Assembly (NCBI GenBank): GCA_018057705.1
Contig: JAGPDF010000027.1
Location: 1-55,517, forward strand
Direction of reading: 5' to 3'
DNA length: 55,517 bases
Source: Thermoanaerobaculia bacterium
GTDB taxonomy: Bacteria > Acidobacteriota > Thermoanaerobaculia > Multivoradales > JAGPDF01
A program made the translations under genes and the position numbers. Below, piece after piece: positions 1-55,517 of this stretch. The notes under the pieces were generated by a model that was given only the letters and a program-made list of their open reading frames with translations, searched no databases and was not told the origin of the DNA. Within the stretch, counting starts at the first letter, position 1. The number at the start of each line of letters is the position of its first letter.

Positions 1-31
1 CAAAGCGGGTCTGCGGTTCTATACTCGGGGT

Positions 32-253
32 ATGCCGGGTTCCGAGATTCGAGAGTTGATCTTCGAGGTGCGGGAGGCGGACGAGGGCGGCTATGTCGCT
101 CGAGCTCTGGGAGAGTCGATCTTCGCCGAGGCCGAGAGCTGGCCGGCCCTCGAGAGCGAGATTCGCGACGCGGTGGAGTGCCACTACGACGCCGGCGACA
201 AGCCAGCGGTCGTGCGACTGCACTTCGTGCGCGATCAGGTTCTCGCGCTCTAG
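32..253 (+). CDS. hicB: HicB-family antitoxin
   Basis: A 73-residue protein with the short HicB partial RNase-H-like fold: an N-terminal strand (LIFEV), the motif EGGYVARALG, then a helix with ESEIRDAVECHYD and a final strand LHFVRDQVLAL. This compact HicB subtype is often misnamed 2-oxoisovalerate dehydrogenase in databases; it is an antitoxin that binds and blocks HicA. The partner hicA starts 27 bases downstream on the same strand, giving the hicB-hicA order. A TATACT hexamer lies just upstream of the ATG, but the promoter region is cut by the window start. There is no DNA-binding tail, so autoregulation may need another domain. Assignment rests on the motif and on the neighbouring gene. 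Confidence 0.82.
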   Translation: MPGSEIRELIFEVREADEGGYVARALGESIFAEAESWPALESEIRDAVECHYDAGDKPAVVRLHFVRDQVLAL

Positions 254-280
254 GCTGCGCGCCTCATCCCTGGAGCCAAC

Positions 281-523
281 GTGCGGCTTCCTCGCGACCT
301 GTCTGGTGACGAACTCGTCCGTGCGCTCGGGCGCGTGGGCTATGTCGTGACCCGGCAGTCCGGCTCTCACCAGCGGCTGACGACGATCACCGGAGGGGAG
401 CATCATCTGACCGTTCCGCGACATCGGGCACTCCGCGCCGGAACCGTCGCTGGAATTCTCGCGGACGTCGCCGAGCACCTCGGAATCGAGCGCAACGAGC
501 TGCTCGCCCGACTCTTCGGCTGA
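281..523 (+). CDS. hicA: HicA-family mRNA interferase toxin
   Basis: An 80-residue protein with the double-stranded-RNA-binding-like fold of HicA. It shows LSGDELVRALGRVGY, then the catalytic-histidine segment RQSGSHQRLTT, then HHLTVPRHRALRAGTVAGIL and a C-terminal helix. HicA toxins cleave mRNA in the cytoplasm, with the histidine after GS being essential; it is present here (GSH). The start is GTG at 281, the only one that keeps the first family helix. It follows hicB in a probable two-gene operon. A composite palindromic repeat begins 58 bases after the stop codon. The pair appears intact. Confidence 0.88.
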   Translation: MRLPRDLSGDELVRALGRVGYVVTRQSGSHQRLTTITGGEHHLTVPRHRALRAGTVAGILADVAEHLGIERNELLARLFG

Positions 524-580
524 TCGAAGCCTCGAGCCGGGAGATGCGCGGGGAGCGGGACTGTCGCCGTTTCTTCGGCA

Positions 581-713
581 GCGTTAGAAACGGGGCGGTC
601 TTCTCTCGGGGGCGCGAAAGAGATTCGTTGCCTGGGCTTCGGGGAGGGGACACATAGCGGGGTTTGGCGGGGTCGCGGGGATGTCACTTCGGCTCGCCCG
701 CAATGTGTCCCCA
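581..713 (+). repeat. Composite palindromic repeat, copy 1
   Basis: First copy of a repeat family found ten times between here and 16255. It starts with a block near GCGTTAGAAACGGGGCGG, followed by a spacer and an imperfect inverted repeat. The left arm GGGGACACATAGCGGG is at 646 to 661 and the right arm CCCGCAATGTGTCCCC at 697 to 712. The arms pair except for one conserved A-A mismatch. It lies directly after hicBA in the same orientation as the genes. Resembles REP/RAYT-type palindromes, but no transposase is in the window. Confidence 0.85.
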
Positions 714-1155
714 ACTCTTGCAGTCTCGCGCGAGGCTCTTGACAAACGTTTTCTCGAGGACCATACTCCGCCTCCATTTTCGAATTGAAGGAGCACACGT
801 GCCGCGCAGCGAACGAAATTCAAACAGGCATCTCGAGCCAGCCGATCTGAGGAACTTCCTCGGTCAGACGGATCTCCGCGCGCGGAACGCTTGCGCGCAG
901 GGTCTTGTCGTGGAGGCTGCTCTCTAGGGTTCGTTCGAACTGCGTTTCGACGCGACGAGCCTTCTGGGGAGCGATCCTCGGAAGGCTTTTTTGTTTTCCG
1001 GCCGATCCATCGAAGGGGGCCGGGACTGCCCGGAGCAGAGCGCCGGGAGGAAGGGAGGGGTGTGCCGGAGCCGTGCGGCGCGCGGGGGGGAGAGATTCTC
1101 GAAGCCGCGCGTTCCGAGACGGATTCGAAGCCGGCGGACGCCTCGTGCTCATGCG
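714..1155. other. Gene-free stretch
   Basis: No convincing coding region is seen: the open frames here lack a ribosome-binding site and resemble no family I recognise. The segment ends in a strong hairpin with a T run (959 to 992), so a short transcript, possibly a non-coding RNA or a decayed gene, could end there. Several GC-rich inverted repeats lie around 870 to 900. I cannot assign it to a known RNA family. Confidence 0.4.
959..992 (+). terminator. Rho-independent terminator-like hairpin
   Basis: GCCTTCTGGGGA at 959 to 970 pairs with TCCTCGGAAGGC at 975 to 986 (12 base pairs, two of them G-T), with a GCGA tetraloop, and is followed by six T residues. It has the form of an intrinsic terminator for a plus-strand transcript, though no gene is visible just upstream. 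Confidence 0.75.
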
Positions 1156-1228
1156 GGATGGCTAGCTCAGTTGGGAGAGCACCGAGCCATGAACTCGGTC
1201 GTCGCGGGTTCGAATCCCGCGCCATTCA
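1156..1228 (+). tRNA. tRNA with unusual anticodon loop (Met-like?)
   Basis: A full cloverleaf can be drawn. The acceptor stem GGATGGC (1156 to 1162) pairs with GCCATTC (1221 to 1227) with one G-T pair. The D arm is 1165 to 1180, the anticodon stem CCGAG/CTCGG is 1182 to 1186 with 1194 to 1198, and the T arm GCGGG-TTCGAAT-CCCGC is 1204 to 1220. The discriminator is A and CCA is not encoded. The seven-base loop is CCATGAA. Read normally this gives C at position 33 and anticodon ATG, which is not expected; shifted by one base it would be CAT (Met). It may be a diverged tRNA-Met or a tRNA pseudogene. Confidence 0.75.
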
Positions 1229-1230
1229 CA

Positions 1231-1615
1231 ACGTCGCCGGAAGGCGACTCTGCAGGACCCGATCGCGGCGCGAGCGGGATCGAAAAAGTGGAGTCGACTG
1301 CGGTCGACTTCATTGAGTTTGCCGGCCTGGCGCGTGTCCTCGTAGCTCGGAGACGCGCGAAACGGGCAACAAGGGTGGGCGCCCTGCGGCTCGGAAGGGA
1401 GAGTCTTCCGAACCGGCGGAGCGGCATCGGGTTGAAGGAGTGGGAGACGGCTACCTCCTGCGAACTTCCCTGGTGCTGCTCCGCCGGAGGCGAGGACTCG
1501 AACTGCGGGCTCCGCGTCCCGTCTTGGGGCAGGCGATTTCGGTCGCGTCGCGTTCGGTTGTTGTCGAAGAAGTCTTCGAGTTGATTTTCCCCGGACAGGA
1601 GGTCCGGGGGTTGCG
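1231..1615. other. Gene-free stretch upstream of SPFH gene
   Basis: About 390 bases between the tRNA and the SPFH gene with no recognisable gene. A GGACTCGAAC string near 1494 looks like a minus-strand T loop, but no stems form around it. The tail of the region (1599 to 1627) is purine-rich and supplies the ribosome-binding site of the next gene. Confidence 0.35.
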
Positions 1616-1632
1616 AGGAAGGAAGGTGCACC

Positions 1633-2799
1633 ATGTCGTTCCTGAAGTGGATTCGAGTGCAGTACGGGCAGCGGGTCGTCGTGTACCGGGATGCGCAGCC
1701 GGTCGAGCTGCTGCGGCCGGGGCGGTACCTGCGGATGGCGATCGGCGGCGGGCTCGAGATCGAGCGCTTCTCGACGCGGGATCCGTGGGTGGCCACGAAC
1801 ATGTTGCCGGAGATCGTGCGGGCGGGGCTCCTCGAGGGTGAGGCGGTCGTGCTCGACCTCGTCGATCGGGAGCGGGCGATCGTGCGGATCGACGGCCGGT
1901 ACGCGGGCGTCAAGGGCAAGGGTGTGTCGGCGGTGTGGACCGCGGAGCGGAAGGTCGAGGTCGAGAAGTACGAGCTCGGATTTTCCTCAAACTCGCCGGA
2001 CGCTGCCGGCTCGTCGGCTCTCGGCTCTGCGAGCTTTCGGCTCGAGCACCCGTCGCTCGCCGTGATCGTCGAGCTGCCGGGTGCGAAGAGCGAGCTCGAC
2101 GTCGCGGTCGTCGCTCCGGGTACGACCGGCCTGGTGTTTCGGGACGGGAGGCTGGTGAGCGAAATGGGGGACCTGAGTCCGGGTCTCTATGCCTTCTGGA
2201 AGGGCGGCGGCAAGTTCCAGGTCGTCGCGGTCGACCGGCGGGAGCAGGTGCTCGATGTCTCCGGTCAGGAGATCCTGACCGCGGACAAGGTGACCCTGCG
2301 GCTCAACGCGCTGGTCGTCTACCGGGTGGCCGATGCGGCGCTCGCGGTGACCACCGTCGAGTCGTACTCGCAGGCGCTCTACCGGCAGGCGCAGCTCGCG
2401 CTGCGGGCTGTCGTCGGCACGCGCGACCTCGAGGCGTTTCTCGCCGGCAAGGACGAGGTCGTCGCGGAGCTTCAGAGCCTGCTCGAGAAGCGGTCGCTGG
2501 AGCTCGGTCTCGAAGTGCGCGAGGCCGGTATCCGGGACGTCATCCTGCCGGGCGAGATGAAGGAGATCCTCAACCGGGTGGTCGAGGCGAAGAAGCGGGC
2601 GGAGGCGATGCTCCTCACGCGGCGGGAAGAGACCGCGGCGATGCGGATGCAGGCGAACACCGCCAAGATCTTCGAGTCGAGCCCGACGCTCATGAAGCTC
2701 AAGGAGCTCGAGGTCCTCGAGAAGGTGGCCGAGAAGGCCAACCTGACCGTGGTCCTGGGTGACGGCGGACTTTCGGAGCGGGTGATGAAGCTGGTGTAG
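1633..2799 (+). CDS. SPFH/band 7 domain protein (slipin-like)
   Basis: A 388-residue protein starting MSFLKWIRVQYGQRVVVYRD with a purine-rich AGGAAGGAAGG ribosome-binding site. The first third is a variable region; from about residue 165 there is a band 7/SPFH domain: PGTTGLVFRDGRL, then GLYAFWKGGGKFQVVAVDRREQVLDVSGQEILTAD cut into typical strands, then RLNALVVYRVADA. The helix after it includes ALRAVVGTRDLEAFLAGKD and EAGIRDVILPGEMKEILNRV, both typical of slipins. A coiled C-terminal part rich in Ala, Glu and Lys follows. SPFH proteins form membrane-associated oligomers that scaffold proteases or transporters. No membrane segment is obvious here, so it may be cytosolic or peripheral. It seems to be a single-gene unit closed by a terminator. 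Exact partner unknown. Confidence 0.88.
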   Translation: MSFLKWIRVQYGQRVVVYRDAQPVELLRPGRYLRMAIGGGLEIERFSTRDPWVATNMLPEIVRAGLLEGEAVVLDLVDRERAIVRIDGRYAGVKGKGVSAVWTAERKVEVEKYELGFSSNSPDAAGSSALGSASFRLEHPSLAVIVELPGAKSELDVAVVAPGTTGLVFRDGRLVSEMGDLSPGLYAFWKGGGKFQVVAVDRREQVLDVSGQEILTADKVTLRLNALVVYRVADAALAVTTVESYSQALYRQAQLALRAVVGTRDLEAFLAGKDEVVAELQSLLEKRSLELGLEVREAGIRDVILPGEMKEILNRVVEAKKRAEAMLLTRREETAAMRMQANTAKIFESSPTLMKLKELEVLEKVAEKANLTVVLGDGGLSERVMKLV

Positions 2800-2804
2800 G
2801 TGCT

Positions 2805-2837
2805 GCCTCTCCGGGACGGTTTCCGGGGAGGCTTTTT
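2805..2837 (+). terminator. Intrinsic terminator after SPFH gene
   Basis: GCCTCTCCGG at 2805 to 2814 pairs with CCGGGGAGGC at 2823 to 2832 (one G-T pair), followed by five T residues. It lies six bases after the SPFH stop codon. Confidence 0.85.
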
Positions 2838-2864
2838 GTGCGTCCGCGCCAGACAGCGCGCCGG

Positions 2865-2895
2865 AATTCCGTCTTTCCTCTTTCGAGGAGGACGA
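2865..2895 (+). promoter_or_regulatory. Conserved leader with SD-sequestering hairpin
   Basis: The 31 bases before this HicA-like gene are identical to those before the broken hicA at 5276 (5242 to 5272), and a diverged version precedes the gene at 10745. Within it TCCTC (2876 to 2880) can pair with GAGGA (2885 to 2889) across a TTTC loop, covering the Shine-Dalgarno GAGGAGG. The pairing would limit translation. The function is inferred from base pairing and conservation. Confidence 0.6.
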
Positions 2896-2899
2896 AACG

Positions 2900-3151
2900 A
2901 TGGGAAATCGCGAGCTTCACGAGCGACTCCGGCAGGGGAAGGTGAGGGAAGTCAGCTTCGACGAGTTCAGCGCGCTGGTCGGGGAGCGGGGTTTTCGCTT
3001 CGACCGGGCAACCGAGGGTTCCTGGGTCTTCGCGCATCCCGCCCTGCCTGGATCCATCGGCGTGCAGTCCACCGACGGAAAGATCCAGGCCTTCCAGGCG
3101 CTGTATCTGCTGCGGATGCTGGAAGAGCACGACATCGCCGCGGGGCATTGA
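2900..3151 (+). CDS. Orphan HicA-like small protein (degenerate)
   Basis: An 83-residue protein, MGNRELHERLRQGKVREVSF onward, aligning by eye with the HicA subtype that ends GKAKPYQVRQLLRML. It has the first helix, DEFSALVGERGFRFDR, a strand WVFAHP and a last helix QAFQALYLLRMLEEHDI. The catalytic histidine segment, normally GSHxIFxHP, reads GSWVFAHP, so the essential His is Trp. No HicB follows. It could be an inactive toxin relic, a decoy or a regulator. A paralogue with the same change lies at 10745. The ATG is set by the strong GAGGAGG sequence, which may fold into a hairpin. Confidence is good for the fold, low for any activity. Confidence 0.6.
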   Translation: MGNRELHERLRQGKVREVSFDEFSALVGERGFRFDRATEGSWVFAHPALPGSIGVQSTDGKIQAFQALYLLRMLEEHDIAAGH

Positions 3152-3184
3152 GGTGGCACCGCTACGGTACCAGGCTGCCTTGAT

Positions 3185-3211
3185 TGACATGTACGTAAGT
3201 TGCGTATAATC
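3185..3211 (+). promoter_or_regulatory. Promoter with embedded operator
   Basis: TTGACA (3185 to 3190) and TATAAT (3206 to 3211) with a short 15-base spacer. Inside lies an inverted repeat TACGTAA-g-TTGCGTA (3193 to 3207) with one mismatch, overlapping the -10 box. This is a natural place for the XRE protein encoded at 3258 to repress its own gene. Confidence 0.65.
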
Positions 3212-3257
3212 GAATGCGGGCCAGGATCAAGTCGGAAGTTGAGGCCAGGAGGAAGTC

Positions 3258-3614
3258 ATGAAATCGGCAAAGACCCCAGCGCGGCGCGGCAAGAGGCGCG
3301 ATCTCTTCGCCGAGCTCGATGAAGGAATCCAGGCCCTCGCCGACGAACGCCAAGGGAAGCGCCAAGGCAAGCGCACGCTCCGCACCCATACGATCGAGCT
3401 GAAGCCGGCTCCTGAAGTTTCGCCCCGGCAGCTCGTCGAGCTGCGCGAAGAGCTCAACCTGTCGCGCGGCCTGTTTGCCGCCTACTTGCGGACCAACGTC
3501 CGCACCCTCGAGAACTGGGAACAGGGGCGGGCGAAGCCCAACGCGCAGGCGGCGCTGCTCATCCGCCTGGTGCAGAGGTATCCCGACACGGTGCAGAGGC
3601 TGGCGGCGGTCTGA
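3258..3614 (+). CDS. XRE-family antitoxin-like regulator (HigA/NadS type)
   Basis: A 118-residue protein. A charged N-terminal part (DLFAELDEGIQALADERQG) leads to a strand (HTIELKPAP) and a Cro/C1-type helix-turn-helix: QLVELREELNLSRGLFAAYLRTNVRTLENWEQGRAKP is its core, read in pieces, with LSRGLFAAYL as helix 2 and VRTLENWEQG as the recognition helix. This layout is typical of NadS/HigA antitoxins that sit behind a RelE-like toxin. Here no toxin gene is next to it, so it looks orphaned. A promoter with an embedded palindrome just upstream suggests autoregulation. It is a cytoplasmic DNA-binding protein; the toxin-antitoxin role is inference. Confidence 0.75.
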   Translation: MKSAKTPARRGKRRDLFAELDEGIQALADERQGKRQGKRTLRTHTIELKPAPEVSPRQLVELREELNLSRGLFAAYLRTNVRTLENWEQGRAKPNAQAALLIRLVQRYPDTVQRLAAV

Positions 3615-3783
3615 GCGGAGGTGCGGCGACGGCGCAGGGGGGGGCGGGTTGGCTCGCTGCCCCGAATCGCAAGACGACAGGGCTGAAATTCGTCTTTACC
3701 TTCCATGAATGGATCTATGGGGAGAGAAAGCCCTCGGCTCGAAGTTGCGTCGGTCTGGAGGCGGGCCGGCCTGGAGACGTTGA

Positions 3784-3819
3784 TTCCCAAAACGGGTAGA
3801 ATCGTACCCATTATGGGAA
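3784..3819 (+). promoter_or_regulatory. Nested palindrome over MNT start codon
   Basis: Two nested inverted repeats share one centre: TTCCCA (3784 to 3789) with TGGGAA (3814 to 3819), and GGGTA (3795 to 3799) with TACCC around a GAATCG core. The ATG at 3813 lies within the right arm. It looks like an operator for a DNA-binding protein, most simply the HTH-containing product of the gene itself. Confidence 0.6.
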
Positions 3820-4424
3820 ACGTGCGAAAGAAGGCTCCCGGGAGCGGATTGGCGGGGGCGTTGTTCACGCCTGTGCAGCAGCGCGTCCTGGGTCTTTTGT
3901 TCGGGCAGCCGGAGCGCCAGTTCGGAAACGGGGAGATCATCAAGTTGGCGAACAGTGGGACGGGGGCGGCGCATCGGCAGTTGCAGCGGCTGGCCGAGGT
4001 CGAGCTCGTCACCGTGACCCGGATCGGCAACCAGAAGCACTACCAGGCCAACCCGAAGTCCCCGATCTACGAAGAACTGCACGGCCTCGTCGTGAAGACG
4101 GTCGGACTCGTCGAGCCGTTGCGCGCCGCGCTCGCTCCGATCGCCAAGAGCATTCAGATCGCTTTCGTCTTCGGCTCTCTGGCCAAGGGTACCGAGCGAG
4201 CTCGCAGCGACGTCGATCTCCTCGTCGTCAGCGACGTACTGTCCTATCCCGATCTCTACGAGGTACTCCCGAGCGCAGAGAGAGCCCTCGCCCGTCCGAT
4301 CAACCCTACGGTCATGACCGCAGCCGAATGGCAGCGCAAGCGCGCAGGGCGAGATTCCTTCGCCAAGCGGATTGCCGAGGGAGCCAAGCTCTTCGTCGTC
4401 GGGGACGAGAATGCTCTCGGTTGA
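3813..4424 (+). CDS. HTH plus MNT nucleotidyltransferase, antitoxin-type
   Basis: The first half is a winged-helix domain (LFTPVQQRVLGLLFGQPER, then AHRQLQRLAEVELVTVTRIG and NQKHYQANPKSPIY). The second half is a minimal nucleotidyltransferase domain with the GSLAKGTERARSDVDLLVV motif: GS followed by DxD, which binds metal and nucleotide. MNT proteins adenylylate and neutralise their HEPN partners. The HEPN gene overlaps the 3-prime end by 14 bases. I chose ATG 3813 (203 residues) because the operator-like palindrome covers it; ATG 3705 would add 36 poorly conserved residues. The HTH suggests it is also the repressor of the pair. Confidence 0.8.
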   Translation: MGNVRKKAPGSGLAGALFTPVQQRVLGLLFGQPERQFGNGEIIKLANSGTGAAHRQLQRLAEVELVTVTRIGNQKHYQANPKSPIYEELHGLVVKTVGLVEPLRAALAPIAKSIQIAFVFGSLAKGTERARSDVDLLVVSDVLSYPDLYEVLPSAERALARPINPTVMTAAEWQRKRAGRDSFAKRIAEGAKLFVVGDENALG

Positions 4425-4839
4425 GCTCGAGAATCTCGTCCGGGTGGGAAGGCTCAAGCGAGAGCCGGTCGTTCGAGAGGAGTACGAAGGGCTCATCCGA
4501 AATGCGGCAAGGCGTCTCGAAGATGCCGGAAACGACCGTCTCCATGCGGAGAGTCGATTCGATCTCGCCTATTCTGCGGCCCATTCCGTCGCAGGCGCGG
4601 CCCTTCGCCGCCTGGGCTACCGGGCATCGGACCGGCAAGTTGTATTCCAGGCGCTGGCTCATACGCTCGGAACATCGGCGTCGACCTGGAGAGTCCTCGC
4701 GAAATGCCATGAGCAGCGCAACCGGCGCGACTATGAGGGGATGGAGGCGATCGACGAGCGCCTGTTGCGTGACCTCCTCACGGCAGCCGCCGAGATCCTC
4801 CGCGAGATTCAGGATCGCGGCGAGCTCGAGACAACCTGA
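4411..4839 (+). CDS. HEPN-domain toxin-like protein
   Basis: A 142-residue all-helical protein. It contains the HEPN features of MNT partners: RLHAESRFDLAYSAAHSVAGAAL split over helices 1 and 2, a GYRASDRQVVFQALAHTLG segment, and the CHEQRNRRDYEG motif that replaces the classical R-x4-6-H in this subgroup. HEPN proteins of such pairs act as RNases or are inhibited by AMPylation. The ATG at 4411 overlaps the MNT stop by 14 bases, which indicates translational coupling. Activity is inferred from the pairing. A composite repeat begins about 130 bases after the stop. Confidence 0.75.
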   Translation: MLSVELENLVRVGRLKREPVVREEYEGLIRNAARRLEDAGNDRLHAESRFDLAYSAAHSVAGAALRRLGYRASDRQVVFQALAHTLGTSASTWRVLAKCHEQRNRRDYEGMEAIDERLLRDLLTAAAEILREIQDRGELETT

Positions 4840-5241
4840 GAGACTTGTCGTTGGAGACCATCGTCAGCGTGAAGCAAGACTGAGCCAGACGATAGGAATG
4901 GAGTCGGGCGTCGCATCGACATCTGAGCGATGCGCCAGGCGGCGGAGAGATTTCGCTTGCTGTTGCGGCAGCGCTAGAAACGGGGCGGTCTTCTCTCGGG
5001 GGCTCGAATGAGATGAGTCTCCTCAACGTCGCGAGGGGACACATAGCGGGGTTCGGCGGGGTCGCGAAGTCGCTCCATTGACTCGCCCGCAATATGTCCC
5101 CAAATGGGCGGGGTCGCGGGGGCGGTCCGTTGTCTTGCCCGAGATTTGTCCCCAAATGGGACCGGCAGTCTTGCCCTCAGAATCTCTCCAAGTGCTTGTC
5201 TCCCCGAATGCCCGCACCGAGGCGCGAGATTCGTACGGCAA
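4840..5241. other. Gene-free stretch, mostly repeat
   Basis: About 400 bases between the HEPN gene and the hicA leader without a gene. The first 130 bases show nothing recognisable; the rest is composite repeat copy 2 (4971 to 5160) and a short unassigned tail. Confidence 0.5.
4971..5160 (+). repeat. Composite palindromic repeat, copy 2
   Basis: Block A starts at GCGCTAGAAACGGGGCGG; the left arm GGGGACACATAGCGGG is at about 5036 and the right arm with AATATGTCCCC at about 5091 to 5103. A further unit with a degenerate right arm (GAGATTTGTCCCC) follows near 5141 to 5153. Plus orientation, downstream of MNT-HEPN. Confidence 0.85.
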
Positions 5242-5275
5242 ATTCCGTCTTTCCTCTTTCGAGGAGGACGACGCC

Positions 5276-5553
5276 GTGCGGAACTGGAAGCTGCTGGGGC
5301 GCATCCGCCGCGGGGAGATGCAGAACGTGGCCTTCGGTGATTTCGTCGCGCTTCTCGAGGAGCTTGGCTTCCGCCTCGAACGGGTGGGTTGCAGGGGACA
5401 CATAGCGGGTATCGAAGGAGTCTCGAGCGCGTTGCCCTGTTGTCCCCGCAATGTGTCCCCGACAGAGTGCCGGGGAAAGCCAAGCCGTACCAGGTCCGGC
5501 AGCTGCTCCGAATGCTGGAGGAATACAATCTGCCCGGGGAGATCGACCGATGA
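5276..5553 (+). pseudogene. hicA: hicA toxin gene disrupted by palindromic insertion
   Basis: The 5-prime part, from GTG 5276 after a GAGGAGG site, encodes a normal HicA N-terminus (RRGEMQNVAF, then FVALLEELGFRLERVG). The 3-prime part, in a different frame from 5473, encodes the normal HicA end GKAKPYQVRQLLRMLEEYNL and stops at 5553. Between them, at 5394 to 5460, sits a bare copy of the island palindrome, where the SHxIFxHP catalytic segment should be. The catalytic histidine is lost and the frame is shifted, so the toxin is inactive. The stop still overlaps the ATG of the intact hicB, so the original operon order was hicA then hicB. Confidence 0.85.
5394..5460 (+). repeat. Solo palindrome inserted in hicA
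   Basis: A 67-base unit with exact ends: GGGGACACATAGCGGG on the left and CCCGCAATGTGTCCCC on the right, with a 35-base spacer. It lacks block A of the larger repeats. Its exact ends and position in a conserved gene mark it as the mobile unit. Confidence 0.88.
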
Positions 5554-5771
5554 AGGACTACCACATCAACGTCTTCTGGAGCGACGAGGACGAGAGCTAC
5601 GTCGCTGACATTCCCGATCTCTTTCCCTGTGCGGCTTTTGGCGACAGTCCGGAGGAAGCGCTCGCGGAGGTGCTGGTCGCCAAACAGGTCTGGCTCGAGG
5701 CCGCGCGCGAGCACGGACTCTCCGTCCCGGAGCCGACGTATCGGCCCGATGCGAGGCGTGCAGCGGGCTAG
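5550..5771 (+). CDS. hicB: HicB-family antitoxin (toxin partner broken)
   Basis: A 73-residue HicB: MKDYHINVFWSDEDESYVAD, then IPDLFPCAAFGDSPEEALAE and a helix VLVAKQVWLEAAREHG with a short tail VPEPTYRP. These are the standard HicB core motifs (strand, SDEDESYVADIPDL, helix). The ATG overlaps the TGA of the hicA remnant, which fixes the start. It lacks a C-terminal DNA-binding domain. Since its toxin is disrupted, the protein may be a leftover or may protect against other HicA toxins in the cell. Composite repeat copy 3 starts 10 bases after the stop codon. Confidence 0.88.
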   Translation: MKDYHINVFWSDEDESYVADIPDLFPCAAFGDSPEEALAEVLVAKQVWLEAAREHGLSVPEPTYRPDARRAAG

Positions 5772-5780
5772 GTCGGGGCA

Positions 5781-6024
5781 GCGCTAGAGACGGGGCGGTC
5801 TTCTCTCGGGGGCTCGAATGAGATGGGTCTCCTCCATCTGGAGATGGTCGCGAGGGGACACATAGCGGGGTTCGGCGGGGTCGCGAAGTCGATCCGTTGT
5901 CTCGCCCGCAATGTGTCCCCACATGGGCGCGGGCGCGGGGGCGCTGCAGCCTCGCGCCCGCAATGTGTCCCCGAATGGGCGGGGTCGCGGGGGCGGTCCG
6001 TTGTCTTGCCTGCAAAGTGTCCCC
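5781..6024 (+). repeat. Composite palindromic repeat, copy 3
   Basis: Block A at 5781, a left arm at about 5857, and three successive right-arm units ending AATGTGTCCCC, AATGTGTCCCC and AAAGTGTCCCC near 5920, 5973 and 6024. The unit length is about 50 to 55 bases, with a GGGCGGGGTCGCGGGGGCG stretch at the start of the units. Plus orientation, directly after hicB. Confidence 0.85.
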
Positions 6025-6129
6025 AGGAGATCGCTCGTCGCAAGATTCCGGGCGTCGAATCCGTCTTCACAGGGCATGGATGAGGCGCTCGGATTCTCTC
6101 GGACCTCCTCGAAAGCGCACCTTGACGGT

Positions 6130-6149
6130 ACGTATCCCTTGGGATACGT
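6130..6149 (+). promoter_or_regulatory. Perfect palindromic operator
   Basis: ACGTATCCC (6130 to 6138) and GGGATACGT (6141 to 6149) form a perfect inverted repeat with a TT centre, six bases before the GTG start of the toxin gene. A TTGACG hexamer precedes it at 6122. Probably the operator of the HigA-like antitoxin. Confidence 0.7.
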
Positions 6150-6155
6150 TGTCTG

Positions 6156-6452
6156 GTGATCGAGGTTCGCGAGACGGTGGCATTCGCGAGCTGGTTCGCA
6201 AGCCTCGAGGACATTCGAGCGCGTTCCAAGGTGCGGGTGCGCCTCCGTCGCTTGTCGCTCGGCAATCCTGGCGATGTCCGCCCGGTCGGGCGCGGGGTCT
6301 CGGAGCTGCGAATCGACTGGGGGCCGGGGTTACGAATCTACTTCGTCACGAGGGGCAAGACGCTCGTGATCCTGCTCGGTGGCGGGGACAAGCGCACACA
6401 GGCGCGAGACATCGAGCGGGCTTCCGAGCTGGCGTTCCATCTGGAGGAATGA
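6156..6452 (+). CDS. RelE/HigB-superfamily toxin (Gp49-like)
   Basis: A 98-residue protein of the addiction-module killer (Gp49/HigB-like) family: FASWFASLEDIRARSKVRVRL is the early helical part, then LSLGNPGDVRPVGRGVSELRIDWGPGLRIYF read in parts, and VILLGGGDKRTQARDIERA with the K-x-x-Q-x-x-D-I motif near the end. Members are ribosome-dependent or free mRNA interferases. The GTG start at 6156 follows a perfect palindrome. The antitoxin gene begins five bases after the stop. Toxin-first order is usual for this family. Confidence 0.85.
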   Translation: MIEVRETVAFASWFASLEDIRARSKVRVRLRRLSLGNPGDVRPVGRGVSELRIDWGPGLRIYFVTRGKTLVILLGGGDKRTQARDIERASELAFHLEE

Positions 6453-6456
6453 ACCG

Positions 6457-6771
6457 ATGAAGGTCGTTCGAACCCGGCGCTGGGATCCGGCGGCGTATCT
6501 CGAAACCGAAGCGGAACGCATCGCCTACCTCGAAGCGGCGTTGGAAGACGGCGATCCTGCGGTCGTCGCGGCCGCGCTCGGCGATATCGCTCGCGCGGCG
6601 GGGATGACGACGGTGGCGCGCGACGCGGGGCTCGGGCGCGAGAGCCTCTACAAGGCGCTCTCGAAGGACGGGAATCCGGAGCTCGGGACGGTGCTCAAGG
6701 TGGTGGCAGCGCTGGGACTGAGGCTCAGGGCGGCGGCGATCGAGTCGGGGCGCGGTACATCCACCACGTGA
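6457..6771 (+). CDS. HigA-like addiction module antidote
   Basis: A 104-residue protein with the signature of antidotes paired with Gp49-like toxins: RWDPAAYLETEAERIAYLEA, a DPAVVAAALGDIARAAGMTTVA stretch in pieces, then AGLGRESLYKALSKDGNPELGTV, which is the helix-turn-helix. It binds the toxin and probably the palindrome at 6130. The ATG at 6457 has GGAGG ten bases upstream, and an in-frame M three codons earlier lacks good spacing. The 3-prime end of the gene is part of a duplicated segment (6752 to 6827 against 7716 to 7791). Confidence 0.85.
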   Translation: MKVVRTRRWDPAAYLETEAERIAYLEAALEDGDPAVVAAALGDIARAAGMTTVARDAGLGRESLYKALSKDGNPELGTVLKVVAALGLRLRAAAIESGRGTSTT

Positions 6772-6827
6772 GGAACGGCGGAACGATTCTGCTGTTCGTG
6801 CGGCAGCGAAGGCTCGCGGAGTGGGCA
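6752..6827 (+). repeat. Duplicated segment, copy A
   Basis: About 76 bases, beginning in the last codons of the antidote gene, that recur with few changes at 7716 to 7791. One reading frame gives IHHVRNGG then LLFVRQRRLA in both copies. In both places the segment leads straight into block A of a composite repeat, so the duplicated unit is gene end plus repeat. Confidence 0.75.
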
Positions 6828-7020
6828 GCGTTAGAGACGGGGCGGTCTCCTCTCGGGGGCTCGAATGAGATGAGTCTCCTCCATCTGGAGATGGTCGCGA
6901 GGGGACACATAGCGGGGTTCGGCGGGGTCGCGAAGTCGCTCTATTGACTCGCCCGCAATATGTCCCCAAATGGGCGGGGTCGCTGGGGTGCTCCGTTGTC
7001 TCGCCTGCAATGTGTCCCCA
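6828..7020 (+). repeat. Composite palindromic repeat, copy 4
   Basis: Block A at about 6828, left arm GGGGACACATAGCGGG at about 6902, right arm AATATGTCCCC at about 6957 to 6967, and a second unit ending AATGTGTCCCC near 7019. Plus orientation, downstream of the antidote gene. Confidence 0.85.
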
Positions 7021-7146
7021 GATGTCGATGGTGGCGATGTCTTGCCCGCCAGGTGGTCGGGAGTGCTGGCTGTCTTCGGCCGCGCGACTGCTGGCGTTCG
7101 CTGGCGTTACAATTCCGGGCTGGAGCACCTTGAGGGAGACCCTGGC

Positions 7147-7344
7147 ATGAGCGAACCAGTGACGACGGACAAGCAGCGGATGATCCAGCTTCTGGAGGGG
7201 CAGCCGGACGACAGCTCCTTCGAGGAACTGATCAAGGAGCTGGCGTTCGATCGCATGGTCGAGAGGGGTGTCACCGACGCCGAGAACGGGCGGACGATCA
7301 GCCACGAGGAGTTGGGCCGGAGGATGGCCGCTTGGCAGAAGTAA
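7147..7344 (+). CDS. RelB/ParD-like antitoxin
   Basis: A 65-residue protein: MSEPVTTDKQRMIQLLEGQP, then DDSSFEELIKELAFDRMVERG and a C-terminal ISHEELGRRMAAW. This acidic two-helix type with a final toxin-wrapping segment is common before ParE toxins. It is without an evident ribbon-helix-helix arm. It starts at ATG 7147, and its end overlaps the toxin start by 13 bases, so the two are translationally coupled. Family assignment is from pattern and from the partner. Confidence 0.78.
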   Translation: MSEPVTTDKQRMIQLLEGQPDDSSFEELIKELAFDRMVERGVTDAENGRTISHEELGRRMAAWQK

Positions 7345-7628
7345 GGTGGACCGAGGAGGCTGCCGATCGGCTGCACGAGATTCTCGAGTACATCGCGGAA
7401 ACCAGTCCTCAGGCGGCCACTGAGACGGTTGGTGGAATCTATCGGCTCGCAGAAACCCTCGACCGCTTTCCGGAGCGCGGCTTCGCCTACGAGACGAGAT
7501 CGGGCCGCTCCGTGCGCATTGTCTTTTACGGCCACTATCGCGTCGTCTACCGGCTCGAGCCGGGCGCATCCGTCACGATTCTGGGCGTCTTTCACGGCGC
7601 CATGGACTTGCCGAGGTACCTGCCGTAG
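7332..7628 (+). CDS. RelE/ParE-family toxin
   Basis: A 98-residue ParE-like toxin: VRWTEEAADRLHEILEYIAE, then AETLDRFPERGFAYETRSGR and VRIVFYGHYRVVYRLE, ending VTILGVFHGAMDLP. The two helices at the start, the R-x-(L/V)-x-x-G-x-Y-R-V-x-Y strand pair and the H(G/R) near the end are all standard. ParE proteins poison gyrase or, in RelE, cleave mRNA; which applies here cannot be told. The start is TTG 7332 within the end of the antitoxin gene. Confidence 0.85.
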   Translation: MAEVRWTEEAADRLHEILEYIAETSPQAATETVGGIYRLAETLDRFPERGFAYETRSGRSVRIVFYGHYRVVYRLEPGASVTILGVFHGAMDLPRYLP

Positions 7629-7715
7629 CGCTGGCGGGACGGACTGCGCGATCTCGCACGAACGGGTACATTGGGAGTCGCAGTCGACGACCTCGCAGGC
7701 GCCGGCGACGGGGGA

Positions 7716-7791
7716 GCGGTGCATCCACCACGTGAGGAACGGCGGGATCATTCTGCTGTTTGTGCGGCAGCGAAGGCTCGCGGGGTGGGCA
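7716..7791 (+). repeat. Duplicated segment, copy B
   Basis: Second copy of the segment at 6752 to 6827, here downstream of the ParE-like gene rather than inside an antidote gene. It probably represents the tail of a lost antidote gene together with its composite repeat. Confidence 0.7.
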
Positions 7792-7792
7792 T

Positions 7793-8026
7793 CGTTAGAG
7801 ACGGGGCGGCCTTCTCTCGGGGGCTCGAATGAGATGAGTCTCCTCAACGTCGCGAGGGGACACATAGCGGGGTTCGGCGGGGTCGCGAAGTCGCTCCATT
7901 GACTCGCCCGCAATGTGTCCCCAGATGGGCGGGGTCGCGGGGGCGTGGCACTGGCGCGCCCGCGATGTGTCCCCGAATGGGCGGGGTGGCGGAGGCGCGG
8001 CACTGTCGCGCCCGCGATGGGTCCCC
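7793..8026 (+). repeat. Composite palindromic repeat, copy 5
   Basis: Block A at about 7793, left arm at about 7857, and three right-arm units (AATGTGTCCCC, GATGTGTCCCC and GATGGGTCCCC near 7921, 7974 and 8026), the last ones diverged. Plus orientation. Confidence 0.85.
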
Positions 8027-8130
8027 GGCGATCTGGAATAGCTCCGGGGACGTGGACGGGCCCTCCGGTGTCCCTTCCTCCGTCGCTTTGACGTAACAGA
8101 CAATCGAACCCAACTTCCCGGAGAAACCTC

Positions 8131-8520
8131 ATGCGCAAGTCCATGTTTCTCGCCTTCGCCCTGGTTCCCGTATTCGTTGGCGCTCTCGGCTGCCAGTCGA
8201 AAACGGCACCCGCTCCGCCCGCCCCTTCGGCGGCGACCGATTCGAAGATGGCGCCGATCGAGTCCACCGCGCCGCCGGCCACGGCTGGCGTCATCGGAGT
8301 CGCCGCCTGCGACGAGTACTTGAACAAGTGGGAGACCTGCCTCGCGACGAAGGTCACGGGGGACGCTCGCGAGCAGGTGAAGGTGGCGCTCGATGCCACG
8401 CGGGACGCCTGGAAGCGGGCAGTGGCGACGCCGGAGGGGAAGGCTGGGCTCGCGGCGGCCTGCGAGCAGGCGGCGGAGCTCGCGAAGATGCAGGTTGCGG
8501 CGTACGGCTGCAGCTGGTGA
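8131..8520 (+). CDS. Putative small lipoprotein
   Basis: A 129-residue protein with an N-terminal signal peptide (MRKSMFLAFALVPVFVGALG) ending in a lipobox-like ALGC, so it is probably anchored to a membrane by its first cysteine. A Pro/Ala-rich linker follows, then a helical domain with three cysteines (GVAACDEYLNKWETCL and AAACEQAAELAKMQ, ending YGCSW). The paired cysteines suggest disulfides in the periplasm. I do not recognise a family. Convergent with the PD40 gene; a palindrome between them could end transcription from both sides. Confidence 0.7.
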   Translation: MRKSMFLAFALVPVFVGALGCQSKTAPAPPAPSAATDSKMAPIESTAPPATAGVIGVAACDEYLNKWETCLATKVTGDAREQVKVALDATRDAWKRAVATPEGKAGLAAACEQAAELAKMQVAAYGCSW

Positions 8521-8533
8521 GCGACCGCTAGCG

Positions 8534-8562
8534 GAAGAAATGGGGACTGTCCCCAATTCTTC
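8534..8562. repeat. Short palindrome with GGGGAC-t-GTCCCC core
   Basis: GAAGAA-a-TGGGGAC (8534 to 8547) and GTCCCCA-a-TTCTTC (8549 to 8562) pair over 13 base pairs around one central T, with one A-A mismatch. Nearly the same sequence lies inside the MOSC gene at 15515 to 15542. Here it stands between two convergent genes and could act as a terminator. Confidence 0.8.
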
Positions 8563-8571
8563 TGGTCCGCG

Positions 8572-10437
8572 CTAGGGGGACCACTCCGAGAGGTCGCCTT
8601 CTTCGTCGAAGTCGGCGGCGAAGATGAGGGCGTCGGAGATGAAGAGCTCTTCGCGGCCGGGGACTTCGGAGTCGGCTTCGTAGAGGATGCCCATGCCGTC
8701 CGGGGTCGGTTCGAGGTCGAACTGCTCGTCGATGACGCCGCCTCCGGCGGTGGGGGTGAGGCTCAGCCGGCGCGGCAGGGGCTGCAGGCCGTCGGTGCGG
8801 GTGGCCCAGAGATGGAGCGGGCCGCCGTCGATCGCCGCGAGGAAGAAGAACTCCGAGTGGTCGGGCGTCACGCCGGTGAGGACGCCGAGCTCGACGCTCC
8901 CCCACAGGATGTTGTAGAGATTGTTCGGCGTGGAGGTACCGTCGTTCGCCACCGTCCAGAGCGCGAAGTCGTTGGGAACGGAGAAGTCGGCCCGGAAGAT
9001 GGAGCGCACCGGCAGGATCACGCCGGGCCCGGAGAGCAGGGTCTCGGCGACCAGGATCGGCCACTCGGCGCTCGCCGGCCCGCCCCGGGGGGCGCCGCGC
9101 AGCTCGTCGATGAAAGTCCCCGCGGCATCGCCCACCCCATAGACGACGATGTCGTCGAAGAGGCCCCCGAAGACCGCGGACTCGGCGGCGACGAGCGGGC
9201 GATTCAGGCGCACGCCCGAAGCCGAAGGGCCGAGGATCGGCACCGAGAAGACCTCGCGGCGTTCGTCGACCGCCCAGTCGGCCGAATAGACCACGGTTGA
9301 ACCGTCGGCCGAGATCTCGTACGCGTTCACGTCGCCGTTGGCGACGAGCCCGGTGTTGAGCTTGACCGGCGGCGCCCCGCCGGCCGTTGGCACCGAGTAG
9401 AGCTCCTCCTTGCCGTCGGTATCGCGGTCGGCCTGGAAAACGACGCGCGAGCCGTCCGCGGTGACACTCCAGACATCGTTGACGTTGCCGCCGACGACCG
9501 GCACGTCGGCGATACGGATGGCGTTGCCGGCGGGGCCGGCGACGTCGGCCGACCAGAGCTCGTTCGCGGGCTCCGTCGGCGCGTCCCTGAGGACGAAGAG
9601 GACGCGGGCGCCGCCGGGCGCGAGCCTCGGCGCCCCGGCTCCTCCCGTGCCCAGGATCGGAGGCGTCAGGCGGACCTTCGCCCCACCGGCGAGCGGAACG
9701 CTCCAGATCTCGAAGGGGTCTGTCGAGCCGGCGCGCCGCTGGAAGACGACCCGCGAGGGCGTCACCGCGAAGTTGAGCGTTTGGCCGTCGTCGTCGAAAG
9801 GCCCGTCGAGGCCGACCGCGGCGGACGAGCCGTCGACCGGCGCCGAGTAAAGCGTGTGCTCCAGGGCTCCGAGTTGGGAAAGGTTGAAAAAAATCCGATT
9901 ACCGTCGGCGGAAAACTGCAGGGTGTAGGAGAACACGTCCTGCGAACCCGCGAGCGGCGGGGAGAGTTTGACGCCGTCGGCGGCGGTGCCGAGTAGCGGC
10001 ACGGTGTAGAGCTCGTAGCGGTCGGAGACCTCCTGCGCGGCGGTGTAGAGGACGTATTTCGAATCGGGTGAGAAACGCACGACCTCGAACGCGTCGCCGG
10101 GCGCGAGAGTGCCCGAAAGCCGCTTCGCCGGGCCGCCCCACCGCCGCGCCGCCCAGAGGGCGTGGGCGTTGTTCACCTCGGCGTCCTGCACCCAGACGAT
10201 CCACTCGCCGTCGGGCGAGACTCGTTGGTTCGACGCGGATGAGAGCCAGTAGACGTCGCTGCCCACGACCGCGGGCCCGCTGACCTTGTGCACCCGGCGC
10301 TCGACCGCGCCGGCGCCCGCGGCACCGAAGGCGACCACGGCGGCTACGCAGAGGCAGGCGAGGGTGAGAGTGAGGTGCGGTGTCGGGAATCGGGCGCGGA
10401 ATTGTGCGCGGATTCGTCCGGCGAAGAGAGTCGGCAT
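8572..10437 (-). CDS. Secreted PD40/TolB-type beta-propeller protein
   Basis: A 621-residue protein beginning MPTLFAGRIRAQF with a Sec signal (LACLCVAAVVAFGAAGAGA) preceded by an AGGAGG site. The body has about eight PD40/WD40-like blades with repeats of the form SPDxxxV(V/L)Y or SADGxRxxF followed by LY(S/T)VPL and GA(P/K)VxL (for example FSPDSKYVLYTA, VTADGSRVVFQAD and ISADGSTVVYSAD). Such proteins bind peptides or act as structural scaffolds outside the cytoplasm. The end, ALIFAADFDEEGDLSEWSP, matches the F-(D/E)-x-G-x-x-S-x-W-S tail seen on other secreted proteins of similar genomes. The longer upstream frame runs into a repeat and is not used. Confidence 0.85.
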   Translation of the reverse strand: MPTLFAGRIRAQFRARFPTPHLTLTLACLCVAAVVAFGAAGAGAVERRVHKVSGPAVVGSDVYWLSSASNQRVSPDGEWIVWVQDAEVNNAHALWAARRWGGPAKRLSGTLAPGDAFEVVRFSPDSKYVLYTAAQEVSDRYELYTVPLLGTAADGVKLSPPLAGSQDVFSYTLQFSADGNRIFFNLSQLGALEHTLYSAPVDGSSAAVGLDGPFDDDGQTLNFAVTPSRVVFQRRAGSTDPFEIWSVPLAGGAKVRLTPPILGTGGAGAPRLAPGGARVLFVLRDAPTEPANELWSADVAGPAGNAIRIADVPVVGGNVNDVWSVTADGSRVVFQADRDTDGKEELYSVPTAGGAPPVKLNTGLVANGDVNAYEISADGSTVVYSADWAVDERREVFSVPILGPSASGVRLNRPLVAAESAVFGGLFDDIVVYGVGDAAGTFIDELRGAPRGGPASAEWPILVAETLLSGPGVILPVRSIFRADFSVPNDFALWTVANDGTSTPNNLYNILWGSVELGVLTGVTPDHSEFFFLAAIDGGPLHLWATRTDGLQPLPRRLSLTPTAGGGVIDEQFDLEPTPDGMGILYEADSEVPGREELFISDALIFAADFDEEGDLSEWSP

Positions 10438-10500
10438 CTTGGTCCTCCTAAGGAAGAAACGTCGTTGGAGGGCGGAAGGCGACAGACCGACCTCGGGGGC

Positions 10501-10673
10501 GCTAGAGACGGGGCGGTCTTCTCTCGGGGGCGCGAAGGAGATGAGTCCTCCTCGCGGCGCGGGGGGACACATCGCGGGGTTCGGCGGGCTCGCGGGAAGC
10601 GCACTTCGGCTCGCCCGCAATGTGCCCCCAAGGCTCCGATGCGTCCCCAACGCTCGCTCGCAATGTGTCCCCA
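10501..10673 (+). repeat. Composite palindromic repeat, copy 6
   Basis: Block A at 10501, left arm GGGGACACATCGCGGG (one change) at about 10565, and right arms near 10616 to 10630 (GCAATGTGCCCCC), 10649 (GCGTCCCC) and 10672 (AATGTGTCCCC). It lies between a minus gene and a plus gene, and keeps the plus orientation. Confidence 0.83.
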
Positions 10674-10744
10674 ACTGCTCCAACTCTCGGGTGCGAGATA
10701 GCGGGGCGAAATTGCGTCCTTACTCTTTCGAGGAGGACGAGACG

Positions 10745-10996
10745 ATGGAAAATCGAGGGCTTTACGAGCGCATCCTGCAGGGGAAGGTCCGCGAGGTCGG
10801 CTTCGACGAGTTCCGCGCGCTGGTCGAGGCGCGGGGATTCCGGTTCGAGCGGTTCGAAGGGGACGATTGGATCTTCGATCATCCCTCTCGGCCCGAGACC
10901 CTGGGCGTGCAGGCGCGGGGCGGGAAGATCCAGGCCTTTCAGGCGCTGTTCCTGCTGCAAATGATGGAGACGCAGGACTTCGCTTCGGCGGGGTGA
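10745..10996 (+). CDS. Orphan HicA-like small protein, paralogue
   Basis: An 83-residue paralogue of the protein at 2900: ENRGLYERILQGKVREVGF, DEFRALVEARGFRFERF, WIFDHPSRPETLGV and IQAFQALFLLQMMETQDF. The catalytic GSH of HicA is GDDW here, so the histidine is missing, as in the other paralogue, while the following HP is kept. No HicB is adjacent. The leader (10709 to 10740) resembles the one at 2865 but its hairpin is weaker. Two such proteins with the same change suggest a kept, altered role rather than random decay, but this is inference. Confidence 0.6.
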   Translation: MENRGLYERILQGKVREVGFDEFRALVEARGFRFERFEGDDWIFDHPSRPETLGVQARGGKIQAFQALFLLQMMETQDFASAG

Positions 10997-11011
10997 GCGG
11001 TCGGGGGGCGG

Positions 11012-11039
11012 GAGAACTCGGGGACAGCCTCCAGTTCTC
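11012..11039. repeat. Degenerate short palindrome
   Basis: Outer arms GAGAACT (11012 to 11018) and AGTTCTC (11033 to 11039) pair perfectly around a degenerate GGGGACAGCCTCC core. It appears to be a decayed member of the GGGGAC-GTCCCC palindromes at 8534 and 15515. Confidence 0.6.
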
Positions 11040-11070
11040 GGCGGCGGGAATGGAAAGCGGGGCGGTCTCG

Positions 11071-11096
11071 GGAGAAAGGGGGACAGTCCCATCTCC
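11071..11096. repeat. Short palindrome variant
   Basis: GGAGA (11071 to 11075) pairs with TCTCC (11092 to 11096) and the inner GGGAC-a-GTCCC forms a second stem. It belongs to the short palindrome family. A piece like block A of the composite repeat (AGCGGGGCGGTCTCGGG) precedes it directly. Confidence 0.6.
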
Positions 11097-11195
11097 GCCG
11101 CAAGACGTTCGCACCCACAGGGGTTCCTTTTGGAGTCCCCGCGGGGTCCGAGTCGGGTGGGTGTACCCTGTCTCCGCAGAGATCCGGGAGGCGCT

Positions 11196-11846
11196 ATGGC
11201 GAAATCGCTCCGATTCGCATCGATGATCCTCGTGATGCTGGCTCTCATCGGCACTTCGGCGTTCGCGGGGGCGAAAGAGCGCGCGTCGTCGGCATCGCCG
11301 GCATCGCCAGAAGCCGTGACGATGGATCGCCTCCGCGTGATCGCTGCCGCGCTCCAGTCCTTCGTGAACGACGCGACATCCGGCGAGCATCGGCTGGAAG
11401 GGGCACCGAGCGACTGGGTGCTCTCAAGCCAGCCGTCGAAGCTCGTCCGCATTCCCGCGGTGAACGAGCTGCTGACCTACCGCGAGCTCTTCGAGCTGTT
11501 CAATCCGCGCGAGGAAGCCAGTTACCTGCGCGATATCCCGGAATACGACGGTTGGGGCAAGCGCATCGAGGTCCATTACGCGGAGGAGAAACTTCTCGCG
11601 GCGCGCGTCTTCAGCGTTCGAAGCTCGGGGGCGAATGGGCGATTCGACGGCGATGTCTATGAGATCGGCGGATTCCTGCCGGGGTCGGCGACGGATGACA
11701 TCGTCATCGCCGACAAGCGCTTCGTTCGCTGGCCGTTGGGAACGCCCGAAGCCGACCGCGACGTGAAGCCGAGCGCCGGGCCGGACTGGAACCGCCTGAA
11801 CAAGGTCGAGCCCGGGGGCGGAAGTTTCTCCCCGCTGGATCGGTGA
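11196..11846 (+). CDS. Secreted protein with pseudopilin-like C-terminal part
   Basis: A 216-residue protein with a signal peptide (MAKSLRFASMILVMLALIGT, cleavage near AFAGA). After it comes a helix MDRLRVIAAALQSFVNDA, then a region with YLRDIPEYDGWGKRIEVHY and SSGANGRFDGDVYEI. The DGWG-K and SGAnGxxD motifs resemble the DPWGxPY and SxGaDG signatures of GspG-type major pseudopilins, including the loop that binds calcium. The N-terminal pilin methylation motif is absent. So it may be a soluble relative of pseudopilins in the periplasm. No secretion genes are nearby. ATG 11196 is chosen because the signal peptide starts there. Confidence 0.65.
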   Translation: MAKSLRFASMILVMLALIGTSAFAGAKERASSASPASPEAVTMDRLRVIAAALQSFVNDATSGEHRLEGAPSDWVLSSQPSKLVRIPAVNELLTYRELFELFNPREEASYLRDIPEYDGWGKRIEVHYAEEKLLAARVFSVRSSGANGRFDGDVYEIGGFLPGSATDDIVIADKRFVRWPLGTPEADRDVKPSAGPDWNRLNKVEPGGGSFSPLDR

Positions 11847-11914
11847 GCAGCGGCAATCTCCGGCGCGCCGGGCGTTGAGTCGGAGGTTGCGGGGGCGGGC
11901 GGGGTAGGGGGCAT

Positions 11915-12131
11915 CGCTAGAGACGGGGCGGTCTTCTCTCGGGGGCGCGAAGGAGATGGGTCTCCTTGGCGGCGCGAGGGGACACATAGCGGGGTTCGGC
12001 GCGCTCGCGGGAAGCGCACGTCGGCTCGCCCGCAATATGTCCCCCATTGGCGGGAAGGGCACTTCGGCTCGCCTGCGGTATGTCCCCTATTGGCGGGGAG
12101 GGCAGTTCGGCTCGCCCGCAATGTGCCCCCC
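11915..12131 (+). repeat. Composite palindromic repeat, copy 7
   Basis: Block A at 11915, left arm at about 11980, right arms near 12033 to 12042 (AATATGTCCCCC), 12080 (GTATGTCCCC) and 12120 (AATGTGCCCCC). Units here are about 42 bases and contain TTGGCGGG and GGCTCGCC. Plus orientation, downstream of the pseudopilin-like gene. Confidence 0.83.
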
Positions 12132-12209
12132 ACTCGCAGCGTTGGCCGCAGCGGGAGACCTGGACTCTCTCCATTTCTTCTCTGGGGCGCGGCGAGAGAC
12201 AATCGTCGC

Positions 12210-12758
12210 GTGAAGCCCTCCGACGACGTTCGCAGCCGGCACGACGCCATTTACTCCGATCCTGCGGTCCCAGCGTTTCGCTTCTGGCAGCTCGCGCCGC
12301 GGCTGTGGGCGGGGAGGAATCCGCTCTCGGAGCAGGATCTGCGGAATCTCCTGGAGCGCGGGGTGACGCATGTTCTCGATCTGCGCGAGGAGGCGGAGTG
12401 GGTGGGGCCGTGGCGGGTCGGCATCGAGGCGGTCGCGCTCGCGGGTGAGGTCGGCATCGAGCGGATGCACTTGCCGATCGAGGACTGCTCGCCGCCGAGC
12501 GCGGCGGCGTTCACGCAGGCGGCGGCGTGGCTCGATGCGCGCTTCGACGAGCCGGGGTCGGTGGTCTTCGCGCACTGCCGCGCGGGGATGCAGCGGACGC
12601 CGACGATCCTCGCGGCGTGGCTCGCGCGGCGCGAGGGGATCGCGTTCGACGCGGCGGTGCGTCGCCTGCAGGCGAACGGCTATCGCGGGGAGCCGATGCC
12701 GGAGCAGTGGCGGGCGGCCGAGAGTTGGCTCGCGAGTCGCGAGGGGAAGCGCGCGTGA
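12210..12758 (+). CDS. Dual-specificity/tyrosine phosphatase-like protein
   Basis: A 182-residue protein of the cysteine-phosphatase superfamily. Key parts: WQLAPRLWAGRNPLSEQDL, THVLDLREEAEW (typical early strand of dual-specificity phosphatases), MHLPIEDCSPPS with a candidate general-acid Asp, and the active-site loop VFAHCRAGMQRTPTI, which is H-C-x5-R-T. It removes phosphate from Ser, Thr, Tyr or a small molecule; the substrate is unknown. GTG 12210 is the start. Its stop overlaps the next gene's GTG (GTGA), so it is coupled to the ADP-ribosylglycohydrolase. Confidence 0.85.
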   Translation: MKPSDDVRSRHDAIYSDPAVPAFRFWQLAPRLWAGRNPLSEQDLRNLLERGVTHVLDLREEAEWVGPWRVGIEAVALAGEVGIERMHLPIEDCSPPSAAAFTQAAAWLDARFDEPGSVVFAHCRAGMQRTPTILAAWLARREGIAFDAAVRRLQANGYRGEPMPEQWRAAESWLASREGKRA

Positions 12759-13921
12759 GCGCGCGCGAGCTCCCCCTCGCCAGTCGCGTGCGCGGTTGTC
12801 TCCTGGCCGGCGCTCTCGGCGATGCGCTCGGGGCGCCGATCGAGTTCATGAAGTGGCCGGCGATCCGGGCGAAGTGGGGCCCGCGGGGGCTCACGCACTT
12901 CGCGCCCGCGTATGGCGTCGTCGGAGCCGTTGGAGCCAGGGGAGCGATCACCGACGACACGCAGATGACGCTCTTCACCGTCGAAGGTCTGATTCGCGCG
13001 GAGGTGAGACTGGCAGCACGCGGGCTCTGTCATCCGCCCGCGGTCGTGCTCCACGCCTACCTCCGCTGGCTGTGGACTCAGGGCGGTAGCTGGAAAGAGG
13101 CCGGGCGGGAGATCTGGAGTGAAGAGCAGCCGGAGCCGGACGGATGGCTCGCGCGGGAGCGCTTCCTGCACGCCCGCCGGGCGCCGGGCAATACCTGCCT
13201 CGGCGCACTGCAGAGCCGCGGGGACCGCGGAGGTCCGGCACAGAACGACTCGAAGGGTTGCGGCGGGGTCATGCGCGCCGCGCCGGTCGGGTTCCTTTTC
13301 GGTCGGGAGCGCGGCGTGGGCAAGGACGGCGCTGCGGAGGCCTTCGCCATGAGCGTCGAGATCGCGGCGCTGACCCATGGGCACCCGAGCGGGCAGCTGC
13401 CAGCCGGCGTGCTGGCGGCGGTCGTCCATGGCGTGGCGCACGGGGGACGGACGCTGGACGAAGCGCTCGATGTGGCGACCGGGTTGTTGCAGAGGCAGCC
13501 CCGGCACCGGGAGACGCTGGTGGCGCTCGAAGCGGCGCGGCGGCTTTCGCTCGCGGGCGAGCCCTCCGCCGAGCGTGTCGAATCGCTCGGCGAGGGCTGG
13601 GTGGCGGAGGAGGCGCTGGCGATCGCGGTCTATGCCGCGCTCTCACATCCCGAGGATCAGCGCGCCGCGCTGGTGCTGGCGGCGAACCACTCGGGCGACA
13701 GCGATTCGACGGCGGCGATCTGCGGGAATCTTCTCGGAGCGGTGCTCGGCGAAGGGGCGCTGCCGGGGGATTGGTTGGAGGAGCTCGAGGGGCGTGAGGT
13801 GATCACGCAGCTGGCGGACGATTTCGCACGGCAGCTCGAGGGGAGGGCACCGGATCTCGGGGAGTACTCGGAGAGGACACCGGAGGCGGATGCCTGGTGG
13901 GAGCGGTATCCGGGGTGGTGA
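12755..13921 (+). CDS. ADP-ribosylglycohydrolase family protein
   Basis: A 388-residue all-helical enzyme of the DraG/ARH family. Signatures: VRGCLLAGALGDALGAPIEF at the start, ITDDTQMTLFTVEGL (the first metal-binding TDDT), a central KGCGGVMRAAPVGF, and near the end ANHSGDSDSTAAICGNLLGA (the second metal site, SGDSDST). The family hydrolyses ADP-ribose links on proteins or related compounds using two magnesium ions. The start GTG overlaps the phosphatase stop. The pair might together remove ADP-ribosyl and phosphate groups or process a released product; this is inference from coupling only. Confidence 0.92.
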   Translation: MSARELPLASRVRGCLLAGALGDALGAPIEFMKWPAIRAKWGPRGLTHFAPAYGVVGAVGARGAITDDTQMTLFTVEGLIRAEVRLAARGLCHPPAVVLHAYLRWLWTQGGSWKEAGREIWSEEQPEPDGWLARERFLHARRAPGNTCLGALQSRGDRGGPAQNDSKGCGGVMRAAPVGFLFGRERGVGKDGAAEAFAMSVEIAALTHGHPSGQLPAGVLAAVVHGVAHGGRTLDEALDVATGLLQRQPRHRETLVALEAARRLSLAGEPSAERVESLGEGWVAEEALAIAVYAALSHPEDQRAALVLAANHSGDSDSTAAICGNLLGAVLGEGALPGDWLEELEGREVITQLADDFARQLEGRAPDLGEYSERTPEADAWWERYPGW

Positions 13922-13942
13922 TCGGGGGGCGTTTTCTCGGGA

Positions 13943-14109
13943 TTCTGAGAGACGGGGCGGTCTTCTCTCGGGGGCGCGAAAGAGATGAGACTTCGCTGCC
14001 GTGGGGAGGGGACACATAGCGGGGTGGGGCGGGGTTCTCGGGATGGCACATCGGCTTGCCCGCAATGTGTCCCCCAATGTCCCTCGGCTTGCCCGCAATG
14101 TGTCCCCCA
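13943..14109 (+). repeat. Composite palindromic repeat, copy 8
   Basis: Begins with the last part of block A (GAGAGACGGGGCGG), left arm GGGGACACATAGCGGG at about 14009, and two right arms AATGTGTCCCCC near 14063 to 14073 and 14097 to 14107, about 33 bases apart. Plus orientation, 22 bases after the ADP-ribosylglycohydrolase stop. Confidence 0.85.
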
Positions 14110-14205
14110 ATGCGGGCGATGTGTCTCTTCGCCTTCTGTCCCCTGGTGGGGGTTCCTGGCGTTCTCAGGAGGGATGGGAACCGGACGGGCGTGGGGTGCT
14201 GAGGG

Positions 14206-15135
14206 GTGAAGCCGCCGAAGGCGTCGAACGGTCCGAAGGGATCGAAGGTACCGAAAGCACCGAAGGGCTCGATGCGGCAGAAGCTGGCGTCGATCGCTTT
14301 CTGGGACGCCTTGCGGCGGCGCTATCCGGTCGCGTCGCATTGGGAGCTGGTGCGCCAGGGGAGCGGTGTGCTGGCGGCGAACCTCCTCGCGGCGCGGGCG
14401 CTCGTGCGTGGGGAGATGCGGCCGTGGGAGCTCGTCGTGCTGGTCGCGTTCGAGGCGATCGCCTACTCCCTCGTCGCCTGGATTCAGTTGCAGTTCGTGC
14501 CCCCCACGGCACGGCCGGAGGCGGAAGAGAAAAGCCTCAGCCTCGTGGCGCGGCTCCCGGCGCTCGCCTTCGGGCTCTTCTGGCTCGTCTGTGTCTACGG
14601 CCTCGTCTTCGGCTTTCTGCTGCGTGACCTGGGGCCGTTCCTCGCCGCGGTGCGCGAGCCGCTCGCCTATCTCGAAGAGAGTGCCATCCGTTGGCCGCTC
14701 GCGGTCGCCATTGCGGGGCTGCTCCTCGACGCGATCGCTGACCGCCGGTTCTGGCTCCACCATGGCGGGACGTTCGTGAGCACCCCGGCCTTCACGGCGA
14801 TGGCGCGCTGGCTCACCCTGTTCCTCGGCGGGATCCCGTTCTTCGTGCCGTTCGCCGCCGGTGGCTGGGGCGTGGCGCAGGCCGCGAAGGCGATCGAGCG
14901 AATCGACCGGCGCCATCCGCTCGGGCCGAAGCGCGGCAGGTTGCCGGCGGTGATCCTCGTCCTGCCGGTCCTGGGGCTCGGGCTCATGATGCTGGTCGGC
15001 TGGCTGATGCAGGCCGGCGAGCTCGGCTGGACGATCGGCTACTGCTCGGCGAAGTTCGCGAGCGAGATGCTGATTCTCGGCGTACCGCTCCTCGCCGAGC
15101 GGGCGAGCCGCGAAGAGAGGGCAGAGCTCGGGTAG
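14206..15135 (+). CDS. Multi-pass membrane protein of unknown function
   Basis: A 309-residue protein with about six hydrophobic segments: GVLAANLLAARALV, ELVVLVAFEAIAYSLVAW, LPALAFGLFWLVCVYGLV, WPLAVAIAGLLLDAI, WLTLFLGGIPFFVPFAAG and VILVLPVLGLGLMMLVGW. It resembles the poorly known DUF6498-like membrane proteins, but I would not insist on it. The first 22 residues (PKASNGPKGSKVPKAPKG) come from a tandem DNA repeat, so the real start may be ATG 14272 (MRQKLASIAFWDAL). No neighbour gives a functional hint. Confidence 0.6.
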   Translation: MKPPKASNGPKGSKVPKAPKGSMRQKLASIAFWDALRRRYPVASHWELVRQGSGVLAANLLAARALVRGEMRPWELVVLVAFEAIAYSLVAWIQLQFVPPTARPEAEEKSLSLVARLPALAFGLFWLVCVYGLVFGFLLRDLGPFLAAVREPLAYLEESAIRWPLAVAIAGLLLDAIADRRFWLHHGGTFVSTPAFTAMARWLTLFLGGIPFFVPFAAGGWGVAQAAKAIERIDRRHPLGPKRGRLPAVILVLPVLGLGLMMLVGWLMQAGELGWTIGYCSAKFASEMLILGVPLLAERASREERAELG

Positions 15136-15233
15136 GGGCAGAGATCCTCACCGGCGGGTGCCGGCTGAAACCGCGATGCATCCAAGTGAGTGGGTGGCCG
15201 ATCGCGGATCCTGGATCGGCCCGGGGAGCTTCC

Positions 15234-15938
15234 ATGCATCTGGCGGAGATCTGGCGGTATCCGGTGAAGTCGATGGCGGGGGAGGAGCTCGAGGAGGCGG
15301 AGCTGACAACGTCGGGCGTCGAAGGCGACCGGCTCGTTCAGGTGCGAGTCGGCGACCACCTCGTCACGGCGCGCAGCCGGCCGCGGCTCCTCGGGCATCG
15401 GGCGCGACTCGGCGCCGACGGCGAGATCCGCGTCGACGGGCGGCCTTGGAGCGATCCGGCGGTCGCGGCGGACGTCGAGCGCGCCGCGGGCGCCGGGGCG
15501 CGTCTGGTGCGGACGAGAAATGGGGACAGTCCCCAATTCTTCGAGCGCTTCGACATCCTGCCGCTCCTCGTCATGACGGACGGCGCCATCGCGGAGATCT
15601 CGAACGCGTCGCTCGCCGCCGGCTCGGTCGAGACCGACCGCCGCCGGTTCCGGCCCAACCTGCTCCTCGCCGGGGTGCCCGGACTCGCCGAGCGCGGCTG
15701 GGAGGGGCGGCGGCTGCGGATCGGAAAGGCGGGTCAGCCAGACGCGGTCGTGGTGGCGCTCGCCGATCTCCGCGGGCGCTGCGTCATGACGACGTTCGAT
15801 CCCGACACCCTCGAGCAGGAGCCGCGCGTGCTGCGCACCGTCGTGGAACGGACCGGCGGCGTCCTCGGACTGAACGCCGAAGTCGTGCGGGGCGGCCGGG
15901 TTCGGGTCGGCGATCCGGTGGAGTTGCTGCGCGGGTGA
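15234..15938 (+). CDS. MOSC-domain protein (YcbX-like) with in-frame palindrome
   Basis: A 234-residue protein. The N-terminal beta-barrel has LAEIWRYPVKSMAGEEL and GVEGDRLVQV; then comes VTARSRPRLLGHRARL, and the C-terminal MOSC core FRPNLLLAG with GRCVMTTFDPDT (the conserved cysteine) and VGDPVELL at the end. MOSC proteins use the molybdenum cofactor or carry sulfur; YcbX relatives reduce N-hydroxylated compounds. A short palindrome at 15515 to 15542 is translated in frame as TRNGDSPQFFER, just before the MOSC core. The gene still looks open and functional. ATG 15234 has GGGGAGC upstream. Confidence 0.88.
   Translation: MHLAEIWRYPVKSMAGEELEEAELTTSGVEGDRLVQVRVGDHLVTARSRPRLLGHRARLGADGEIRVDGRPWSDPAVAADVERAAGAGARLVRTRNGDSPQFFERFDILPLLVMTDGAIAEISNASLAAGSVETDRRRFRPNLLLAGVPGLAERGWEGRRLRIGKAGQPDAVVVALADLRGRCVMTTFDPDTLEQEPRVLRTVVERTGGVLGLNAEVVRGGRVRVGDPVELLRG
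15515..15542 (+). repeat. Short palindrome inside MOSC gene
   Basis: TGGGGAC-a-GTCCCCA core (15521 to 15535) with flanking A-A mismatch and GAGAA/TTCTTC outer arms. It is the same sequence as the intergenic copy at 8534 except at the edges and the centre. It keeps the reading frame. Confidence 0.85.
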
Positions 15939-15977
15939 GGTTGCGTGGCAGCTTTGCCGGCTGCTTTTTCCTGGGAT

Positions 15978-16108
15978 TGTGAGAGACGGGGCGGTCTTCT
16001 CTCGGGGGCTCGAAGGAGATGAGAGTTCGCTGCCGCGGGGAGGGGACACATAGCGGGGTGGGGCGGGGTTGCGGAGAGGGCGCGTTGGCTTGCCCGCAAT
16101 GTGTCCCC
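15978..16108 (+). repeat. Composite palindromic repeat, copy 9
   Basis: GTGAGAGACGGGGCGG start, left arm at about 16043 and one right arm CCCGCAATGTGTCCCC ending at 16108. Nearly identical to the next copy 18 bases away, so the two arose by recent tandem duplication. Confidence 0.88.
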
Positions 16109-16125
16109 TGGTGTGGGCTGAGATT

Positions 16126-16255
16126 CTGAGAGACGGGGCGGTCTTCTCTCGGGGGCTCGAAGGAGATGAGATTTCGTTGCCGCGGGGAGGGGACACATAG
16201 CGGGGTGGGGCGGGGTTGCGGGGAGGGCGCGTCGGCTTGCCCGCAATGTGTCCCC
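16126..16255 (+). repeat. Composite palindromic repeat, copy 10
   Basis: Last copy in the window, with left arm at about 16189 and right arm ending at about 16255. It runs straight into a short tandem array derived from its last bases. No copy is seen in the remaining 39 kb. Confidence 0.88.
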
Positions 16256-16335
16256 CGGTGTCATCGAGTGTTTCCCAGTGTCCTCGAGTGTCCCCCGGTG
16301 TCCCCCGGTGTCCCAAGGTGTCTCCAGGTGTTCGG
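16251..16335 (+). repeat. Short tandem array (GTGTC-type units)
   Basis: About eight imperfect units of roughly 10 bases with the form CCCCCGGTGTC, including two identical neighbours in the middle. It seems to have grown out of the TGTCCCC end of repeat copy 10 by slippage. Confidence 0.75.
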
Positions 16336-16542
16336 CGGGCCGGCCTTCACCTTGCCGGGCCGATCCGGTTCTGGATCCAGGCCAAGTCTTGCCTCTGGAG
16401 AGATGGCGACGGTTTCGATTCTTTTCCGCTTGCGGTGTCGGGTGGGAGGGGCGGATCTCGATGAAGGGAATGTCGGGCCGGTACGGCGTCTATGGCCCGC
16501 TCCGGGTCGTCGGCCCGGAGTCGACACTTCCAGGGAGGCATC

Positions 16543-17664
16543 GTGAAGCGAAGCCCATCCGCAGTTGAACGTTCATCGAAGAAGCGAAGCGCTCGGGCTC
16601 CAATGGCCGTGGGGCTCGTCTGCGCCCTCGGATTTTGCGCTGCGCCGATCCGGGCGGGCGGGCCGCCGGACTGCCTCCCGGGAACGCTGGTCACCTTCCC
16701 CGCGACGGGCGCGATCGCGCTGTACAACGTCCCTGCGAACGCGACCGAGCTCCGCGTGGAGTTGACCGGCGGCTCCGGCGGCGACTCCATCCCGGATCTT
16801 TCGGCGGTCGCTGCGGACGTCGACGTTTCGCATGTCGGCTCGACCGTCGACCGGGCGCCACTCGCGCTCGAAGGCCAGGGGAACCGCCTCGGCGGTCGGG
16901 GCGTCCATGTGGTCGCGATCTTCGAGGTCGCCCCGCCGTTGGCGCTCCAGGTGATCGCAGGCGGCCAGGGGGGGGCGGGGAACCCCGGTTTCGGCGCGGG
17001 AGGCGGCGGTGGGAGCTTCCTCTTCACGCCCGCCGGCGAGCTCTACCTTGCGGCAGCGGGCGGGGGCGGCGCGGGACTCTCGCAAGACGGCCAGGACGGC
17101 AACTTCTCCCCGGACGGAGGTGCCGGCAGCGGGCCGACCGGAGGAGCCGGTGGCACGAACGGCCTCGGCGGCGAGGCCGGCGGCGAGAAGGGCGGCAACG
17201 CCGGCGGCGGCGCGGGCTTCCTCGGCGACGGTGGCGACGGCATCGGCTTTGTCTCGGGATTCGGCGGCCACCGCATTTCGAGCCCGGGAGACGCCGCGGG
17301 CGGGGCCGGATCGGTCTCGGGCGGCGATGGCGGCTTCGGCGGCGGCGGCGGCGGCGCCGGGCCGTCCGGCGGCGGGGGCGGCGGCTACAGTGGCGGCGGC
17401 ACCGGCCTCGGCAAAGAGGGCGACGGCGGCGGCGCCGGCGGCACCTTGGTCGCCCCGAGTGGCGCGACGTTCGTGATGGAGCCTGCACCGATTCCCGGCG
17501 CCGGCTCGGTCGAGATCTGCGTCAGCGCCGAGCAGCAGGGAGAGCCCGCCGAGGTCCCGGCGCTCTCGCCGCTCGGCCTCGCGGCGCTCGCGGCGCTGCT
17601 CGCGCTCGCAGCGCTCGCAAGGATGGTCGCTCTGCGGCGGCGTGACCTGGAAGCGCCGCGCTAG
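16543..17664 (+). CDS. Glycine-rich surface protein with IPTL-CTERM-like tail
   Basis: A 373-residue protein with a signal peptide (MAVGLVCALGFCAAPIRAGG region, residues about 21 to 40). After a beta-rich part (TLVTFPATGAIALYNVPAN) comes a long glycine-rich segment, about residues 145 to 305, made of GG-x repeats like those of PE_PGRS-type or glycine-rich autotransporter-like proteins. The end is VPALSPLGLAALAALLALA followed by a hydrophobic stretch and RRR, which fits the IPTL-CTERM sorting signal: short Pro motif, membrane helix, basic tail. Such proteins are handled by an exosortase of the XrtH type. The GTG start is set by AGGGAGG. Function is unknown. Confidence 0.78.
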   Translation: MKRSPSAVERSSKKRSARAPMAVGLVCALGFCAAPIRAGGPPDCLPGTLVTFPATGAIALYNVPANATELRVELTGGSGGDSIPDLSAVAADVDVSHVGSTVDRAPLALEGQGNRLGGRGVHVVAIFEVAPPLALQVIAGGQGGAGNPGFGAGGGGGSFLFTPAGELYLAAAGGGGAGLSQDGQDGNFSPDGGAGSGPTGGAGGTNGLGGEAGGEKGGNAGGGAGFLGDGGDGIGFVSGFGGHRISSPGDAAGGAGSVSGGDGGFGGGGGGAGPSGGGGGGYSGGGTGLGKEGDGGGAGGTLVAPSGATFVMEPAPIPGAGSVEICVSAEQQGEPAEVPALSPLGLAALAALLALAALARMVALRRRDLEAPR

Positions 17665-17833
17665 AAGGACCTTCCCACCCGGTTCGTATCGTGGGGACTC
17701 GCCGCGGCTCTCGTCGGTCCTCGCTGGCGACGAGGCGCCATCTCCCGGGGCTCGAAGGAGACCGATCCGAAGGTCTCCAAAGTGGATGTAAAACGGAACC
17801 GAAATGGATATACTAGAGCGGAAGGAGGGCCCC

Positions 17834-18079
17834 ATGGCGACCCTGACGCTCAAGAACGTGCCGGACGAGTTGGTGGGGCGGTTGAAGCAGGAGGCGAAGC
17901 TCAGCCGGCGGAGCCTGAACCAGGAGGCGCTGGCGCGGCTCGAGCGCAGCCTGGTGGCCCGGCAGCAGACCGGCGCGGAGAAGGTCGCGATCATGAAGGC
18001 GGCGCGGGCGCGCCTCGCGCACTTGGCACCGCTCACCGACGACTTCCTCAGCCTGGCCAAGAACGACGGCAGGCCTTGA
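17834..18079 (+). CDS. vapB: FitA/VapB-type ribbon-helix-helix antitoxin
   Basis: An 81-residue protein starting MATLTLKNVPDELVGRLKQE, the Arc-like ribbon-helix-helix of FitA antitoxins (strand TLTLKNVP, helices DELVGRLKQEAKLSRRSLNQ and beyond). The C-terminal part, LAPLTDDFLSLAKNDGRP, should wrap the PIN toxin. GGAGGG precedes ATG 17834. A TATACT hexamer lies at 17810 to 17815 and may be the -10 element. The stop overlaps the toxin start by TTGA. DNA-binding would make it the repressor of the pair. Confidence 0.87.
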   Translation: MATLTLKNVPDELVGRLKQEAKLSRRSLNQEALARLERSLVARQQTGAEKVAIMKAARARLAHLAPLTDDFLSLAKNDGRP

Positions 18080-18480
18080 TCGTCGTCGACACGAATCTGC
18101 TCGCCTACGCCGTGCTCGCCGGGGAGCACTCCGAACTGGCGGAGCGGGTCGCGCTGCGCGACTCCGATTGGATCGCGCCGGCGCTCTGGCGGCACGAGCT
18201 GGCCAACATCCTCGCGACCGCGATGCGCGTCCGCGGACTGTCGCTGACCGAGGCCCTCTATGCTTTCGCCGCGGCGGAGCGTCTGGTCGTCGACGCGGAG
18301 ATCGAGCCCGAGCTCCCGGACCGCCTCGAGCTCGCGGCGCGCGGCAAGATCTCCGCCTACGACGCCGAGTTCGTCGCCGTCGCGCTGCGCCTCGACCTGC
18401 CGCTGGTCACCGCCGACCGCCGCCTCGCGCAGGCCTTTCCGAAGGCGGTGCTCCGGATCGAGGAGTTCGTCGTCGAGTAG
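18076..18480 (+). CDS. vapC: PIN-domain toxin VapC/FitB-like
   Basis: A 134-residue PIN-domain RNase. The four acidic residues are visible: IVVDTNLLAY (first Asp), WRHELANILA (Glu), ISAYDAEFVAVAL (Asp) and LVTADRRLAQAFP (Asp). These bind magnesium for cleavage of RNA, often tRNA. The start is TTG 18076, overlapping the antitoxin stop, which is the normal coupling in vapBC. The last residues VLRIEEFVVE form the edge strand. It is the rightmost toxin-antitoxin module of the island. Confidence 0.9.
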   Translation: MIVVDTNLLAYAVLAGEHSELAERVALRDSDWIAPALWRHELANILATAMRVRGLSLTEALYAFAAAERLVVDAEIEPELPDRLELAARGKISAYDAEFVAVALRLDLPLVTADRRLAQAFPKAVLRIEEFVVE

Positions 18481-18493
18481 GAACTGCGCCGGG

Positions 18494-18826
18494 CTAGTTG
18501 TAGCCCAGGCGGGCGAGGAAGGTCGCCATCGAGATCTCTTCGACCGGCTCGGCTTCCATGTCGCGGCCCATGACCCGCACGGTCGCGTTCGGGCCGACGA
18601 GATCGAGGAGGTCGTCGAGCCAGCCGGCGCGCGCGAGCTCCGGCAGACTCTCGGGGCGCAAGCCCACGATCGCCTCGACCCCTCCGGGCTGGCTGGCGAG
18701 CTCGCGGCAGAGAGGGCAGTCGTCGAATCCCGAGCCCTGCCCGACCAGGGTGATCCACCCCTCCTCGGCGGACAGCAGGCCTGCAGGGATCGATGCGCGG
18801 CGGCGGCGGCGGTTGTTCTGGTGCAT
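18494..18826 (-). CDS. Small hypothetical protein with CPLC motif
   Basis: A 110-residue protein: a basic start (MHQNNRRRRRASIP), then GWITLVGQGSGFDDCPLCRE, and a C-terminal helical part ending ISMATFLARLGYN. A C-x-x-C pair (CPLC) could bind a metal or form a disulfide. No family is recognised. The ATG at 18826 has GGGAGGACGT directly upstream, so the gene is likely real. It is divergent from the carboxylic-acid-reductase-type gene, and the shared intergenic region carries a perfect palindrome. Confidence 0.65.
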   Translation of the reverse strand: MHQNNRRRRRASIPAGLLSAEEGWITLVGQGSGFDDCPLCRELASQPGGVEAIVGLRPESLPELARAGWLDDLLDLVGPNATVRVMGRDMEAEPVEEISMATFLARLGYN

Positions 18827-18893
18827 ACGTCCTCCCGGAAGGTTGCTTCTACGAAGTGAAAGACGCATTCGCGCGGTGCTATCTGGCAGCTTT

Positions 18894-18914
18894 CGCCGGG
18901 GACCGTCCCCGGCG
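18894..18914. promoter_or_regulatory. Perfect palindrome between divergent genes
   Basis: CGCCGGGGAC (18894 to 18903) and GTCCCCGGCG (18905 to 18914) around one C. Position between two divergent start codons fits an operator, but the GGGGAC-GTCCCC core is also that of the short island palindromes. Either reading is possible. Confidence 0.5.
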
Positions 18915-18945
18915 AGGGCTCCGTCCGATAGTCTCCACGCCATCC

Positions 18946-21900
18946 ATGGCCCGGGTTCTCGCTGCGCCTGCGATCGTTCGCCTGCTCGAGCGCGAGCCCG
19001 GGCTGGCCCCGGCCGTCGAGAGCGTGCTCGAACGCGGTGCGGCGCTTCGCGCCGCGGCGCGACGGGCCTACGCGGATGCGGTGCCTGCGGGGCCGCCCGG
19101 GGGCGAGGCGGCACGGGCTGCCTCGGCCGAGCTCGCCGCCGCGGTCGCGGCGCTGGAGGAGATCACCGGGCGGAAGAACCTCTCGCCGTTCGGCCTGGAG
19201 CTCGACCGGGCGATCGAGCGCTTCCACCGGGCGGTGGCGGCGGCTCGGGCTGCACGCCACGCCTTCACCCCGCGGCGCGTCTTTCGTTCGGCCGAGGCGC
19301 AGCGGGCGCTCTCGCAGGCGCAGTGGCTGTTCACGCGCGCCTGGGGGGCGCTCGAGAAGGCGGCCTCGGGCCGGTCGCTCCGCGCGCTGCCCTGGCGGCT
19401 CGAGCTCTGCTCTCACCTCGACCCGGAGGCGCCTTTCGACGAGCTCGAGATCGCGGGACACGAGCTCCCCGGAACCCCTGCCGCGAAGCGCCCGTGGGGC
19501 GAGCGCTGCGTGCTCTCGGGCGAACCGTTCCTGATCGATCGCAGCCGCGAGCCGCTCGTTCGCTATCGCTCGCTCGAAGCGGCCCATCACGTACTCTCGC
19601 CTGCCAGCCACCGACTCGTGGTGCGGCTCCGCGCGGCGCTCGCCCGGATTCCGGAGGAGGCATCGGGATCGCCGGCGAGGGGGGCGCCTTCGGCCATCAG
19701 CGCGCTGCGGCGGTCGTTCGGATTCCTGTTCGAGGAGTACCTGGCCGAGCCGAGCCACCCGACCTTCGCCCGCCTCGGGCTGCTCGACTTTCCGGCGCTC
19801 GCCGTCGGACTCAACAACCTCCTCGTCGCCTGGGCGCACCGGCCGCTGTTCGGGACTCTCGCGCGCCTCCAGATGCCGGGAGACGGGCCCTACGCCTGGC
19901 GGAGCTACGCCGAGGTGCGGCGCGATGCCTTCGCCCTGGCGCGCTCCTGGGAGCGGCTCGGCGTTCCCGCGGAGGCCTCGATCGGGATCCTGGTCGACGC
20001 GAACGCGCCGGAGTTCTATCTCGCCGAGCTCGCGGCGGTCCTCACGCGCCGCACTTCGGTGGGGCTCCCGGCCTCGCTCTCCGCCGAGGCGCTCGGCGGC
20101 ATCGCCGGCCGCGCCGGGCTCGGGCTCGTCGTCGCCGACCGCCGCGGCCTCGAGCTCCTGCGCGCGCCGGGGTTCGCAGCGGCGCGCGGCGCTCTTACCG
20201 CGACCGCAGCGGTCGCCGGGGTCATCGGCTTCGGCGATGCGTTGCCTGAGTTGCAACACGACGAACGCTCTCTCTCGACATTGCTGGACGACGCTCGAAG
20301 TGACCCGGGTCTCGCGTCCTGGCGGGCCGCTTCGGGACTCACGCTCGCGACCGGAATCCTGCACGACGACGCGCCCGGCCATGCGCGGGCGCGCGAGCTC
20401 GGCATCGTGGAGGATGGCGCCGAGGACCTCTTCACCATCCTGTTCACCTCGGGCAGCACCGGACTGCCGAAGGGGACGCTCGCGACGCGCCGGCGGTGGG
20501 CGGAGGAGATGTGCGTCGAAGTCGACCTCTGGCCGTACGTCGGCGCCTCGTTCCAGCCGTCGGCGATCGCCGGCGACCGCGGCTCGGTCTGGCGCGCGCT
20601 GACCAACGGCGGCCGGGTCGGTTTCACGCGGCGCGGCGCGGAGCTCTTTCACGACCTGCGTCGGCTGCGCCCGACGCTCTTCGACGTGCCGCCGGTGATC
20701 TGGAACACGCTCTACGGCGAGTACCGGCGGGCGATCGCCCGGCCCGATCTCGACGCCGCGGAGGTCGCCCGGATACGGCGCCGCTTCCGCGACGCGCTCG
20801 GCGGCCGCATCGCTTTCATGGCGACCGGCGGGGCGCCGAGCGACGAGGGCGTGCGGCGCACCATGGAGACGCTCTTCGGCGTGCCGATGTCCGAGGGTTA
20901 CGGCACCACCGAGACCGGCTTCATCGCCAGAAACGGTGTCCTGCTGCCGGGCATCGAGTACCGGCTCATCGACCGGCCCGAGCTCGGCTTTACCGCGGCC
21001 GACCGGCCGCTGCCGCGGGGCGAGCTCGCGGTGCGCACGGCGCGCTCGACGGCGCGGTATCTGGGCGCCGAGGCGCGCGATGCATCCGAGTTCACCGCCG
21101 ACGGTTTCTTCCGCACCGGCGACCTGGTCGAGCTCGGCCCAGGCCGGCGGGTGCGCGTCGTCGGGCGCTCGAAGCTCACCTTCAAGCTCGCCGGCGCGGA
21201 GCTCGTCTCGCCCGAAGAGCTCGAGCGCGTCTATTCACGGAGCGAGTCGATCGAGCAGATCTGGATCACCGCCGCGCCCGGCGCGGCGCGGGTCGTGGCC
21301 GTCGTGGTGCCGCGCCGCGACGGCGTCGACGAGCGCGAGCTCACCGACGAACTGCTGCGCGTCGCCGGGGAGGCGGCGCTGCGTCCCCACGAGCGGGTGT
21401 CGGGAGTGGTCGTCGCGCAGCGCGAGGGCGGCGCCTCGCCGTGGACCGTGGAGAACGGGCTGCTCACCCCGTCGTTCAAGATCCACCGTCGCGCGCTCGG
21501 CGAGCGCTATCGCGAGGCGATCGCGAGCGCCGTCGCCGGCGTGGCCGGTATCGCAGCCAGCGCCGGCGTCGCAGCCAGCGCCGAGCCCGGATGGAGTGGC
21601 GCGGTCGGAGCGGATGCGAGCTCCACGGAGAAAGCTCTCACAAGGGACGAAGGCGCGGCCGCCGAGAGTCTGCGCGCGATGACCGCTATCGTCGCCATCG
21701 TCGCAGGGGTCTTGCGCCGGCCGCGCGAGACGATCGACCTCGAGCTCTCGTTCGCCGAGCAGGGGGGCGACTCGCTCGCCGCGCTCGAGCTGGCGATGCG
21801 GATCGAAGAGGTCTTCGGCGGCAAGGAGCGGCTCGACGAGGCGGTGCAAGCGGCCTCGGAGACGCTCGCCCGGCGACCGCTCCGCGAGCTCGCCGCCTGG

Positions 21901-23454
21901 CTCGCACCGGCGCGCCGCAGGGCAGACGACGGCGAGAACGACGGCGTGGACGACGCCGCTGGGCACGCCGCGGGCCACGAAGCGACCACCGTCCTTTCTT
22001 TGTCCGGTCCTTTGCCGGAATCGGTTGCGAACGCACCGCAATCGGCCAGCGACGACGAGCTCGCGCTGGCGAATCGCGACGCGGTCGATGTGCCTGAGAT
22101 CGGCAAGACCGTCCCCCAGGCGACCTCGCGGGACGTTCTGCTCACCGGCGCGAACGGCTTTCTCGGCGTCCACCTCCTCACCCTCCTCGCGCGCACCCTC
22201 CCTGCGGGCGCGCGCGTTTTCGCCATCGTGCGGGCGGCGAGCGACCGGGCGGCCTGCGAGCGCCTGCGGGCGGCGGTCTCTGCCGCCGGCCTCCCGGAGA
22301 CCAGCCTCTCTCCCGATCCGCGCGACCGGTCGGCGAGGGTAGTCGGAATCGCCGGCCGACTCGATGCGCCGCAGTTCGGGCTCGATGCTGGGCGCTGGCA
22401 GGAGCTCGCCCGCGAGGTGGGGATGGTCCTCCATGTGGCGGCGAGCGTCACCGGCGCGAGCGGCTACGCGGCGTTGCGCGCGACGAACGTTCTCGGCACC
22501 CGTCGGGCGCTGGAGCTCGCCACCACGGGGACCCTCAAGGCGTTTCACCTCGTCTCGTCGCTGAACGTCTCGCTTCTGGTCGCCGGACCGGGGCGCGGGA
22601 TCGCCGCCGAAACGACGCCGGTGCCCGAGCGCCTGTCGCGGGAACAGTTCGACGCCAACAGCGGCTACGCGATCACCAAGTGGGTCGGGGAGCGGATGGT
22701 GGAGGAGCTGGTACGGCAGATGGGTGGGAGGGGTGACCGCTTTCGCGCTTCGATCAGCCGCCCGGCGCTCCTCTCCTGGTCGCGCGCGACCGGCTACGCC
22801 AACGATCACGACTGGCTGACGCGGGTGCTCTCGTCCTGCCTCACGACGCGGTCGATTCCCGGTCCGCCGGAGGCCGGCGTCCCGGGGTGGATCCCGGAGA
22901 CCGAGACCTCGGCGCGCGGCCTCGATCTCGTGCCGATCGATTTCGCGGCCGAGGCGATCGCCTGCCTCGCCGAGCGGACGCGCGAGGCGCCGGGGATCGG
23001 CGGCAGCGAGGCGATCGGCGCGAGCGGCGCGATCGGCGCGAGCGGCGCGCCGGTCTTTCACGTCTCGAATCTCGCCCCGGGCGAGCGCGGGCTGGTGACA
23101 CTGCCGCGGCTGCTCGATCTGCTCGTTCTGGCGGATCTGGAAGTGCGGGCCGGGCTGGCACCCGGCTCGCTCGAGCCCGTCGAGCCCCTCCAGCTCGTCA
23201 CGCCGGCCGAGTGGCGATCGCGGGTCGAGGCGACGGGCGCCGCGGCGCTCGCCATCCTCCCGCAGTTGCGGCAGTCGATCCCCGCGCTGCCGCGGACGCC
23301 GACCGCCCGCTTCCGCGCGGTGGTGGGGGAGGCGCTCTCGGACCCCGGGGTCGACGTCGCGACGCTCGCCGCGTTCGTCCGGGCGCATCGGAGCCAGGCC
23401 CCCGGCGGTCCCCTTTCCGGGGCACCGAGCCGCCCGGCGCTCGGCGCGAGATAG
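18946..23454 (+). CDS. Carboxylic-acid-reductase-type A-T-R enzyme
   Basis: A 1,502-residue multidomain enzyme. Residues 1 to about 330 are a helical N-terminal region I do not recognise. Next is an AMP-binding adenylation domain with LFTSGSTGLPKG (about 498), GYGTTETG (about 650), FRTGDLVELG and FKLAGAELV. A carrier domain has the phosphopantetheine site GGDSLAALEL (about 940). The end is a thioester reductase domain with the NADPH site LTGANGFLGVHLL (about 1067) and the catalytic YAITK (about 1240). Such enzymes activate a carboxylic acid with ATP, load it on the carrier and release an aldehyde. The acid is unknown; long-chain or aromatic acids are usual. ATG 18946 is chosen as the first one after the palindrome, but its ribosome-binding site is weak. 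Confidence 0.88.
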   Translation: MARVLAAPAIVRLLEREPGLAPAVESVLERGAALRAAARRAYADAVPAGPPGGEAARAASAELAAAVAALEEITGRKNLSPFGLELDRAIERFHRAVAAARAARHAFTPRRVFRSAEAQRALSQAQWLFTRAWGALEKAASGRSLRALPWRLELCSHLDPEAPFDELEIAGHELPGTPAAKRPWGERCVLSGEPFLIDRSREPLVRYRSLEAAHHVLSPASHRLVVRLRAALARIPEEASGSPARGAPSAISALRRSFGFLFEEYLAEPSHPTFARLGLLDFPALAVGLNNLLVAWAHRPLFGTLARLQMPGDGPYAWRSYAEVRRDAFALARSWERLGVPAEASIGILVDANAPEFYLAELAAVLTRRTSVGLPASLSAEALGGIAGRAGLGLVVADRRGLELLRAPGFAAARGALTATAAVAGVIGFGDALPELQHDERSLSTLLDDARSDPGLASWRAASGLTLATGILHDDAPGHARARELGIVEDGAEDLFTILFTSGSTGLPKGTLATRRRWAEEMCVEVDLWPYVGASFQPSAIAGDRGSVWRALTNGGRVGFTRRGAELFHDLRRLRPTLFDVPPVIWNTLYGEYRRAIARPDLDAAEVARIRRRFRDALGGRIAFMATGGAPSDEGVRRTMETLFGVPMSEGYGTTETGFIARNGVLLPGIEYRLIDRPELGFTAADRPLPRGELAVRTARSTARYLGAEARDASEFTADGFFRTGDLVELGPGRRVRVVGRSKLTFKLAGAELVSPEELERVYSRSESIEQIWITAAPGAARVVAVVVPRRDGVDERELTDELLRVAGEAALRPHERVSGVVVAQREGGASPWTVENGLLTPSFKIHRRALGERYREAIASAVAGVAGIAASAGVAASAEPGWSGAVGADASSTEKALTRDEGAAAESLRAMTAIVAIVAGVLRRPRETIDLELSFAEQGGDSLAALELAMRIEEVFGGKERLDEAVQAASETLARRPLRELAAWLAPARRRADDGENDGVDDAAGHAAGHEATTVLSLSGPLPESVANAPQSASDDELALANRDAVDVPEIGKTVPQATSRDVLLTGANGFLGVHLLTLLARTLPAGARVFAIVRAASDRAACERLRAAVSAAGLPETSLSPDPRDRSARVVGIAGRLDAPQFGLDAGRWQELAREVGMVLHVAASVTGASGYAALRATNVLGTRRALELATTGTLKAFHLVSSLNVSLLVAGPGRGIAAETTPVPERLSREQFDANSGYAITKWVGERMVEELVRQMGGRGDRFRASISRPALLSWSRATGYANDHDWLTRVLSSCLTTRSIPGPPEAGVPGWIPETETSARGLDLVPIDFAAEAIACLAERTREAPGIGGSEAIGASGAIGASGAPVFHVSNLAPGERGLVTLPRLLDLLVLADLEVRAGLAPGSLEPVEPLQLVTPAEWRSRVEATGAAALAILPQLRQSIPALPRTPTARFRAVVGEALSDPGVDVATLAAFVRAHRSQAPGGPLSGAPSRPALGAR

Positions 23455-23488
23455 GATCCGGCTACCGTTCTGGAGGGCGCCCGCGACC

Positions 23489-24655
23489 ATGGCGAAAAGT
23501 GAAACGTCGATCGATTCGGGAGTGCTGGACGAGTTGAACCGGCTGGGTGCCGCTCGCGTTCCGATCGCGGGTTGGCTCGCGGGCCTCGAGGCCCGGCGCG
23601 AGAGCGTTTCGGAGCCGGTCTACCGGCGGGTTCGGGAGGACTATTCGAAACGGATCGACGAGCTCGACCGCCTCGCGAGGCCGTTGCGGGTCGAAGCGAC
23701 GCGCGCGATCGGCGTCCTCGACAGCGAGCTCGCCCGGCTCGCCACCGAAAAGGAGGAGGTCGAGGTCGATCTGCAGGAGATCGAGCTCCGGCGCTTTCTC
23801 GAAGAGTACACGGAGGCCGAGTTCGAGGAGCGCTCCCGGGTGCCGCGCGAACGGCTCGCCGAGCTCGGTCTCGAGCTCGAGAAGCTCCGGGCGAGCCGCG
23901 AGCTCTGGCTCGCCGCTCGCGGCGAGGCGGTCGCCGGAGCGATCGCCGAAACCGCGGCGCCCGAGTCCGCGGCTTCCCCGGAATCGACCCAGGCTACTGG
24001 CTCGTCGAGCGGCTCGTGGGCCGGCGTCGGAAGCGCGCCTGCTCCGGTGCATCCGCCGCCTGCGATCTCCCCACTGGTGCCGACGCCCACCGGCATCGAC
24101 CTTCGCCCGCTCTCGCCGGCGTCGATCACCATGCCGCGTCCGATCCCGCCGCCGCGAGTGTCCTCGCCGGCGATCCCCATCCCGCCCTCGCCGGCGCCGG
24201 TCGCTGCCATCCCAGCGTCCGTTTCGATGGCTCCGCTACCTCCGCCACCTCCGCCAGCTCCGCCGGCCGTGCCAGCGCTGGATCACACGGTGGTCTACAC
24301 GCCCGAGCCGCCGAGCTTCTTTCCCGAATCGGTCGACCCGGGCGCGGCGGGCGCCACGCTGCGCCTGCAGGCCACGCTGGTCCCGGCCGATGCCGGCGAC
24401 GGCTCCGCCCGGGGGCATGTGCTGTCGCCGGAGAACACCCTCGGGCGGGTGAGCGAGAACAGCATCCAGATCCAGCACGGATCGGTCTCCCGCCACCATG
24501 CGCTGCTGCGCTACACGGAGGACGGCTGGACGCTCGAGGATCTCGGAGCGGAGAACGGCACCTGGGTGAACGGCGAGCGCATCGAGAAGCGCCGGCTCGC
24601 CGACGGCGACCGCGTCAACATCGGCACCGTGCGCTTCCTCTTCAAGACCGGCTAG
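23489..24655 (+). CDS. FHA-domain protein with coiled coil and Pro-rich linker
   Basis: A 388-residue protein in three parts. Residues 1 to about 155 are a charged coiled coil (for example RIDELDRLARPLRVEATRA and LATEKEEVEVDLQEIELRR). Residues about 160 to 280 are a Pro/Ser/Ala-rich linker. Residues about 290 to 388 are a forkhead-associated domain with LGRVSENSIQI, SVSRHHALLRY and NGTWVNGERI, all the phosphothreonine-binding residues present. FHA domains dock to phosphothreonine. GGAGGG before the ATG, 34 bases after the reductase gene. Its 3-prime end overlaps by 14 bases the end of the convergent minus-strand operon. It may be the target of a kinase such as the one at 50258. Confidence 0.85.
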   Translation: MAKSETSIDSGVLDELNRLGAARVPIAGWLAGLEARRESVSEPVYRRVREDYSKRIDELDRLARPLRVEATRAIGVLDSELARLATEKEEVEVDLQEIELRRFLEEYTEAEFEERSRVPRERLAELGLELEKLRASRELWLAARGEAVAGAIAETAAPESAASPESTQATGSSSGSWAGVGSAPAPVHPPPAISPLVPTPTGIDLRPLSPASITMPRPIPPPRVSSPAIPIPPSPAPVAAIPASVSMAPLPPPPPPAPPAVPALDHTVVYTPEPPSFFPESVDPGAAGATLRLQATLVPADAGDGSARGHVLSPENTLGRVSENSIQIQHGSVSRHHALLRYTEDGWTLEDLGAENGTWVNGERIEKRRLADGDRVNIGTVRFLFKTG

Positions 24656-26243
24656 TCGAGACGACGACTCCAGCGCACGAGTCCAGATCGATCTCGAGCT
24701 CGATCCGGTTGCGGTCGCCGACCCGCGACCAGCGCAGGTCGCGCGTCAGCGTCCGCACCAGGTGAATCCCCAGCCCGCCGGGGGAGCGATCCTCGAGCGC
24801 GGCCGCGGTGTCCGGCCGGGAGCGGGCTCCGGGATCGAACGGCGCCGCGTCGTCCTCCAGCCGGTAGTGCAGCCGTCGGAGCGTCCGGTCGAGGTCGATC
24901 TGCAGAGCGATCTCGCTCGCCCCGGCGCCGTGGTTGGCGACGTTCGAAGCGAGCTCGTCGTGGACCACGAGCAGGTCGCGCAGCGGGCGTTCCGCGAGGC
25001 CCTCCTGGCGCGCCCAGAGGGCGATCTCCGCCGCCGTCTCGGCCACGGCGGCGAGGGTCGCCGGCGCCGAGGCCCGGAAGGTCGGTGACGCAGCGAAGGG
25101 CAGCAGCGACTCGGGCGCGCCCGGCGAGCCGGAGGCGATCCCGTCGAGCCCCTGAGCCGCGAGACCGAGGAGCTGCCGGGCGCGCGCCTCCACGGGGAGA
25201 GGCGTCACGGGGAGCCCCTCGAGGGCCCGGGCTGCAGCCTCGACGAGCCGCGCCAGGATCGGAATCGCCGCCTCCGGCAGCGCACCGCGGTAGATCTCCC
25301 AGCGACCTCCGGGCAGCGACGGGGCGTCGACATTCAGGCCGAGAAAACGCAGGGCGCGCCCGGCGTCATAGCTGCCGAAGGCCGCGAGGCTGCCGACATA
25401 GTCGGCGAGCAGCTCGTCCAGGAGGTGGCTGCGGATCCGGCCGTGCCGCCGGAGCGTCAGGCAGTGAAAGCACTCGTGCGCGAGCCGCAGCGCGAGCGAG
25501 CGCTCGCGCCAGGTCGCCGGATCGAGGCCGACCTCCGCCGCCGGAACCGCCGAGTACGGGCCGTCGGAGAGCAGGATCAGCCGATCCTGCCAGAGCTCCT
25601 TCTGCGGCCGGATGCGGCTCGCCATCTCCGCGGCCCACTCCTCCTCGGTCGCGGCGCGGCCGGGTGGCTCGAGGGACGCCTCGAATCGGCGGCGAAGGGC
25701 GCCGACCCGATCCCAGTTCACCAGTCCCTTGACGAGACAGGCGCCCATCGCGTCCGGCACCGGCTCCGGCTCGTTGCGCGCGGTGAGGGCGCGCACCAGG
25801 CGCACGAAGTCGTTCCTGTGGCGGGCGATGAGCACCGGAATCGCGCCGGCGATGCTCTCCTCGACATGCAGCGAGAGGAGATCCTCGCGCTCGATCTCCA
25901 CCGGGACGCGTCGAGCGGGATCGGCCTCTCCCTGCCGCGTCGCGCGGCGGTACTCGGCACTCTCCGAGATGCCTCGCTCGACCGGGAAGCCGAGCTGCGG
26001 GAAGCGCAGCGCGAGCGCCCGGGCGACGCCGATGTCGCGGGCCTGCTCTGCGTAGCCCCGCCAGAACGGAATCTGCGGCTCCTCGGCGAGGGGGAGGGCG
26101 AGCTCCGCCTCCGGCAACTCGGCGTACGACTGCCCCAGGTAGTCGGTGAGGGCCGCGAGCGTGCTGGCTTCCGCTGCGAGGCCGGCGCCCAGCTCGCCGA
26201 GGAGACGGCGCCGCTCGCTTTCCCTGGGCTCGGGCATCGTCAC
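24642..26243 (-). CDS. HExxH peptidase-like domain fused to RsbW-type HATPase
   Basis: A 533-residue fusion. The N-terminal about 380 residues are helical and contain RLAHECFHCLTLRRHGR followed by LDELLADYVGS; HECFH is a zinc-peptidase HExxH motif, and the later Glu/Asp may be the third ligand. The last 140 residues are a histidine-kinase-like ATPase of the anti-sigma type: VVHDELASNVANHG (N box), YRLEDDAAPFDP and SPGGLGIHLVRTL (G box). RsbW-like kinases phosphorylate STAS antagonists, and a STAS gene lies at 45831. It is the last gene of the lanthipeptide operon, 15 bases after the ABC gene. The peptidase part might sense or cut the peptide; this is inference. Confidence 0.8.
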   Translation of the reverse strand: MTMPEPRESERRRLLGELGAGLAAEASTLAALTDYLGQSYAELPEAELALPLAEEPQIPFWRGYAEQARDIGVARALALRFPQLGFPVERGISESAEYRRATRQGEADPARRVPVEIEREDLLSLHVEESIAGAIPVLIARHRNDFVRLVRALTARNEPEPVPDAMGACLVKGLVNWDRVGALRRRFEASLEPPGRAATEEEWAAEMASRIRPQKELWQDRLILLSDGPYSAVPAAEVGLDPATWRERSLALRLAHECFHCLTLRRHGRIRSHLLDELLADYVGSLAAFGSYDAGRALRFLGLNVDAPSLPGGRWEIYRGALPEAAIPILARLVEAAARALEGLPVTPLPVEARARQLLGLAAQGLDGIASGSPGAPESLLPFAASPTFRASAPATLAAVAETAAEIALWARQEGLAERPLRDLLVVHDELASNVANHGAGASEIALQIDLDRTLRRLHYRLEDDAAPFDPGARSRPDTAAALEDRSPGGLGIHLVRTLTRDLRWSRVGDRNRIELEIDLDSCAGVVVSTSRS

Positions 26244-26258
26244 TGGAGGGGGGGGCGC

Positions 26259-29200
26259 TCAGGCGAGCTGGCGCTTGGCGAGCGCCGCGAACAGGCCGTC
26301 CTTCGCCATGAGCTCGTCGAACGTTCCCTGCTCCTTGAGCTCGCCCTGTTCGAGGTAGCAGATCCGGTCCGCCCCGACGATCGTCGACAGGCGGTGGGCG
26401 ATGACGATGCGCGTCGCCGCCAGCCGGTTCATGCTCTCCGTGACGATCGCCTGCGTCTTGTTGTCGAGCGCCGAGGTGGCCTCGTCGAGGAACAGGATCC
26501 GCGGCTTGTGAACGATGGCCCGGGCGATCATCAGGCGCTGCTTCTGGCCGCCCGAGAAGCCGCCGCCGCCCTCCGAGATGACGGTATGCATCTGCATCGG
26601 CATGGCGCGCACGTCGTCGGCGATGCCGGCCTTCTCCGCCGCCTCCCAGGCCTCCGCGACGGTGCGCGACGACGAGCCGACGATGTTGCGGTAGATGTCG
26701 GCCGGCAGCAGGCGGCTCTCCTGCAGCACGACGCCCATCTGGGAGCGCACCAGCCGGAGATCGAGCGTCGCCAGATCCTGGCCGTCGTAGTAGACCGATC
26801 CGACCTCGGACTTCTCGAAGCCCAGCATCAGCCGCATCAGCGTCGACTTGCCCGAGCCCGAGCCGCCGACCAGCGCGACGAACTCGCCGGGCTTGATCTT
26901 GATCGAGACGTCTTTCAGGATCCACGGCCCGTCGGCGGAGTAGCGGAACGAGAGGTGTGAAATCTCGATCCCGCCGGAGAGCGTTCCCGGGTGAACCTTC
27001 GACGAGTCGATCTCGGGCGTCGCCTCGAGGATCGGCTTGAGGCGCTCCCAGATCGGCACGATGCGCAGCATCGAAAGCGAGGCGTCGCCCAGCGCCTGCA
27101 TCGCCGCGAGGAACATGCCGTAGGCGGCCGAGAAGGCGAGGAAGTCGCCGGTGGTCATCTCGAACGGGGTGCCGGACTCGGCCGCTGACTGCTTGAGCGA
27201 GACGACGGTGAAGAAGATGATCATCGTCGAGAGCACCGGGAAGCAGGCGTTCCAGACCTGCATGACGTTCTTCACCCGGCCGACGCGGAAGCTCACCTTG
27301 CGCTGCTCCGAGAAGGCGGTCGCCCAGACCCGGAAGGCGTGATTCTCGGCGCCGCAGACCCGGAGCTTCGCGACCCCGGAGATCAGCTGGAGGATCAGCC
27401 CGGTGATGCGCCCGCGCTTCCTCTGCTCGTCGCGCTGATAGCGCAGCTGCAGGAAGTTCGCGAAGGTGGTGACCAGGACGTAGGTGATGGTGAGGCCGAT
27501 CGCCACCGCCGCCAGGGTGAAGTCGTAGCCCAGCATCTGGAAGACGTTGAACAGCGAGGAGAAGGAGCCGAGAATGGCGGCGATGCCGGCTCCCGCCACG
27601 ATGCCGCGCATCTGATCGACGCCCGAAGCGCGATCCGCGAGATCGCCCGCCGAGTAGTCGCGGAAGAAGGTCATCGGCAGATCGAGCAGCCGGTCCCAGA
27701 CCGCCGACTGGGCGGCGTAGTCCATCTTGCCCTGCATGCGGATGGTGGCGATCGACTGGGTGATCTTGAAGGCGGCCTGCGCCAGGGCCATCAGGAACAG
27801 TCCGCCGGCGAACTGGAAGAGCATCCCCTGCTCGGCCTGCGGGATCGCCGTGTCGAACACCTTGCCGGTGAGCAGAGGCGGCACCGTGCCGAGCACGCCG
27901 AGCGCGATGCCCATCCAGATCACCGAGCGGAAATCCGCCCCGAGACCGCGGACGGCGAACTTGATCAGCTGCTTCGCGCTCACCGGGCCGTCGGGGAAGC
28001 CGGGGTAGAAAGTGGTCGCGAACGACGACAGGGTGCGCGCGAACGCCTCGTCGACCGGTCGACGCGCTCCCGTCACCGGGTCGAGCGCTTCGTACTTCGT
28101 CGGGCTCACCGGCAGGAGTGCGATCGGCGCCTTGGTCTCCTCGAGCTGCGCCAGCATCGCGCCCTGGTCGCGCGCCCACCAGTCGTCGACCAGCGCCACC
28201 CGGCGCAGGCGCAGCCGCGAGGCGAGACAGACCGAGAGCACGCTGTCGTCGAAGCTCTTCTTCTCCTTGCCTTCCGGGTGGCTCTTGACCGGGACACCCA
28301 TGTGCCGCCCGATCGCCTGCATGGCGGCGAAGATCGGACCGAGGTCGGACCCCAGGAACGACTGGACGTTCCAGACGCCGGTGCCGCCGAGCACCGAACC
28401 GATCGCCCCCATGCCCGCTTCGCGCGCCCGCTCGGTCTCCGCGGCCTTGCTCCTCAGGCGCTGGAACTCGTCGACGTTCGACAGCCGCTTGTTGAGGAAC
28501 TCCCCCTCGCAGAGCAGGCGGTGGAACGCCTCGAGCCCGGCCCAGGCGCGCGGATCGCCCATCCCTTCGGCCGTCGAGCGCGGGGTGCCGGTGAAGGTGT
28601 CGGCGCCGCCGATGAGCTCCATCCAGCTGCCGGGAGCGAACGGAAACAGCACACCCTCGAGCTCCCACGAAGCGCTCGACATGCCATCGAACAGGAACTG
28701 CGCCGCCGGCATCTCGACCCAGCAGACGCTGCGCTCGGAGGACACCCGCTTGCCGGACGGGGCTTCGAAAAGCTTCCCGGCCTCGATCGTGACCTCCGGA
28801 CGCGGCACCTCGAGATCGACGATGAGCCGGCGGGAGAGCGCCTCGATCCAGCGCGCCACCAGCGGTGCGATCCGTTCGCGGTGCCCATCGCGCTCCGCCG
28901 CCATGCGCATGAGGCGGGCGGCGGAGAAGTGGCGCAGCTCGGAGCCGGCCTTGCCGGTGGCGAGGAAACCCGACCCCATGCCATAGCGGTCGGTGTCCAT
29001 GCCGAAGAACAGCCCGCCCGCCTCGACGGTGACGAAATGGGTGCGGGCGCCCGCCGGTTGTCCCTGCTCGAGCGTCACCGTGAAGATCTCGATGCGGCCG
29101 GATTCGACCAGGTAGACGGAGTCGGGGTCGGAGAGCACGAAGGGCTTGTTCGCGGCCACGACCACGACCTCGCCCTCGTCCTCGAAGCCTTTCGGCTTCT

Positions 29201-29654
29201 CGATGTTGCGCACGATCTCGGCGATATCGGCGATCGAGATCGTGCGATCGACCGGCGGCGGCGCCGGTGGCGCCGGGTCGTAGACCGTGGTCATCGGAGC
29301 CAGCGGTGGGGGTTCCGGCGGAGCCGGCCGCTCCACGATGACCTCGAACTCGGTCGCGCCGAGACGGAACCTGCCGCCGTCGCCGAGCAGCCGCTCGGCG
29401 ACGCGCTCGCTGCCGACGAAGACGCCATTGGCGCTGCCGTTGTCGATGACGAAGGCGCCGTCGTCGCGAAGGGCGATGCGCGCGTGGCGGCGCGACATCG
29501 CGGCATCGGCCACCGGCAGCGAACACTCCGGCGACCGCCCGACGACGAGCTCGGTGCCGTCGGCGGCGAGCTCGATCTCCCGGCCGACGAGACCGTCGAC
29601 CGGCGAGGCCGTGACCCGGAGCTTGACCTCAGTGCGTCCGGATGAGGTCGGCAT
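26259..29654 (-). CDS. NHLM-type export ABC protein with N-terminal FHA domain
   Basis: A 1,131-residue protein. Residues 1 to about 110 form an FHA domain (VVGRSPECSLPV, AMSRRHARIAL, NGSANGVFVGSERV). A short Pro-rich linker leads to the usual NHLM ABC2 N-terminal region, with a cNMP-binding-like part (VYLVESGRIEIFTV). From about residue 570 come six membrane segments, then an ATPase domain with GGSGSGKSTL, FSGGQKQRLMIARA and ILFLDEATSALD. It is the second ABC protein of the NHLP bacteriocin export system and should pair with the peptidase-ABC protein next to it, whose end overlaps its start by 26 bases. The FHA domain is not a usual part of the family and suggests regulation by protein phosphorylation. 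Confidence 0.92.
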   Translation of the reverse strand: MPTSSGRTEVKLRVTASPVDGLVGREIELAADGTELVVGRSPECSLPVADAAMSRRHARIALRDDGAFVIDNGSANGVFVGSERVAERLLGDGGRFRLGATEFEVIVERPAPPEPPPLAPMTTVYDPAPPAPPPVDRTISIADIAEIVRNIEKPKGFEDEGEVVVVAANKPFVLSDPDSVYLVESGRIEIFTVTLEQGQPAGARTHFVTVEAGGLFFGMDTDRYGMGSGFLATGKAGSELRHFSAARLMRMAAERDGHRERIAPLVARWIEALSRRLIVDLEVPRPEVTIEAGKLFEAPSGKRVSSERSVCWVEMPAAQFLFDGMSSASWELEGVLFPFAPGSWMELIGGADTFTGTPRSTAEGMGDPRAWAGLEAFHRLLCEGEFLNKRLSNVDEFQRLRSKAAETERAREAGMGAIGSVLGGTGVWNVQSFLGSDLGPIFAAMQAIGRHMGVPVKSHPEGKEKKSFDDSVLSVCLASRLRLRRVALVDDWWARDQGAMLAQLEETKAPIALLPVSPTKYEALDPVTGARRPVDEAFARTLSSFATTFYPGFPDGPVSAKQLIKFAVRGLGADFRSVIWMGIALGVLGTVPPLLTGKVFDTAIPQAEQGMLFQFAGGLFLMALAQAAFKITQSIATIRMQGKMDYAAQSAVWDRLLDLPMTFFRDYSAGDLADRASGVDQMRGIVAGAGIAAILGSFSSLFNVFQMLGYDFTLAAVAIGLTITYVLVTTFANFLQLRYQRDEQRKRGRITGLILQLISGVAKLRVCGAENHAFRVWATAFSEQRKVSFRVGRVKNVMQVWNACFPVLSTMIIFFTVVSLKQSAAESGTPFEMTTGDFLAFSAAYGMFLAAMQALGDASLSMLRIVPIWERLKPILEATPEIDSSKVHPGTLSGGIEISHLSFRYSADGPWILKDVSIKIKPGEFVALVGGSGSGKSTLMRLMLGFEKSEVGSVYYDGQDLATLDLRLVRSQMGVVLQESRLLPADIYRNIVGSSSRTVAEAWEAAEKAGIADDVRAMPMQMHTVISEGGGGFSGGQKQRLMIARAIVHKPRILFLDEATSALDNKTQAIVTESMNRLAATRIVIAHRLSTIVGADRICYLEQGELKEQGTFDELMAKDGLFAALAKRQLA

Positions 29655-31851
29655 AGGGGCCTTCGAGCTCTTTCATCTCTTCGTGGGTTCCGCGCTGCAC
29701 GATCTTGCCGCGCGAGAGGACGATGATTTCGTCGCAATCCCGGATCGTCGAAAGCCGGTGCGCAATGATGATGGAGGTGCAGCCGCGGCGCCGCAGGCTG
29801 TCGTCGATCACCGCCTCGGTGGCCGGATCGAGCGCCGAGGTCGCCTCGTCGAAGATGAGAATGGTGGGGTTTCCCACCATCGCGCGCGCGATCTCGAGGC
29901 GCTGGCGCTGGCCGCCGGAGAAGTTGCCGCCGCCTTCGTCGACGCGCGCGTTGTAGCCGCCCTCGCGGGTCTCGATCACGTCGGCGATCGCCGCGTCGCG
30001 GCAGGCTTCGGTCAGCCGGCCGGCGGGGACCGTCGAATCCCACATCGTGATGTTCTCGCGCAGGACGCCGTCGAAGAGGAAGATCTCCTGATCGACCATG
30101 CCGATCGAGTTCGCCAGCAGGCGCCGCGGAATGCGGTCGCGGGGGACGCCGTCGAACAGAATCTCGCCCTTCCAAGGCTGATAGAGACCCGAGACGAGCT
30201 TCGCCACGGTCGATTTTCCCGAGCCCGAGCCGCCCACCAGGGCGACCCGCTTGCCGGGCTCGATCGTGAGCTCGAAATCCTCGATCAGCGGCTTCTCGAG
30301 CGGGCTGTAGCCGAAGGTGATGCCGCGGAGCTCGATCCTGCCCTGCAGCTTGAGGCGCCGGTCGTCTGGGCTGGCGTCGGCGGGGGACCCTGACTCTCTC
30401 GAGTACAGCGGATCCTGCGGGTAGCGCAGCACGTCGTCGAGCCGGTTCAGGTCGGCCTCGAGCTCCTGGAGGGTCGACCCGAAGGTGACGAACGAGTTGA
30501 GCGGTTTCACGAAACCGCTGGTCAGCGCCTGGTAGGCGACCAGGAGACCCACCGTCAGCACGCCGTCCATCACCTTGAGGCCGCCGAAGAGCAGCACCGA
30601 TGCGGTGACGAGCGTTCCCACCACCGTCGGCACCACCGAGACCATGTCGCTGATCTGGCGCAGCTGCTGCTCGGCGCGCAGGGCCTTCGCCTGGTAGCCG
30701 GCCCAGCGCGAGAAGAACTCGTTCTCGCCGCCGGTCGCCTTGAGCGTCTCCATCATCCGCAGGCCGCCCATCGAGGTGCCCTGGAGCCGCCCCTTGTCGG
30801 TCATGAGCTTGCGGCTGGCGTCGGTGCGCACGCGGGCGACGACCTTGATCGCCACGACGTTGGCGAGCGCCACGCCGATCACGATGAGCGTCAGCCCGAC
30901 GTCGTAGCGGAACATCAACGCGGCGTAGAAGACGACCATGAAGCAGTCGATCGCCGTGGTCGCGAGCTTGCCCGAGACCACCCCGGCGACCTTGTCGTTG
31001 ATGCCGACGCGCGATCCGACCTCGCCCGCGAAGCGCTGCGCGAAGTAGCCCACCGGCAGCCGCAGGATGTGCTGGAAGAAGGTCGCCGAGGTCGCGAGCG
31101 CGAGCTTCGTCTCGAGGCGCAGCAGGTAGTGGCGCTGCAACCAGGTGAGCGCCCCCTGCAGCAGCAGGGTGATCGCCATGCCGAGCATCAGCGGCTGGAT
31201 GATGGTGGCCCGGTTCGCTACCAGGACCTCGTCGACGAAGATGCGCGAATAGGTCGGGATGACCAGCCCCGGAACGACCAGGAACAGCCCGCAGACGAGC
31301 ACATAGGCGAGCGCCACCTCCGAGCCGCGCAGGCGCCGGCGCAGCGCCCCCGCGAGGCTCGGCTTCTCGCCGCCGGGCTTGAACTCGGGCGTTTTCTTGA
31401 AGGTCAGGACGACGCCCGAGAAGGAGGCGTCGAGCTCCTCGAGCGTGACCTGGCGCGGCCCCTGCGCCGGGTCGTTGAGACAGGCCTTGCCCTTCTTGAA
31501 CCCTTCGAGGACGACGAAATGGTTGGCGTTCCAGAACAGGATCGCCGGGTAGTCGAGCTCGTAGAGGCTCTCGAGCTCGAACTTGAAGCCCTTGGCCTCG
31601 AGACCGAACTTGCGGGCCGCCTTGAGGACGTTGTTCGCCTTCGAGCCGTCGCGCGACACGCCGCACTCGACGCGGCACTCTTCGAGCGGAACGATGCGCC
31701 CGAAGTAGCCGAGGATCATGCAGAGCGAGGCGGCGCCGCACTCCACTGCCTCCATCTGGAGGACGGTCGGCGTTCGCTGTCGCTTGGACTTCGGCGACCG
31801 GGGGCTGTACTTACCCGGCTTCTCGGGCTTGGACTCGCTGGTCGAAGCCAT
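29629..31851 (-). CDS. NHLM-type peptidase/permease/ATPase exporter
   Basis: A 740-residue ABC transporter with an N-terminal C39 peptidase. Catalytic residues are Cys38 in MEAVECGAASLCMILGYFG, the His in FWNANHFVVLEG (about 111) and the Asp in LNDPAQGP. The C39 domain cuts the leader after its Gly-Gly. Six membrane helices follow, then the ATPase domain with GGSGSGKSTV, FSGGQRQRLEIARA and ILIFDEATSALD. It cleaves and exports the mature peptide across the inner membrane, with the HlyD protein upstream and the TolC-like proteins as outer parts. The precursor at 41553 ends its leader in VAGG, which matches this peptidase class. Confidence 0.95.
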   Translation of the reverse strand: MASTSESKPEKPGKYSPRSPKSKRQRTPTVLQMEAVECGAASLCMILGYFGRIVPLEECRVECGVSRDGSKANNVLKAARKFGLEAKGFKFELESLYELDYPAILFWNANHFVVLEGFKKGKACLNDPAQGPRQVTLEELDASFSGVVLTFKKTPEFKPGGEKPSLAGALRRRLRGSEVALAYVLVCGLFLVVPGLVIPTYSRIFVDEVLVANRATIIQPLMLGMAITLLLQGALTWLQRHYLLRLETKLALATSATFFQHILRLPVGYFAQRFAGEVGSRVGINDKVAGVVSGKLATTAIDCFMVVFYAALMFRYDVGLTLIVIGVALANVVAIKVVARVRTDASRKLMTDKGRLQGTSMGGLRMMETLKATGGENEFFSRWAGYQAKALRAEQQLRQISDMVSVVPTVVGTLVTASVLLFGGLKVMDGVLTVGLLVAYQALTSGFVKPLNSFVTFGSTLQELEADLNRLDDVLRYPQDPLYSRESGSPADASPDDRRLKLQGRIELRGITFGYSPLEKPLIEDFELTIEPGKRVALVGGSGSGKSTVAKLVSGLYQPWKGEILFDGVPRDRIPRRLLANSIGMVDQEIFLFDGVLRENITMWDSTVPAGRLTEACRDAAIADVIETREGGYNARVDEGGGNFSGGQRQRLEIARAMVGNPTILIFDEATSALDPATEAVIDDSLRRRGCTSIIIAHRLSTIRDCDEIIVLSRGKIVQRGTHEEMKELEGPYADLIRTH

Positions 31852-31854
31852 CGC

Positions 31855-33000
31855 TCAGGAGAGTCCGAGCGCCTTCTTCACCGTCGGGATGACATAGGAG
31901 ATCGGCTTCCTCGTCTCGACGACGACCTGGATGGTGCAGTCGGTGCCGCTGCCGACCTCGAGCGGGGGACCGGCGGACGACGTCCAGCGGAACCCCGAGG
32001 GCGTTTCCGCGGGCAGCGGCTCGATCACCACCTGGAACGGGTTGAGGTCGATGTACTGCCGGGCCAAGGCGTCGTTCGCGACGATGCGTTGAATCTCCTC
32101 CGGCGTGAGAGGCAGAGTCGAGACCGAGATGACCTTGCCGAGCAGAAAGCCGTAGTCCTCGACGCGCACGAACGAAGGGGAGATCCGCACGTCGAGACCG
32201 TTCAGGACCTTCTTGCCGGCGGCGAGCGGCACGAAACCGATCACCCGCATGGGATCCTGGGTGGATTCGAGCGACAGCAGCGCGTCCCCGGGTCGCACGG
32301 ACTGTCCGATGCCGGCACGCACCGCGACCACCCTGCCGGGGAACGGCGAGCGCACGACCGCGTCGTTCGCGAGCCGCGACTCGAGCTCGCGAACCTCGAG
32401 TCGCTTGTCCTCCACCCGGAGGCCGCGATCGCCGGTGCCGATCATGCTCTGCGCGAGGGAGTTCTGGAGGCTCGTGATCTGCTGGTCGATGGCGGCGACC
32501 GACGCCGAGGTCAGGAGTCCGCGATCGACGAGCTTCTGTTTCTGCGCGCGATCGGCTTCGAGGCGGGCGATCTGGCCGCGCAGCCGGCCCTGGATCGAGG
32601 CCGTCTGCGAGCCGGAGGAGCTGGTCTGCTGCTCGAGCCCGGCCAGGAGCTCGCGGGCCGAAATCAACCGGGCTTCGACGTCCGGCATCGAGAGGCGCGC
32701 GACCACCGTGCCGGTTTCGATGACGTCGCCGGTCTTGACCTCCATCGACTGGATCGTGCCGCCGGCGAGGATCTGGACCTCCCGCACCGCCTCGCCGCGC
32801 ACCATGAAGCCCCGCCCGTCGACCTTCACCGGCATCGGAAAGGTCACGCTCCAGACGATCGCCGCGAGGATGATGGCGCCGATCGCCGCGACCGCCACCC
32901 ATCCCATCGGCGACGTGACGCGCATCATCATGTCGAGCTGCTCGGGCGACGACAGCTTCTCGACCGAGGCCTTGCGCAGCAGATTTTCCGGGCCTTGCAT
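31855..33000 (-). CDS. HlyD-family adaptor of the NHLP exporter
   Basis: A 381-residue membrane-fusion protein. A cytoplasmic start (LLRKASVEKLSSPEQLDMMM) leads to one membrane segment (GWVAVAAIGAIILAAIVWSV), then lipoyl-like halves (GGTIQSMEVKTGDVIETG and VVRSPFPGRVVAVRAGIGQ) around a coiled-coil hairpin (GRLRGQIARLEADRAQKQKL). This is the NHLM HlyD layout. It links the inner-membrane ABC proteins to a TolC-type channel. It lies three bases upstream of the peptidase-ABC gene in the same operon. Confidence 0.93.
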   Translation of the reverse strand: MQGPENLLRKASVEKLSSPEQLDMMMRVTSPMGWVAVAAIGAIILAAIVWSVTFPMPVKVDGRGFMVRGEAVREVQILAGGTIQSMEVKTGDVIETGTVVARLSMPDVEARLISARELLAGLEQQTSSSGSQTASIQGRLRGQIARLEADRAQKQKLVDRGLLTSASVAAIDQQITSLQNSLAQSMIGTGDRGLRVEDKRLEVRELESRLANDAVVRSPFPGRVVAVRAGIGQSVRPGDALLSLESTQDPMRVIGFVPLAAGKKVLNGLDVRISPSFVRVEDYGFLLGKVISVSTLPLTPEEIQRIVANDALARQYIDLNPFQVVIEPLPAETPSGFRWTSSAGPPLEVGSGTDCTIQVVVETRKPISYVIPTVKKALGLS

Positions 33001-33031
33001 CGCTCTCTCCTCGCTCCGGTCGTCTCTCTGC

Positions 33032-35044
33032 TCAGCGCAGTGGCGAATCGAGCGGCAGCAGCCGCGCCGCGCGGACGTCGCCCTCGGCCGGCAGGTCGAG
33101 CAGGCGTCCGGCGGAGAAGCGCAAACGGGTCAGGAGCGACAGGACTTCGCGTTCGGATGCCACCAGGTCGAGTCCGGCCCGCGTCAGCTCCTGCTCGGTG
33201 ATCAACGTGTCGAGCACGGTGAGGTCGCCCGCCTGGTAGCGGGTCATGGTCGCTTCCGCGGTCTCCTCGATTCGCAGGCGGGCTTCGCGCCGCGCGGCGA
33301 GCTCCGCCCGGGCGGCGGCCAGAGTCGAGAGCTCCTCGAGGACCTGGAGACGGATCGAGCGCTTGAGCTCGGTCGCGTCGATTTCGCTCGAGGTCGTCGC
33401 CGAGCGCGCCTGGAGGAGCCGCCCCTGCGCCACGTTGTTGCCGATCGGCAGGCGGAAGCGCAGCGCGATGCCGTAGGACGGGCCCGACCAGGGTTCGCCG
33501 AACGCGTCGCCGAAGCCCTCCGGCTCGTAGAAGCGGGTGTCGTAGGTCTCGTGGTAGGCGTTGTACGAGGCGTTCAGGCGCAGATCGACCTGTGGCCGGA
33601 GGTCGAGCTCGGCCGCCGCTGCGAGCGTCGATTCCGCCTCGACGCGCTTGGCCGCCGCCGCGACGTCGGCGCGCTCGGCGAGCGCCAGTTGGACCAACGC
33701 CTCGGCGTCGAGCGCCGCCTCGATCGCCTGGTCGAGGAACTGCGCGAAGTCGGTGCCGGGATCCAGGACGTCGAGCTCCGAGGCGAAGGCGCCGATCTCG
33801 AGCGCGAGCGCGGCCCGGGCCTCGGAGAGCGCCCGCCGCGCCGAGGCCACCGAAGACTCGGTGGCGGCGCGCTGGGCGCGATTGAACTCGATGTCGAGGC
33901 GCGCGATCTGCTCGCCCTCGATCAGCTGCTGCGTCGCGTCGAGCAGCCGGTCCTGCTGCGAGAGAGAGACTTCGAACAGAGCGAGACGGCGCTTGGCGGC
34001 GACCACGTCCCAGAAGGCTTCGAGGGCGACCGCTGCCCGCTCGGCAGCGGCGTGACGGTAGAGCGAGCGGGCGGAAGCCTCCGCCAGTTCCGCCGCGACG
34101 AGGGGCGCGGCGTACGAGGCGCGCCCGCCGCCGCGTCCGAGCGGAATCTCCAGCGAGACGCCGCCCGTCACCCGGAACTGGTTGGCGACGAACGAATCGC
34201 CGAACTCGGGATCGAGCGGCTTATCGGTGAAGTTGTCCTCGGTGCTGGCGAGCGAAAGGCTCGAGATCAACGCGGTCCCGTTCTGGAACGGGATGCGGTA
34301 GTCGACCCCGGTGTCGAGGAGGATCGTCTCGCGATCGCGCGGCAGGTCGCCGATGTTGTCGCGCTGGATGCGGAGCGCCGTCGCCGTCCCGGTCAGAATG
34401 TCCGAAACCAGGCGGATCTGATCGGCTGCCGTGGCGCGCAGGGAGTCGGCGAAGAGCTGGATCCGGCCGTTCAGCCCTTCGAGCCCGACGAACGCCTCGG
34501 CGAGGTCGACCGCGGAGAAGAGTGTCGGGCCGACGGCGAGCGCCGGATCCAGGACACCGAGGAGATTGCCGTTGTCGTCGAGGCAGAGCAGGGTTTGCGC
34601 GCCGTCGACCACGATGTAGGTCGCCGCACCGATGCAGCTCGAAGGGTTCATGAGGCTCACGTCGGTCGGGATGGCCGCGCGCAGACGGCGCGCGGCCTCG
34701 TCGAGCGCCGGGGGAGGGATCTCGAGCTGCAACCGGCGATCGACCTCGGACTTGAGGCGGCTGCCGACGAGCTCCTCCTCGGCGTAGTCGACGCGAAAGT
34801 CGGCGAGCAGGGAGGGATCGAAGATCGATTCCGCCTCGGTCACGATCGCGGAGCGCCGCGCCACGTCCTGCTCGGCCTGCGCCAGGTCCGGATTGTCGGC
34901 GATCGCACGCCGCACCGCCTCTTCCGCCGTGAGGAGCGTCGCCTGGCCTCGCAGCGGTGCGCCGGATCCCAGGGCGAGCAGCCCGAGCAGGGCGAGCAGA
35001 GGGACCGCCATCGCGTTCATTTGGAAACGGTTCGTTCTGCTCAC
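33032..35044 (-). CDS. TolC-family outer-membrane efflux protein (second copy)
   Basis: A 670-residue TolC-like protein. The signal peptide is MAVPLLALLGLLALGSG-like, behind a short basic start (SRTNRFQ). The mature part begins TAEEAVRRAIADNPDLAQAE, the typical TolC first helix, and shows two repeats of long helices plus beta strands; the last helices include RYQAGDLTVLDTLITEQEL. I start at GTG 35044 because its GTGA overlaps the stop of the upstream TolC gene; ATG 35020 is another possibility. About 150 residues near the start (CIGAATYIVVDGAQTLLC region) are an insertion with two cysteines. It is the second of two adjacent TolC-like genes in the operon. Confidence 0.87.
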   Translation of the reverse strand: MSRTNRFQMNAMAVPLLALLGLLALGSGAPLRGQATLLTAEEAVRRAIADNPDLAQAEQDVARRSAIVTEAESIFDPSLLADFRVDYAEEELVGSRLKSEVDRRLQLEIPPPALDEAARRLRAAIPTDVSLMNPSSCIGAATYIVVDGAQTLLCLDDNGNLLGVLDPALAVGPTLFSAVDLAEAFVGLEGLNGRIQLFADSLRATAADQIRLVSDILTGTATALRIQRDNIGDLPRDRETILLDTGVDYRIPFQNGTALISSLSLASTEDNFTDKPLDPEFGDSFVANQFRVTGGVSLEIPLGRGGGRASYAAPLVAAELAEASARSLYRHAAAERAAVALEAFWDVVAAKRRLALFEVSLSQQDRLLDATQQLIEGEQIARLDIEFNRAQRAATESSVASARRALSEARAALALEIGAFASELDVLDPGTDFAQFLDQAIEAALDAEALVQLALAERADVAAAAKRVEAESTLAAAAELDLRPQVDLRLNASYNAYHETYDTRFYEPEGFGDAFGEPWSGPSYGIALRFRLPIGNNVAQGRLLQARSATTSSEIDATELKRSIRLQVLEELSTLAAARAELAARREARLRIEETAEATMTRYQAGDLTVLDTLITEQELTRAGLDLVASEREVLSLLTRLRFSAGRLLDLPAEGDVRAARLLPLDSPLR

Positions 35045-37065
35045 GGCTGGCTTCCAGCGGCGATCGAGCCCGGCAGGGTGACCAGCGCTTCGGGCGCGAA
35101 CCGCCCACCGTCCGCATTCCAGTCGATCAGCGTTCCGGTTTCGAAACGCAGCCGCGCCAGCAGGAGAGCGACCTGTTGTTGACCGGCGATGACCGCCAGA
35201 TCCGAGCCCGTCTTCTGCTGCTCGGTGAGGATGGCGTCGATCAAGGTCGAGGCTCCGAGCCCCAGCTTCTCGAACTCGGCGTCGACCGTCGCCTGGAAGT
35301 GGCCGGCGGCCGCCTCCGCAGCCGCGAGGCCGGCCGAGGCCTCCTCGAGGGAGCGGAGGATCTCGACGACGGCGATGCGGATCCGCCGATCGAGATCGAT
35401 GGCGGAGATCTCCCGCTGTCGCACCAGGGCCTCGTTCTGCGCGTACCGGCCCTCCTGGCCGTTGTTGCCGATGCTCTTGTCGAAGGCGAGCGCGAAGCTG
35501 CCGTTGGGGCCCGTCCAGCGATCGACGGCGTTGCCGAAGCTCTCCTCGCCGATCGCCGCGGTCGAGAGCGACAGCGCCAGGTCGAGGCGGGAGGCGAGAT
35601 CGCGACGCGCCGCTTCGGCCAGGACCTTGCCCGATGCCACCAGCTCGTGTGTCGCCTGACGATCGGCGCGCAGGTCGAGCGCCTGAGTGGAGAGAGCTGT
35701 TGCGTCGAGCGCCCGGATCTGCTCCGGCGTCGGCGTGATCGGGAACGGGCCCTCGGCGAGCGGGGCGTTGGCCACGCCGTCGACGTCGAGCCCCATGGCG
35801 CGGGCCAGCCCGAGGCGGGCGGTGACGAGATCCCGCCGCGCCCCCTCGAGCTGCGCGCGCGCATTCGCCTGCGAGGCGGCGGAGCGCGCGGATTCGACCC
35901 GCGGCAGAGCGTCGCCCTCGATCAGCTGAGCGGTGAGGTTGCCGATCCGGGTCTGCAGCTCGAGCGAGCGCTCGAGCACCGCGACGCGCTGCTGCGCGCT
36001 GTAGAGCTGCCAGTAGGCGAAGGCGGTCGAGAGCGTCGAGGTCGACGAACCGTGGCGCAGGACGAGCTCCGAGGCGGCGAGGTCGATCTGCGCCGCCTTC
36101 TCGAAGGCGCCTGCCGATTCGATGCCGCGACCGCGCAGCAGGGGCAGGTTGACATCGAAGCCGATCTCGGTGCGATAGAGATCGAGGATGTTCTTGCCGC
36201 CGAAATTGACGAAGCGCCGCAGCTGCGTGCCGTACTCGGTGGTGACCGGCAGACCGTTCTCGTCGACGCGGTCGACGAAGTAGCCGTTGCGCCGCCCGGC
36301 GAACTGGTTGTGGTCGTAGCCCGCGGTCATGTACGGAGTGAGGGTGATGCCGGAGCGGAAGTACTTCGAAAGGGAGAGATCGAAGCGGCCGCTGGCGATC
36401 TCCTCCTCCTCCGGCGCCGGTCCGAGATTCGCCACGTCCTCGTTCAACTCGACGCAGCCGTTGGCGAGGTCGGTCACGCCTTCGGTCGCCGCGTCGATCG
36501 CCCGGGTGAGGAGATTCGATCGCGCCTCGGCGAGCAGCCCGCGCTGGGTGGCGTTGTCTTCGGCGGCGATGATGGCGTCGAGGAAGTCGACCTGCTGCTG
36601 GACGTCGTTGGGCAGCGTCGCCGCCGGATCGCCGCCCGCGAAGCGCTGCAGATTCTCGAGCTCGCCGCGCTGGCGGATCTCCTCTGCACAGGTGAAGTCC
36701 CTGTGCGCGGCAAGGTCCGTGCGCTTCTCCTTCTCGCGCTCGAGCGTCGAGTCGCGAACCCGCTGCTGCCGATAGTCGTAGGAGAGATCGATGTTCAGGT
36801 TCCAGTCGAACGCGCCGGTGTTCTCCTGCAGGATGCCGCGCTGGCGCTCGACATCCTGGGCGTCGAGCATCAGGTTCGGGTCGTTCTCGAGCGTCAGCCG
36901 CACCGCTTCGACGAGATTGATCTGGCCCTCGCCGTAGTTGAAGCGCGGCGGCTGGTAGCCATCGGAGCCAGCGGAGCCAGCGGCGAGCGCCAGGGTGGCC
37001 GCCCCCGCGGCGCAGACGAGAGAGGTTCCTACAGCCCGGCCGAGCCGCTTCCCGAAGAAGTTCAT
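35041..37065 (-). CDS. TolC-family outer-membrane efflux protein (first copy)
   Basis: A 674-residue TolC-like protein. It has a signal peptide (VGTSLVCAAGAATLALAAG), then INLVEAVRLTLENDPNLMLD, the family's first motif, and later LREADRQATHELV-like and LGLGASTLIDAILTEQQKTG helices. A segment between about residues 105 and 235 with two cysteines (FTCAEEI and NGCVELN) is inserted in the first half, as in its neighbour. Together with the second copy it may form a mixed trimer channel or serve different partners. GAGGAG precedes the ATG; a perfect hairpin lies just ahead of it. Confidence 0.88.
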   Translation of the reverse strand: MNFFGKRLGRAVGTSLVCAAGAATLALAAGSAGSDGYQPPRFNYGEGQINLVEAVRLTLENDPNLMLDAQDVERQRGILQENTGAFDWNLNIDLSYDYRQQRVRDSTLEREKEKRTDLAAHRDFTCAEEIRQRGELENLQRFAGGDPAATLPNDVQQQVDFLDAIIAAEDNATQRGLLAEARSNLLTRAIDAATEGVTDLANGCVELNEDVANLGPAPEEEEIASGRFDLSLSKYFRSGITLTPYMTAGYDHNQFAGRRNGYFVDRVDENGLPVTTEYGTQLRRFVNFGGKNILDLYRTEIGFDVNLPLLRGRGIESAGAFEKAAQIDLAASELVLRHGSSTSTLSTAFAYWQLYSAQQRVAVLERSLELQTRIGNLTAQLIEGDALPRVESARSAASQANARAQLEGARRDLVTARLGLARAMGLDVDGVANAPLAEGPFPITPTPEQIRALDATALSTQALDLRADRQATHELVASGKVLAEAARRDLASRLDLALSLSTAAIGEESFGNAVDRWTGPNGSFALAFDKSIGNNGQEGRYAQNEALVRQREISAIDLDRRIRIAVVEILRSLEEASAGLAAAEAAAGHFQATVDAEFEKLGLGASTLIDAILTEQQKTGSDLAVIAGQQQVALLLARLRFETGTLIDWNADGGRFAPEALVTLPGSIAAGSQP

Positions 37066-37077
37066 CGTTTTCCTCCT

Positions 37078-37096
37078 CGTCGCCGGTTCGGCGACG
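37078..37096 (-). promoter_or_regulatory. Hairpin next to TolC ribosome-binding site
   Basis: CGTCGCCG and CGGCGACG pair perfectly across a three-base loop, directly upstream of the GAGGAG site of the first TolC gene. It could set the expression level of this gene relative to the upstream operon, as a processing or stabilising hairpin. Confidence 0.5.
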
Positions 37097-37156
37097 CGTG
37101 GACATTGTTGGTTGCGGTGCGAAGGTTACGTTCGCCCGGTCGCTGCGTCAAGCGCA

Positions 37157-38185
37157 TCAACTGAGCCCGCCGGGGGAGACCCGGACGCCCGGCGAGGGGC
37201 TCCCGAGCCGCTTGGTCGAGCCGCGCGTCTCGCCGACGAACTCGGCGATCGGCGCGATCCAGCGCAGGATGAAGCGGACCATGTTCGGATAGCTCACCGG
37301 CGTGACGAAGGTCGCGCGCTCGACACCGCCCTCCGCCAGGCGGCGGAGCGATTCGCGGTAGAGCGGCACGATGCGCCCGCGGCGCGACAGGTCCTTGCGC
37401 AGGAAGCTGCAGGTGAAGCGGACGGTGCCGGGCGCGACGACGTGATTGAGCACCCAGCCGACGACCTCGCCGCGGTAGCGGGCCCCGATCGACGACAGCG
37501 GATCGAATCCGGCGGCTTCGAAGCGCCAGGGTGCCAGGGCGGGGGTGATCCAGGGCGCCGCCTCGTGGCTGCTGCGGATCCGGTCCCGCGAGGCCGCATC
37601 GAGATCGCGCCAGGGGAAGAGCTCGAGGCGCCCCGCGAGCGCGCCCATGCGGCGCTCGCTGAAGAGATCCGAAGCGAGGGCGGCCTCGGGAGGGAAGCGA
37701 ACCGAGAGTGTCCGGGCCCGGGGCGCTTCCCAGCCGCGCTTCTCGAGGACCCGCTCGAGCGCCGGGATCGAAGGCCGGCCGGCGGTGTAAACGGTCGCGA
37801 TCGCCGTCGCGCCGCGCCGGACGAGCTCGCGCTCGAGCGCCGCGAGGAGGGCGGTCGCCACACCGGCACAGCGCGCGGCGGGCCGGACGAAGAGCGAGAG
37901 CAGCTCCGGGCGCCGGTCGGTGTCGGATGGCTGGGATGGCCGGGAGGCCTGCGGGGCATCGTCCGCAGCGAGCGGCAGCTCGGCCAGCGCCAGGCCCGCC
38001 AGGCGGTCGCCGCTCCGCGCGACCACGGCGACCGGCTGCACCAGCCGGACGTCGCCCTGCTCGGGATGGCGGCTGACCGGCGCCAGCCCGAGGAGCGGGC
38101 GGTAGATCGGAAAGGTCATCTCGTCGAGGCCGGGCGGAAGCTCCCGTCCGGCCTCGAGCGTCACGAATTCGAGGTCCCTGCTCAT
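37157..38185 (-). CDS. GNAT-family acetyltransferase in lanthipeptide operon
   Basis: A 342-residue protein with two GNAT-like halves. The first has LLSLFVRPAARCAGVATALL with the acetyl-CoA loop R-x-x-G-x-A, followed by ELVRRGATAIATVYTAG. The second half (EVVGWVLNHVV, then RGRIVPLYRESLRRLAEGG and TFVTPVSYPNMVRFI) looks like a further GNAT fold with a weaker loop. GNAT enzymes move an acyl group from CoA to an amine. Here the likely target is the peptide or an immunity substrate; related clusters often contain such a gene. Its start overlaps the LanM stop by four bases, so the two are coupled. Confidence 0.8.
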   Translation of the reverse strand: MSRDLEFVTLEAGRELPPGLDEMTFPIYRPLLGLAPVSRHPEQGDVRLVQPVAVVARSGDRLAGLALAELPLAADDAPQASRPSQPSDTDRRPELLSLFVRPAARCAGVATALLAALERELVRRGATAIATVYTAGRPSIPALERVLEKRGWEAPRARTLSVRFPPEAALASDLFSERRMGALAGRLELFPWRDLDAASRDRIRSSHEAAPWITPALAPWRFEAAGFDPLSSIGARYRGEVVGWVLNHVVAPGTVRFTCSFLRKDLSRRGRIVPLYRESLRRLAEGGVERATFVTPVSYPNMVRFILRWIAPIAEFVGETRGSTKRLGSPSPGVRVSPGGLS

Positions 38186-41100
38186 CGGGCGTTCCCTTTC
38201 TCCTGTGCGGCGCGCTGCTGCGCTTCCGACGGCAGCTCGAGGGCCAGCGGATCGAGTACGGCCGGGTCGCCGCTCGCGGCGGCGAAGAGACCCAGCCAGG
38301 CCACTCCCGCGACGCCGCGGAAGAGACCCGCTTCGACCTCGGGTCGCGCCCGGGACGAGCCGGGTAGGCTGAGCGGCCTGGCGAGCAGCGCTTCGCGTCC
38401 CGAGCGGCTCGCGGCGCGGGCGTCCTCGCGGCCGAGCCGGACTCCGACCCCTTCGAGGATCGCGAGCCTTCCGGCGGCGCCGCAGCAGAGGTGGTCGAAG
38501 TCGCCCATCCCGGCGCGCCGCGTCGCCGAGATGGCGCGATCGACGTCGCCGTCGAAGCGCTCGTTGCGCAGCTTCGGCGCGAGGAGCGCGCGCCCGAGCG
38601 CGATCCCCGCACCGCCGTGACAGTAGGCGGTCATCGCCACCCGGCGCTCTTCGCCCTCGCCGACCCCCGGACGAACCAGCGGCCAGTCGCCGAGCCGCGC
38701 GTCGAATCGACCGCGCTCGAAGGCGAGCGCGCCGGCGACCGCCTCGGCGAAGCGTGCCTCACCGGTGGCCTCCCAGAGCGCGGAGAGCGCGCGCGCGATC
38801 CCGGTGGAGCCGTGCGCGAAGCCGGTGAGGGCCGGCTCTCCGGCCTTCGCGCGCCAGACGATTCCACCGCCCGGCGAAGGTGCCCCGGCCGCGAGCAGGT
38901 GGTCACCGAGCTCGGCGGCGCGCTCTCGCCAGCCCGCCTCTCCCGTCGCTTCGGCGAACGCGAGCAGCGCGAGGAGGGCGCCCGCGGTGCCGCCGTGGAG
39001 GTCGTGCACCGCCGGGGAGGTCGCCCCGGGTCGCCCGATCCGCTCGGCAAAGCGGCGTGCCCGGTCGAGCCACGCAGCCGACTCCTCGCTCTCCCCGCTC
39101 TCAGCACGCCGCAGGGAGGAGAGCGCCACCAGGCCCCAGACGACGGATCCGGCCCCCTCCAGGCCGCCGATCGGGAGCTCGGCAAGGTGGGAGTCGTCCG
39201 CAAAGCGATCCAGCGCGGCTGCGAGCTCCTCACCGACGGCGACGTAACGGTCGCCGCCATCGAGCCGATCGGCCAGCGCCAGGACGAGCGCCCGGCCGAG
39301 CGCGCCGTCGTAGAGCGCCAGGTCGCGCAGGCGGCGGTCGAACGAGGCGGGTCTCTCCGCCGCGCGCGCGGGCCCGAAAGCCGCCCGATCGCGCTCGAAG
39401 GCCGCCAATCGGTCGGCGAGCGCGAGCGCGCGGCCCGGAACGTCCGGGCCCGGCGCCGGCGCGAGCGAGATCCGCGGGCCGGCCGGCGGCGACAGGGCCG
39501 CCGCGAGCGCATCGCCTCGACGGACGATCTCCTCCGGGGAGAGGGCGGCAAGGCGGCTGGCGATCGCGTCGCGCGTCGTACGAAGGATCAGCCCCGCCGC
39601 GCGCCCGCCTGGCACTTCGACGACGAGTCGATCGGCGCCGACTTCGAAGCGCGGCACGTCGAGCGCTTCGAGCATCGCCCGCTCGGCGACGACCAGCGGC
39701 CAGGCCTGGGGGATGCGCTCCGCGGTCGCGAACGGGCGCGCCAGCGCTTCGAGCAGAATCCCGGGCGACGTCCCTTCGCGCTGCCAGCGCGGGGTCTTCA
39801 GGAGGTCGAGAACCGAGGCGTACTCCTGGCTCGGCCGAAAGAGGAGACGGGTCGAAACGCCGGCGAGCTCGGCCAGCGGCCCGTCTTCGGCCAGGAGCTC
39901 GTCCCGGCAGACCAGCAGCCGTTCCCAGGTTCGCCGGTGCCCGACAGCGAGCGCCGCAGCGTGGTCCTCGGGTGCGAGCTGGCGCCCGGCCCCGGATGAA
40001 CCCCCGGAGAGGGTCGGCGCATTCGGCAGCGGGGAGGTGAAGATCTCGCCAGCGACCGGCGCGATGTCGTCACCGCCCGGATCGCGCCAACCGAGCGCCT
40101 GCGCGGTCACCGCGCGCGGTTCGACCGGGTGCAGGCCTGCCCAGTTTGCGATCCGGCCGCCGGCGCCGCCCTTGCCGCCACCGGCGCCACCGGCGCGCAG
40201 CAGACCGCCGGCGAAGCGTTGTCGGGCGTCGACCCCGGGGCGATCGGGCTGCGCCATCATCTCCGCGTCGACGACCACCGGTCCGCCGCGCCCGGCGACC
40301 AGATTCTCTGCGTGCAGGTCTTCGGCGCCGAGCAGCTCGGCCAGGGCGACGAGCGCTCCGGCGCGACGGAACCAGCCCTCGGCCGCCGCTTCGTCGGCCA
40401 GCTCCTCGGCCTCGATCCACTCCATCCAGCCATGGGTTGCGAAGTCGAGGGCGGGTGCCGCCGGCGGCAACTCTTCGAAACCCCTCGCCGCGAGCCGCGA
40501 GAGGAGGCGCTCCCAGGCGACCTCGATCGCCAGCGAGCGCGGTTTGACGACCAGGTCGGTTCGATCGGCGAAGCGGACGCGGAAGATCCCGCGGCCGCCG
40601 TGGTGCCGGTCCGACCGCGGCTGCGTCACCGCGACGACCGGCCCCGGATCGCGCCCCGCGGCAAAGCGGTCCGCGAGGGCGTTGCGGTCGCGCACGATGC
40701 GCTGCGCGAGCTCGACGAGCGCAGCGATCCAGGTGTCGACGAGCCGGGCGATCTGGCGCAGCGCGACCGGGAACTCGACCGCGAGCTCGAGCAGGCCCGA
40801 GGCGAGCTCCGAATCGACATAGCGGCGGTACGCTCCGGGAGCTTCGTCGCCCTCCGAGAGAGCGCGGAATCGCAGGTAACGCCCGTGCGCGGCGCGCGCA
40901 CCGGCGGCCGCGATCTCCGTGGCGAGCCCTTCGGCGAGCGTGGCGAGATCGCGCCGCGGAACCGTGGCGGCGTCGATCTCTGCCGACACCTCGGCGAGCG
41001 CCGCCTCGACGAGCGGGGTCCACAGCTCGGCGAAGGGAACCGCGGCGAGCTCGAGCCCGGTAGCCGGGCTGTGCCTTCGGCGCGCTTCGGGGCGGCAGTC

Positions 41101-41439
41101 TTCGCCGAGCGAGAAACGTCGCGCTGCGACGGCGAGCCAGTCGGGCAGGGTCTCCCCGGTGAAGCGAGTGACGCTCCGGGCGGGGCCCAGCGCCCGCGTC
41201 GCCAGCGCGAGGTCGAGCCCGTCCCACGAGAGCCGGCGCTCGAGCGCCGCGAGATCGCCACCCGAGAAGGCACGCGCCCAACCGGAGAGAAGATCGGCCT
41301 CGGGCTCGAGCCGGGGAGCCGTCTCGGTGTGCGCTCGGTCGAGACGCTCGGCCAGCGTCAGGGCGCGCTCGGCGATCTGCGCGAGACGAGCGGCGGTGGA
41401 GTCGAAACGGGCCGGCGGGAGGGGGGTCGATGCCGGCAA
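38182..41439 (-). CDS. lanM: Type 2 lanthipeptide synthetase LanM (CCG type)
   Basis: A 1,085-residue bifunctional enzyme. The N-terminal dehydratase part (DUF4135) shows VRFADRTDLVVKPRSLAIEV, HGWMEWIEAEE, LLGAEDLHAENLV (about 376) and PVVVDAEMM; it phosphorylates and eliminates Ser/Thr side chains. The C-terminal LanC-like cyclase has TAYCHGGAGIALGR (about 938) and DHLCCGAAGR (about 983). The second motif is CCG instead of the usual CHG, so the zinc would be held by three cysteines, as in ProcM-like enzymes with broad substrate use. The start is TTG 41439 without a clear ribosome-binding site, so it is uncertain. It lies 113 bases after the precursor gene, past a hairpin. Confidence 0.93.
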   Translation of the reverse strand: MPASTPLPPARFDSTAARLAQIAERALTLAERLDRAHTETAPRLEPEADLLSGWARAFSGGDLAALERRLSWDGLDLALATRALGPARSVTRFTGETLPDWLAVAARRFSLGEDCRPEARRRHSPATGLELAAVPFAELWTPLVEAALAEVSAEIDAATVPRRDLATLAEGLATEIAAAGARAAHGRYLRFRALSEGDEAPGAYRRYVDSELASGLLELAVEFPVALRQIARLVDTWIAALVELAQRIVRDRNALADRFAAGRDPGPVVAVTQPRSDRHHGGRGIFRVRFADRTDLVVKPRSLAIEVAWERLLSRLAARGFEELPPAAPALDFATHGWMEWIEAEELADEAAAEGWFRRAGALVALAELLGAEDLHAENLVAGRGGPVVVDAEMMAQPDRPGVDARQRFAGGLLRAGGAGGGKGGAGGRIANWAGLHPVEPRAVTAQALGWRDPGGDDIAPVAGEIFTSPLPNAPTLSGGSSGAGRQLAPEDHAAALAVGHRRTWERLLVCRDELLAEDGPLAELAGVSTRLLFRPSQEYASVLDLLKTPRWQREGTSPGILLEALARPFATAERIPQAWPLVVAERAMLEALDVPRFEVGADRLVVEVPGGRAAGLILRTTRDAIASRLAALSPEEIVRRGDALAAALSPPAGPRISLAPAPGPDVPGRALALADRLAAFERDRAAFGPARAAERPASFDRRLRDLALYDGALGRALVLALADRLDGGDRYVAVGEELAAALDRFADDSHLAELPIGGLEGAGSVVWGLVALSSLRRAESGESEESAAWLDRARRFAERIGRPGATSPAVHDLHGGTAGALLALLAFAEATGEAGWRERAAELGDHLLAAGAPSPGGGIVWRAKAGEPALTGFAHGSTGIARALSALWEATGEARFAEAVAGALAFERGRFDARLGDWPLVRPGVGEGEERRVAMTAYCHGGAGIALGRALLAPKLRNERFDGDVDRAISATRRAGMGDFDHLCCGAAGRLAILEGVGVRLGREDARAASRSGREALLARPLSLPGSSRARPEVEAGLFRGVAGVAWLGLFAAASGDPAVLDPLALELPSEAQQRAAQEKGNAR

Positions 41440-41508
41440 GGGGATGTCGGGTGGAGAGTGGAGCGGAGAGTCGTCGGGAGGTCGTGCTCGAAGTCGAAAG
41501 AGGCGCCG

Positions 41509-41537
41509 GGCACCCCGTCCGAACCGAACGGGGTGCC
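41509..41537 (-). terminator. Hairpin between precursor and LanM genes
   Basis: GGCACCCCGT and ACGGGGTGCC (10 base pairs) around a nine-base loop, about 16 bases after the precursor stop codon. There is no long T run, so it is more likely a partial terminator or an mRNA-end stabiliser that lets precursor mRNA exceed the synthetase mRNA. Confidence 0.6.
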
Positions 41538-41552
41538 GGGTCGCCGAAACGA

Positions 41553-41885
41553 CTAGAACAGGCTGGCGTTGATCTCGACGACGGTGTTCATCGCGCCGTC
41601 GCTGTCGCCGCAGTTGGCGTCGCCCTTGACGGTCGAACCGCCGGCGACCTTCTCGAGATCCTCGTCGGCGAGCTCGGCGCCGGCCGCGACCGCGTGCGGA
41701 ACGATGACGTAGATCGTGTTGGCGTTCTCTTCGACGGCCTTGATCGTGACGTTGTCGGGCACCGTCATGTTGAACTGCTTCTCGATCACCGACTTCGGGT
41801 TCTTGAGCAGCGCCGAGCGGTAGTCCGAGTTCGTCGCGGCGAACTTCTCGAGCAGGTCCTGCATCTCACCACGAGTCATCTTCAT
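41553..41885 (-). CDS. Lanthipeptide precursor with NHLP-type leader
   Basis: A 110-residue peptide. Residues 1 to 83 are a leader of the nitrile-hydratase-like (NHLP) class: MQDLLEKFAATNSDYRSALL, NPKSVIEKQFNMTVPDNVTI and ANTIYVIVPHA, ending in ELADEDLEKVAGG with a double-glycine site. The core is 27 residues, starting STVKGDANCGDSDG and ending INASLF. It has one Cys (core position 9), Ser/Thr at positions 1, 2, 12, 18 and 25, and is acidic. LanM could form one lanthionine ring, with the C39 exporter removing the leader. ATG 41885 has GGGGAG upstream. A sigma-54 promoter lies about 100 bases upstream. Longer frames to 41951 are unlikely. Confidence 0.93.
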   Translation of the reverse strand: MKMTRGEMQDLLEKFAATNSDYRSALLKNPKSVIEKQFNMTVPDNVTIKAVEENANTIYVIVPHAVAAGAELADEDLEKVAGGSTVKGDANCGDSDGAMNTVVEINASLF

Positions 41886-41999
41886 TTTGCTTCTCCCCTG
41901 TGTTGCGTGCATTCCTGTCCCGACCGGGCTCCGTTCCCGGATGGCTGCCACGCCGACGACCGGCGTAGCTCGCTCTCCTCGGTCTTGTCCAGCCTATCT

Positions 42000-42015
42000 A
42001 GCAGGCCCCGTGCCA
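42000..42015 (-). promoter_or_regulatory. Sigma-54 (-24/-12) promoter of precursor gene
   Basis: Reading the minus strand, TGGCACGGGGCCTGCT has the -24 element TGGCAC and the -12 element CTGCT (consensus TTGCW). The invariant GG and GC are exactly ten bases apart. Transcription should start near 41988, giving a leader of about 100 bases before the precursor ATG. A sigma-54 activator gene is 1.7 kb upstream in the same cluster. Confidence 0.8.
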
Positions 42016-42066
42016 TCTCGTGACGCCGGGGTCAAGTTCATGAAACAAAAGGCGATGGCCCCTGGA

Positions 42067-42131
42067 GGCCGGAATCCTGGAAGGGCTGGATTCCGGCCGG
42101 GGCAAGATTGAGTCGCGCCCCGGCGCGACTC
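42067..42131 (-). terminator. Two perfect hairpins after HAD/kinase gene (or activator sites)
   Basis: GAGTCGCGCC/GGCGCGACTC (42110 to 42131, two-base loop) and GGCCGGAATCC/GGATTCCGGCC (42067 to 42098, ten-base loop) are perfect inverted repeats 30 to 95 bases after the HAD/kinase stop, with a T-rich stretch near 42045 to 42055 in the minus-strand sense. They fit terminators. They also lie 50 to 130 bases upstream of the sigma-54 promoter, where activator binding sites are expected. Confidence 0.65.
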
Positions 42132-42161
42132 GCGGGGGAGTCGGGTTCGGGGTGCCGGGTT

Positions 42162-43703
42162 TCAGAAGCAGAGATCGCAAGCGGCATCGGGTTCGAGCGC
42201 GATCCGTTCCTTGAGATCGGCGATATCGAGCGGCACGAACGCCCGGCGATAGGACTCGGTGCCGACCACGAGCGGCGGATCCATGGCCAGACGCGCGCGC
42301 AACAGCTCCTCGAGCCGCGCGACTCCGGCGCGCGCCCGCTGGTGGACGTCGCGCCAGCCTTCGCGAAAGGCGACGATGGCGGCGGGCGAGGCGGTGCGCG
42401 GGTCGATGAAGGCGCGACGGGTGCGCTGGATCGCGCCGCGCGACACCACCCGGCGCTCGCCGCGCAGGGCGAGCTCGGCGTCGGAGAATCGCGCCAGCCA
42501 CTTCGGATCGAATCGACCCGGGAGGCCGGAGAGGTCGAGGGCGCGATCGAAGAGCGTGTACTCGTAGTCCACCATGGTGAGCCGTTCGGTGCCTCCCTGG
42601 CGGGTCAGGAAGGCGTTCCTGGGCCGCAGGTCGGCATTGGCGAGCAGCAGCGCCGAGGCGCCATGGCGCCCGATCTCGTAGGCGAGCTCGGCACCGGGCA
42701 CCTCCGCCGCGAGCTTCTCGCCGGTCACCGCGCGCGAGAGCAGCAGGGTCTCGGCGCCGGGTTGCACTTCGACGCGATTGGTCTCGATTCCGAGCTCGGC
42801 GTGCAGCGGCCGTGCGATCGCTTCGATCCAGGCCGCCTCGGGGTGGCGAAAGCGCTTGAGATAGAGCTCTTCGCTGAAACCCTCGTCCCACATCACTTCC
42901 GCTTTCGCGACCAGGTTGTAGCGGCCCTGGAGCGTGTCCGGGAGCAGGCGGAGCGCGATCACGCTGCCCACGAGACCGCCCAGCCGGACGCGCCGGCCCG
43001 CCGCCGCGAGCGGCTTCACTTCGCCGCGCTCGAGGCCTTCGGCCCAGGCCAGATCCTCGAACCTCGGGATCGTTCCGGGGCCGGTTCCGCCGGTCCGCAG
43101 CGCGGAGAGCCCGAGGGCACGGGGCGCCTGGATATCGTTGGCGACCGAGTCGCCGATCATCATCGCCTCTTGCGCGCCGACGCCGAGGGCGCTCAACGCC
43201 GCGCGATAGCTCGCCTCCACCGGCTTCTTCACCCCGAGGTCACAGGAGAAGAGGGCCTGGTCGAACGACTCGGCGAGCGCGAAACGGTCGAACGGCGCGC
43301 GGTACGGGCTCGCCGAGTTCGTCAGCAGGGCGAGACCGAACCCTCGCCGGCGGAGGAACCCCAGAATCGACCGCGCCGAGGGCTCCACCCGCGCCAGAGC
43401 GATCTCGCGGTCGAGGAGCGCGAGGGCGCGCGAGCGCGCCTCACCCCGGTCGAGGTCCGGCCGAGGCGCAAAGCGCTCGAAGATCGCATCGACGAAAGCT
43501 TCGCGCGAGGCGTAGGCGCGAACCACCAGCACGTCGCGCAGGAACTCGATCCACTCCCTGCGCGGGGCGGTGATCAGGCGCGCGATCTCGCGCTGGAACG
43601 GCCGTTCGTCGAGGTGAATCAGGGTGCCGTAGAGATCGAACACCAGCGCCCGGACAGCACCCGAGGGCGTCGCACTCGAGGCGGCACTCGAGGCGGAACT
43701 CAA
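42162..43703 (-). CDS. HAD-superfamily hydrolase fused to a kinase-like domain
   Basis: A 513-residue fusion. Residues about 17 to 225 are a HAD domain: ALVFDLYGTLIHLD (nucleophile Asp23), LALLTNSAS (Ser/Thr), GVKKPVEASYRAAL (Lys) and MIGDSVANDIQAPRALGL (acidic GDSxxND). The second Asp of the usual DxD is Tyr (DLYGT), as in 2-haloacid dehalogenases. The rest, about 280 residues, has ANADLRPRNAFL and LTMVDYEYTLFDRALDL, resembling the catalytic and metal-binding loops of aminoglycoside-phosphotransferase-like kinases. The start is TTG 43703, whose TTGA overlaps the sigma-54 activator stop. Possible roles: phosphorylating or dephosphorylating the peptide, or self-protection. Substrate unknown. 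Confidence 0.75.
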   Translation of the reverse strand: MSSASSAASSATPSGAVRALVFDLYGTLIHLDERPFQREIARLITAPRREWIEFLRDVLVVRAYASREAFVDAIFERFAPRPDLDRGEARSRALALLDREIALARVEPSARSILGFLRRRGFGLALLTNSASPYRAPFDRFALAESFDQALFSCDLGVKKPVEASYRAALSALGVGAQEAMMIGDSVANDIQAPRALGLSALRTGGTGPGTIPRFEDLAWAEGLERGEVKPLAAAGRRVRLGGLVGSVIALRLLPDTLQGRYNLVAKAEVMWDEGFSEELYLKRFRHPEAAWIEAIARPLHAELGIETNRVEVQPGAETLLLSRAVTGEKLAAEVPGAELAYEIGRHGASALLLANADLRPRNAFLTRQGGTERLTMVDYEYTLFDRALDLSGLPGRFDPKWLARFSDAELALRGERRVVSRGAIQRTRRAFIDPRTASPAAIVAFREGWRDVHQRARAGVARLEELLRARLAMDPPLVVGTESYRRAFVPLDIADLKERIALEPDAACDLCF

Positions 43704-44839
43704 GGTTTCGGCTCCCCGGTCGGCCGGGGTTGCAGGCGATGGTGGTGCAGGAAACCCATGAAGCGCTTGTAGTCGGTGGCGGGGATCGCCCACAGCTCGA
43801 GGAGCCTGCGGTAGCTGCCACCGGAGTCGTTCAGGCCCATGGTCAGCAGCTGGCGAATGTCGCTGCGCGACAGGTCGCGGTCGAGAAACGGCGCGTGGAC
43901 GAGCGCCCAGAAGTCGGCGTTGCCGCGCGACAGGCGCAGGTGGATCGCCGCCACGTGATCCTCGCGCGCACTCATCTGATGCTCGAGGCGATCGACGAAG
44001 TCGAGCGGCTCGATCCGGCTCGCTTCCGCGAGCGCGTAGCCGGTGGCCACGACGCTGATGAGCTCGCGAACGTTGCCCGGCCAGCGATAGCCCTCCATCA
44101 GGCGGAGCGATTCGTCGGAGAACTGACGGGCCGTGCCGTAGCGGCAGGCCAGCCGATCGAGCGCCCACTCGATCAGGAGCAGCCAGTCGTCGCCGCGCTC
44201 GCGCAGGGCGGGCGGCTCGATCATGAAGTAGCGCAGGCGGAAGAGCAGATCGTTGCGAAACCGCTCCGAGCTCACCATCTCGTTGAGGGAGCGGTTGGTG
44301 GCGGACACGATGCGGACGCTCGTCTTGCGCGCGACTTCGGAGCCCAGAGGCCGGAACTCGCCGGTGCCGATGGCGCGCAGCAGCATCACCTGCGCGTTCA
44401 TCGCGAGATCGCCGATCTCGTCGAGGAACACCACGCCGCCATCGGCCGTTTCGAAGCAGCCGCGGTGGTCGCTGACGGCGCCAGTGAAGCTTCCCTTGCG
44501 GTGCCCGAAGAGCTCCGAGACGGTGAGGTTGCCCTCCTGGAACTGCGGGCAGTTCACCGAGACGAAGGGATGGGAAGAGCGATTGCCGAGCAGATGGATC
44601 GCCTGCGCCAGCGACTCCTTGCCGACGCCGCTCTCGCCGTAGACCAGGACCGGATCGTCGTAGCGCGCCACCTTCGCGACTTTCTTGAGCGTCTCTTCGA
44701 GGCGCGGCGACCGGCCGACGATCTCGATCGCGCGCTCCGGGCCCGACCGCCTGACCGACAACTCGCGGATCTCCAAGGCGGCCGGCGAGAAGAGGCGCTC
44801 GCTGCGGCGGCTGGGATCGATCCTGGCGGAACGGCTCAT
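43700..44839 (-). CDS. Sigma-54-dependent transcriptional activator
   Basis: A 379-residue AAA+ activator without receiver domain. It has LVYGESGVGKESLAQAIH (Walker A), GHRKGSFTGAVSDHRG (the sigma-54-contacting loop, GSFTGA instead of GAFTGA), VVFLDEIGDLAMN (Walker B), RIVSATNRSLNE and RWPGNVRELISVV. The last 100 residues lack a standard Fis-type helix-turn-helix but include SRSDIRQLLTMGLNDSGGSY and DYKRFMGFLHHH, which could bind DNA. ATG 44839 is preferred over GTG 44860 because of GGAG at the right distance. It probably drives the sigma-54 promoter in front of the lanthipeptide precursor. Confidence 0.9.
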   Translation of the reverse strand: MSRSARIDPSRRSERLFSPAALEIRELSVRRSGPERAIEIVGRSPRLEETLKKVAKVARYDDPVLVYGESGVGKESLAQAIHLLGNRSSHPFVSVNCPQFQEGNLTVSELFGHRKGSFTGAVSDHRGCFETADGGVVFLDEIGDLAMNAQVMLLRAIGTGEFRPLGSEVARKTSVRIVSATNRSLNEMVSSERFRNDLLFRLRYFMIEPPALRERGDDWLLLIEWALDRLACRYGTARQFSDESLRLMEGYRWPGNVRELISVVATGYALAEASRIEPLDFVDRLEHQMSAREDHVAAIHLRLSRGNADFWALVHAPFLDRDLSRSDIRQLLTMGLNDSGGSYRRLLELWAIPATDYKRFMGFLHHHRLQPRPTGEPKP

Positions 44840-44962
44840 GGCATCTCCGATCGATCGCACGAGAATTCCGACCCGACTCGAAGTGGTGTCGGTCCCGGAA
44901 TCTGGAGCACGGCTGGCGTCACTGGCGTCGAATGCTCGGGGAATCTACAATCCCCACTCGAT

Positions 44963-45829
44963 ATGGTCAAATCTCCGAGCAAGCCCGACGGTTCCGGCGG
45001 CGGACGCAGCGCACATCTGCGCGACTATGCCGCCGGCGCGATCATCGTCCAGGAAGGCGCCGCCGGTTCCGAGATGTTCATCATCGATGACGGCGAGGTC
45101 GAGATCGTGCGGTTTCTCGGCGACAGCGAGCGGATCGTGACGACGCTCGGCCCCGGCGACTTCTTCGGCGAGATGTCGGTGCTCGAGAGTCGGCCGAGAA
45201 GCGCCACGGCGCGGGCCAGGGTCGCGTGCCGGCTGCTGCCGATCGACGCCTCGACTCTCGATGCCCTCCTGCGCGAGCACCCCGAGGTCGCCGTGCGCAT
45301 GATGCGCAAGCTCTCGGCGCGCCTGCGCAAGTACGAAGAGGAGGAAGAGCGCGCCGCGCGGGTGGGGATGGAGCGCCTGCAGCCGCCGCCGCAGGTGCCG
45401 GCACCGGCGGCCGATGGGCGGCCGCGCGGCGCGGCCGAGACGCCGTACGCGGGGATTCGCGCTCCCGGTCCGGCCCCGGCGGCGGCGCCCGTGCCTGCCG
45501 CGGGCGCGCGGCTCGAACACGCCTCGGGTTGGTCGATCGCGATCGTGCCCGGCGCCACGCTGGTGATCGGCCGACCCGACCCGGTGACCGGCGCGGTGCC
45601 GGAGATCGACCTCGGCGCTCTCGACACCGAACGCACGCTCTCGCGCCGGCACGCTCGACTCATCGGGCGCGACGGCGGCTACTTCCTGCGCGAGGAGATC
45701 GGTACTTCGAACGGCACCTGGGTCGGAGGGGTGCGGCTCGCTTCCGGCGTCGAGCACCCGCTCGCCGACCGGGATCGCCTGCGGTTCGGCAGGCTCGATT
45801 TTCTCTTCCGGCTCGGCGGACCGGCCTGA
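44963..45829 (+). CDS. Cyclic-nucleotide-binding plus FHA domain protein
   Basis: A 288-residue protein. Residues about 18 to 130 are a CRP-like effector-binding domain: YAAGAIIVQEGAAGSEMFII, DDGEVEIVRF, LGPGDFFGEMSVLESRPRSA (the phosphate-binding cassette). After a Pro/Ala-rich linker, residues about 185 to 288 are an FHA domain: VIGRPDPVTGAVPEIDL, TLSRRHARLIG, TSNGTWVGGVRL. There is no DNA-binding domain, so it is a signal adaptor, perhaps sensing a nucleotide and docking on phosphothreonine. It is divergent from the sigma-54 activator and only one base ahead of the STAS gene. Confidence 0.88.
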   Translation: MVKSPSKPDGSGGGRSAHLRDYAAGAIIVQEGAAGSEMFIIDDGEVEIVRFLGDSERIVTTLGPGDFFGEMSVLESRPRSATARARVACRLLPIDASTLDALLREHPEVAVRMMRKLSARLRKYEEEEERAARVGMERLQPPPQVPAPAADGRPRGAAETPYAGIRAPGPAPAAAPVPAAGARLEHASGWSIAIVPGATLVIGRPDPVTGAVPEIDLGALDTERTLSRRHARLIGRDGGYFLREEIGTSNGTWVGGVRLASGVEHPLADRDRLRFGRLDFLFRLGGPA

Positions 45830-45830
45830 G

Positions 45831-46334
45831 ATGGCGTTTGCCGTTCAGACGAGCGAGGAGGGCGGTGTCGTCGTGCTCGCGCTGTCGGGCCAGCTCGATT
45901 CGCGGACCGCGCCGGCGCTCGAACGCGAGACTGCAAAGGCGCTCGGCAAGGAGTGCCACGCCCTGCTGTTCGACCTCACCGCGCTCGACTTCGTCGCCAG
46001 CGCGGGCCTGCGGGTCGTGATCATGGTCGGCAAGCGGCTGGCCGCGGACGGCGGCGCGATCGCGCTCTGCGGTCTCAATGCGAGTGTGCGCGAGGTCTTC
46101 GACATCGCCGGTTTCTCGGGTCTCTTTCCGATTCTTCCCGATCGCGCCCGGGCGGTCGCGGCACTGGCCGGACGCGCGCGGCTCGGTGGCATCGGCCGCA
46201 TGGCGGATCGCCTCCTGCACCGCCGCGGTGAGCCGGCAGGTCCGCCGCTGCTGGCCCAGCGATCCGCGGCCGATCCGGAGCTCGTCGCGCTGGCCGCCGA
46301 GATCCTCCGTCGCGGCGCCGCACCCCCGAAGTGA
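45831..46334 (+). CDS. STAS-domain anti-sigma-factor antagonist
   Basis: A 167-residue protein. Residues 1 to about 110 are a STAS domain: VVVLALSGQLDSRTAPALER, LLFDLTALDFVASAGLRVVI (the phosphorylatable Ser in ASAGL) and GGAIALCGLN, VREVFDIAGF. A less conserved 55-residue tail follows. In partner switching, an RsbW-like kinase phosphorylates this Ser and a SpoIIE-type phosphatase removes the phosphate; candidates for both (24642 and 46392) are in this window. It starts one base after the cNMP-FHA stop, so it is probably cotranscribed. Confidence 0.92.
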   Translation: MAFAVQTSEEGGVVVLALSGQLDSRTAPALERETAKALGKECHALLFDLTALDFVASAGLRVVIMVGKRLAADGGAIALCGLNASVREVFDIAGFSGLFPILPDRARAVAALAGRARLGGIGRMADRLLHRRGEPAGPPLLAQRSAADPELVALAAEILRRGAAPPK

Positions 46335-46391
46335 GGTGGCGCGTGGCGCGAGCGCGCCTCCGGGGTTCCTGAAGCTCCCGTCGGGCGCGCC

Positions 46392-48050
46392 TCAGGCGCG
46401 CGTCAGGCAGAGAATGGTCAGATCGTCGTCGAAGCCGTGATCGCCGACGAAGGCGCGCGCCGCGACCAGCAGCGCGTTCATCGCCTGCCCCGGATCGTCG
46501 CTCGAGAGACGGCGCATCGTTTCTATGATGCGCGCGTTGCCGAACCGCTGCAGGCCGTGGTTGGCCGCTTCGGTGAGTCCGTCGGTGGCGAACAGCATGA
46601 GGTCGCCGGGGGACATCGTCCAGGAGGCTGCCGGAGCGAGCAGCGGCCGGCTGACTCCCAGCGCGCTCGCGGACGGGAGCTTGAGCTCGCCGACCCGGCC
46701 GTCGCGGTGGCGCACGATCGGCAGCAGGTGCCCGGCGTTGGCGATCTCCAGGCAACCCGTCTCGGGATCGAGCACCGCGAAGCTCGCGGTGACGAACATG
46801 CCCTCGTCGTTCTCGGCGAACACCAGCTGGTTGAGCTCTTCGAGCACGGACGAGGGATGCTCGTCGCGTGCCGCGGCCGCGCGGAGCACGCTGGTCAGGC
46901 GCGCCATCAGCAGCGCCCCCGAGACCCCCTTGCCCGAGACGTCGCCGATGGCGAGCCCGATCCGGCCGCTCGCGAGCGGGAAGAAGTCGTAGAGGTCGCC
47001 GCCGACCTCGGCCGCGGGCGAATACTCGACCGCCAGGCCGTAGCCCGGCACTTCGGGTGGCGTCTGCGGCAGAAAACTGCGTTGCAGACGCCGCGCGAGC
47101 GCGAGATCGTGCTCGAAGATGTCGCGCGCGACGAGCTTCTCGTGCAGTCGCGAGTGCTCCATCGCGAGCGCGATCGGGCCGGCGACGCCCGACAGGAGGT
47201 CGAGGTCGTCGGCGGTGAATCCTCGCCGCTCCTCGGTGTTGTCGACCTGCAGGACACCGACCAGCCGATCCTCGACGAGCAAGGGAAGACAGGCGACCGC
47301 GCGCAGGTTGAGGTGGCGGACGGAGATCGCCACTTCGAACCCTGCTTCGGCGCCGACGTCGACCGAAACCAGGGGCTCCCGGCGGCGGATGACCGCGTCG
47401 ATGAGCGTTCGGCTGGCGGGAATCTCCTCGACCGCGCCGCTGCGGGTCCGGGCGCCGATCGAGTGGAGCTCGCCGCTCTCGGGGTCGCGCCGCAGAATGA
47501 AGGCCCGCCCCGCCTGCGGCAGCACCGCCATCGCCTTCTCCAGCAGGGCGTCGAAGAGCTCGCGCTCGTTCAGGGTCTGAGTGAGAACGACTCCCGCCTG
47601 TCGGAAGAAGTCGAGCTTGCGGCGCAGGCGCTCGATCTCGTCGGCCGGCGGGCCGATCTTGTGCAGCTCCGCGAGGGGGATGACCACGGGCAGCGGTCCG
47701 GATCCGCGCACCGCTTCCCGGATCGACATGGTGTGCGAACGCGTGCCGTCGAGTTTCGGCGAGTCGCCGTCACGGAACTCGAAAACGGCCGTGCCGATGC
47801 GCACTTCGTCACCACTCACGAGGGGAGCCGGCTTCGCGAGTGCCTCGCCGTTCAGGAAGGTTCCGTTGCCGCTGCCCAGATCGGCGAGAAAACAACGTTC
47901 GTCGGAGACCGAGATCTGTGCGTGTCGCCTCGACACCGAGGCTTCGGGCAGCACCACGTCGCACTGCTGACCGCGGCCGAGAATCACCGAGCGGGTGAAG
48001 GTGAAGCGCTGGCCCTTGCGCGGCGCGGATTGATGGATGAGGATCGGCAT
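46392..48050 (-). CDS. SpoIIE-type phosphatase with FHA and GAF domains
   Basis: A 552-residue protein. Residues 1 to about 95 are an FHA domain (VILGRGQQCDVVLPEASVSR, with RRHAQISV and GNGTFLNGE). About 145 to 300 is a GAF domain (LFDALLEKAMAVLPQAGRAF, ACLPLLVEDRLVGVLQVDN). The rest is a PP2C/SpoIIE phosphatase: LARRLQRSFLPQTPPEVPGY, AAEVGGDLYDFFPL, IGDVSGKGVSGALLMARL, FATDGLTEAAN and GFDDDLTILCL, with the metal-binding Asp residues. It should dephosphorylate the STAS protein encoded next to it. The longer frame to 48668 is a shadow; ATG 48050 begins the FHA domain. Confidence 0.92.
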   Translation of the reverse strand: MPILIHQSAPRKGQRFTFTRSVILGRGQQCDVVLPEASVSRRHAQISVSDERCFLADLGSGNGTFLNGEALAKPAPLVSGDEVRIGTAVFEFRDGDSPKLDGTRSHTMSIREAVRGSGPLPVVIPLAELHKIGPPADEIERLRRKLDFFRQAGVVLTQTLNERELFDALLEKAMAVLPQAGRAFILRRDPESGELHSIGARTRSGAVEEIPASRTLIDAVIRRREPLVSVDVGAEAGFEVAISVRHLNLRAVACLPLLVEDRLVGVLQVDNTEERRGFTADDLDLLSGVAGPIALAMEHSRLHEKLVARDIFEHDLALARRLQRSFLPQTPPEVPGYGLAVEYSPAAEVGGDLYDFFPLASGRIGLAIGDVSGKGVSGALLMARLTSVLRAAAARDEHPSSVLEELNQLVFAENDEGMFVTASFAVLDPETGCLEIANAGHLLPIVRHRDGRVGELKLPSASALGVSRPLLAPAASWTMSPGDLMLFATDGLTEAANHGLQRFGNARIIETMRRLSSDDPGQAMNALLVAARAFVGDHGFDDDLTILCLTRA

Positions 48051-48203
48051 CGCGACCGCCCGATCATAGCGAGAGGCGGGACCTCTTGCCTTTCGCCGCG
48101 GGGCGAAACGCGATAGCTTACCCGCCGAGCGACGACCGGACCAGCCCGTGGCGCAGAGCCGCAGGTGCCGCCTCACCGCTCGGCCGAGATTCCGGAGGCC
48201 CCG

Positions 48204-50252
48204 ATGCGCATCCCGACTCTCACTCTGTTGGGCTCTCTCGCGATACCGCTGCTCGCGCCGCAGTTCGGAGCGGGCGTGGCGAGGGCGGCGTCCACCGCGC
48301 GCCCCGCGACCTCGACCGTCGAAGTGCGGCACCCCGAGGACCTGTTCATCGTCGACTGCCTGCTGCCTTCGCGGGTGCGCAATCTCGGCCGGCATGCCAA
48401 GTTCGCCGCACCCCGTCAGGTGGTGCGTTCGACCGCGCACGAGTGCGGGCTGCGCGGCGGCGAGTTCACCCTCGATCCGACGCGGAACGACTTCGCGTTG
48501 CAGGCCTGGATGGCGCAGGCGGAGGGCGGCGACGCCGAGGCCGCCAACAACGTCGGCGAGATCTACGAACAGGGCGTCCGCGGCGAACCCGATCTCGTCC
48601 AGGCGGCGGTCTGGTACCGCAAGGCGGCGGACGGGGGGAGCCGGCGGGCGCAGCGCAATCTCGCCCATTGCTACGAGTCGGGCAGCGGCGTCGCCAAGGA
48701 CGCCGTCCAGGCGATCGTCTGGTATCGCAAGGCGGCCGGGCTCGCCGGGGCGACGGACCTCGATCTCGAGAAGGAAGTGGCGGCGCTGCGTTCCGAGGTC
48801 TCTCGACTCACCGGTGAAGCGGCGAGCGCCAGGGCCGAGCTCGAGCTCAACGCCACCGAGCTCGCGCGGGCGCGGGAGGCCCTCGTCGCCGCCGAACGCG
48901 ACCTCGCGCAGGCGAAAACCAGCATCGCGGCGATCTCAGCCAGCGCGGCTGGCGCAGCCGGCACCCAGACCACCGCCGCCCCGGACGCAGGGAAGACTCC
49001 CGCGGGCCCTGGCGGTGCGTCCACGAAACCGACCCCGACGACCCCGGGAGTCACCGTCGCGCAGCGTCAGCAGGCGGTCGAATCGGGCCGCAAGCGGGTC
49101 GCCGACCTCGAGGCCGCGCAGGATCGCTACCGCCGCCTCGCTTCGGAGCTCGAATCGTCCGCCGCCGCGGCGAAGGATCTCGCTGCCCGCGGCCGCGAGG
49201 CGGTGATCGCCAAGCGCGCGCCGGCGATCGAGTTCCTCCGCCCCGACGTGCTCGCCACCCGCGGTCCGGCTCTGGTGCCGGTTCCTGCCGGGGCGCGCGA
49301 GGTGGAGATCGTCGGCAAGGTGACGGCGGAGTTGGGGCTCGTCGAGTTCACGGCCGCCGGGGAGCGCCACGAGATCGGTGCCGACGGCCTGTTCCGGGTG
49401 CGCCTCCCGGTGGAGGCCAACAAGACGATCCCGTTCGTCGCCGTCGACCGCGCGGCGAGAAGGACCGAAGCCGAGCTCGTCTTCGTCGCTTCGGGTGCTG
49501 CGGCACCGGCCGCCGCGTCGCTCGCGGGCGCGCCGCGCGAGACCGGCAGGCGGTTTCACGCCCTGGTCCTCGCGGGCGGCGCGTATCGGAACCTCGCGCC
49601 GCTCGCGACCGCCATCGCCGACGGTGAGGACCTGGCGGCCATGCTCCGCGACCGCTTCGGTTTCGAAGTGGATCTGCTGCCGGATGCCACCTTTCTCTCT
49701 GCGATGCAGCGCCTGACCGAGCTCGCCGGCCGTCTCGGACCGAAGGACGACCTGCTGGTCTATTTCGCCGGTCACGGCCGGATCGACGAGGCCACCGGCC
49801 GTGGCTACTGGCTGCCCGTCGACGCCGATCCCAACGACCGGTCGACCTGGATTCCGAACGAGGCGTTGGCGAAGATCTTCGGCATCATGCGCGCCGGCCG
49901 CGTGCTCGTCGTGGCCGACAGCTGCTACGCCGGCGCCCTCGGGGGGCTCGGACTCGAGCGCGCGAAGGGCACCAGCGGCGCGGACAGTCGGGTCCGGAGC
50001 GTGCTCTCGTCGGGGGGCCTCGCGCCGGTGCTGGACGAGGGCGCCGAACGCCACTCGATCTTCGCCCGCGCCCTGCTCACCGTGCTCTCCCTGGCGCGCG
50101 AACCGCTCTCTGCCGACCGGCTCTACCAGGCGGTGTCGGCGCGGGTCGCCTTCCGCTCGTCGGAGCTCGGCGTGGTGCAACGACCCGAGTACGCCCAGAT
50201 CGGCTTCGCCGGCCACGAAGGCGGCGATTTCATCTTCCAGCCGAAGAGCTGA
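48204..50252 (+). CDS. Secreted Sel1-repeat caspase-like protease
   Basis: A 682-residue protein. A signal peptide (LTLLGSLAIPLLAPQFGAGVA) is followed by two Sel1 repeats (AANNVGEIYEQGV, AAVWYRKAADGGSRRAQ; then AQRNLAHCYESGSGV, AIVWYRKAAG). Next are a coiled coil (LEKEVAALRSEVSRLTGEA) and a Pro/Thr linker, then a beta domain. The C-terminal 230 residues are a C14 caspase/metacaspase domain: VLAGGAYRNLAPLATAIAD, LLVYFAGHGRID (catalytic His, about 524) and VLVVADSCYAGAL (catalytic Cys, about 574). It acts outside the cytoplasm. GGAGG precedes ATG 48204. It lies among signalling genes and might process a surface protein; target unknown. Confidence 0.9.
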   Translation: MRIPTLTLLGSLAIPLLAPQFGAGVARAASTARPATSTVEVRHPEDLFIVDCLLPSRVRNLGRHAKFAAPRQVVRSTAHECGLRGGEFTLDPTRNDFALQAWMAQAEGGDAEAANNVGEIYEQGVRGEPDLVQAAVWYRKAADGGSRRAQRNLAHCYESGSGVAKDAVQAIVWYRKAAGLAGATDLDLEKEVAALRSEVSRLTGEAASARAELELNATELARAREALVAAERDLAQAKTSIAAISASAAGAAGTQTTAAPDAGKTPAGPGGASTKPTPTTPGVTVAQRQQAVESGRKRVADLEAAQDRYRRLASELESSAAAAKDLAARGREAVIAKRAPAIEFLRPDVLATRGPALVPVPAGAREVEIVGKVTAELGLVEFTAAGERHEIGADGLFRVRLPVEANKTIPFVAVDRAARRTEAELVFVASGAAAPAAASLAGAPRETGRRFHALVLAGGAYRNLAPLATAIADGEDLAAMLRDRFGFEVDLLPDATFLSAMQRLTELAGRLGPKDDLLVYFAGHGRIDEATGRGYWLPVDADPNDRSTWIPNEALAKIFGIMRAGRVLVVADSCYAGALGGLGLERAKGTSGADSRVRSVLSSGGLAPVLDEGAERHSIFARALLTVLSLAREPLSADRLYQAVSARVAFRSSELGVVQRPEYAQIGFAGHEGGDFIFQPKS

Positions 50253-50257
50253 GGACT

Positions 50258-52021
50258 CTAGCGGGCCGCGATGCCCTTGAGCAGGGCACCGAGCGCGAGC
50301 TGGGCGTCGGCGAACCGGTCCTGCGCTGCAAAGAGCGGGTCTCGCGAGCCTTTCTTGCGCGCCGAGTCGATGAGCGTGCGCGCTTCACGCAGGAGCGAAG
50401 CGACGCGGTCGAGCTCCTGGCCGAGCGCGGGGTCGCGCCAGAGCTCGGCGAGATCGCGATTCGAGCGATCGGCCTCGAGGGCCCTCACCTGCGCTTCGAG
50501 GGCGGCGACGTGCGACTCGAATTCGACCAGTTCGGGCTCGAGGCCGACGCTGGCGCACTCCTGACGCGCCGAAACCACCTGCGCCATGGCGTCCGCGCTG
50601 CGGCCCACCGCGGCTTGTCCAATCGAGGTGTTGAAGGCCACCTCGGCCGCAGCGCAGTCACCGCTCGCCGCCAGCGCCACTCCGAGGTGAAAGAACGGCA
50701 GATAGCCGTCGCGCTCGATCGGATCCCGACCGGCGGCGGAGCGCAGGAGCGGCACCGCCGCGGCGGGTTCGTGGCGTTCGAGGGCTTCGAGCCCCTTGCC
50801 GTAGCTGTCCGGAATCTGTTCGCCGTGACCCTTGAGCCGGGCGACCGCGAGCGCCACCAGAACACCGGTCACCACGACGGCGACACCGATGACCCAGGCG
50901 AGCCACATCGGCGGCGAGCGCTGCACGATGGGATCGTCCAGTGGCGGAGTCGCCGTGCTGCGCGGTCTCTGAACCACGGTTTGCTGGTCGGAATCGTCGC
51001 CCCCGGCGGCCGTCTCCGGCTCCGGTGTCCGAAACGGCTGCGGTTCGGCTGCCGCCGCGGCCTGCCGGGCGGACGCTGCACCGACGCGCTCGATCTCGGC
51101 GGCATGCGAGGCATGAGGGGCATGGGCGGCAGGAGTGGACGCCGGCCGAGCGTTCGCCGCGGCGGCGTTCCGCGCGAGCTCGCGCTGGATCTCGGTCAGT
51201 CGACGGCCGAACTCCTCCGCGTTCTGCGGTCTGTCCTCCGGCTTCTTGCCCAGCGCGTCGAGGATCAGGGTGCGCAGCGACGCGGGAATCCGTCCTTCCG
51301 GGTCGGAGACCTCGAAGGCGAGCGGCGGCAGGTAGAGGTGGCCGGTGACGATCGAAGGCAGATCCTGACCGGCGATCGGATGTCGCCCGCTCACCAGCTC
51401 GTAGAGCATCACCCCGAAGGAGTAGAGATCGCTGCGCGCGTCCACCGACGTCGAGGACAGCTGCTCGGGCGAGGAGTAGCGGGGCTTCCCGAGATAGTGC
51501 AGCGTGGCGGTCGCCTGGCTGTCCTCGCGGAGGATCTTGACGATGCCGAGGTCGATGAGCTTGACCAGCGAATGGCCGTCGGCATCCCGGGTCAACATCA
51601 GGTTGTCGGGCGAGATGTCGCGGTGAACGTACCCCTTGCGATGCAGGAAGCCGAGCGCTCGCAGCGCCTGGATGGCGATCCCCAGCGTCTCGGGAAGGTC
51701 GATCGACGGCCGCGCCCGGCAATACTCATCGAGGTTCACCCCCTCGATGTATTCCATGACGATGTAGGCGACGCCCTCGGGATCGATGGAGAAGTCGTAG
51801 AGCTGGGCGATGTTCGGGTGACGGAGCTGGATCGCCGTCTTCGCTTCGCGCTCGAAGCGCTGGTCGAGATCGCTGTCGCTCGTCATCTGCGAGCGCAGCA
51901 CCTTGATGACGCGGAGCTCTTCGAGGAGGCGATGGCGGACGAGGTAGATCGTCCCCATGCCGCCCTCGCGCAGCCGGCGGACGACCTCGTACTTCGGATC
52001 GAGCTTCGCGGCGTCGAACAC
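50258..52021 (-). CDS. Ser/Thr protein kinase, membrane-anchored
   Basis: A 587-residue Hanks-type kinase. The kinase domain (residues about 8 to 275) has the Gly loop LREGGMGTIYLV, the Lys in LRVIKVLRSQM, YVHRDISPDNLML, KLIDLGIVKI (DLG for DFG) and PRYSSPEQLSS. An Ala/Pro-rich linker with Thr-rich spots follows, then one membrane segment (MWLAWVIGVAVVVTGVLVAL, about 375 to 395) and an outer domain with a repeat-like helical part ending in a coiled coil. It probably phosphorylates Thr residues read by the nearby FHA proteins. The start GTG 52021 has no strong ribosome-binding site and is eight bases past the upstream stop. Confidence 0.92.
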   Translation of the reverse strand: MFDAAKLDPKYEVVRRLREGGMGTIYLVRHRLLEELRVIKVLRSQMTSDSDLDQRFEREAKTAIQLRHPNIAQLYDFSIDPEGVAYIVMEYIEGVNLDEYCRARPSIDLPETLGIAIQALRALGFLHRKGYVHRDISPDNLMLTRDADGHSLVKLIDLGIVKILREDSQATATLHYLGKPRYSSPEQLSSTSVDARSDLYSFGVMLYELVSGRHPIAGQDLPSIVTGHLYLPPLAFEVSDPEGRIPASLRTLILDALGKKPEDRPQNAEEFGRRLTEIQRELARNAAAANARPASTPAAHAPHASHAAEIERVGAASARQAAAAAEPQPFRTPEPETAAGGDDSDQQTVVQRPRSTATPPLDDPIVQRSPPMWLAWVIGVAVVVTGVLVALAVARLKGHGEQIPDSYGKGLEALERHEPAAAVPLLRSAAGRDPIERDGYLPFFHLGVALAASGDCAAAEVAFNTSIGQAAVGRSADAMAQVVSARQECASVGLEPELVEFESHVAALEAQVRALEADRSNRDLAELWRDPALGQELDRVASLLREARTLIDSARKKGSRDPLFAAQDRFADAQLALGALLKGIAAR

Positions 52022-52029
52022 CCGTGGGG

Positions 52030-53820
52030 CTAGAACGCGAACCGCAGCCCGGCCTGCCAGGTGGCGAGCTCGAAGTCGTCGCGCCCGAACTCCTGGTCGT
52101 AGGCGAGGAAGAGGCTCCCCCACAGATACTGCGCCGAAAGGCTCAGGCCGGCATTGATCCAGTCACGATCCGGTGGATCGAGAAAGACGAGGAACGACGA
52201 ACCGGCAGCCTGGTCGCCGAGGAAACTGGCGTGAACTGTGCGCGCGTCGTTGTCGAACTCGTGGAGATAGGTGAGCGTGAACTGCGGCACGAGCACACCG
52301 TTGGACATCGAGATGTTGCCCGAGAGATCGAAGCCGAACTCACCGAGGAGCGACTCCAGCTGCTGCTCCTCGACGGCGACGCCGAAGTCGGTCGGTACCG
52401 GGATTCCCCCGATCACGACGTTGGCGATTGCGCCGCTCTCCGCGAAGGCGTCCACCTTCGCCCGCGTGTAGCTGCCGCGCACGAAGCTCGAAGCGATCAC
52501 GCGCTCGCCGCCCCAATCCCAACCGCCCTCGAGCGACGCCGACTGCTGATCGCCGTCGAAGAGGGCGCGGGCATCGAGATCGCCCACCACCGGCAGTTCG
52601 ATCCGGCGGCGCTGGTCGTACTCGGTCGAACCGTAGCCGAGGGTGGCCTGCAGGTAGGAGCCGTTCTGCGACTGCCAGGCTCCGTAGAGCATGAGGTTCA
52701 GGCCGTCGAACTCGAGCTCGCCGCCACCGCCGGACAGGTCGGTCTGGTTGGTGGCATAGCCGCCGGCGATGCCGAAGAAGCTGTTCGCGCCGGCAGCGAA
52801 GTCGACGCCCAACGTACCCGACGTGGTGTCGAAATCGAAGGCGGTTTCGTCCCCGACATCGCCCGACTGCTCGCCCTGCTGCAGTCGGCCGGTGAAGAAC
52901 AACCCCCAACGGCGCTCGCGCTCGGGCTCGGCCGCGGTGGCCTGCGCGAGAGCGGAGGTGCCCGGACGCCCGCCCTTGCCGCCGCGGCCACCCAGGGCCG
53001 CCTCGACGTGACGCCCCAGGCGCTCGCGGCTCTTGCTCTCGGTCCGCGCGGCCGCGAGGGTCGTGCCGTCGATGACCGCGCCGCCAGCCGACCAGGAGAT
53101 CTGCGACCCCGCGGCGAGAGCGCCGCCACGCAGCGCTCCCAGGCGGGAGGAGACGATCGCCTGCTGCTGCGAGGCGGCAGAAGAGGCCGTCTTCGACGCA
53201 CTGCCGAGTCCCGTTGGGGACATTTCGACGAGCGCCGCAGCACGCTGATCCTGATTGGTCAGGACTCCGGTCATGAAGACGCAGAGCGGCGTCGCGCGCG
53301 GGACCGGCCGCGGCGAGCCGTCGGGATTGTTGAACACGTCGAAACAGATGTCGTCCATCGCTCCGCCCGCCGAGACCCGGGTGTTGTTGTCCGGAGTGAG
53401 CTCACCCAGGCTGCCGACGGTGATCGAGAAGTTGACTGCCACTCCACGGAAGGAAGCCCGAATGGTCACGCTGCCGGCGACACCGAAACCGAAGTTGGCG
53501 CGGGCGATGCCCGCGGCGTCGGACGGGGAGGGGGCACCGCTCGTCCCGCGTGGCGATCCCGGAGCCGCGACCACCTCCCAGGTGAGCGGCACATTCGGCA
53601 CCGGCGTGCCGTTCGCGTCGATCACCCGCACCTCCAGGGTCACGCCGTCTCCGAGCACGACGCTCTGGGTTCCGGGCGAGACCGGGACGAGCCGGAACCC
53701 TTCTTGAGACTGGGCAATCGCGACGCCGTCGAACGACATCATGGTGAGTGTCGCGAGGGTCGCCAGGGCGACGAGGATCACGCGAAACACAGCAACGCGA
53801 GCGGGACGAAGGATCGTCAT
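52030..53820 (-). CDS. Autotransporter-type outer-membrane protein with Ig-like domain
   Basis: A 596-residue protein. The signal peptide (VFRVILVALATLATLTMM) is followed by an Ig-like domain of the Big_1 kind (GVTLEVRVIDANGTPVPNVP, ARANFGFGVAGSVTIRASFR). A linker follows, then from about residue 310 a 12-stranded-type autotransporter barrel: WGLFFTGRLQQGEQ, SGTLGVDFAAGANSFFGIAG and many alternating strands, ending in LRFAF, the terminal aromatic residue recognised by the Bam complex. The barrel is in the outer membrane. It is upstream of the kinase gene, nine bases away, on the same strand. Passenger function unknown. Confidence 0.87.
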   Translation of the reverse strand: MTILRPARVAVFRVILVALATLATLTMMSFDGVAIAQSQEGFRLVPVSPGTQSVVLGDGVTLEVRVIDANGTPVPNVPLTWEVVAAPGSPRGTSGAPSPSDAAGIARANFGFGVAGSVTIRASFRGVAVNFSITVGSLGELTPDNNTRVSAGGAMDDICFDVFNNPDGSPRPVPRATPLCVFMTGVLTNQDQRAAALVEMSPTGLGSASKTASSAASQQQAIVSSRLGALRGGALAAGSQISWSAGGAVIDGTTLAAARTESKSRERLGRHVEAALGGRGGKGGRPGTSALAQATAAEPERERRWGLFFTGRLQQGEQSGDVGDETAFDFDTTSGTLGVDFAAGANSFFGIAGGYATNQTDLSGGGGELEFDGLNLMLYGAWQSQNGSYLQATLGYGSTEYDQRRRIELPVVGDLDARALFDGDQQSASLEGGWDWGGERVIASSFVRGSYTRAKVDAFAESGAIANVVIGGIPVPTDFGVAVEEQQLESLLGEFGFDLSGNISMSNGVLVPQFTLTYLHEFDNDARTVHASFLGDQAAGSSFLVFLDPPDRDWINAGLSLSAQYLWGSLFLAYDQEFGRDDFELATWQAGLRFAF

Positions 53821-54057
53821 TTGAGGCTCCTTACAGTGGGTGATCCGCGGCAGTCTATCCCAGGCGCCCGTCCACGAATCCAGTGGCGTCAAGAGGCTGG
53901 CCAGCCTCCGAGTTACCGGCTGCCGTGGGCGGATTCCGTCCGTCCTCGGGCGCGGAATCGGGGACGGGAGACGCGGCCGGGCCCCATTTCTGTCCTCCTG
54001 ATTCACTCGGCATCCGGGTCTCTCCGGCACGACGCCGGGGGGCCGGCTCGGGGAAAG

Positions 54058-54678
54058 CTAGGGCACGGTGGCGGACCACCGGCAGGCGGTGGAACCGGTC
54101 TCGAAGCCGCTGCGCAGGATCGGGATGCCGCGGCCGAAGTGGATCCGGTCGAAGAGGGTGGTGCAGATCGAGGTGAGCGACTCCGAGAGCTCGAGACCGA
54201 TCCAGACCGACAGGGTGCCTACCGGGGGCGCGGCGCCGGCGAGCTCGGCCTGGTCCCAGGTGCCGCCGAGGGTGGTGCCGCCGGTCTCTTCGGAGCCGAT
54301 CACCGCTCCGCCGCAATTCACCTCCGGGTAGTAGCGCAAGATCCCCTTCACGACCTCCTGACATTCGGCGCGCACCAGGAAGGCCAGGTTCCAGGTGCCG
54401 GCCGGCGGAGGCGCCACGCAGAGGAAGGCCGTGGCCGGTCCCTGCGGATTGTCGGGCGAGACCTGAAGAGAGCCCGACGCATCGGGCGGCAGGCAGTCCG
54501 GATCGGTCGGAGACCAGGTGAGGCTCGCGATGTTGCCGGTCCATGGGCCGACCGCAGCGACGTCGAACTCCGGATTCTGGACGACGCCCTGGGCGCTCGC
54601 GGCCGTCGCGCCGACAGCGCTGGTGGCGAAGGTGGCAGCGGCGAACAGGGCGCGGCGCAGCAGGGCTCGGATCGGCAT
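54058..54678 (-). CDS. Secreted protein of unknown function with F-E-x-G-W tail
   Basis: A 206-residue protein with a signal peptide (ALFAAATFATSAVGATAASA). The body begins VVQNPEFDVAAVGPWTG and has WNLAFLVRAECQE, VNCGGAVIGSEET and FDRIHFGRG, a beta-sandwich layout like carbohydrate-binding modules of the CBM4/9 kind. It ends RSGFETGSTACRWSATVP, a tail like that of the PD40 protein at 8572 and of many secreted proteins in related genomes. Several cysteines suggest disulfides. Role unknown. Confidence 0.72.
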   Translation of the reverse strand: MPIRALLRRALFAAATFATSAVGATAASAQGVVQNPEFDVAAVGPWTGNIASLTWSPTDPDCLPPDASGSLQVSPDNPQGPATAFLCVAPPPAGTWNLAFLVRAECQEVVKGILRYYPEVNCGGAVIGSEETGGTTLGGTWDQAELAGAAPPVGTLSVWIGLELSESLTSICTTLFDRIHFGRGIPILRSGFETGSTACRWSATVP

Positions 54679-54795
54679 CGGTGACCTCGGTTACCTCACT
54701 CACCTGCGGGAAGTTGGGCGGACTCTATCCGCAGACCGGGCCGCGATGTCTCTCGGTGGACGCTCCCTCCGTTTCCAGGGATAAGGGAGAGTGCC

Positions 54796-55517
54796 ATGCG
54801 AGATCGAACGGCTTCATCGGCTTGGATTGCGGCGTTGTGGATGCTGGTGGCCATGGGACCCGTGCTTGCCGATCCCGAGCCGGTGACGCTCAAGGGCAAG
54901 GCGATTCTCGAGCACCCGGCGGGCAAGGCGATCGTCGAGGCCGGGCGGCTGCTCAAGGCGGGGAAGGCGGCAGATGTGCGGAAGGGGGCATCGAAGGAGG
55001 TGCGAGAGGAGTGGGCGGCGATGTCTCCCGCGGAGCAGAAGGAAGAAGCCGCGCGGCTGCAGGGACGGACGCCCGATCCGGCGACCTTCGAAGCCGACAT
55101 CGCGCGCGTCGGCGAGATGGTCGTCGATGGCGTGGATGCACGATTGTCGATTCCGACTCCGTCCGGCGATATCTCGGCGATGGGCTTCGCCTCCCTCGAA
55201 GGCGGCAAGTGGCGGGTGAGCCGGGGGCCGATGACGCTCGCGGTGGCGGAGCCCGAGACCGCGCCGGCGATCCGCGGCGCCGCGATCCTCGACCACGAGT
55301 TGGGGAAGCTCGCGCTCGACTACGCCGGCAAGCTCACGTCGGGAAAGTTCGAGGCGGCCCTGGACCTCGTCTCCGTCACCGGACGCGCCCGTCTCGCGGC
55401 GCTCCCTCCCGACCAGCGCCGGCAGAGCGACGACTACCGCAAGAAGTACCTGCCGAAGCCGGCGGTGCTGGCCGACCGGATCCGCGACGGCGGCGAGCTC
55501 ACCTTCACCGAAAAGAA
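54796..55517 (+). CDS. Secreted hypothetical protein with duplicated domain (3-prime partial)
   Basis: The frame is open from ATG 54796 to the window end, at least 240 residues. A signal peptide is visible (MRDRTASSAWIAALWMLVAM, cleavage near LADP). The mature part has two related halves: LKGKAILEHPAGKAIVEAGR with EWAAMSPAEQKEEAARL, and IRGAAILDHELGKLALDYAG with RLAALPPDQRRQSDDYRKK. Both have an ILxH-x-x-GK start and a later helix with PxxQ/E. No known family is recognised. GGGAGAG lies before the start. The 3-prime end is missing. Confidence 0.7.
   Translation, partial: MRDRTASSAWIAALWMLVAMGPVLADPEPVTLKGKAILEHPAGKAIVEAGRLLKAGKAADVRKGASKEVREEWAAMSPAEQKEEAARLQGRTPDPATFEADIARVGEMVVDGVDARLSIPTPSGDISAMGFASLEGGKWRVSRGPMTLAVAEPETAPAIRGAAILDHELGKLALDYAGKLTSGKFEAALDLVSVTGRARLAALPPDQRRQSDDYRKKYLPKPAVLADRIRDGGELTFTEK

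Follow-up and report, generated by a model that had tools for sequence, protein, structure and literature searches.

Organization of the lanthipeptide cluster

The window, by which we mean the whole 55,517-nt stretch of DNA that was analysed, is part of a 5.08-Mb genome and lies in a region of about 70% GC. Its minus strand carries, in order, the gene for a σ54 activator, a HAD-type hydrolase gene, an intergenic region with inverted repeats and a -24/-12 element, an NHLP-leader precursor gene, a hairpin, and the genes for LanM, a GNAT protein, TolC-like and HlyD-like proteins and a C39-peptidase ABC exporter (Table 1). The precursor, LanM and the exporter score above the cut-offs of their curated models (TIGR03793, 63.4 versus 50.9 bits; TIGR03897, 430 versus 304; TIGR03796, 1090 versus 853), and the locus is a class II, NHLP-leader, GNAT-bearing lanthipeptide cluster. 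The precursor consists of a leader that extends up to ...EKVAGG and the core STVKGDANCGDSDGAMNTVVEINASLF, which has one lysine (STVKGDANC...). The GNAT protein is likely a lanthipeptide N-acyltransferase; that it would acylate the lysine side chain is inferred by analogy, without chemistry data.

Table 1. Positions of the features discussed, in the window unless another locus is named
Feature	Position	Strand	Basis or remark
NHLM C39-peptidase ABC exporter	29629-31851	-	export genes, 29629-37065
HlyD-like	31855-33000	-	export genes
TolC-like	35041-37065	-	export genes
GNAT acyltransferase	37157-38185	-	domain match; likeness to NpuN-type clusters (PMC13060382)
LanM class II lanthipeptide synthetase	38182-41439	-	TIGR03897 above cut-off; Pfam DUF4135 and LANC_like
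Stable hairpin in precursor-lanM gap	41494-41536 (approximate limits)	-	RNA folding
NHLP-leader lanthipeptide precursor	41553-41885	-	TIGR03793 above cut-off
σ54 promoter, -24/-12 element TGGCACGGGGCCTGCT	42000-42015	-	GG-N10-GC; match to consensus; equivalents at 23/23 precursors
Second perfect inverted repeat, GGCCGGAATCC-N10-GGATTCCGGCC	42067-42098	-	geometry different from the 6-4-6 site
Degenerate second site, TCTTGC-CCCG-GCCGGA (8/12)	42092-42107	-	inferred from 21-bp spacing
Main putative activator site, TCGCGC-CGGG-GCGCGA	42113-42128	-	core of perfect inverted repeat 42110-42131; matched in geometry and position by G004 and G007
HAD-type hydrolase with long C-terminal region	42162-43724	-	between activator and precursor
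Dedicated σ54 activator (bEBP)	43700-44839	-	AAA+ with GSFTGA; Pfam Sigma54_activat PF00158, 2.6e-58
cNMP-binding/FHA protein	44963-45826	+	divergent from activator
STAS protein	45831-46331	+	
FHA-GAF-SpoIIE phosphatase	46392-48053	-	
Same-family bEBPs with σ54 promoters, palindromes and small ORFs	L098, 1136-2700; L101, 8300-9800 and 11200-11900		

The HAD-type hydrolase is found in many relatives of the cluster and is absent from several. Its C-terminal region of about 300 residues contains a kinase-like NADLRPRNAFL...VDYE stretch and ends in CDLCF. The run of export genes is closed by an ABC transporter with an N-terminal FHA domain (26259-29654). A LanM search of an annotated genome collection returned a single relative, and a close relative of the cluster lies on a contig of a Thermoanaerobaculia bacterium (Acidobacteriota).

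A probable σ54 promoter precedes the precursor gene

The -24/-12 element, on the minus strand at 42015-42000, matches 11 of the 12 specified positions of TGGCACG-N4-TTGCW. The sequence-only reading of this DNA had placed it about 100 bases before the ATG; that distance fits the expected transcription start, at about 41988-41990 with a leader of about 103 nt (there are no start-site data), but the 5' end of the element itself is 130 nt upstream of the ATG at 41885. A search of the 5.08-Mb genome for TGGCACGNNNNYTGCW gave three matches, versus seven for a control pattern, and the window site is one of the three; by our reading one of the others lies just 5' of a porin-like gene and one within a coding region. 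On a weighted score, whose weights are our own approximation of the published consensus, a threshold of at least 12.6 is met by a single site on both strands of the whole window, TGGCACGGGGCCTGCT, and in shuffles of the region upstream of the window precursor the corresponding p value was 0.001. The same scan of the window revealed no strong σ54 promoters belonging to other cluster genes. No σ70-like promoter was found in the region with an E. coli-type consensus, which may not fit this phylum. The genome encodes RpoN with an intact RpoN box (ARRTVAKYRD).

The promoter is conserved with the activator

Relatives of the precursor were present in 17 of 99 genomes, a pattern search added two more, and their neighbourhoods were compared; an activator gene upstream of the precursor, in the same gene order, recurs among them. 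Only promoter-proximal precursors were counted, excluding the second or third of a row without a spacer of its own, and one genome (G011) was left out since its first precursor is at a contig end and the promoter region is missing from the data. All 22 such precursors have a -24/-12 element scoring at least 12.0, located 67-195 nt ahead of the start codon. When the same 250 bp were shuffled, the observed score was reached in 0.05-1.3% of cases (each p <=0.0125), and the Fisher combined value of 3e-38 serves only as a guide because the loci are related. A 23rd promoter, TGGCACGCGGGTTGCT, was found in G483, a genome outside the class, so that the 23 precursors tested represent 19 genomes, one of them outside the class. 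As a control, nine NHLP precursors of other Acidobacteriota with no activator in the locus gave best scores of 9.3-11.7, and none (0/9) has such a promoter. Across both strands of 698 kb of cluster sequence, 18 of the 20 sites scoring at least 12.6 are at precursors. A chance origin of the -24/-12 match was rejected on the basis of this conservation together with the genome and window counts.

Two loci (L041 and L050) are two-precursor clusters in which each precursor is preceded by its own palindrome and its own σ54 promoter.

A conserved palindrome lies upstream of the promoter

Upstream activator sites of σ54 promoters are expected about 80-150 bp away. In the window, 113 bp separate the main palindrome from the first base of the -24 element, and its equivalents in relatives lie 68-157 bp upstream. 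The general form of the site is a 16-bp palindrome of two 6-bp half-sites separated by a 4-bp gap (6-4-6). Outside the window's clade, TGGAGC-N4-GCTCCA with at most one mismatch accompanies 18/18 promoters of the class, with 0.018 expected from shuffles; at the same positions the half-site is TCGCGC or TCGTGC in the window, G004 and G007, and G001, a relative of the same genus, has a less perfect version. At many promoters the sites come in tandem with a spacing of 20-21 bp or 32 bp, equal to two or three turns of the helix, and 21-bp pairs are present in G001, G004, G006 and G007. The degenerate sequence exactly 21 bp nearer the promoter in the window is probably a weaker second activator site, an inference for which there are no binding data.

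The perfect palindrome paired with the promoter occurs in seven places in 148 genomes and in none of the reversed control, and all seven are upstream of precursors of this cluster type. A genome-wide regulon defined by TGGAGC-N4-GCTCCA was not supported, in that the motif alone was not enriched over the reversed control in the 148 genomes; it is therefore informative only when paired with the promoter. Helical phasing was likewise set aside as a formal test: the offsets do cluster (Rayleigh R of 0.53 for a period of 10.5 bp, the best period being 11.2), and because the loci are related we rely on the tandem spacing instead.

The sequence-only reading had taken two perfect inverted repeats for the region of the activator sites. 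Both are indeed perfect, that at 42131-42110 having 10-bp arms and a 2-nt gap and that at 42098-42067 having 11-bp arms and a 10-nt gap. Activator sites in this region are supported by comparison with relatives, but of the two repeats only the former is kept there as a 6-4-6 site and behaves as expected of one. The latter does not qualify as a repeated or conserved element: the genome has no other copy, and no counterpart was found before the precursor gene of G001, the nearest relative.

Three observations on the sites count against the explanation that we favour. In G001 the best site matches 11/12 positions and is displaced by 21 bp towards the promoter, a clean 6-4-6 TGGAGC site is missing from G483 although the promoter is there, and the site of the window's clade is a GC-rich palindrome that could also fold as an RNA hairpin just past the upstream gene. 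Whatever the promoter, the inverted repeats might be terminators of the HAD gene rather than activator sites; the first begins about 30 nt past the HAD stop codon and the repeat region folds stably as RNA. We consider this unlikely, although it is the best of the competing explanations. No U-tract follows the repeats, and the sequence TGGAGC-N4-GCTCCA is itself kept in most relatives, which a terminator would not need. Moreover, the palindrome stands before second precursors in G003 and G087 with no HAD gene ahead, and its tandem copies are spaced by two or three turns of the helix.

A sensor-less activator whose predicted recognition helix co-varies with the palindrome

The product of the activator gene contains a Walker A motif (GESGVGKE), GSFTGA and a Walker B motif (DEIGD), and its closest solved fold is that of NtrC1 (1ny5). 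Pfam recognised no N-terminal sensor domain, and the C-terminal DNA-binding domain matched no Pfam family or HTH and no PDB sequence. AlphaFold2 predicts a five-helix C-terminal domain that ends in a helix-turn-helix-like pair (pLDDT 90); searches of the predicted domain with Foldseek and VIA-align returned weak, unrelated matches only and no clear HTH, which does not exclude one.

Fourteen other aligned activators are 50-87% identical to that of the window. In clusters with TGGAGC sites the last helix reads YQ(K/R)(F/L)MDFLRHH, and in the window genome (G000), G001 and G004 it reads YKRFMGFL(H/R)HH, such that the change of half-site is accompanied by Q-to-K and D-to-G substitutions in the predicted recognition helix. 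In the AlphaFold2 model the two residues, K358 and G362, are one turn apart on this helix (354-366). It was set beforehand that G007, which has a TCGTGC site, should have K and G, and that G005, which has TGGAGC, should have Q and D; both were then found. The activator and the precursor of G007 are on different contigs, and with an estimated contamination of 7% the cluster is possibly not of that genus. In a tree of 19 activators G006 (TGGAGC, Q/D), which among the TGGAGC-bearing relatives is the nearest, groups with four TCG members (support 100/99), which makes the switch of the recognition helix recent; a single evolutionary event is not excluded.

The earlier inference that the cluster encodes its own GSFTGA-type activator is borne out by the AAA+ motifs and the Pfam match, and the σ54 promoter that it proposed for the precursor is supported by the -24/-12 element and its distribution. 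That this activator is the cognate one gains support from the promoter, which tracks the activator (23/23 with it, 0/9 without), and from the co-variation of palindrome and recognition helix. It remains conceivable that the promoter is real and is opened by another activator, the adjacent bEBP acting elsewhere, as candidate activators are numerous in genomes of the group (a first look with the DNA-binding profile gave 53 in the window genome) and the adjacent protein has no sensor domain. We give this slightly less credence than the terminator. The activator gene adjoins the precursor in clusters with enough flank, the palindrome changes with the recognition helix of the adjacent protein, the site-promoter pair is almost confined to these precursors, and NHLP precursors without this activator are also without the promoter. 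Least tenable of all is a fortuitous -24/-12 match, with transcription of the precursor from some unrecognised housekeeping promoter, which the E. coli-type σ70 consensus could have missed in this phylum, given that the element is conserved with matched spacing at 23 precursors and absent at nine controls.

Discussion

A model for regulation of the precursor

We propose that the precursor is under the control of a σ54 promoter that is opened by the adjacent activator through the palindrome at 42128-42113. We place the probability of this reading at about 0.88; the promoter, the sites, their conservation and co-variation, and the presence of rpoN are evident in the DNA itself, and there are no start-site, binding or mutant data. 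Dimers of the PspF-like activator would bind TCGCGC-N4-GCGCGA, and probably the weaker site at 42107-42092, assemble into a hexamer at the palindrome(s) and loop to the polymerase to open the promoter; both binding and activation are inferred. The precursor gene would then be transcribed from the element at 42015-42000, probably together with the operon behind it, although read-through is an inference and dependence on rpoN or on the activator has no expression data. The hairpin region in the precursor-lanM gap has a folding energy of -48.9 kcal/mol (z -5.7), and a stable hairpin follows the precursor in 13/13 folded clusters, without conservation of sequence. It is likely an attenuator or partial terminator, and would yield more precursor than enzyme transcript.

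The sequence-only reading had supposed that σ54 control ties production to a specific signal. Since the activator itself is without a sensor domain, such a signal must come via a partner protein, and it is unidentified. The best candidates for the inferred partner would be the divergent cNMP-FHA protein and the products of the neighbouring STAS and FHA-GAF-SpoIIE genes; roughly half of the relatives likewise have FHA-domain matches beyond the activator.

A possible wider family of activators

The profile of the DNA-binding domain has matches in 70 of 396 Acidobacteriota genomes. In two of them (G203 and G362), three bEBPs of the same family are followed by a σ54 promoter, tandem 6-4-6 palindromes at 21-bp spacing, and small ORFs with hydrophobic N-termini; the palindrome half-sites are TCTACC, ATAACC and TTAGAT. 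Most other family members examined have no such σ54 promoter next door. These observations suggest, for a subset of members, a family of local activator-peptide switches. We lean, by a narrow margin, towards a broader proposal: that this is an undescribed family of sensor-less σ54 activators with an unrecognised DNA-binding domain, serving across Acidobacteriota as local one-to-one switches for neighbouring exported-peptide genes. The last helix of each would read a 6-4-6 palindrome particular to that activator, in tandem at 21-bp spacing, with the equivalents of K358 and G362 helping to set the half-site. Several Acidobacteriota (L094, L095, L103, L107, L108 and L111) also have the same domain within open frames of about 1650-1800 codons, which suggests that it is fused there to large N-terminal regions.

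Biosynthetic genes are the usual route to finding lanthipeptide clusters, and to our knowledge it is mostly unknown how clusters in uncultured phyla are switched on. A conserved, dedicated σ54 switch could explain silence in heterologous hosts, and the activator alone, in an rpoN+ host, might be a simple handle for turning such clusters on. The upstream palindrome with the -24/-12 element could serve as a DNA signature for finding them. Additionally, the matched changes in recognition helix and half-site offer a direct way to test for a DNA-recognition code in an unrecognised domain.

Comparison with known systems

In the open-access literature we found no report of σ54 control of a lanthipeptide or NHLP cluster; most subscription papers were outside the scope of the search, and novelty is unproven. 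The NHLP leader family, TIGR03793, was described without mention of a promoter or sigma factor (PMC2887384); the window precursor fits this curated model and the exporter fits TIGR03796. The selidamide and nostolysamide clusters combine an NHLP or Nif11 leader with LanM and GNAT, and their description makes no mention of sigma factors (PMC13060382). The window cluster shares with them the NHLP leader, LanM, GNAT and a peptidase-type ABC exporter, and differs in having its own σ54 activator and a conserved promoter.

The layout of the activator is that of PspF-type bEBPs, which have no N-terminal regulatory domain and in which the AAA+ domain leads straight into the DNA-binding domain. This layout implies control by a partner protein. 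Unlike PspF-type proteins, the window activator has a DNA-binding domain that Pfam does not recognise as the usual FIS type, and its target and neighbours differ. In Myxococcus xanthus, the bEBP Nla28 and σ54 promoters drive polyketide and nonribosomal peptide natural product genes (PMC7910581). The two systems have in common σ54 promoters, a bEBP with upstream repeat sites, and natural product genes as targets. In the Nla28 system the promoters are mostly intragenic, the bEBP is a response regulator and the half-site is CT(C/G)CG(C/G)AG (PMC7910581), whereas in the cluster described here the promoter is intergenic, the target encodes a ribosomal peptide precursor, and the activator is a dedicated one that is encoded within the cluster and has no receiver domain.
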